Shown piece by piece: positions 1-29,149 of a stretch of DNA of 29,149 nt; the first letter of the stretch is position 1; each line of letters starts with the position of its first letter. The stretch covers positions 1 through 29,149 of IMG/VR virus record IMGVR_UViG_3300032073_000164; one strand, 5' to 3'. A model generated the notes under the pieces. It ran no database searches, was not told where the DNA came from, and was given only the letters and a program-made list of their open reading frames with translations. Origin of the DNA: a virus. A program made the translations under genes and the position numbers.

Positions 1-465
1 GGCCGATCATAGGTCATATGGAATGTGCTACCTTAAGAATAGACGATCTGGATTCTCATTTATGGCGTCCGGGGAGTGCGTTAATATGGCAACCATATCA
101 AGCGACTCTAGGTTTGGAATATTATCAAAGTCTGGACCTGATGCGAAGAAGATGTTTACAGACAAGGTGGTACCGATATCGGTTAATTACCCCTTCTTTT
201 TCAAGCCGATACAGGACGGTATGGACAGGCCAAAGACAGAACTCGCGTATCGCGTCCCCGCGACGAAATATACGCGTAAGAAACTCGAGAATAACGAGAC
301 GCTACGTGAACTCGACGGGCTCGACACCACGATCGACTGGAAAAACACGGGCGACAACTCGTATGACGGTGAGAAACTCAAACTCCTCGTCCACGATGAG
401 AGCGGCAAATGGGAACGCCCGACGAACATCCTTAACAACTGGAGGGTCACGAAAACCTGCTTACG
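1..465. other. GC-elevated, codon-shifted patch inside the terminase gene
   Basis: Counted by 60-base rows, G+C is 42, 48, 42, 47, 52, 58, 55 and 43 percent for 1-480, then 33, 40 and 30 percent for 481-660. Codons change at the same place. Upstream, leucine is mostly CTC, and ACG, GAC, ATC and CGC/CGT are common; from about 460 onward TTA, AGA, ATA and GAT dominate as in the rest of the window. The switch falls between Walker B and the GSTSN motif without breaking the frame. It may be a recombination or gene-conversion tract; a chimeric assembly cannot be excluded. Confidence 0.8.
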
Positions 466-1720
466 ATTAGGTAGTAGAATTATAGGTAAGTGTATGATGG
501 GTTCAACTAGTAACTCATTAGATAAAGGTGGAGACAATTTTAAAAAACTATACAATGACTCAGACATTACGCAACGAAACGCGAATGGACAAACTCGCTC
601 TGGATTATATAGCTTGTTTATACCTATGGAATGGAATTACGAAGGATACATTGATTCTTATGGATTACCTGTCTTCGACACGCCTAAAAAACCAGTTGAA
701 GGACCGCAAAGTGAGATAATAGATTTAGGTGTAATAGAATATTGGGATAACGAAGTAGAAGGATTAAAACAAGATCAAGATGCTTTAAATGAGTTTTATA
801 GACAGTTTCCACGCACTGAAAAGCACGCATTTAGAGATGAGTCAAAAGAATCTTTATTTAATCTAACTAAAATTTATGAGCAAATAGATTTTAATGAAGA
901 CATGCGTAATTCTATAAATATTACGCAGGGTAGTTTTCAATGGGAAAATGCAGAACAAGATACAAAAGTTATATTTGTTCCTAACAAAAATGGTAGATTT
1001 AAGGTAAGTTGGGTACCGCCGTTTCACTTGCAAAACAAACGTTATAAAAAAAATGGCACTAATTATCCAGGTAATGATTTTATGGGTGCATTTGGATGTG
1101 ATCCATACGACATATCAGGTACAGTAGATAAAAGAGGTTCTAAAGGATCTTTACACGGTCTTACAAAGTTTTCAATGGAAGACGTACCGCCTAACCACTT
1201 CTTTTTAGAGTATATAGCTAGACCTCAAACAGCTGAAACATTTTTTGAAGATGTACTTATGGCGTGTATTTTTTATGGCATGCCAATATTAGCAGAAAAT
1301 AATAAACCAAGATTATTATATTATTTTAAAAAAAGAGGTTACAGAGGTTTTTCAATGAACAGGCCTGATAGAAGATATAATAAACTTTCTATAACAGAAA
1401 GAGAATTAGGAGGTATACCAAACTCAAGTGAAGACATAAAGCAAGCGCATGCGTCAGCTATTGAAACCTACATAGAAACATTTGTAGGACTAAAAGAATC
1501 GGGTTATGGTGATATGTATTTTCAAAGAACACTAGAAGATTGGGCTAAATTCAATATAAACAATAGAACAAAACACGATGCTTCTATTAGTTCTGGTTTA
1601 GCTTTAATGGCTTGTAACAAGCATAGATATTCTCCAGTAAACAAAATTAAATTAGAACCTGTAGATCTTGGAATAAAAAGATATGATAACAGGGGTAATT
1701 CATCAAAAATAATAAGTTAA
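2..1720 (+). CDS. terL: Terminase large subunit (DNA-packaging ATPase/nuclease), 5' end missing
   Basis: This is the motor that drives DNA into the procapsid and cuts the concatemer. The reading frame is open to the left edge, so the N-terminus lies outside and no start is assigned; ATG 23 is internal. Near the edge is a deviant Walker A-like motif, KNRRSGFSF (35-61), of the R-x-x-G-[FY]-S type seen in many large terminases. Walker B is LLVHDESGKW (Asp-Glu at 395-400), and a coupling motif GSTSN follows. The RNase H-like nuclease has candidate metal-binding acidic residues in FGCDPYD (Asp near 1100), ILAENNK (Glu near 1295) and KHDASISSG (Asp near 1577). The stop abuts the portal ATG directly, so the two are probably co-transcribed. 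The first ~465 bases have much higher G+C and different codons from the rest, but the frame is intact across the junction. The identification is firm. Confidence 0.95.
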   Translation, partial: ADHRSYGMCYLKNRRSGFSFMASGECVNMATISSDSRFGILSKSGPDAKKMFTDKVVPISVNYPFFFKPIQDGMDRPKTELAYRVPATKYTRKKLENNETLRELDGLDTTIDWKNTGDNSYDGEKLKLLVHDESGKWERPTNILNNWRVTKTCLRLGSRIIGKCMMGSTSNSLDKGGDNFKKLYNDSDITQRNANGQTRSGLYSLFIPMEWNYEGYIDSYGLPVFDTPKKPVEGPQSEIIDLGVIEYWDNEVEGLKQDQDALNEFYRQFPRTEKHAFRDESKESLFNLTKIYEQIDFNEDMRNSINITQGSFQWENAEQDTKVIFVPNKNGRFKVSWVPPFHLQNKRYKKNGTNYPGNDFMGAFGCDPYDISGTVDKRGSKGSLHGLTKFSMEDVPPNHFFLEYIARPQTAETFFEDVLMACIFYGMPILAENNKPRLLYYFKKRGYRGFSMNRPDRRYNKLSITERELGGIPNSSEDIKQAHASAIETYIETFVGLKESGYGDMYFQRTLEDWAKFNINNRTKHDASISSGLALMACNKHRYSPVNKIKLEPVDLGIKRYDNRGNSSKIIS

Positions 1721-4108
1721 ATGAATATATATACTAACTCAAATAGCGCTTTTCCAAGTCAAGTCGTAAGCGATGCTGAAAAAGCAAGTTTGGAATACGG
1801 CAGCCAAGTTGCTATGGCTATTGAATATGAGTGGTTTAAATCAGGTAGAACTAGCGGTAATAGATACTTAACTAACTGGAATAACTTTAACACGCTAAGA
1901 TTATACGCTCGAGGAGAGCAGCCTATACAAAAATATAAAGATGAATTATCTATTAATGGTGATTTGTCTTATCTTAATTTAGACTGGAAGCCAGTTCCTA
2001 TATTGTCTAAATTTGTAGACATAGTAGTTAATGGTATATCACAAAGAGCTTATGAAATAAAAGCATACGCGCAAGATCCTAGTTCCATTAAAAAAAGAAC
2101 TTCTTACGCTTCTAAGATATATGAAGATATGCTTGCTAAAGATTATATAGAAAATATAAAGCAAGTTCTTGGTATTGATTTATATCAAACACCAAATCCT
2201 GATTTGATACCAGAAACTCAAGAAGAGCTTGAACTTCACATGCAGCTTAGTTATAAGCAGTCAGTAGAAATAGCAGAAGAAGAAGCTATAACAACTGTTT
2301 TTGCTCAAAACAAATATGATCTTATCCGTAGAAGATTAAATATGGATTTAACAGTATGCGGTATTGCTGTTAGTAAAACAAGTTTTAATACCGCAAATGG
2401 TATTACTGTTGATTATGTAGATCCTGCCTACATGGTATATTCATACACAGAAGATCCTAATTTTCAAGACATATATTATGTAGGCGAAGTTAAGTCTATA
2501 ACAATACCAGAACTTAAAAAAGAATTTCCACATATATCTAACGAAGAACTTGAGCGTATACAGAAAATGCCTGGAAACAGGCAATATGTTACTGGTTATA
2601 ATGGTTATGATGAAAACACTGTTCAGATTATGTACTTTGATTATAAGACATATCATAATCAGGTGTTTAAAATAAAACAAACTGACCAAGGGTTGTTAAA
2701 GGCTATTGAAAAGCCAGATACATTCAATCCTCCAGAAAATGATAATTTTGAAAGAGTTTCAAGATCTATAGAGGTTTTATACACCGGGGCTAAAGTCCTA
2801 GGCACAGACACTATGCTTAAATGGGAATTAGCAGAAAACATGTCAAGACCTTATGCGGATACTACTAAAGTAGAAATGAATTATTCTATTTGTGCACCAA
2901 GAATGTACAAAGGAAGAATTGACTCTTTAGTTAGCAAATGTATTGGCTTTGCTGATATGATACAACTAACTCATTTAAAGCTTCAACAAGTTTTATCTAG
3001 AATAGTACCTGATGGTGTTTATTTAGATATGGACGGCCTAGCAGAAGTAGACTTAGGTAACGGTACTAATTACAACCCAGCCGAAGCATTGAATATGTAT
3101 TTTCAAACAGGTTCTATAGTTGGTAGATCTCTTACTCAAGATGGTGAAGTAAATAGAGGAAAAGTACCTATACAGGAATTACAAAGCAGTAATGGTGGTG
3201 CTAAAATATCTAGTTTAATTAATACTTATCAGTATTATTTACAAATGATACGTGATGTAACAGGGCTTAACGAAGCTAGAGACGGTAGTTTGCCTGATCG
3301 CAATACATTAGTAGGATTACAGAAATTAGCGGCTAGCGCGTCAAATACAGCTACTAAGCATATAAATCAATCTAGTTTATATATAACTCTTAAAATAGCA
3401 GAAAATATTTCACTAAAAATAGCGGATGCTTTAGAGTTTCCTTTAACAGCTGAATCTCTTAAAAATTCAATATCTTCGTTTAATACACAGACTTTAGAGC
3501 AAATAAGCGCTTTAAACTTGCATGACTTTGGTATATTTTTAGAATTAGAACCAGATGAAGAAGAACAAGCTAAGCTTGAGCAAAACATACAAATTGCATT
3601 GCAAAATAATGGTATTGATTTAGATGATGCTATTGATGTAAGACAAATAAAAAATCTTAAACTTGCTAATCAAATGCTTAAAATAAAACGTAAGCGTAAG
3701 CAAAAGCAAGACATGGAAATTCAACAGTCTAATATACAAGCTCAAGCGGCTGCTCAAGCTGAAACCGCTGAGAAAACAGCTATGGCTGAAGTTCAGAAAC
3801 AAGAAGCTATAAGCGGTTCCAAGGTACAATACGAGCAAGCTAGAACTCAAATGGAAATTCAAAAAATGGAAATACAGTCTCAGCTTGATCAACAAAAAAT
3901 GCAAATGCAGCATCAGTTTGATATGCAATTAAAACAAGCTGAAATACAGAATCAACAACAAAAAGAACAAGAAAAAGAAAATAGAAAAGATAAGCGTATA
4001 CAAATGGAAGGTACGCAGCAAAGCGAAATGATAAGCCAAAGAAATAATGATGGTTTACCAATTAACTTTGAAAACCAGTCAGAAGCTGGTATGAACGCAT
4101 TTATGTAA
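1721..4108 (+). CDS. Portal protein
   Basis: This 795-residue protein should form the dodecameric ring at one capsid vertex through which DNA enters and leaves, and on which the tail is built. The N-terminal part has the pattern LYARGEQPIQKYKDEL and then LNLDWKPVPILSKFVDIVVN, which I recognise from portals of Bacteroidetes podoviruses. The middle carries mixed helical and beta sequence with the segment DVTGLNEARDGSLPDRNTLV before the C-terminal helices. Residues about 653-760 are an extraordinarily glutamine- and lysine-rich coiled coil, consistent with the long helical barrel or crown that projects into the capsid in podoviral portals. The gene sits directly after terminase (the ATG follows the TAA with no gap) and before the scaffold and capsid genes, the classical order. 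There is no Shine-Dalgarno before the ATG. The length is large but normal for this portal class. Confidence 0.9.
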   Translation: MNIYTNSNSAFPSQVVSDAEKASLEYGSQVAMAIEYEWFKSGRTSGNRYLTNWNNFNTLRLYARGEQPIQKYKDELSINGDLSYLNLDWKPVPILSKFVDIVVNGISQRAYEIKAYAQDPSSIKKRTSYASKIYEDMLAKDYIENIKQVLGIDLYQTPNPDLIPETQEELELHMQLSYKQSVEIAEEEAITTVFAQNKYDLIRRRLNMDLTVCGIAVSKTSFNTANGITVDYVDPAYMVYSYTEDPNFQDIYYVGEVKSITIPELKKEFPHISNEELERIQKMPGNRQYVTGYNGYDENTVQIMYFDYKTYHNQVFKIKQTDQGLLKAIEKPDTFNPPENDNFERVSRSIEVLYTGAKVLGTDTMLKWELAENMSRPYADTTKVEMNYSICAPRMYKGRIDSLVSKCIGFADMIQLTHLKLQQVLSRIVPDGVYLDMDGLAEVDLGNGTNYNPAEALNMYFQTGSIVGRSLTQDGEVNRGKVPIQELQSSNGGAKISSLINTYQYYLQMIRDVTGLNEARDGSLPDRNTLVGLQKLAASASNTATKHINQSSLYITLKIAENISLKIADALEFPLTAESLKNSISSFNTQTLEQISALNLHDFGIFLELEPDEEEQAKLEQNIQIALQNNGIDLDDAIDVRQIKNLKLANQMLKIKRKRKQKQDMEIQQSNIQAQAAAQAETAEKTAMAEVQKQEAISGSKVQYEQARTQMEIQKMEIQSQLDQQKMQMQHQFDMQLKQAEIQNQQQKEQEKENRKDKRIQMEGTQQSEMISQRNNDGLPINFENQSEAGMNAFM

Positions 4109-4122
4109 ATGTTTATTTAATT

Positions 4123-4140
4123 ATTTAATTATATTATATT
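4123..4140 (+). promoter_or_regulatory. A/T-only leader before the scaffold gene, copy 1
   Basis: The 18 bases before ATG 4141 (ATTTAATTATATTATATT) match 16 of 18 with the bases before ATG 6887. The match abuts the start codon in both cases, so it may be a translation-initiation leader or the end of a promoter. Low-complexity A/T sequence could match by chance, hence the modest confidence. Confidence 0.35.
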
Positions 4141-5349
4141 ATGTCAGAAGTAAAAACAAATGAACCTGTTAAGCAGGAAGGTGAGTTTAAATTAAAAACA
4201 AAAAAGAAAACACCTAAAAAATTAAACGAAACTAAGGATAATGTTACTAAAGTAAATATAAATCCTAAAGAACCTTTAGTTGAATTAGAACCAGAGGTTA
4301 AAAAAGTAGTAATAAAAAAAGAAGAACAAGATGCCATTCAAGTCGGAGAAACAAAGGAGGTATCTGTGGAAGAACCATCCGGAGATAGCACAGAGGTGGG
4401 AAAACCTGTACAAGAGTCCAACGAGACTACTGAAGGGTTTTCTCCGATCCAAGAAGTAACAGAAGCTGAAGTTAAACAAGTTGAAGCAGAAGTTAAAGAA
4501 GCTATAAGAGATGAAAAAGTATTAGGCAAACCATTGCCAGAGAATATTGAAAAGCTAGTTTCTTTTATGGAAGAAACAGGTGGCACAATAGAAGATTATA
4601 CTCGTTTAAATGCTGATTACAGTAATGTAGACGACAAAACTCTAATTAAAGAGTATTACAAAAAAAATAAACCCTATTTAGATTCTGAAGATCTTGATCT
4701 TTTATTAGAAGATTTTGACTACGATGAAGACATCGATGAAGAAAGGGATATACGCAAAAAGAAACTTGCGTTTAAAGAAGAAGTTGCGAAAGCCAAGAGC
4801 TTTTTAGAGGAAACTAAGAGTAAGTATTACGACGAGATCAAGTTGAGACCGGGCGTTACTCAGGAACAACAAAAAGCTATGGATTTTTTCAATAGATACA
4901 ATAAGGAGCAAGAACAAGCTGAGCAACAGCATCAAATGTTTAAAGATAGTACAAAAAAGCTTTTTAGCGATGATTTCAAAGGTTTTGATATCAGTGTTGG
5001 TGAAAAGAAATATAAGTATAATATTCAAAATGTTGATAAAGTTGCAGAGAGCCAGTCTAATATAACAAACCTCGTTGGGAAGTTCCTAGACGAAAATGGT
5101 AATGTTCAAGACGTTAATGGTTATCACAAGGCTATTTATGCTGCTGAAAACGTAGATAAGATTGCCGCTCATTTTTATGAGCAAGGAAAAGCAGACGCTG
5201 TAAAAGATGTTATAAACAAATCAAAAAACCTGAGTGACACTAAAGCTAGAACTACTCAAGGTGATGTGTTTATTAATGGATTTAAAGTTAAAGCTATTTC
5301 AGGCGCTGATTCTACAAAACTAAAAATTAAAACAAAAAAATTTAACTAA
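4141..5349 (+). CDS. Scaffold-like head assembly protein
   Basis: This is a 402-residue, very charged protein without a recognised fold. Residues 1-110 are disordered, with alternating Lys/Thr and Glu/Val runs. Residues about 140-215 are acidic helix (LDLLLEDFDYDEDIDEERDI), followed by a likely coiled coil (FKEEVAKAKSFLEETKSKYY) and a Gln-rich helix near 250-270. The C-terminus is short and basic (STKLKIKTKKFN), as expected for a scaffold's capsid-binding tail. Its place between the portal and the major capsid gene, its helical acidic composition and its size fit a scaffolding protein, which would guide capsid assembly and leave the mature head. This is inferred from context and composition, not from a conserved domain. 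Bases 4331-4450 have raised G+C and contain a strong Shine-Dalgarno (4353-4360) five bases before an in-frame GTG (4366), which could give a 327-residue shorter form. Confidence 0.7.
   Translation: MSEVKTNEPVKQEGEFKLKTKKKTPKKLNETKDNVTKVNINPKEPLVELEPEVKKVVIKKEEQDAIQVGETKEVSVEEPSGDSTEVGKPVQESNETTEGFSPIQEVTEAEVKQVEAEVKEAIRDEKVLGKPLPENIEKLVSFMEETGGTIEDYTRLNADYSNVDDKTLIKEYYKKNKPYLDSEDLDLLLEDFDYDEDIDEERDIRKKKLAFKEEVAKAKSFLEETKSKYYDEIKLRPGVTQEQQKAMDFFNRYNKEQEQAEQQHQMFKDSTKKLFSDDFKGFDISVGEKKYKYNIQNVDKVAESQSNITNLVGKFLDENGNVQDVNGYHKAIYAAENVDKIAAHFYEQGKADAVKDVINKSKNLSDTKARTTQGDVFINGFKVKAISGADSTKLKIKTKKFN
4353..4368 (+). promoter_or_regulatory. Strong Shine-Dalgarno before an in-frame internal GTG
   Basis: AAAGGAGG at 4353-4360 is followed after five bases by GTG at 4366, in the same frame as the scaffold-like gene. 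It is the only strong ribosome-binding sequence seen in the window. It could start a nested C-terminal product, or be a chance result of the Lys-Glu-Val codons. No product is proven. Confidence 0.35.
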
Positions 5350-5365
5350 TTAAAAATTATTAATT

Positions 5366-6814
5366 ATGAGTTTAACTCCTCAATTTGGTAAAATTGTTCC
5401 ATCTCAAAGTCAAGAGTTATTGAACAGTAATTACCTACAATTTGACAGTACTGCAGGTGGTGCGTATGATGCTGAAAAAACAAGCACTTTCGCGCAACAG
5501 TACTTACCTGAAATTTATGAACAAGAAGTAGAGCGTTATGGAAACAGAACGTTATCTGGATTCTTAAGAATGGTTGGCGCTGAAATGCCAATGACATCTG
5601 ATCAAGTAATTTGGTCTGAACAAAATAGATTACACATTGCATATGATGGGTGTACTTTACCAGGTGGCGCTCCTCAGTTAACTATTAAAGTTAACAACGT
5701 AGCAGGTACAACAAACGTTATTTCACCTAGAGCTACTGTTGTTGTTTTAGATCCAGCTACTGGTCTTGAAGAAAAATGTTTGGTAACTGACTCTAATACT
5801 ACAACTGGTGTTATTACTGTACAACCTTATATAGCTGCTAATCTTAATGCTTTTACAGCTACAGGATTAAAAGTATTTGTATACGGTTCTGAATATGCGA
5901 AAGGTGGCGATGTAACAAACGCTATTGCTGGTGCTAATGCTGGCACTTCTTACGTTAGTGTTGAACCTACTTTTACTCAATTTGCTAACTCACCAATTAT
6001 ACTTAAAAGTAAGTATGTAGTATCAGGATCTGATATGGCTCAAATTGGTTGGGTTGAAGTTGCTACTGAAGATGGTGCTTCTGGATATTTATGGTATTTA
6101 AAAGCTGAGTCTGAAACAAGACTACGTTTTGAAGATTACTTAGAAATGTCTATGGTAGAAGCTGAAAAAGCAACTGGCGCTGCTGCAGCTTCTGCAAATG
6201 GTAGTGAAGGTTTGTTTGCTGCTATCAATGATCGTGGTAATGTACAAGTAGGATTTACAGCTGCTGCTGGACTTGACGACTTTGATGCTATCTTGAAAAA
6301 CTTAGATACTCAAGGTGCTATTGAAGAAAACATGTTATTCTTACAAAGACAAACTGCTCTTGACTTTGATGACATGCTAGCTTCTATTTCTGGTGGTGCT
6401 GCTGGCGGTACTGCTTTTGGATTATTTGAAAACTCAGAAGAAATGGCTTTAAATCTTGGATTTAGCGGTTTTAGAAGAGGTTCTTATGATTTCTACAAAA
6501 CTGATTGGAAATACTTAAATGATGCTTCAACTCGTGGCGCTATCGATGGAATCAACTCTATTGAAGGTGTATTAGTACCTGCTGGAACATCAACTGTTTA
6601 CGATCAAATTTTAGGAACTAACATCCGTAGACCTTTCTTACACGTACGTTATAGAGCTTCACAAGCTGACGACAGAAGAATGAAGTCTTGGTTAACTGGT
6701 TCTGCTGGTGGTGCATTTACATCTACTCTTGATGCTATGGAAGTAAACTTCCTATCTGAAAGATGTTTAGTTGTACAAGCTGCTAACAACTTTGTATTAT
6801 TCAAAGGAGTGTAA
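5366..6814 (+). CDS. Major capsid protein (HK97-fold type)
   Basis: This 482-residue protein most likely forms the icosahedral shell. It follows the portal and scaffold genes. The N-terminal arm contains FAQQYLPEIYEQEVERYGNR, a typical start of capsid proteins from Bacteroidetes podoviruses. The middle has long beta stretches (residues about 105-200) that could be an inserted beta domain. Further on are the spine-helix-like segment SETRLRFEDYLEMSMVEAEK and the C-terminal axial-domain-like IRRPFLHVRYRASQADDRRM. Alanine, glycine and threonine are frequent and codon choice is regular, as in a highly expressed protein. The gene ends just before a strong hairpin terminator, which would let the capsid message end separately. 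The start has no Shine-Dalgarno, only an A/T leader. HK97 fold is expected from the family and gene order; I cannot verify it structurally here. Confidence 0.9.
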   Translation: MSLTPQFGKIVPSQSQELLNSNYLQFDSTAGGAYDAEKTSTFAQQYLPEIYEQEVERYGNRTLSGFLRMVGAEMPMTSDQVIWSEQNRLHIAYDGCTLPGGAPQLTIKVNNVAGTTNVISPRATVVVLDPATGLEEKCLVTDSNTTTGVITVQPYIAANLNAFTATGLKVFVYGSEYAKGGDVTNAIAGANAGTSYVSVEPTFTQFANSPIILKSKYVVSGSDMAQIGWVEVATEDGASGYLWYLKAESETRLRFEDYLEMSMVEAEKATGAAAASANGSEGLFAAINDRGNVQVGFTAAAGLDDFDAILKNLDTQGAIEENMLFLQRQTALDFDDMLASISGGAAGGTAFGLFENSEEMALNLGFSGFRRGSYDFYKTDWKYLNDASTRGAIDGINSIEGVLVPAGTSTVYDQILGTNIRRPFLHVRYRASQADDRRMKSWLTGSAGGAFTSTLDAMEVNFLSERCLVVQAANNFVLFKGV

Positions 6815-6831
6815 TCACTCAAAACTAATAT

Positions 6832-6862
6832 ACATCCCGTCTTCGGGCGGGATGTTTATTTT
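6832..6862 (+). terminator. Rho-independent terminator after the major capsid gene
   Basis: ACATCCCG (6832-6839) pairs exactly with CGGGATGT (6848-6855). A T-G wobble and a C-G pair extend the stem to ten pairs, closed by a C(TTCG)G tetraloop, one of the most stable RNA loops. A T-rich run (TTTATTTT) follows. It lies 17 bases after the capsid stop. Confidence 0.92.
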
Positions 6863-6868
6863 ATAACT

Positions 6869-6886
6869 ATTTAATTTTATTATATC
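6869..6886 (+). promoter_or_regulatory. A/T-only leader before the 275-residue gene, copy 2
   Basis: ATTTAATTTTATTATATC ends immediately before ATG 6887 and matches 16 of 18 with the leader before ATG 4141. It follows the capsid terminator closely, so a promoter would have to overlap it or lie at the hairpin. Confidence 0.35.
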
Positions 6887-7714
6887 ATGGCTAAAAAAGC
6901 TCAAGCAGAAAATGTTGAGGTTGCAACTCAAGAAGCAGAAGTAAAAACTGCTACAAAAAAACAAATAAAAAAAGTTAAACCAGAATGGGAAATTAAAGAT
7001 AGAATTTATTATTTAAAAGGTAATAAATCTCCTCTTACTTTCACAATACCTGGAAAGCATACTAAAAAACACGCGTTACTTTATTTTGATGAAAAAACAG
7101 GTAAGCAAAGAGAAATTAGATATGCCACTAATCAAGATTCACCTTTAGTAGACGAACAAAAAGGTGAAGCAACTTTAGGTCACATTATATTTAGAGATGG
7201 TGATTTAAAAGTTCCTAAACAAAAACAAAATTTACAAAAACTGCTTTCTTTATATCACCCTTTAAAAGGTAAAATGTATGAAGAGTTTAGCGCTGTAAAA
7301 GAAGCTTCTGATGATTTAGATATTTTAGATCTTCAAATTGATGCTTTAAATGCGGCTAGAAATATGGATATAGATCAAGCAGAAGCTATATTGAGAGTTG
7401 AAAAAGGTTCTGAAGTAAATAGTATGAGTTCTAAAGAACTTAAAAGAGATTTACTTATATTTGCAAAAAATAATCCTGGATTATTTATTAATTTAGCAAA
7501 TGATGATAATGTTCAATTGAGAAACATGGCTATTAGAGCTCAAGAAGCTGGTATAATTAATTTATCTCAAGATCAAAGAACATTTACTTGGGGATCAAAC
7601 GATAGAAAATTAATGAACGTGCCTTTTGACGAAAACCCTTACTCAGCATTTGCTGCTTTCTTAAAAACAGACGAAGGTGTTGAGATCTATAAATCTATAG
7701 ATAAAAAACTATAA
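6887..7714 (+). CDS. Unrecognised protein next to the major capsid gene
   Basis: This 275-residue soluble protein has no catalytic motif that I recognise. Residues 1-35 are lysine- and alanine-rich and probably disordered. Residues about 35-120 are a compact beta-rich region beginning WEIKDRIYYLKGNKSPLTF and including ATLGHIIFRDGDLKVPK. Residues about 120-215 are helical. The C-terminus contains the TWGSNDRKLMNVPFDENP segment and ends in a charged helix. It sits alone between two hairpin terminators, right after the capsid gene, so it may be dosed separately from the tail genes. I recall similar proteins at this position in Bacteroidetes phages, annotated only as structural or hypothetical. 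A capsid-decorating, internal cargo or head-completion role is possible, but nothing in the sequence decides it. Confidence 0.8.
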   Translation: MAKKAQAENVEVATQEAEVKTATKKQIKKVKPEWEIKDRIYYLKGNKSPLTFTIPGKHTKKHALLYFDEKTGKQREIRYATNQDSPLVDEQKGEATLGHIIFRDGDLKVPKQKQNLQKLLSLYHPLKGKMYEEFSAVKEASDDLDILDLQIDALNAARNMDIDQAEAILRVEKGSEVNSMSSKELKRDLLIFAKNNPGLFINLANDDNVQLRNMAIRAQEAGIINLSQDQRTFTWGSNDRKLMNVPFDENPYSAFAAFLKTDEGVEIYKSIDKKL

Positions 7715-7723
7715 AAACAAGTG

Positions 7724-7760
7724 ATACTAGTATAGGCGGTTTCGGCCGCCTTTATAGTAT
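7724..7760 (+). terminator. Hairpin terminator after the 275-residue gene
   Basis: AGGCGG (7734-7739) pairs with CCGCCT (7746-7751) around a TTTCGG loop. The arms ATACTA (7724-7729) and TAGTAT (7755-7760) lengthen the stem, interrupted by a bulge and a mismatch. The T tract (TTTAT) is short, so termination may be partial; it could also act as an mRNA-end stabiliser. Confidence 0.75.
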
Positions 7761-7774
7761 AATAAAAAATTAAT

Positions 7775-8536
7775 ATGGCAGTAAATATAAACACAGTATA
7801 CACTACAGTCTTGTATATATTAAACAAAGAACAAAGAGGTTATATTACTCCTAGTGAATTTAACAGCTTAGCTGTTCAAGTTCAAAACGAAATATTTGAA
7901 TCGTATTTTCCTAATGGAAATCAATTAAATCGTCAAAACCAAAACAATACTCAAAATGATACAGAGTTCTTTAACATGTTTAAAGACACTGCTTATAAGC
8001 TTTATCCTTTTGAAAGAGATGCTTCTTTTACGTATAATACGATTAATGGTGGTTGGTATTTTAATAATTTAAATTTAATATTTAAAATAGGTGAAATAAT
8101 ATCTACATATAATGGCCAACCTCAGAACAATTCAATAACGCAACTTGTTAGTAAAAAAGACTTTGATAAAATAACAAGATCAAAATTAACTGCTCCAACT
8201 AAAAAATATCCTATAGCTTTTACAACTCAATCAACGAGCAATATAACTCCATTTTCTAATTCTGTTTTATTGTTAAAAGTGGATCCTTTACCTGACTCGC
8301 TTAATGTAAATTGTGTTTTTAAACCAACTGATCCACAATGGGGATTTACTCCAGGGGCAATGGGTCAATATATATATAGTCCAGCAACATCTGTTGACTT
8401 TGAATTAGATATTTCAGAGCAAACTAATTTAATAACAAATATATTAAAATATGCTGGAGTTGTAGTAAACGATGCTACAGTAATACAAGTTGCAGAACAA
8501 GAAGCTAAGTCTGTAGAAATTAATACAAAATCTTAA
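7775..8536 (+). CDS. Portal-proximal ring/adaptor protein
   Basis: This 253-residue protein is probably a head-tail connector stacked under the portal. The N-terminus has the pattern VLYILNKEQRGYITPSEFN followed by a helix ending in EIFESYFPNGNQ. I recognise this as the conserved opening of a structural protein found between the capsid and tail-tube genes of Bacteroidetes podoviruses. The middle (residues 85-205) is beta-rich, with KVDPLPDSLNVNCVFKPTDP. The C-terminal helix (QTNLITNILKYAGVVVNDAT) is typical of adaptor proteins. It starts 14 bases after the second hairpin and its stop lies four bases before the next ATG, so it begins the tail operon. The function is inferred from neighbours and recalled family resemblance. 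Confidence 0.75.
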   Translation: MAVNINTVYTTVLYILNKEQRGYITPSEFNSLAVQVQNEIFESYFPNGNQLNRQNQNNTQNDTEFFNMFKDTAYKLYPFERDASFTYNTINGGWYFNNLNLIFKIGEIISTYNGQPQNNSITQLVSKKDFDKITRSKLTAPTKKYPIAFTTQSTSNITPFSNSVLLLKVDPLPDSLNVNCVFKPTDPQWGFTPGAMGQYIYSPATSVDFELDISEQTNLITNILKYAGVVVNDATVIQVAEQEAKSVEINTKS

Positions 8537-8540
8537 ATAA

Positions 8541-9770
8541 ATGAGTTTAGTAACAGAAACAAATCAACAGTACTATCAAGGTGCTCAGGTTTTTATTTCA
8601 AACGGTTCGGCCTCTGAAACATTTACAACTACTTTTGATACAAATTTAGTTTTTGGATCTTTTGATCCAGCACAAACTAACTATGCATTAAATAACTTCA
8701 AGCTATACACTAGTGCTACAGGTTTACCAGGCAGCTTTACGGAATATATAACAACATACACTATATCTAATAATGGTATTACGATAGCAGGATTAGCAAA
8801 TAATACGTACGTAGTAGTTCAATTAAAAACTTTAAGCGGTGGTAATTATGGTGACTCTGCTGCTGGAACTGGTTTTGATGCTTTTGGAAATACTGTAGAA
8901 GAAAATTATGGTAGTTATGAGTATATATCTCTTAATGACGCTATAGAAAATTTTATGGTTGGATATGTTGGTGATGGTAAAATATTACAAAATGCCAAAA
9001 AATCTGATGTATTGTTTTTTGCAAAAAGATCTTTACAAGAGTTTAGCTATGATACACTAAAAAGTATACACTCTCAGGAATTAAATATACCTCCAAGTTT
9101 AAGCCTACCATTACCTCAAGACTATGTAAACTACGTAAGCGTTTGCTACATAGATCAATTAGGTGTTAAAAGACCTATATATCCAGCTAGCAATCTAACT
9201 ACAAGTCCTTACGAAAATCCAATACAAGACGCGCAGGGGGTGCCTACTCAAGATAATTTTGGTGAAAACTTAGAAGGAACTTCTATAACAGAAAATAGAT
9301 GGAAAACAGCTAACGACAAAATAATAAGCCAAACTTTTTTTAACAATATAGATGATTATGCTTATTGGGCTAATTATTATGGATTTGACAATAGCATTTT
9401 TTACGGTCAACAATACGGTCTAGAACCTCAATACGCGCAAGTAAACGGCTGGTTTAACATGAATTCAAGAGAAGGTAAGATAAGTTTTTCAAGTAGCCTA
9501 GTAGGTAAGTTAATAGTACTAGAGTATATATCAGACGGCCTTGCTCATGAAGTTGATTCTAAGATACCTAAGATGGCCGAGGACGCATTGTACGCGTCAA
9601 TTCTTTACAACATAGTGTCTACAAGATCTGGTCAACAAGAATATGTTGTTCAGAGATTAAAAAGAGATAGATCAGCTAAGCTTAGAAATGCTAAAATAAG
9701 ATTATCTAACATAAAACTTGACGAAATAGTTCAAGTTATGCGTGGTAAATCTAAATGGATAAAACACTGA
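8541..9770 (+). CDS. Ring/tail-stabilisation protein with extra N-terminal beta domain
   Basis: This 409-residue protein is probably the second connector ring of the tail. Residues about 133-409 carry the recognisable core. It starts with SLNDAIENFMVGYVGDGKIL, then FAKRSLQEFSYDTLKSIHSQ, then PPSLSLPLPQDYVNYVSVCY. The C-terminal helix (KMAEDALYASILYNIVS) ends in a basic tail. This part resembles connector proteins of Bacteroidetes podoviruses, functional counterparts of the T7 gp11 region. Residues about 1-115 are a separate beta-sandwich-like region rich in Thr, Ser, Asn and Gly (for example LVFGSFDPAQTNYALNNFKL) that looks like an added domain, possibly exposed on the tail surface. The gene lies four bases after the previous stop and seven bases before the next ATG. 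Confidence 0.75.
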   Translation: MSLVTETNQQYYQGAQVFISNGSASETFTTTFDTNLVFGSFDPAQTNYALNNFKLYTSATGLPGSFTEYITTYTISNNGITIAGLANNTYVVVQLKTLSGGNYGDSAAGTGFDAFGNTVEENYGSYEYISLNDAIENFMVGYVGDGKILQNAKKSDVLFFAKRSLQEFSYDTLKSIHSQELNIPPSLSLPLPQDYVNYVSVCYIDQLGVKRPIYPASNLTTSPYENPIQDAQGVPTQDNFGENLEGTSITENRWKTANDKIISQTFFNNIDDYAYWANYYGFDNSIFYGQQYGLEPQYAQVNGWFNMNSREGKISFSSSLVGKLIVLEYISDGLAHEVDSKIPKMAEDALYASILYNIVSTRSGQQEYVVQRLKRDRSAKLRNAKIRLSNIKLDEIVQVMRGKSKWIKH

Positions 9771-9776
9771 AATTAA

Positions 9777-12700
9777 ATGGCTAAATCTGAAAATACTTTT
9801 TTAAAGTCTAAGATGAACAAAGACTTAGACGCTCGAATAATTAGTTCTAATGAGTATAGAAACGCATTAAACGCTCAAGTTAGCAAGTCTGAAGGAAAAA
9901 GCGTTGGTTCTTTAGAGAATGTTTTAGGCAATAGCTTAGTGTCTAATGTAGCTGCACACACGGGAATCAGTGGACTTTACTGTATTGGTCATGTTGAAGA
10001 TGATGCTAATAGTAATATGTATTTATTTTTTACTAACTACTTAGATCCTGATCCTGAACAATTATCTTACGATCCCAACGCTAAAAATTTTATTATAAGA
10101 TATAATACATCTACTACATTAGGTTCTTTAATCACTCTAGTACAGGGTTCTTTTTTGAATTTTTCTAAAACACATCCTATATATGGTGTTAATATAATTG
10201 AAAATTTATTATTTTGGACAGATAATAGAAATCAACCTAGAAAAATAAATGTAGATTTAGCTAATCCAACAAATATTACTACACCAATTTATTACACGCT
10301 TGAAGATCAAATATCTGTAGCTAAATATAACCCCTACAGCTCAATAGAGTTATATGTTGAAAGCAAAGAATCTACATCTAATACAGTCAAGTATGAGACA
10401 ACTATGAAAGATGTTACTAGTAAGTTTTATCCTAATGGTGGTGTTGCAAAGTTAAACGCTCCCGCTGCTTTAGGGTCAACTAGTTTTATAGTTAAAAACT
10501 TAAAAGGATATATAGCTCAAGATCAATCGCCTAGCGCCTATGATGCGGGCGCTAACGTGTCTTACGTAGATACTTTAGGTAATATAATCCCAATACCTTC
10601 AGCTTACGTTAATACTGTTTCGTTCTCCGCAGCAGCTGGCGGCAATCCAGCACTATGGACTGTTAATATATTAGGAGCAACTATACCCTCTGCATTAAAC
10701 ACTAATACAGAAATAGTTTTTAACTACAATAAATATTACGAAAAAGATTTTGCAGGTGATGATACTTATTTAGAAGATAAGTTTGTAAGATTTGCTTACA
10801 GATTTAAATTTGTAGATAATGAATATTCTTTATTCTCAACTTTTACGCAGTCTGCATTTATACCTAGACAAGATGGTTATTTCATGTACGTAAAAGATGA
10901 TGCAAGGGGAATGCCTGAGCTAGACGATCAATCAGAAGCCTATAGAAGTACTATAGTCTCTTTTGTAGAAAACAAAGTAGATAAAATACAATTAAGAATA
11001 CCATTACCTTTTAAAAATTATGAATTAAAAGATAAACTTCTATTAAAAGCTATTGATATATTATATAGAGAATCTGATCAAACAACTGTAAAAGTAATTG
11101 ACACAATAGAAGAGCAAGAAATTTTTAATCAATCAGCTAACTGTACTGTAAGAACAACTACCGCGTCTAGTAACAAAGTTTTAGTAGATAATGTAAAAGG
11201 AGGTATAAATGTAGGTAGTTACGTAACGGGTTTTGGTATAACTACAAATATAACAGTAACTGCTTACCAACCTGATAATCCAAATATTAACCCTAGTACA
11301 TCTGGCGAAATAACTTTAAGCTCAAATGTTTCTTTAGCAGCCAATGTAGAATTAACTATAGGTGAACCTGAGTATTTTAAATATGATTATCAGTCTCAAA
11401 AACCTTTTAAAACTTTACCAGAAAAAGACTTAATAAGAGTTTATGATAAAACGCCTGTTAGAGCTTTAGCTCAAGAAGTTGCAGGAAATAGAGTTATATA
11501 TGGTAATTTTTTAAACAAGCACACAGCACCTAAATCTATAGATTATCAAACCGCTATTACTACTAAATCTGAATTCAACACATTAGAATCTCAAGGCGAT
11601 GCTGTCGGTCCTATTGCAGTTGGATCTACTACAATTGTTTTGACTAATATAAAAAGAGGAGATGTAGTTGTTGGAATGGTAGTTATATGTGATGGAGTAC
11701 CGGAAGGTACTTTAGTTACAAGCGTGAACATCGCAGCTAACACTACTATAACAATAAATAATCCAACTACAGCTGTAATAGCTAATTTGCAATTAGTTTT
11801 ATTAGTTCCAGGTAGTGATATACAAAAAACAACCAGCAAAATAGAGTATCCAAATTCTAGTGTAAAAACAAATAGAAACTACCAAATAGGTATTGTATTG
11901 TCTGATAGATACGGTAGACAATCAGGAACTATTTTATCAAATAACCAAACAAGTATAACGCTTCCCAATGGAGCAAGTTTTAAAGGTGATACTGCTTACT
12001 CTCCTTATAATGACGAAAACATAGATAACGATAGTTGGCCTGGAAATTCTATAAAAGTTTTATTTAATAATGTTATAGGACAAGAAAAAAATCCTCAACT
12101 AGCACTGCCAGGAGTTTACAACAGCGACACCTCAAGCCTTGATTACAATCCATTAGGTTGGTACAGCTTTAAAGTAGTTGTAAAGCAAACAGAGCAAGAT
12201 TATTATAATGTATATCTTCCAGGTATTATGTCTTCTTATCCTGAAGATCAATCGTTAGAGATTGGCGAAACTTCTCATGCTGTTTTAATAAGTGATAATA
12301 TAAATAAAGTACCAAGAGATTTAGTTGAAGTAGGACCGCAGCAAGATCAATTTAGATCATCAGTTACACTATTTGGTAGAGTTCAAAACTCTTCAACAAA
12401 TGTTTCTACAGCACTAACAAACTTAGGGTTAAGTAATGAACAGTATTACCCAGGTAGAACTTCTGATTTTGCTTCAACAGTTGCAACTGTTAGAGATTTA
12501 TTTAACTATGATTTTAGTGAACCACCTCAGCCTGATTTTTTCCCTCAATTTTACTCATTAGATTCAAACCCATATATAGCAAGAATAAACACAGCTAATA
12601 AAATAGGTCAAATTTCTAATGTTAATTTTACGTCTGTTAGTGGGCTAGTTTCTACAGCAAACACAGCCGGCTCAAGTACTATACAACTAGGTAACATTTC

Positions 12701-15122
12701 AGGTGATGTTTCTAGTTTAACTGCGGGTGATATAGTTCAAGGCCCTGGATATCCAAATGATTTAATTTTAGTTAGTTTTACAAATACTCAAGCTGGTCCT
12801 GCTAACGTTCCTTTAACCGGTAGTTTTACGGGAACTCAAATAGCTATAACTGGGGGATCAGTGCTTCAAGTACAGGTCGGTATGCAAGTTACATTGAATA
12901 CAGGAACAGGTACAATACCTGATGGAACTATAGTAGTTAATATAGATCCACCGCCTAATGCAAACGCACTTGAGTTGAATAATTCTGTTATTTTGTCAGG
13001 AAGTGATACTTTAAATTTTACAAAACCAGCTCAAGTCGTAGTAAATCAACCTGTTAGTCAGGCAATAGGTGATTCTGTTTTTATATATAGCTCTTCTACC
13101 CCAGGGATACAATATTTAGCTGTTTACGAAACAAAACCAACGGAAAGTTTATTAGATATATTCTGGGAAACTTCTACAACTGGATTAGTAAAAAGTATAA
13201 ATGATATTATATTAAATGAAAACACAGGAGGACAAGGAGCGGCAGGTTTAAACCAATTTAATGATTCTCCTTTTTTAGAAAGTTTAACTTTTTCTGGCTC
13301 TGAGCCTAAGCCAAGTATATTAACTGGGCCTGTTTATTTAGTTGATAATTTTGGAGTTCAAATAACAAGCGGCATTGACACTCCTTTGACTCTAGAAAGT
13401 GTCGTTGATGGATATAATACAGACGTGCAAACAGCATATGATCAAGGACCTTGTTTTGCTTTTACGGAAACTGGTTCTAGTACTAATCAATTTAACTTAA
13501 CGATAGACTCTGGTTTCGTAGGTAGCTTAGGTACTAATCAAACAAATTCTATTTGGTTTGGCACAGATCCTTTACTAAGAACGTTTACTTTTACTTTTTC
13601 TGCTGTAGTAAATGGATTACCTTTTAATCAAAGTTTTATATCTGTATTAGGTAACGTAGCTCCACACATTCCAACAGGTATAGGCGCATCTATGAAAGTT
13701 TTAATACCTGAAACTACCAACGTTATTAAGGTTTATGATGCAGATGATAGCGCGTCGAGTATTTTAGTTGGTGAAAATGTAGAAGGTGTAGGAATTCCTC
13801 TTAACACCGTAACTGTTGGTTCTGGTTTTTCAGCTCCTGGAGGCTTTGGCTTTGCTTTGCCTTTAGTAAACACTGTTTCCTTATCAACAACTAGTGAGCA
13901 TTATGCTTGGGCAAATGCATATTTGATAATTGGGCATGAACTAAATTCTCAACTTTCTGAATACCAAACACCGCAAACCCCTTTATATACACAGCCTGGA
14001 ACTTATTTAGTTTCTAAAACAACACTTGCAAACGGAAATATAGAATGTACATGGAGTAAAGAAATGAGTTTTTTGGGAGCTGATCAATCTCAAGGTGGAG
14101 GTATACAATTAAGACAACCTGCTAGCTTAGAAGTAAATAATAGTTCAACAGTTTCTAGTGGTACAGAAATTAATGTTTTAGATTCTGTTTTATGGGATTC
14201 GTGCCCTACACCAACTATATTTCCTTACTTGCTTGCCGTCGGTGATAATCTTGGAGCTCAACCTATGGAGATAAAAGATTTAGGTTTATTGAAAGCTGTA
14301 AATGGCGCTGGATGGAAAAATACAACTTTATTTTCTGGTAACAATAACTCTTATAAAGATTTAACTTTTGAAATAATAGAACAAAAAGGTAGTAATGGAA
14401 ATGACGTAGAACACTTTGCTTTAGAACAAAACAATCAAAGTTTTAATTCAGATAGACAAGCAACTATACCTTTAATAAATCAGGATTTTGAAAATCCAAA
14501 TATGCCTGCTGATCTTTATACTATAACGTATAGAGTTTCTGATCCTGATGATTTTGTAGATTGCTCTGTTAAAGTAAACATGGGAATAAACATTAGTGAA
14601 GTTCAACAGTGGAATTTTCACGCTTGCTTTAGTACTAATTGTACACCAGGTGAATTTACAGGTGTTTGTGTAGATTACAAAATAATAACATTAAAAATGG
14701 TTAGACCAGGGGGTGATTGGCTTTTTGGAGATGGAAGTAATGGCTACTATGCATATGTAGCTGGGGCTGATGGAAATGGTCAATTCCCGGCTTGGGATCA
14801 TTTATTAGCTAATAGTTCAGGCGCTAATATAACCATTCGTCAAGACCAAGTTCCTTTTGAACCTAGTACTGGTGCTTGTGGGTGGATAGGTCCTAAGCAG
14901 AGTCTTCAAGATGTTTTAAATCCTCCAGGTTATCCTTTTCCTCAATTATTTACTGCAATTGTTGCTGCCGGTGGAAGCGCAACACAAGGATTGTGCGGAA
15001 CTGATTGTTTTGTGCAAGGTGGAGGACCAAATGCTCCTGTCTTTACACTAGAAGCAGGACAAGGCACTTCGATACCTATAGATCCACCACCTAGTAATTT
15101 TGTATTTACGTACCAAGAATGA
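9777..15122 (+). CDS. Large tail-tube/muzzle-type protein with inserted beta modules
   Basis: This 1781-residue protein is probably the main part of the tail tube or muzzle. Residues about 6-50 hold the conserved opening LKSKMNKDLDARIISSNEYR followed by SKSEGKSVGSLENVLGN. Residues about 132-160 carry a YWTD-propeller-like strand (LLFWTDNRNQPRKINVD). Other core blocks are FVRFAYRFKFVDNEYSLFS (near 335) and GWYSFKVVVKQTEQDYYNVY (near 793). Between core blocks sit small Thr/Val/Gly-rich beta modules at residues about 459-530, 608-679, 959-1016, 1017-1088 and 1312-1388. Residues about 1185-1305 look like an Ig- or cadherin-like domain. The C-terminal ~200 residues are cysteine-rich (HACFSTNCTPGEFTGVC) and may be an exposed tip. 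There are no catalytic motifs. The identification is by recalled family resemblance and position; host contact by the extensions is inference. Confidence 0.75.
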   Translation: MAKSENTFLKSKMNKDLDARIISSNEYRNALNAQVSKSEGKSVGSLENVLGNSLVSNVAAHTGISGLYCIGHVEDDANSNMYLFFTNYLDPDPEQLSYDPNAKNFIIRYNTSTTLGSLITLVQGSFLNFSKTHPIYGVNIIENLLFWTDNRNQPRKINVDLANPTNITTPIYYTLEDQISVAKYNPYSSIELYVESKESTSNTVKYETTMKDVTSKFYPNGGVAKLNAPAALGSTSFIVKNLKGYIAQDQSPSAYDAGANVSYVDTLGNIIPIPSAYVNTVSFSAAAGGNPALWTVNILGATIPSALNTNTEIVFNYNKYYEKDFAGDDTYLEDKFVRFAYRFKFVDNEYSLFSTFTQSAFIPRQDGYFMYVKDDARGMPELDDQSEAYRSTIVSFVENKVDKIQLRIPLPFKNYELKDKLLLKAIDILYRESDQTTVKVIDTIEEQEIFNQSANCTVRTTTASSNKVLVDNVKGGINVGSYVTGFGITTNITVTAYQPDNPNINPSTSGEITLSSNVSLAANVELTIGEPEYFKYDYQSQKPFKTLPEKDLIRVYDKTPVRALAQEVAGNRVIYGNFLNKHTAPKSIDYQTAITTKSEFNTLESQGDAVGPIAVGSTTIVLTNIKRGDVVVGMVVICDGVPEGTLVTSVNIAANTTITINNPTTAVIANLQLVLLVPGSDIQKTTSKIEYPNSSVKTNRNYQIGIVLSDRYGRQSGTILSNNQTSITLPNGASFKGDTAYSPYNDENIDNDSWPGNSIKVLFNNVIGQEKNPQLALPGVYNSDTSSLDYNPLGWYSFKVVVKQTEQDYYNVYLPGIMSSYPEDQSLEIGETSHAVLISDNINKVPRDLVEVGPQQDQFRSSVTLFGRVQNSSTNVSTALTNLGLSNEQYYPGRTSDFASTVATVRDLFNYDFSEPPQPDFFPQFYSLDSNPYIARINTANKIGQISNVNFTSVSGLVSTANTAGSSTIQLGNISGDVSSLTAGDIVQGPGYPNDLILVSFTNTQAGPANVPLTGSFTGTQIAITGGSVLQVQVGMQVTLNTGTGTIPDGTIVVNIDPPPNANALELNNSVILSGSDTLNFTKPAQVVVNQPVSQAIGDSVFIYSSSTPGIQYLAVYETKPTESLLDIFWETSTTGLVKSINDIILNENTGGQGAAGLNQFNDSPFLESLTFSGSEPKPSILTGPVYLVDNFGVQITSGIDTPLTLESVVDGYNTDVQTAYDQGPCFAFTETGSSTNQFNLTIDSGFVGSLGTNQTNSIWFGTDPLLRTFTFTFSAVVNGLPFNQSFISVLGNVAPHIPTGIGASMKVLIPETTNVIKVYDADDSASSILVGENVEGVGIPLNTVTVGSGFSAPGGFGFALPLVNTVSLSTTSEHYAWANAYLIIGHELNSQLSEYQTPQTPLYTQPGTYLVSKTTLANGNIECTWSKEMSFLGADQSQGGGIQLRQPASLEVNNSSTVSSGTEINVLDSVLWDSCPTPTIFPYLLAVGDNLGAQPMEIKDLGLLKAVNGAGWKNTTLFSGNNNSYKDLTFEIIEQKGSNGNDVEHFALEQNNQSFNSDRQATIPLINQDFENPNMPADLYTITYRVSDPDDFVDCSVKVNMGINISEVQQWNFHACFSTNCTPGEFTGVCVDYKIITLKMVRPGGDWLFGDGSNGYYAYVAGADGNGQFPAWDHLLANSSGANITIRQDQVPFEPSTGACGWIGPKQSLQDVLNPPGYPFPQLFTAIVAAGGSATQGLCGTDCFVQGGGPNAPVFTLEAGQGTSIPIDPPPSNFVFTYQE
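11151..11366 (+). repeat. Beta module copy 1 (protein-level repeat in the muzzle protein)
   Basis: Residues 459-530. Strand KVLVDNVKGGINVGSYVTG is followed by GFGITTNITVT, a Pro/Asn-rich loop, then EITLSSNVSLAANVELTIG. It shares the strand, hydrophobic-G, V-x-G-x-G-I-x-x-x-T-x-V, then T-L-S-x and A-x-V-x-L order with the other copies. Similarity is at the protein level only. Confidence 0.5.
11598..11814 (+). repeat. Beta module copy 2
   Basis: Residues 608-679. This is the clearest copy: VGSTTIVLTNIKRGDVVVGM, then DGVPEGTLVTSVN, then TTITINNPTTAVIANLQLVL. It lies between two muzzle core segments, so it reads as an insertion. Confidence 0.6.
12651..12824 (+). repeat. Beta module copy 3
   Basis: Residues 959-1016. 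AGSSTIQLGNISGDVSSLTA is followed by GDIVQGPGYPNDLILVSF and a short last strand. It directly abuts copy 4, giving a tandem pair. Confidence 0.45.
12825..13040 (+). repeat. Beta module copy 4
   Basis: Residues 1017-1088. TGTQIAITGGSVLQVQVGMQ leads to TGTIPDGTIVVNIDPPPN and then ALELNNSVILSGSDTLNF, the same three-part order as copy 2. Confidence 0.5.
13710..13940 (+). repeat. Beta module copy 5
   Basis: Residues 1312-1388. NVIKVYDADDSASSILVGEN precedes VEGVGIPLNTVTVGSGF and the closing strand NTVSLSTTSEHYAWANAYLI. The V-x-G-V-G-I-P centre matches the module; the first loop is longer. Confidence 0.5.
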
Positions 15123-15157
15123 GTGTAATTTATATAAAAAATAAGTAATAATTAAAC

Positions 15158-17023
15158 ATGGCAGCATCAGTAGAAGTTAAATATTTTAACACTTTTGTTC
15201 TTAAAAAGACTAACAATGACGAAGAGCCTATATGGAATGGATCTTTCGGCATACCTCAAGATATGGGCGGTTATCCTGTTTTAACTGGTATAACTGGTAA
15301 TAACAACTGGAATATAGAAGAATCTAGAATTAGAGGTGGTTATAATAATACTACTATAGATTTTGGCGTGAAAGCATATATAGTAGATGAAAGTAATACT
15401 GGATCTTTCAGGTTGAGTTCATTAATATATTCAGGTATATTTAATTCAAGAACTGGTATAAATCAAACTAATGTATTTTCTGTTGGAGAAGATATAACTA
15501 AAACGGCTGATCCAGCAAACGCTTCTATACAAAAATTATATGCCGAAGACACTAATTTAATTATTTTTCAAGAAAACAAAGTTAGTAGAGCCTTAATAGA
15601 TAAAGACGCTATATATAGCGCTGAAGGCGGTGGAACTGCAGTTAGTTCTTTCACTACTGTTATAGGTCAAATAGTCCCATATCTAGGTGAATATGGTATA
15701 AGCAAAAATCCTGAAAGCTTTGCAGTTTATGGTTATAATAAATATTTTTCTGATAAAAACAATAATTCAATTTTAAAATTAAGCAACAACGGTATTTCTG
15801 AAATATCTTCTTATGGAATGAGGGATTATTTTAGACATGAATTAAATAGAATAGGAAATCAAGGTATGGTAATTGGTGGTTATGATATACACAATAATCA
15901 GTATTTAGTTTCTACTCAATTACGTATAAATTCACCTCAAAAAACAGAAGGCTTTAAAACGGTATCATACGATGAACAACCTAATGGATGGGTTAGCTTT
16001 TTTAGCTATACGCCAGAACAAATGCTTAGTTTAAAAAACAAGTTTTACACTGTTTTCCAAGGTGGTATATATGAGCATTATTCTACTTCTGTTAATAGAG
16101 GTAGTTTTTACAGCGTAGAAACACCAAGTGAAGTAACTGTAGTTTTCAATGCCGCCGCTGACAGATCTAAAACATTTAAAACTGTATCGTACGAGGGAAG
16201 CAATGGGTGGACTCTTAAGTCTTTATTTTCAGACTCAACCGGTGTAGATTATCAACCAAACGTTATAACTATTTCTAATATTGATGAAGCTAGTTCAATT
16301 AAAAGTTATTACGAAGGCGAATACATACAAACTTCTTCAAGCGCTTTATGCTCGCAGACAGTAACAGGTACAAGTGTAGTAGTATATTCTAACATTGATA
16401 TACCAATTGGATCTTCTATTAATAGTGATTTTATAACTATTCCAGCAGCTACTACCGTAACAAACCAAGTTGAAATAATAGGCTTTGCCTCAGCAGACTC
16501 AATAAGCAACACGGTTACGCTAACAGGCGCTAGTTATGTTGTTCCAGTAGGAACAGAATTATCTGGACCCGGTATAACACCAGGAACAATTGTCACCTCT
16601 TACAACTCTACTACTGGTGTTTTAGTCACTAGTCAAAATATTCAAGTAAATGTTGGTAGTACTATAACTTTTGTAGGATTGAGAGTTGTATTTGTAAATA
16701 ATTCAACTTCTTTTGTTTTAAATGCTATTTTAAATTTCTCTAGTGTCACAGATAGAAACGATTATTTAAGTGTGTTTGGAACAGAGTATCCTCCATATGA
16801 TAAACAAAGAGTAGGGTTTTGTAGAAAAGAAAACAAATATGTAGCCAATATTATAAATAACAGTGCTCCAGCTGCTGGAGAAATTATATTTGGAGATTCA
16901 ATGAGCGGCGTAAAAGGCTATTATACTACCGCAACTATATCTACAGATCAAACTACAGATAAAGGAGGTGAAAAACAATTGTTTAAATTAAGCAGTAATT
17001 TTATTTACAATAATGGATATTAA
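15158..17023 (+). CDS. Second tail-tube/muzzle-type protein
   Basis: This 621-residue protein probably joins the preceding one in the same tail structure. Residues about 45-175 carry the conserved blocks IEESRIRGGYNNTTIDFGVK, SLIYSGIFNSRTGINQTN and LIIFQENKVSRALIDKDAIY, which look like beta-propeller blades. Residues about 175-380 continue with repeated aromatic-rich strands (FKTVSYDEQPNGWVSFF and, later, FKTVSYEGSNGWTLKSLF, an internal duplication). Residues 398-508 hold two inserted Thr/Val/Gly beta modules like those in the upstream protein. The C-terminus closes with VGFCRKENKYVANIINN and GGEKQLFKLSSNF. These blocks are familiar from the C-terminal half of muzzle-type proteins, so the muzzle may be split over two genes here. 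The ATG follows an A/T leader 35 bases after the preceding stop. The family call is recalled, not searched. Confidence 0.72.
   Translation: MAASVEVKYFNTFVLKKTNNDEEPIWNGSFGIPQDMGGYPVLTGITGNNNWNIEESRIRGGYNNTTIDFGVKAYIVDESNTGSFRLSSLIYSGIFNSRTGINQTNVFSVGEDITKTADPANASIQKLYAEDTNLIIFQENKVSRALIDKDAIYSAEGGGTAVSSFTTVIGQIVPYLGEYGISKNPESFAVYGYNKYFSDKNNNSILKLSNNGISEISSYGMRDYFRHELNRIGNQGMVIGGYDIHNNQYLVSTQLRINSPQKTEGFKTVSYDEQPNGWVSFFSYTPEQMLSLKNKFYTVFQGGIYEHYSTSVNRGSFYSVETPSEVTVVFNAAADRSKTFKTVSYEGSNGWTLKSLFSDSTGVDYQPNVITISNIDEASSIKSYYEGEYIQTSSSALCSQTVTGTSVVVYSNIDIPIGSSINSDFITIPAATTVTNQVEIIGFASADSISNTVTLTGASYVVPVGTELSGPGITPGTIVTSYNSTTGVLVTSQNIQVNVGSTITFVGLRVVFVNNSTSFVLNAILNFSSVTDRNDYLSVFGTEYPPYDKQRVGFCRKENKYVANIINNSAPAAGEIIFGDSMSGVKGYYTTATISTDQTTDKGGEKQLFKLSSNFIYNNGY
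16349..16483 (+). repeat. Beta module copy 6 (in the second muzzle-type protein)
   Basis: Residues 398-442. VTGTSVVVYSNIDIPIGSSI is followed by a short turn and AATTVTNQVEIIG. This is a shortened copy, the weakest of the set, placed directly before copy 7. Confidence 0.35.
16484..16681 (+). repeat. Beta module copy 7
   Basis: Residues 443-508. SNTVTLTGASYVVPVGTELS leads to GPGITPGTIVTSYN and then TTGVLVTSQNIQVNVGSTIT. It matches copies 1 and 2 well, in particular the V-G-x-x-[VL]-x-G-x-G-I-x-x-G-T centre. Confidence 0.55.
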
Positions 17024-17041
17024 TAATAAAAATAATAAACT

Positions 17042-17707
17042 ATGGCACTACCCGCAGTAATAGGAATGGGATCTAGCTTGATAGGTGGTCTATTTGGAGC
17101 TAATTCAGCTAAGAGGGCAGCAAAAGCAGCGGCTAGAGAAAGGAGAAGACTTCAAGCTAAACTAGAAAGGCTAGAAAACAATAGACAAGAAATTATAAAT
17201 CCTTATCAAGGTTTTGAAAATTTAACTAGCATGCTTTCTAATCCTTTCGCAAATTTAGGAGTTGCGACTCAAGCGGCAGAAATAAAAATAGAGCAGGCAG
17301 ATATATCTTTAGCAAACACATTAGACACAATGAGAGCTACTGGGGCAAGTGCCGGCGGAGCAACTGCATTGGCGCAGGCTGCTCTTAGAAGCAAACAAGG
17401 TGTTTCAGCTAGCATAGAACAGCAAGAAGCTCAAAACGAAAAACTAAGAGCGCAAGGAGAACAACAACTCCAAAGACAACAGGTTTCTGAAGAAATAAGA
17501 ATGCAACAAGCTGGCGCAGCTGGAAAACAATTTATGTTTGGAGCTAAAGAGCAAAGAGAAATGCAGGCACTTGATAGAACAGCATCTCTATTAGGTCAAG
17601 CTAAGCAAGCAGAGCAACAAGCTAAAGCTGATCAAACACAGGCTATAACAGGTATGTTTGGTAGCTTAGCACAATTAGCGCCTAGTGCATTTGGTAAACA
17701 AGGATAA
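17042..17707 (+). CDS. Internal virion/ejection protein, T7 gp14-like
   Basis: This 221-residue protein is probably packed in the head and ejected with the DNA, in the role of T7 gp14. The N-terminus is a glycine-rich hydrophobic segment (VIGMGSSLIGGLFGANSAKR), followed by a strongly basic helix (AAKAAARERRRLQAKLERLE). The central and C-terminal parts are alanine- and glutamine-rich coiled coil, with the RATGASAGGATALAQAALRS motif that is common in these small internal proteins. The protein ends in GMFGSLAQLAPSAFGKQG, a second mildly hydrophobic stretch that could also touch membrane. It lies between the muzzle genes and two larger internal-protein candidates, matching the gp14-gp15-gp16 logic of T7. 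No enzymatic motif is visible. The start has an A/T leader and no Shine-Dalgarno. Confidence 0.72.
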   Translation: MALPAVIGMGSSLIGGLFGANSAKRAAKAAARERRRLQAKLERLENNRQEIINPYQGFENLTSMLSNPFANLGVATQAAEIKIEQADISLANTLDTMRATGASAGGATALAQAALRSKQGVSASIEQQEAQNEKLRAQGEQQLQRQQVSEEIRMQQAGAAGKQFMFGAKEQREMQALDRTASLLGQAKQAEQQAKADQTQAITGMFGSLAQLAPSAFGKQG

Positions 17708-17708
17708 A

Positions 17709-18809
17709 ATGGAAAACAAAAATATAACAACAAATCTATTTATAAAGCAGTTTAATCAAAGTAACGCTATAGCTTATAATAATGATTATACTTCTCAAAG
17801 TTCTGATTATAATTTTAAAATATTAGAAGTTGCTTATGCTGATACAGCTGCGAAATATGCGGCTATAAAAATGGATATAAAAAACAATAACTGTACTACT
17901 GCTAACTGTTATTATGAAAATTTAAAAATAAAACAATTAGAAGAAGCTCCAGCATTATCTATTGATTTTATTCAAAACGTTATGTCAGAGTTATCCACTA
18001 CAGATACTCCTAATTATGACGTAAACAATGACTATAGATACTTAGTTGCTAATTCTATGTTTACATCTACACCAGGTTTTTCCAAAACAGATGGCTATAA
18101 TTTAAATTTGTATTTAAATGAAGATGGTACTCAAACTATTGTTTTTGAAGGTCCTTTATTTGAAAATAATCCTTTAGTTATAAATAGCGCTGCTTTAGGA
18201 TCAATATTAGATAATGAAATATCTCTAGTTGCAGATACTCCTGATATTGAAAAAGAAATGTTAAGACTTTTAACCGAAGTAGGTTTATTTGCTCAAAGTG
18301 ATATTTTAGATAATGGTGTTTTATCTCCTAACGCTAAGATATCAGAAGAGTTTATTGCTAAAAACGCTGATGGTAGTTTTGATTATATGATTGTAGATAT
18401 TGGAAACGGTAAAGGTAGAAATACTTTAAAGTTTGATTTAGATAAAATAGAAAGAAAAGTAGATCCTTTTATAAATGCTGAAGTAGCTGGTTTATTAAGT
18501 TCGGAGCAAGAAACCGTAGCCGCTTGGAACGTTTATATAGCTAAAGGAACTAGCGTTGAAGAAGACGATCAAATGGTTCAAAACGCAAACGCGGGGTCAG
18601 ACGCTTGGAGTTATAAAGAAGATCTTCCATTATCTCAAGATAAAAAAATATTGTTTCAAAGCAAATATAAAGAATACTTTATGAACAATTATTTAAAGCA
18701 GTTCACAATTAATCAACTACCTACTGTCCAAGAGGACGCTGCGGTGTTTGATTTAGAAGAAGCAAGATCTGCTAAAGCACAAAAATTTATTGACGATAAC
18801 AATTTATAA
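17709..18809 (+). CDS. Unrecognised virion-region protein, possible internal protein
   Basis: I do not recognise this 366-residue protein. I chose ATG 17709 because it sits one base after the preceding TAA, as is usual in this block; an in-frame start at 17685 would overlap the upstream gene by 23 bases. The sequence is acidic and asparagine-rich, with a first helical third (for example VAYADTAAKYAAIKMDIKNN) containing a cysteine pair. A middle beta-rich part includes LNLYLNEDGTQTIVFEGPLF, and a helical C-terminal third ends in EEARSAKAQKFIDDNNL. No signal peptide, membrane span or catalytic motif is visible. Lying between the gp14-like gene and the giant gene, it could be the middle ejection protein of a three-part set (compare T7 gp15), or a chaperone or tail component. 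The gene itself is secure; the role is a guess from position. Confidence 0.65.
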   Translation: MENKNITTNLFIKQFNQSNAIAYNNDYTSQSSDYNFKILEVAYADTAAKYAAIKMDIKNNNCTTANCYYENLKIKQLEEAPALSIDFIQNVMSELSTTDTPNYDVNNDYRYLVANSMFTSTPGFSKTDGYNLNLYLNEDGTQTIVFEGPLFENNPLVINSAALGSILDNEISLVADTPDIEKEMLRLLTEVGLFAQSDILDNGVLSPNAKISEEFIAKNADGSFDYMIVDIGNGKGRNTLKFDLDKIERKVDPFINAEVAGLLSSEQETVAAWNVYIAKGTSVEEDDQMVQNANAGSDAWSYKEDLPLSQDKKILFQSKYKEYFMNNYLKQFTINQLPTVQEDAAVFDLEEARSAKAQKFIDDNNL

Positions 18810-18820
18810 AATATAATTAA

Positions 18821-21800
18821 ATGAGTCATATTACGTTATTACAGTATATTACACAGCTTCAAAATTTAGGTCTTACGCAGCCACAAATAAACGAAGCAGC
18901 GCAAGAGTGGAAAAAAATCCATACACCTAAAAAAGTTGAGGAAAAACCTAAAGAGCAAGTTGAAGTATTTGAAGAAGTTAAGGTTTCTGAAGAGGGAAAG
19001 CCACCTGCTGTTGCGGAGACGGGTACGACTGTAGCAGCGGAAACAAACGAAGTATCCAATTTAAAGTCTTCAAGTGGAGAATTTTCATCAACATTTATCC
19101 CAGAAAAAATTAAAACATCAGAACCTACTGGCTTTGGCGAGTTAAAAGGTTTTGGTAGCAATGAATATAACGCTATATCACGCAGTATAGATAAAGAAAG
19201 ACAAGAGCAATATGACAAATTAACCGTTATTGCTACTCCTGATCAAGTTTATAAAACAAAAAATAAAGAATATAAATACAACTTTAGAAATAAAGATGAT
19301 GGAACTAGTGAAATAGTTTATTATTCAAGAAACTCAAGTGATGATAAAAATAAAGAGCCAGAAGCTTTTGTAGAAATAGAAAAAAATACTGTTGATTATA
19401 TAAGTGCTTCAACTACATTTCAGCACATGGATCAAAGTATTATGGATCAATATGAAGCGGGTAATGATTTGCTTAGTTTATATGAAAAAAATCCTGATTA
19501 TATAGCTCAACTAACAGAAATAAGTGAGTCTACTAATTCTGATTTAGAAGCTCTTGATTTAGAATATGCTGAAATAGCTAATGAGTTTCAAAACTTAATT
19601 AAATTAAATGACGAAGATAGAGCCTCTGCTGTAACAAAAGCAACCGAGTTTGTAGATAATAAAGAGTATGTAGAGAAACAAAGACTTCAAAAAGAAAAAT
19701 TTAATAAAGACTCTTCTTATGGAGAAGAAGTTTGGAACAATTATCAAAAACATAGAAAGCAGGGTAAAAACAACAAACAGTGGAATGAGCTTTATCCAGA
19801 AATGGAATTGGTTTGGACTCAAAAATTTGGGTTACAAGTTACAAAAAAAGGCTTTAAGCGAGAGGTAACAAAAATAAATGAAGATTGGCAAAGTTTGTAT
19901 GACAGTGTTATACCATCTGTAGTCAAAGCAGCTGATGGTATAAATAACGCTGAACAATTACTTAAATCACAACAAATAACAGTAGGAGGTAAAAAATATA
20001 ACACTCAAGATTATATTAACCAGATTATGGTTGATACTAAAGCTAGTGAAATATCTACAGAACTTCTTATAGATAAAAATGAAGATTTTATAAAAGAAAG
20101 TGGTTTTGATATTAGAAGTGAAAAAATAATTCCAGCAATTAAACATTTTCTTTCAAATCCTTTGCAAGCTGGTCTAGCTGGTATTTTAGCTACTCCAGAA
20201 ATAATAGATAGATCTGATAAGCAAAAAGAAATGGAGCTTTATCAGATAAAAAGAAAAGAAGCTTTAGGTAAAATTACTAGCAAAGAAGGTTCTATAATGC
20301 AGTTTCAAACACAAGCTGAAAACAAAAAGAAATTACTTCAAGCTCTATCTAAACAAATAGCATCTGGCACATATGTTACAGAAGATCAAATAAAAAAAGC
20401 AAATAGACAATTAGCTGCAATAAATCAAACTCACAATCAAATAATTGATTTACAAAAGAAAAAATACAAAGAACTTGATGATCTTCTTGTTGAAAACAAA
20501 AATGCGGATGAACTTATAAATGATTTAAGTAGAAACTATAATTTACTTCCTATAATGATTGATAACACAGTAAACTCTTTTACTGAAATGGGTCAAGGTG
20601 TAGAAGAAATTATATATAGAGTGGCTACAGCTCCTAGAGAAATAGTAGCTGCTCTTGACGAGAAGTTTGATACTAAAAAATTTAGCGCATTTGATAATGT
20701 TTGGAACTACAGTAGAAACTTAATACTAGATACTTGGTCTAAAAAAAGAGATGTTGCTAATAAAAACGTAGATAAATTTCAGAAAGATTTAATGGACGGC
20801 GTTGCTGACAGTATGAGCATAGAGGATATTAGAGATGCTGATGATTTTGGTAGATACTTGTTTGCTACAACTGGTGCTATAATTCCTCAAATAGGTGTTA
20901 TGGTTGCGACTGGTGGGTTTGGAGTTGGTATTGTAACTGCTCAAGCTGGCGGTCAAAAATTTAAACAGTATGAACAAGAAATGCTTGAAAGTAAAAAAGC
21001 TTTCGATGCTTGGAATAGACCTGAAACAGAAAAAGGTGGTTCAAAACCAGTAAAAAAACCGGGTGAAACTGATGAGTATTACGCTTATAGATTAGAGGTT
21101 TGGAAATCTAAGAAACCAGAAGAAATAAACTACAATCTAACACAGATGTGGGGTGGTGCTCTTACTATGATGGGCGCTGAAGCTGTTATGGGTAGATTAA
21201 TATCTTTACCTATGATAAATAGAGCTAAAGCATTCACACCGTCAAGAGTTAAAAGAGGCTGGACTAAAGCTTATATAGATAGTTTAAAATCAAGAGCTAC
21301 TACGTACGGCGTAGATGTTGTATCAGAAGGTCTTGAAGAGGTTTTTACAGAAGTAGCTGCAAATCTTTACGATAGAAAAATACTAGGTAAAGATGTTAAT
21401 CTTTTTGATGGCGCTCCTGATAATTTCTTTTCTGGATTATTAATGGCAAATGGTTTTAAAACACCTGCGCTTTTTGCACCATATGTTAATGCCGCATCTA
21501 CACCTGGTGATAAAATAAACGTGCAAGAAAGACAAAGCTTAATAAAAAGTAAAATAAATTCTTTAGCACAAAATCCTAACATGTCTAAAGAAAGTAAACT
21601 GGCTTTAGAAACAGAAATAGCTGATTTAACATTAGAGTTAAACAATGATATCGTTTTAGTGATGAACAGATATAGCGATATGCCTAGAGAGCAAATAGAT
21701 GAGTTAGGTAATATAGAGCAACAAACATTTCAAATAGATCAACAAATACAAACTATACAATCAGACACTAATTTTGTATTTGGTAAAGAAAAAGAAATAG

Positions 21801-24800
21801 AGCAGTTAAAAAATAAAAGAAATAATTTAACTGGTAAAAAGAACTCTTTATTAGAGCCTTACGTAACAAAAGATGCAGAAGGTAGAATTACAGGCGGTGG
21901 TTTTATATCACCTAAAACAAGACAAATAGATGCTGGGGCTAGAGTAATAGCTGGTCAATTAGAGGGTGTTGGTGTTGAATCAGTAAGCGATACTGAAAGT
22001 TTATTAAGTGTAGTTGCTACGGTTGAATCAAGTGGAGGTGAAGTTATAGGCTTACAAAGAGACGCAGATGGTAACGTGTTACCAGCAGAACAACAAGGTT
22101 ATGGTGTTATATCAAGACTTCCAGATGGTTCAAGACAGGTTATAATAAACCAAGTTTCAGCAGCTAAAGATAACATAGCAACTACAACTCAGCATGAAGT
22201 TTTACATGCTTTTTTAGATCAAATATTTGTTAACGACAGCGCCGCTAAAACCAAAGCTGGTAAGGCTTTAAATGATTTTTTACAAAGTGATAGCGTTAAT
22301 TTAGATCAAAACCTACAAAATAGATTTGATCAATACAAGGCGGATTTTGATGCTATAATGAAAAATCCAAATAGTGATTTAAACGATAAACAACAAGCTG
22401 AAGAGCGTTATTTTGAAGAAATAATAACACTTACAAGTGAAGGTTTAACAGCTAATCAAATACAAGAAAATGCGGCTGTTGAGGCAGAAGCAGAAACGGT
22501 CGGAGATGTTCTTAGTGATGTTTATTCTGAAAACAATCAAGCAGCTTTAAATATAAGCTTTGACACTGGTAAAGGTGTCTTAGATTTTGTTAGAGGTTTT
22601 AACCAAGCGGTAGAAGGCGGTAAAGGTTTAACACAACAACAGCTTGATTTAGCAAGTTCTGAAGGTAGTACAACTCAACAAGATAAAGCTAGAACATCAG
22701 AACAAGCTCCAAGAAACAAAAAGTTAATGCAAGACATTGTTGAAGGAGACATTGGTGCCGCAACTACTCTTGTTCAAGAAAACTCTGGTTTAATATTAGA
22801 TTTATTAAAGTTTAATCCTGATGTAGCACAGCAAAGTGGTGTTGATTCAAATGACGTACTTCAAGCCGTAACAGATATGATGACGCCTGGTATGGTTGAT
22901 ATAACTTTTAAAGGTAGAAAAAAATCACTTGCAGAAGAATATGCACAAGATAAAGGTGAGGTTAGTACGTTTCTAGGAAGGTTAGGAGTAAGAGCAGCTG
23001 AAATATATACAGCAGCAGGTCTTGATCCAAATAAATTTGTAACTGAAAGTACAAGCGGCTCGGAGGCTAGACAAATTGCTAGTAAAAAAACAACTACTAC
23101 AAAGCCAAAAGCAAGGGCTAGAACAACTCCTAAGGCATCTAGAAAGTATCCTAGTACAATATTAGGTAATTTAGGTGTTAGCACAAAGGCTGAGGTAGAC
23201 GCGCTGTTTGAAGAGGCTATTGCAGATGACATTGCTAACTTTTATAAGGGTGAAATAAAAGAGTTTAAAGATATTAAAGACATAGGACCTGCGGTTGCTG
23301 CTTTAATGGAAAAAGCTACTGGCTTGAAAGCTAATAGGTTTTCTAAGAAGAATCAAAATATAATGAAAGGCGATGTTGTGTCAGGCGCTGTTACGGCTTT
23401 ACAACAATTTTTAAATATAAACGCAGAGGCTGACTTTGCGATGCTGGCAGAAGCTGCAAACATAGAAGGTAAATCAACTTCTATACCTGGTAAAATATTA
23501 GAAGCTTTATTTACTAAAAACTCTAAAGACAAATACGTAAGAGACACTAGAAAAGGTTTAAAAGATTATAAAAATATAATTGACGCTTTAAATCCTGAAG
23601 CTAAAAAAGCTAAAGGTATGGATGCTGTGTATAGATCAAGTAACGCTCAAGCATTAAAAGGCTTGGCTAACTTATCTCTTAGAAACTTGATATTTGAGCA
23701 AGCTGTACCAGATCCTGTAGCTAGAACAAGAACAGGCGCTAGGTTTAGTAATAAAATAATAAAAGAAGCTGTAGATGAAGTAGAAAACAAAGGAGCTAAG
23801 AAGTTTTTAGAAAAAACTTTATCTGGAAATCTCGATGCAGATCAAATTGCGCAAGAAATAAACAAAATTGAAGACATAGCAAAAGTTTTAGGTATTGATT
23901 TTACAGACGTTGTTGATTATCTTTTTACAAATGAAAAAAGATATAAAGAATTAAGAAGTAAATTTGATGTTAGAGTTGGAGGCAAAAATGAAATATCATC
24001 TTTAGCTAATGCAGCTAGACTTAAAAAAGGTTATACTTCTTTAATCAAAGGTATGATACCTAAAGGTAAAAGTTTTTCTGATTTACCTGTGTCTTTTCAA
24101 ATGGCTTTAATGAAAACAGTTGGATTTGGTGATGCTAGAATTAAAATAGGAGGAAAACCTTTTACGTTACAAGAGTATGGTTTAAAAAGAGGAGAGTACG
24201 GTAAATTAATGCAAGCTGTTTTTGGTAAAGATGCCTTAATTGGTACTGGAACAAATTTAGGTACTAGAGATAATGTTTATGCTCCAAGTAATTGGGGTGA
24301 AAAAGGATTTAGAGGTAAGGTTGAAAAAATAGCTGATTCATATAATAATGGTGATATAACTTTAGACGAAGCACGAGCTAAAGTAGAAGATCTTTTAACT
24401 CCAGATAAAGAAACAAATATTGATGATGTTTTAATTGCGAATCAAAGAGCAGTTTCTGACACATATGTTTCTTTAATAAATATGTTTGCAGCTGATCCTA
24501 CTAACGAAAATTTTGCAACAATAATAGATATATTAGAATCCCAAGTAAATAGAGCAACTGGTATATTTAAAGGTTTAATACCTGTTACAAGTTTTAGTAT
24601 AAAACCAGAAAAAGGTACTACTAAGGGTAAAACAGCAAACAAGAGAATGCATAACGAGCATTTAGTAGAGCTTTTTAATGCTAATAAGAATTTTTTAAAC
24701 ATATTAGACAAGCTTAGAAAAGGCACAATAACTAAAGAAAAAGCTATATTTGACGCTAAAGTTAACGCTGCTAGTCTAGAGCAAGCTGTTATCTCAGAAA

Positions 24801-27800
24801 GAATGAGAGTAGAAAAAGATGCAGATGGTGCGTCTGTAAGAAGTTTTGCAGATCCTTTAACTTTTTTAGGCAAAGATGCTCAGTTTCAAATACCTATTGG
24901 AACACGAAGACTGCCATCAGGTAGAATTTTTACAGGTACAAATTTAGCTGAATTTATAGCTCAAGAACTAAGTGAAAAACAAGCTAAGATAATTTCTATT
25001 GCTTCAGATGCAAGTTTAAGTCCTGAGGGTATTATTGTCAAAAACATGATCAATAATAAATCAACTTATCAAGGAGCTAAGAAGCAAAACACAGAAATGA
25101 TGCCTGGACCTCTAGGTTACGCTAGAGCTAGTCAAAAACAAAAAACAAATCAAGACATAGTAGGTGAATTAAGCACTCTTGATCAAGCTTTAAATGAAGG
25201 TAGAAAAATAGACAAACCTGTTAGAAAAATAAGAGTATTTGATTTTGATGACACGCTAGCTAGATCTAATAGCAAAGTTATCGTTAATATGCCTATATCT
25301 AGCATAGATAAAGACATGCTTGATATTGTAGCTAGAAGAAAGTTTAAAAAAGAATTTGAAAACTTGCCTAGTAGATTACAAGGTTTTAATAGTCTTAACG
25401 ATTCGCAGAAGCTAGAAGTTTTAAAAGAAGTTCCAGGAGGAACAAAAGAGATAAATGCTACACAGTTTGCAGAACAAGCGGCAGATCTTGAAGCTCAAGG
25501 TGCTACATTTGACTTTAGTCAGTTTGAACAAGTCATTGATGGTAAAAAAGGACCACTATTTGATGTTGCTAAAAAAATAGCAGACAAGCGTGGTACAGAA
25601 GATTTATTTATATTAACAGCAAGACCACAAACTGCTGATGGTCCTATTAGGGCTTTTATGAAAGCGTTAGGTGTTGATATACCTTTAGGTAATATAACTG
25701 GTTTAGGAGATGGCACAGCTGCGGCTAAAGGTAGATGGATAGCTGGTAAAGCAGCTGAAGGCTATAATGATTTTTACTTCGCAGATGACGCTGGTAAAAA
25801 CGTTAAAGCAGTTAAAGAAGTATTAGATCAAATAGATGTTAAATCTAAAGTACAACAAGCTAGAGCTAGTAAAAAGCAAACGTTTGATACTGTTGTAAAT
25901 GATATGATACAAGACTCTTCGGGTATTGAATCATATAAAACTTTTTCTGCCGCTAAAGCTAAAACAGTAGGTAGAGATAAAGGTAGATTTGACTGGCTTA
26001 CAATGGCTTCATCAGCTGAAGACTTTAAAGGTTTATTGTATAGCTTGTTGGGTAATGGCAAAAAAGGTGAAGCTCAGTATGAGTTTTTAAAAACAAACCT
26101 TATTGATCCATATAATAAAGCTGAAGATTCTATAACTCAAGCTAAAATATCTGCTGCTAATGATTTTATGGCTTTAAAAGAGCAGTTTCCAGGTTTACCT
26201 AAAACATTAGAAACTGAAACAGGTGTTGGTAAATTTACATATCAGCATGCACTTCGTACTTACATGTGGACCCAACAAGGTATGTCAATACCTGGTTTAT
26301 CAAAAACAGATGTTAAGAAACTTAATAAGTTTATAACTGATGACGCTAAGCTTCAGGCTTTTGCGGATCAATTAATATCAATACAAAAAGGTAAACCATA
26401 CCCTAAGCCCGGCAAAGATTGGTTAGGTGGTAATTTAACTACAGATATTATTGGCGGTATAAACGATGTTAACCGTAAAGAATATCAACAAGAGTGGCAA
26501 GAAAATGTAGATATTATATTTTCACCTGAGAATTTAAACAAAATGGAAGCTGCTTACGGTACTCGTTGGCGTAAAGCTTTAGAGAACACATTAACTAGAA
26601 TGAAAGCAGGTACAAACAGACTTGGTTATAACGATCAAACAAGCGCTGTACTTGACTGGGTTAATAATTCTGTTGGTGCTGTAATGTTTTTAAATACTAA
26701 ATCTGCGCTACTTCAAACTATATCTGCTGTAAACTTTATAAATTGGGGTGATAATAATATTATAGCCGCAGGTAAAGCGTTTGCAAACCAAAAACAATTT
26801 TGGGGAGACTTTATGACGCTAATGAACTCTGATTACTTAGTACAGCGCCGTAATGGTCTTAAAATAAATGTAAGTGAATCTGAAATAGCAGACGCTGTAA
26901 AAGATTCTAAAAATAAAGTTAAAGCCGCTATAGCGTTTTTACTTAGTAAAGGTTTTGTACTTACTCGTTATGCTGATAGTCTTGCTATAGCTTCTGGTGG
27001 TGCTACTTTCTATAGAAATAGACTTAATAAGTATATTAAAGAAGGCATGGATCCTAAACTAGCTCAAGAGCAAGCGTTTCAAGATTTTAGACAAATAGCA
27101 GAAGAAAGCCAACAATCAAGTTCACCTGATAAAATTAGCATGCAACAAGCATCAGCTGCTGGTCGTGTTATACTTAATTGGGCTAATACTCCAATGCAGT
27201 ATGTAAGAATACAAAAACGTGCATTGCAAGATATAATAGCGGGTCGTGGTGACGCAAAAGTTCATATGTCTAGAATAGCTTATTATGGTGTTATTCAAAA
27301 CTTAATATTCAATGCTATGCAGCAAGCCTTATTTGCAATAGGATTTGGTGATGACGAAGAGGACGAAGAAAAAAGCGCAGCTAAGAAAAAACAAGATAAC
27401 AATAGAATAGCTAGAGCTGCTAACGGTATGATTGACTCTCAGTTAAAAGGTTTAGGTATTGCTGGTGCAGGTATGGTCGCTGTTAAGAATACTTTAATGA
27501 AAATATATGAAGAGTCTGGTAAACAAAGACCTGAGTATGAGAAAGCGGCTATAGAGGCTTTAAGTTTCTCACCAGCTATTAGTTCTAAGTATAGAAAAAT
27601 AGTAGGTGGTTTAAAAAGCTTTAGTTGGAATATGAAAGAGATAAAAGAAAAAGGTTTTAGTCTTGACAACCCAGCTTATCTAGCAGGTGCTCAAATTATA
27701 ACAGCAGTAACAAATATACCTATTGATCGTGTTATAAAGAAAGCTAATAACATAAGAGGTATATTAAGCGAGCAATCACAAAAGTGGCAGAAAGTTCTTT

Positions 27801-28063
27801 TGTTTGGTGGTTGGAGCACTTGGGACGTTGGCTTGCCTTATTATGGTGGTTGGGATAAACCAGTTGAGCCTACGGAAGCAGAGCGTAAAAAGCAAGAGAT
27901 TGATGTTATGAAACGTGATACTAATACAGCTGAGCAAACGCAGATGCTATTAGATCTAGGTCTTGACAAAAAACAAATTAAAGCATTGCGTTATGAAGAC
28001 GCTAGAGTTAAAAAAATAATTGAACTACAAAACAAAAATAAAGATGGCAAAAATAAAACCTAA
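18821..28063 (+). CDS. Giant internal virion protein with metallopeptidase and HAD-phosphatase domains
   Basis: This 3080-residue protein fills almost a third of the window. Residues 1-110 are disordered and Glu/Pro-rich; about 115-650 are long charged helices. Residues about 677-709 (GAIIPQIGVMVATGGFGVGI) and 777-797 are hydrophobic and glycine-rich. Residues 1125-1129 are HEVLH, a zincin zinc-binding motif, with a possible third ligand in EERYFEE (1194-1200). A basic Thr/Pro/Arg linker lies near 1419-1445. Residues about 2137-2345 contain a full HAD set: FDFDDTLA (Asp 2141 and 2143), ILTARP (Thr 2266), AAKGRW (Lys 2303) and FADDAG (Asp 2322 and 2323). A further hydrophobic stretch (YYGVIQNLIFNAMQQALFAI) precedes an acidic patch, and the C-terminus has LLFGGWSTWDVGLPYYGGW. 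It resembles the polyvalent-type giant proteins of marine phages, thought to be packaged and ejected. The targets of the two enzymes are unknown. Confidence 0.8.
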   Translation: MSHITLLQYITQLQNLGLTQPQINEAAQEWKKIHTPKKVEEKPKEQVEVFEEVKVSEEGKPPAVAETGTTVAAETNEVSNLKSSSGEFSSTFIPEKIKTSEPTGFGELKGFGSNEYNAISRSIDKERQEQYDKLTVIATPDQVYKTKNKEYKYNFRNKDDGTSEIVYYSRNSSDDKNKEPEAFVEIEKNTVDYISASTTFQHMDQSIMDQYEAGNDLLSLYEKNPDYIAQLTEISESTNSDLEALDLEYAEIANEFQNLIKLNDEDRASAVTKATEFVDNKEYVEKQRLQKEKFNKDSSYGEEVWNNYQKHRKQGKNNKQWNELYPEMELVWTQKFGLQVTKKGFKREVTKINEDWQSLYDSVIPSVVKAADGINNAEQLLKSQQITVGGKKYNTQDYINQIMVDTKASEISTELLIDKNEDFIKESGFDIRSEKIIPAIKHFLSNPLQAGLAGILATPEIIDRSDKQKEMELYQIKRKEALGKITSKEGSIMQFQTQAENKKKLLQALSKQIASGTYVTEDQIKKANRQLAAINQTHNQIIDLQKKKYKELDDLLVENKNADELINDLSRNYNLLPIMIDNTVNSFTEMGQGVEEIIYRVATAPREIVAALDEKFDTKKFSAFDNVWNYSRNLILDTWSKKRDVANKNVDKFQKDLMDGVADSMSIEDIRDADDFGRYLFATTGAIIPQIGVMVATGGFGVGIVTAQAGGQKFKQYEQEMLESKKAFDAWNRPETEKGGSKPVKKPGETDEYYAYRLEVWKSKKPEEINYNLTQMWGGALTMMGAEAVMGRLISLPMINRAKAFTPSRVKRGWTKAYIDSLKSRATTYGVDVVSEGLEEVFTEVAANLYDRKILGKDVNLFDGAPDNFFSGLLMANGFKTPALFAPYVNAASTPGDKINVQERQSLIKSKINSLAQNPNMSKESKLALETEIADLTLELNNDIVLVMNRYSDMPREQIDELGNIEQQTFQIDQQIQTIQSDTNFVFGKEKEIEQLKNKRNNLTGKKNSLLEPYVTKDAEGRITGGGFISPKTRQIDAGARVIAGQLEGVGVESVSDTESLLSVVATVESSGGEVIGLQRDADGNVLPAEQQGYGVISRLPDGSRQVIINQVSAAKDNIATTTQHEVLHAFLDQIFVNDSAAKTKAGKALNDFLQSDSVNLDQNLQNRFDQYKADFDAIMKNPNSDLNDKQQAEERYFEEIITLTSEGLTANQIQENAAVEAEAETVGDVLSDVYSENNQAALNISFDTGKGVLDFVRGFNQAVEGGKGLTQQQLDLASSEGSTTQQDKARTSEQAPRNKKLMQDIVEGDIGAATTLVQENSGLILDLLKFNPDVAQQSGVDSNDVLQAVTDMMTPGMVDITFKGRKKSLAEEYAQDKGEVSTFLGRLGVRAAEIYTAAGLDPNKFVTESTSGSEARQIASKKTTTTKPKARARTTPKASRKYPSTILGNLGVSTKAEVDALFEEAIADDIANFYKGEIKEFKDIKDIGPAVAALMEKATGLKANRFSKKNQNIMKGDVVSGAVTALQQFLNINAEADFAMLAEAANIEGKSTSIPGKILEALFTKNSKDKYVRDTRKGLKDYKNIIDALNPEAKKAKGMDAVYRSSNAQALKGLANLSLRNLIFEQAVPDPVARTRTGARFSNKIIKEAVDEVENKGAKKFLEKTLSGNLDADQIAQEINKIEDIAKVLGIDFTDVVDYLFTNEKRYKELRSKFDVRVGGKNEISSLANAARLKKGYTSLIKGMIPKGKSFSDLPVSFQMALMKTVGFGDARIKIGGKPFTLQEYGLKRGEYGKLMQAVFGKDALIGTGTNLGTRDNVYAPSNWGEKGFRGKVEKIADSYNNGDITLDEARAKVEDLLTPDKETNIDDVLIANQRAVSDTYVSLINMFAADPTNENFATIIDILESQVNRATGIFKGLIPVTSFSIKPEKGTTKGKTANKRMHNEHLVELFNANKNFLNILDKLRKGTITKEKAIFDAKVNAASLEQAVISERMRVEKDADGASVRSFADPLTFLGKDAQFQIPIGTRRLPSGRIFTGTNLAEFIAQELSEKQAKIISIASDASLSPEGIIVKNMINNKSTYQGAKKQNTEMMPGPLGYARASQKQKTNQDIVGELSTLDQALNEGRKIDKPVRKIRVFDFDDTLARSNSKVIVNMPISSIDKDMLDIVARRKFKKEFENLPSRLQGFNSLNDSQKLEVLKEVPGGTKEINATQFAEQAADLEAQGATFDFSQFEQVIDGKKGPLFDVAKKIADKRGTEDLFILTARPQTADGPIRAFMKALGVDIPLGNITGLGDGTAAAKGRWIAGKAAEGYNDFYFADDAGKNVKAVKEVLDQIDVKSKVQQARASKKQTFDTVVNDMIQDSSGIESYKTFSAAKAKTVGRDKGRFDWLTMASSAEDFKGLLYSLLGNGKKGEAQYEFLKTNLIDPYNKAEDSITQAKISAANDFMALKEQFPGLPKTLETETGVGKFTYQHALRTYMWTQQGMSIPGLSKTDVKKLNKFITDDAKLQAFADQLISIQKGKPYPKPGKDWLGGNLTTDIIGGINDVNRKEYQQEWQENVDIIFSPENLNKMEAAYGTRWRKALENTLTRMKAGTNRLGYNDQTSAVLDWVNNSVGAVMFLNTKSALLQTISAVNFINWGDNNIIAAGKAFANQKQFWGDFMTLMNSDYLVQRRNGLKINVSESEIADAVKDSKNKVKAAIAFLLSKGFVLTRYADSLAIASGGATFYRNRLNKYIKEGMDPKLAQEQAFQDFRQIAEESQQSSSPDKISMQQASAAGRVILNWANTPMQYVRIQKRALQDIIAGRGDAKVHMSRIAYYGVIQNLIFNAMQQALFAIGFGDDEEDEEKSAAKKKQDNNRIARAANGMIDSQLKGLGIAGAGMVAVKNTLMKIYEESGKQRPEYEKAAIEALSFSPAISSKYRKIVGGLKSFSWNMKEIKEKGFSLDNPAYLAGAQIITAVTNIPIDRVIKKANNIRGILSEQSQKWQKVLLFGGWSTWDVGLPYYGGWDKPVEPTEAERKKQEIDVMKRDTNTAEQTQMLLDLGLDKKQIKALRYEDARVKKIIELQNKNKDGKNKT

Positions 28064-28376
28064 AACAGCTAAAGCTATGTACAAGGCTGGCATGGAAGCT
28101 AATAAAGAAAAAATAGCTCAAGAACGCTATGGCGAATTTGGCTTTGATACTTTAACTTACGATCAACAACAGGAAGTTTATAAAAACTATCCTAAGCTTC
28201 CAAGAAGCTCAAAAGATATAGGATCTGATTTTGAAACACCTGCTAAAATGGGATCAGCATTATATGCAAAACTAAGTGCAGGTTGTAAAGCAGCTGCAAG
28301 AAAAAAATTTGATGTATATCCTAGTGCTTATGCTAACATGTGGGCTTCAAAGCAACAGAAAAAAGGTAAGTGCTAA
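28044..28376 (+). CDS. Small basic protein of unknown function
   Basis: This is a 110-residue basic protein. I start it at ATG 28044, which begins MAKIKPKTAKAMYKAGMEAN and overlaps the end of the giant gene by 20 bases; an upstream in-frame TTG at 28020 is less likely. The C-terminal part LSAGCKAAARKKFDVYPSAY followed by ANMWASKQQKK is a block I remember from many small proteins of marine phages and large DNA viruses, in which the Y-P-S-A-Y-A-N motif is conserved. No function is established to my knowledge. High Lys/Arg content and late position suggest nucleic-acid binding or a packaged component, but this is inference. The stop overlaps the next ATG by one base, so translation of the two is probably coupled. 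Confidence 0.65.
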   Translation: MAKIKPKTAKAMYKAGMEANKEKIAQERYGEFGFDTLTYDQQQEVYKNYPKLPRSSKDIGSDFETPAKMGSALYAKLSAGCKAAARKKFDVYPSAYANMWASKQQKKGKC

Positions 28377-28804
28377 TGGCTTATAAACAAAAAACAGATT
28401 CGCCTTTAGGTCATTGCTGGGCTAATGTAATGCACACGCAGCCTTGGAATAAGATGCGGGAAAGAACAGCAGCTGCGGCGGGCAGAGGCACAGGTAACGA
28501 TGCTAGTCTTGCTGAAGCTGAAAAGAAAAGAAAATCTCCTTTTAATAAAGAAGTTAAACCAGTTAAAGCAAAAGGCGGAGGCACAAAAAAAGTTTGTTTA
28601 CCTAAAGCCAAAATTGCTAGTATGAGTAAAGAAGAAAGACAAAAAGTTATTAGCGCTAAAAGATCTGCTGGAGCTAAAGGTAAATACAAAAGATCTAGCA
28701 AAAGCAATGTCAGCGGAACAAGTAGTGGCGGAAGTTTAAAAACTTGGGTTAAACAAGACTGGAGACAAGTAGGTGATCCATCTAAAAAATGCGGAGAAAA
28801 ATGA
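28376..28804 (+). CDS. Small lysine-rich protein of unknown function
   Basis: This is a 142-residue, very basic, low-hydrophobicity protein starting at ATG 28376, which shares one base with the preceding TAA. An in-frame GTG two codons earlier is less likely. Features in order are DSPLGHCWANVMHTQPWNKM, a Lys/Pro-rich linker, KKVCLPKAKIASMSKEERQK, AKGKYKRSSKSNV, and the end LKTWVKQDWRQVGDPSKKCG. The K-V-C-L-P...S-M-S-K-E-E-R and W-x-x-x-x-W blocks recur, from memory, in small proteins of marine viruses and may correspond to a domain of unknown function. Four cysteine or histidine positions could bind a metal, but no clear zinc-finger spacing is present. It may act together with the preceding basic protein. 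The last base pairs overlap the holin start as ATGA. Confidence 0.65.
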   Translation: MAYKQKTDSPLGHCWANVMHTQPWNKMRERTAAAAGRGTGNDASLAEAEKKRKSPFNKEVKPVKAKGGGTKKVCLPKAKIASMSKEERQKVISAKRSAGAKGKYKRSSKSNVSGTSSGGSLKTWVKQDWRQVGDPSKKCGEK

Positions 28805-28962
28805 GTTTATCAGATATGAAGCTATACGCTATGAGCGTAGGTACACTAGGCGTTACAACCTTTACACAAATAGAAGACGGTTTAAAAATTTTATTGTTAC
28901 TTATAACTATAGGATATACAATATCTAAATGGGTTAACATTAAAAAAGAAAACGAAAATTGA
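28801..28962 (+). CDS. Small holin-like membrane protein
   Basis: This is a 53-residue gene starting at ATG 28801 in an ATGA overlap with the preceding stop, with a weak GGAG about four bases upstream. The protein begins MSLSDMKLYAMSVGTLGVTT, has a short polar break (FTQIEDG), and then a strong membrane span (LKILLLLITIGYTISKWV) ending in the charged tail NIKKENEN. One sure and one possible span, a tiny size, a basic tail and a position immediately before an endolysin are the marks of a holin, which would form holes in the inner membrane to time lysis. Its stop overlaps the endolysin start. Holins share little sequence, so this rests on topology and context. Confidence 0.75.
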   Translation: MSLSDMKLYAMSVGTLGVTTFTQIEDGLKILLLLITIGYTISKWVNIKKENEN

Positions 28963-29149
28963 AATATTTTAAGCTAGAAGAGTTTGATTCACCTGATGAA
29001 CCAGGTAGCGGTAAGTATATGAATAAAGAAATAATATATATGCTAGATGCGGTAAGAAAAGAATATGGTAAACCTATTAGAGTAAATTCTGGTTATAGAA
29101 CAAAAGCTAGAAATAAAAAAATAGGTGGTGTTGCAGATTCTTCACACGT
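28959..29149 (+). CDS. Endolysin, M15-type peptidase, 3' end missing
   Basis: This is the first 63 residues of a peptidoglycan peptidase; the gene runs off the right edge. The start is TTG 28959, which overlaps the holin stop and gives MKYFKLEEFDSPDEPGSGKY, the usual opening of phage M15_3-family endolysins; no better ATG exists nearby (the next is after about 20 codons, inside the domain). INSGYRT-like IRVNSGYRTKARNKKIGGVA and then DSSH follow. His in DSSH (29146-29148) is expected to be a zinc ligand in the S-x-H-x(6)-D signature; the remaining ligands lie outside the window. The enzyme would cut cross-linking peptides of the cell wall once the holin opens the membrane. Confidence 0.88.
   Translation, partial: MKYFKLEEFDSPDEPGSGKYMNKEIIYMLDAVRKEYGKPIRVNSGYRTKARNKKIGGVADSSH

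Follow-up and report, generated by a model that had tools for sequence, protein, structure and literature searches.

A 3080-residue putative ejection protein with zincin and HAD phosphatase-type domains in the structural gene block of an uncultured virus

The DNA analyzed here, referred to as the window, comprises a virus record of 29,149 bases and is probably a fragment. Read 5′ to 3′, it encodes a terminase, a portal, a putative scaffold, the major capsid protein, connector and tail genes, a 221-aa gene, a 374-aa gene, and a giant open reading frame (ORF) with which the structural gene block ends (Table 1). The last three genes are referred to below as the triad. The annotated GTG start of the middle triad gene (17685–17711) is probably wrong, because initiation at ATG 17709 gives 366 aa instead of 374 aa and this is the length in most relatives. 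Two short ORFs lie 3′ of the giant gene, and after them come two ORFs that were classified by eye as holin-like and peptidase-M15-like. The holin-like ORF (53 aa, 28801–28962) and the peptidase-M15-like ORF, which begins before 29149 and is cut by the window end, are arranged as in a lysis cassette (28801–29149).

Table 1. Features of the window and module map of the giant protein (positions in the window; residues are those of the giant protein).
Feature	Position	Strand	Remark
Major capsid protein	5366..6814	+	Marker uniting the clade; in 27/27 relatives' records tested, 60–82% identity
Small triad protein, 221 aa, gp14 position	17042..17707	+	Family homologous to phi38:1 gp99 type
Middle triad protein, gp15 position	17685..18809	+	Position of phi40:1 gp100
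Giant ejection/polyvalent-type protein (putative), 3080 aa	18821..28063	+	Intact ORF, ATG 18821 to stop 28063
N-terminal head, residues 1–36	18821..18928	+	Block exchanged among relatives
Membrane-type module, residues ~520–944	20378..21652	+	Homology to phi38:1 gp101/phi18:3 gp123
Zincin (gluzincin-like) domain, residues 1030–1265	21908..22615	+	Alignment of 33–34 domains
HEVLH putative zinc-binding/catalytic motif, residues 1125–1129	22193..22207	+	Conserved in 34 domains
E1200, candidate third zinc ligand	22418..22420	+	Invariant in 34 domains
E1946-H1947 motif, conserved middle region	24656..24661	+	Invariant in alignment A8
HAD phosphatase-type domain, residues ~2130–2355	25208..25885	+	Predicted catalytic residues invariant in 63 sequences
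HAD cap-region insert, ~46–48 residues	25283..25426	+	Motif I–II spacing
C-terminal helical module (C-module), residues 2400–3080	26018..28060	+	75–93% identity among close relatives; fold matches

A preliminary description of this DNA had reported a 3080-residue protein with glycine-rich hydrophobic segments, a zincin motif, and a full HAD site. Its frame is uninterrupted, and a glycine-rich hydrophobic stretch, the zincin motif, and the HAD site, the last with motifs I–IV, were recovered. The glycine-rich hydrophobic stretch (residues ~680–715) lies inside the membrane-type module, where the hydropathy profile of the giant protein contains its one modest membrane-type segment (residues 680–698, mean 1.44). 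No significant match was obtained for the whole protein in Pfam, PHROGs, or NCBIfam, or for either of its enzyme domains in Pfam, PDB, or NCBIfam.

Relatives of the HAD region are encoded by at least 476 IMG/VR contigs, as found by a pattern scan with this region, a method that under-samples distant relatives. The best 80 of these at least 476 contigs were examined; in all 80 the HAD lies within a long ORF, mostly some 830–1,170 residues ahead of the ORF end. When 50,697 phage records were searched with the HAD region, one weak partial match was returned, and a search of the same records with the HAD and C-module of a relative returned none. The window's capsid protein shares 53% identity with that of MW202828, 47% with that of Maribacter phage Panino, 41% with those of the Flavobacterium elemo phages, and 36% with that of Cellulophaga phi38:1. 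Several window genes are also colinear with phi38:1 gp91–gp97, and the homologue of phi38:1 gp97 (1324 aa) is seemingly two genes here (9777–15122, 1781 aa, and 15158–17023, 621 aa), with extra segments inserted. The clade is one of uncultured marine podoviruses that probably infect Bacteroidota, a host assignment based on the relatives and on contigs of metagenome-assembled genomes (MAGs) and single cells. Other labels on some MAG contigs (Aliivibrio, Woesearchaeota, and Ilumatobacteraceae) may be binning errors.

The placement of the giant protein in the virion derives from MS/MS of homologues in cultured phages, as stated in GenBank notes. The phi40:1 record attaches the note "annotation based on experimental MS/MS proteomics analysis" to gp099, gp100, and gp101, and the phi18:3 record does so for gp120, gp121, and gp123. 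In both phages, these positional homologues close the same gene block in the same position as the window triad. The membrane-type module of the giant protein matches residues 226–629 of phi38:1 gp101 by blastp (E 1e-10), while hhalign of the family's module against phi38:1/phi18:3 (gp101/gp123) gives 99.1% (E 7.5e-19) and that of the giant's module against elemoF gp88 gives 97.9%. For the 221-aa protein, the family matches phi38:1-type gp99 (hhalign probability 94%, E 1.4e-7); the middle protein shares the position of phi40:1 gp100 but has no detectable sequence homology. The virion or ejection position proposed in the preliminary description is thus supported by MS/MS-annotated positional homologues, with homology for the small and giant proteins, and absence from virions, which had been named as evidence against that proposal, is contradicted at the level of the homologues. 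It is very likely, judging from this homology, that the giant protein is packaged inside the particle of the window phage, and it is probably driven into the host cell along with the DNA. That it is instead a non-virion protein of late infection or lysis merely adjoining the structural genes, as the holin-like gene and peptidase-M15-like ORF shortly downstream might suggest, is highly improbable given the MS/MS annotation of homologues in two isolate families.

The cultured counterparts also indicate which parts of the protein belong to the virion role. In phi38:1 and phi40:1 (gp101; Pervagoviridae) and in phi18:3 (gp123; Pachyviridae), the homologue is likewise encoded last in the structural block, preceded by genes for a small and a middle protein, and has a membrane-type module homologous to that of the giant, but it is shorter (1691 aa for gp101 and about 1935 aa for gp123, versus 3080 aa), and no homology to the C-module was detected by sequence. 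The phi38:1 gp101, which is identical to the phi40:1 copy at nearly every position, contains neither an HExxH nor a HAD motif. The virion role therefore appears separable from the enzymes, which resemble cargo mounted on a scaffold of the virion. Flavobacterium phage elemoF gp88, a structural protein of 3694 aa, is a giant in the same position and carries an HEIFH zincin homologous to that of the window protein (blastp E 2e-4), but differs from it in having a DUF3293 domain and no HAD motif that could be found.

The triad resembles T7 gp14, gp15, and gp16 in its order of small, middle, and largest protein and in that the largest member carries an enzyme, a transglycosylase in T7 gp16 as opposed to peptidase and phosphatase motifs here. 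Its sizes (221, 366/374, and 3080 aa) follow the order of podovirus ejection operons (PMC8954989). In that work, small ejection proteins span 181–240 aa, a range that includes the 221-aa protein, and the largest gp16-like protein listed has 1337 aa, less than half the length of the giant (PMC8954989). The T7 parallel drawn in the preliminary description stands for the order of the genes and for the position and size of the gp14-like gene, but not for sequence: the 221-aa protein is of gp99 type with no detectable homology to T7 gp14, and hhalign of the window proteins against T7 gp14, gp15, and gp16 gave probabilities below 1%. T7 gp16 is best regarded as an analogue of the giant by position and mosaic enzyme content and not as a detectable homologue. 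A second comparison is offered by the virion RNA polymerase of phage N4, a protein of about 3500 aa that is the last in a similar series (MCP … 16.5 kDa, 66 kDa, giant). In the polyvalent protein survey, it is described as having an N-terminal injection region, a catalytic middle, a C-terminal encapsidation region, and an HExxH domain (PMC5512222). No polymerase was identified in the giant protein, however, and hhalign of its N-terminal module against residues 1–2342 of the N4 polymerase gave a probability of 0.2%.

The first of the two putative enzymes is the zincin. An HExxH motif arises in 0.35% of shuffles of the giant protein, which is histidine-poor. Across 34 zincin domains, whose median pairwise identity is 21%, there is no variation at E1126, H1129, or E1200, while H1125 is kept in 97%, and N1110 and R1168 are each kept in 94%. 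As read from this alignment, the combination of HE..H with E1200 conforms to the pattern expected of a gluzincin-like active site. Peptidase_M78 is the commonest Pfam match among the zincin domains of members (4/33, best E 0.0011); the window domain itself matches no Pfam family. In two members the motif departs from the pattern, as EEIFH with the first histidine gone (L003) and as HEKAGH (L006), which indicates that zincin activity is not essential everywhere. The giant of MW202828 (L014, 3859 aa) has two HEFGH zincin motifs.

Between the zincin and the HAD, a third conserved region with invariant residues R1605, E1946-H1947, and R2030 (about 23633–24913) may be another enzyme; in 91 of 92 sequences, an EH pair precedes the HAD at a distance of no more than 420 residues. 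Structure prediction by segments had been suggested as a check: the AlphaFold2 model contains an α/β domain in the HAD region, the C-module yielded fold matches, and a PDB fold search with the model of the zincin and middle region (mean pLDDT 55) returned no significant match.

In the HAD, motif I (DFDDT, residues 2141–2145, 25241–25255) proves little by itself, as a loose form of it occurs in 4.9% of shuffles, but motifs II–IV (T2266, K2303, and D2322/D2323) follow in order. All seven residues D2141, D2143, T2145, T2266, K2303, D2322, and D2323 are invariant in 63 relatives. At the level of domains, Foldseek matched this region best to the HAD domain of Lem4 in the PDB (probability 0.82, E 1.0). 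The near-invariance of the predicted catalytic residues contradicts the possibility, raised in the preliminary description, that the domains are dead across the family, and both the zincin and the HAD are likely to be catalytic on the strength of their conserved active sites.

The cap region of the HAD, to judge from the spacing of its motifs, is an insertion slot in which other domains are nested. Motifs I and II lie about 78 residues apart in most relatives, 124 in the window protein, 209 in L097, and 280 in nine measured sequences. In about ten relatives (L006, a P1-type giant, L055–L061, L063, and L119, the tenth such sequence, from a MAG contig), a zeta-toxin/AAA_33-like P-loop kinase with the Walker A motif GGPGAGKT lies between motif I and the remaining HAD, whose catalytic residues are kept despite the insertion; Pfam identified the kinase in both members scanned. 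An ART-like segment was seen by eye in the cap slot of L097 (2968–6024), for which Pfam gave no ART match. Zeta-type kinases are known in polyvalent proteins, although no description of one nested inside a HAD was found in the main text of the survey (PMC5512222). It is conceivable, if rather speculative, that the HAD serves as a docking slot for nested enzymes and that the particles of some phages would carry a kinase-inside-phosphatase into the host, perhaps a pair that heals ends or removes signals to counter early host defense. The nearest short HAD relatives (L130–L133) are standalone proteins of 168–193 aa on MAG and single-cell contigs of marine Bacteroidota, and one of these proteins (L132) has bacterial-type genes around it, a setting that suggests capture of the HAD from a host.

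Between relatives, the modules of the giant are unequally conserved. L017 shares 93% identity with the window protein over the C-module and 87% over the HAD, as against 22% over the zincin, whereas L005 and L034 are 86% identical to it over residues 1–36 and about 21% directly after. To judge from these identities, modules upstream of the HAD and C-module are swapped between close relatives. GNAT-like segments were noted by eye in the variable middle of the giants of L004, L029, and L127, the last of which has kept the zincin and the C-module with only a remnant of the HAD. In L001 (15690–15870) and L035 (9930–10010), the giant frame is broken near the border of the HAD and C-module; natural gene splitting was rejected here, as the breaks resemble the single-base insertions or deletions in short runs that sequencing errors typically produce.

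Could the enzyme-like domains be folded spacers without a catalytic role in a purely structural or ejection protein? The phi38:1 gp101 works without enzyme domains, and the degenerate or altered zincins of L003 and L006 and the HAD remnant of L127 are in keeping with such a role. Spacers would not be expected to keep catalytic residues, however, and these are invariant in the zincin while its surroundings drop to about 21% identity, as are all HAD motifs, which makes this explanation very unlikely.

The remaining module is the C-module. Sequence searches with it linked nothing outside the clade, and hhalign against isolates gave no significant match, the best being MW202828 (E 0.011, probability 4%). 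A fold search with the model of residues 2110–3080 returned close relatives among uncultured viruses and, among phage proteins, Foldseek matches with E-values from 1e-4 to 1e-13 (probability 1.00) that include several proteins named "large polyvalent protein associated domain" and "ART-PolyVal-like" and a structural protein of Tenacibaculum phage Gundel. The TM-scores of these matches are modest to low, which points to a shared helical design and not to close kinship, and the link to polyvalent proteins comes from the fold search, with none by sequence. Like the polyvalent proteins described in the survey, which combine several enzyme domains per chain, a zincin-type peptidase, and helical domains and are encoded beside virion genes (PMC5512222), the giant carries two unrelated, predicted enzymatic domains with conserved motifs on one chain and, as with phage-type polyvalent proteins, is encoded beside late and virion genes. 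It is built in the same manner, with enzymatic cargo flanked by a membrane-type module on the N-terminal side and a helical one on the C-terminal side. The earlier label "polyvalent-style" is therefore supported by architecture and by the large polyvalent proteins of phages among the fold matches of the C-module. No Pfam model of polyvalent type matched the giant, which belongs with these proteins by architecture and fold and not by Pfam model.

Taken together, the giant is interpreted as a virion ejection (pilot) protein with two active enzyme domains, with a probability of roughly three in four. In the proposed mechanism, the chain would be stored in the particle and, in a partly unfolded state, would exit by way of the tail along with the other two triad proteins. 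Crassvirus work supports such an ejection, ahead of the DNA, of large cargo proteins that are partly unfolded (PMC10172136). The front part would then insert in the envelope, which it may span, and the chain would refold. The zincin would cleave its own chain, with host proteins as possible further targets, and the cut would free the HAD phosphatase, whose presumed substrate is a host protein, a nucleic-acid end, or a nucleotide to be dephosphorylated before phage gene expression. The rear part may help to package the protein, a role ascribed to the C-terminal region of the N4 polymerase.

Within this mechanism, self-processing and attack on the host both fit the zincin of the giant. In the polyvalent survey, self-processing is given as a leading role of polyvalent metallopeptidases, with host attack as an alternative (Iyer et al., 2017; PMC5512222), and self-cleavage is considered at least as likely as host attack here. 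That self-processing by the zincin is the giant's main job has a little short of an even chance. Alternatively, both enzymes may be early effectors, the ejected zincin cleaving host defense or regulatory proteins and the HAD dephosphorylating a host factor or defense signal. The giant is of the ejected type by position, polyvalent proteins have been proposed to act early against the host (PMC5512222), the zincin and N-terminal modules have diverged strongly and been exchanged among relatives in a way that would fit an arms race, and relatives carry nested kinase and ART-like cargo. Divergence of the zincin is also expected from co-evolution with its own chain, however, and with self-processing listed as a leading role in the survey, the effector explanation is possible but doubtful.

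As an ejection protein with enzymatic cargo, the giant would add the HAD phosphatase to the enzyme classes named in the main text of the founding polyvalent survey, from which it is absent (PMC5512222), and the kinase nested inside the HAD phosphatase of some relatives is an unusual enzyme architecture. One virion protein is found in a cultured version without these enzyme motifs (phi38:1 type) and in an enzyme-loaded ocean version, and comparing both would show what is gained from bringing enzymes in with the DNA. With it, a large group of uncultured marine phages whose hosts are probably Bacteroidota is tied to a concrete, testable delivery machine.
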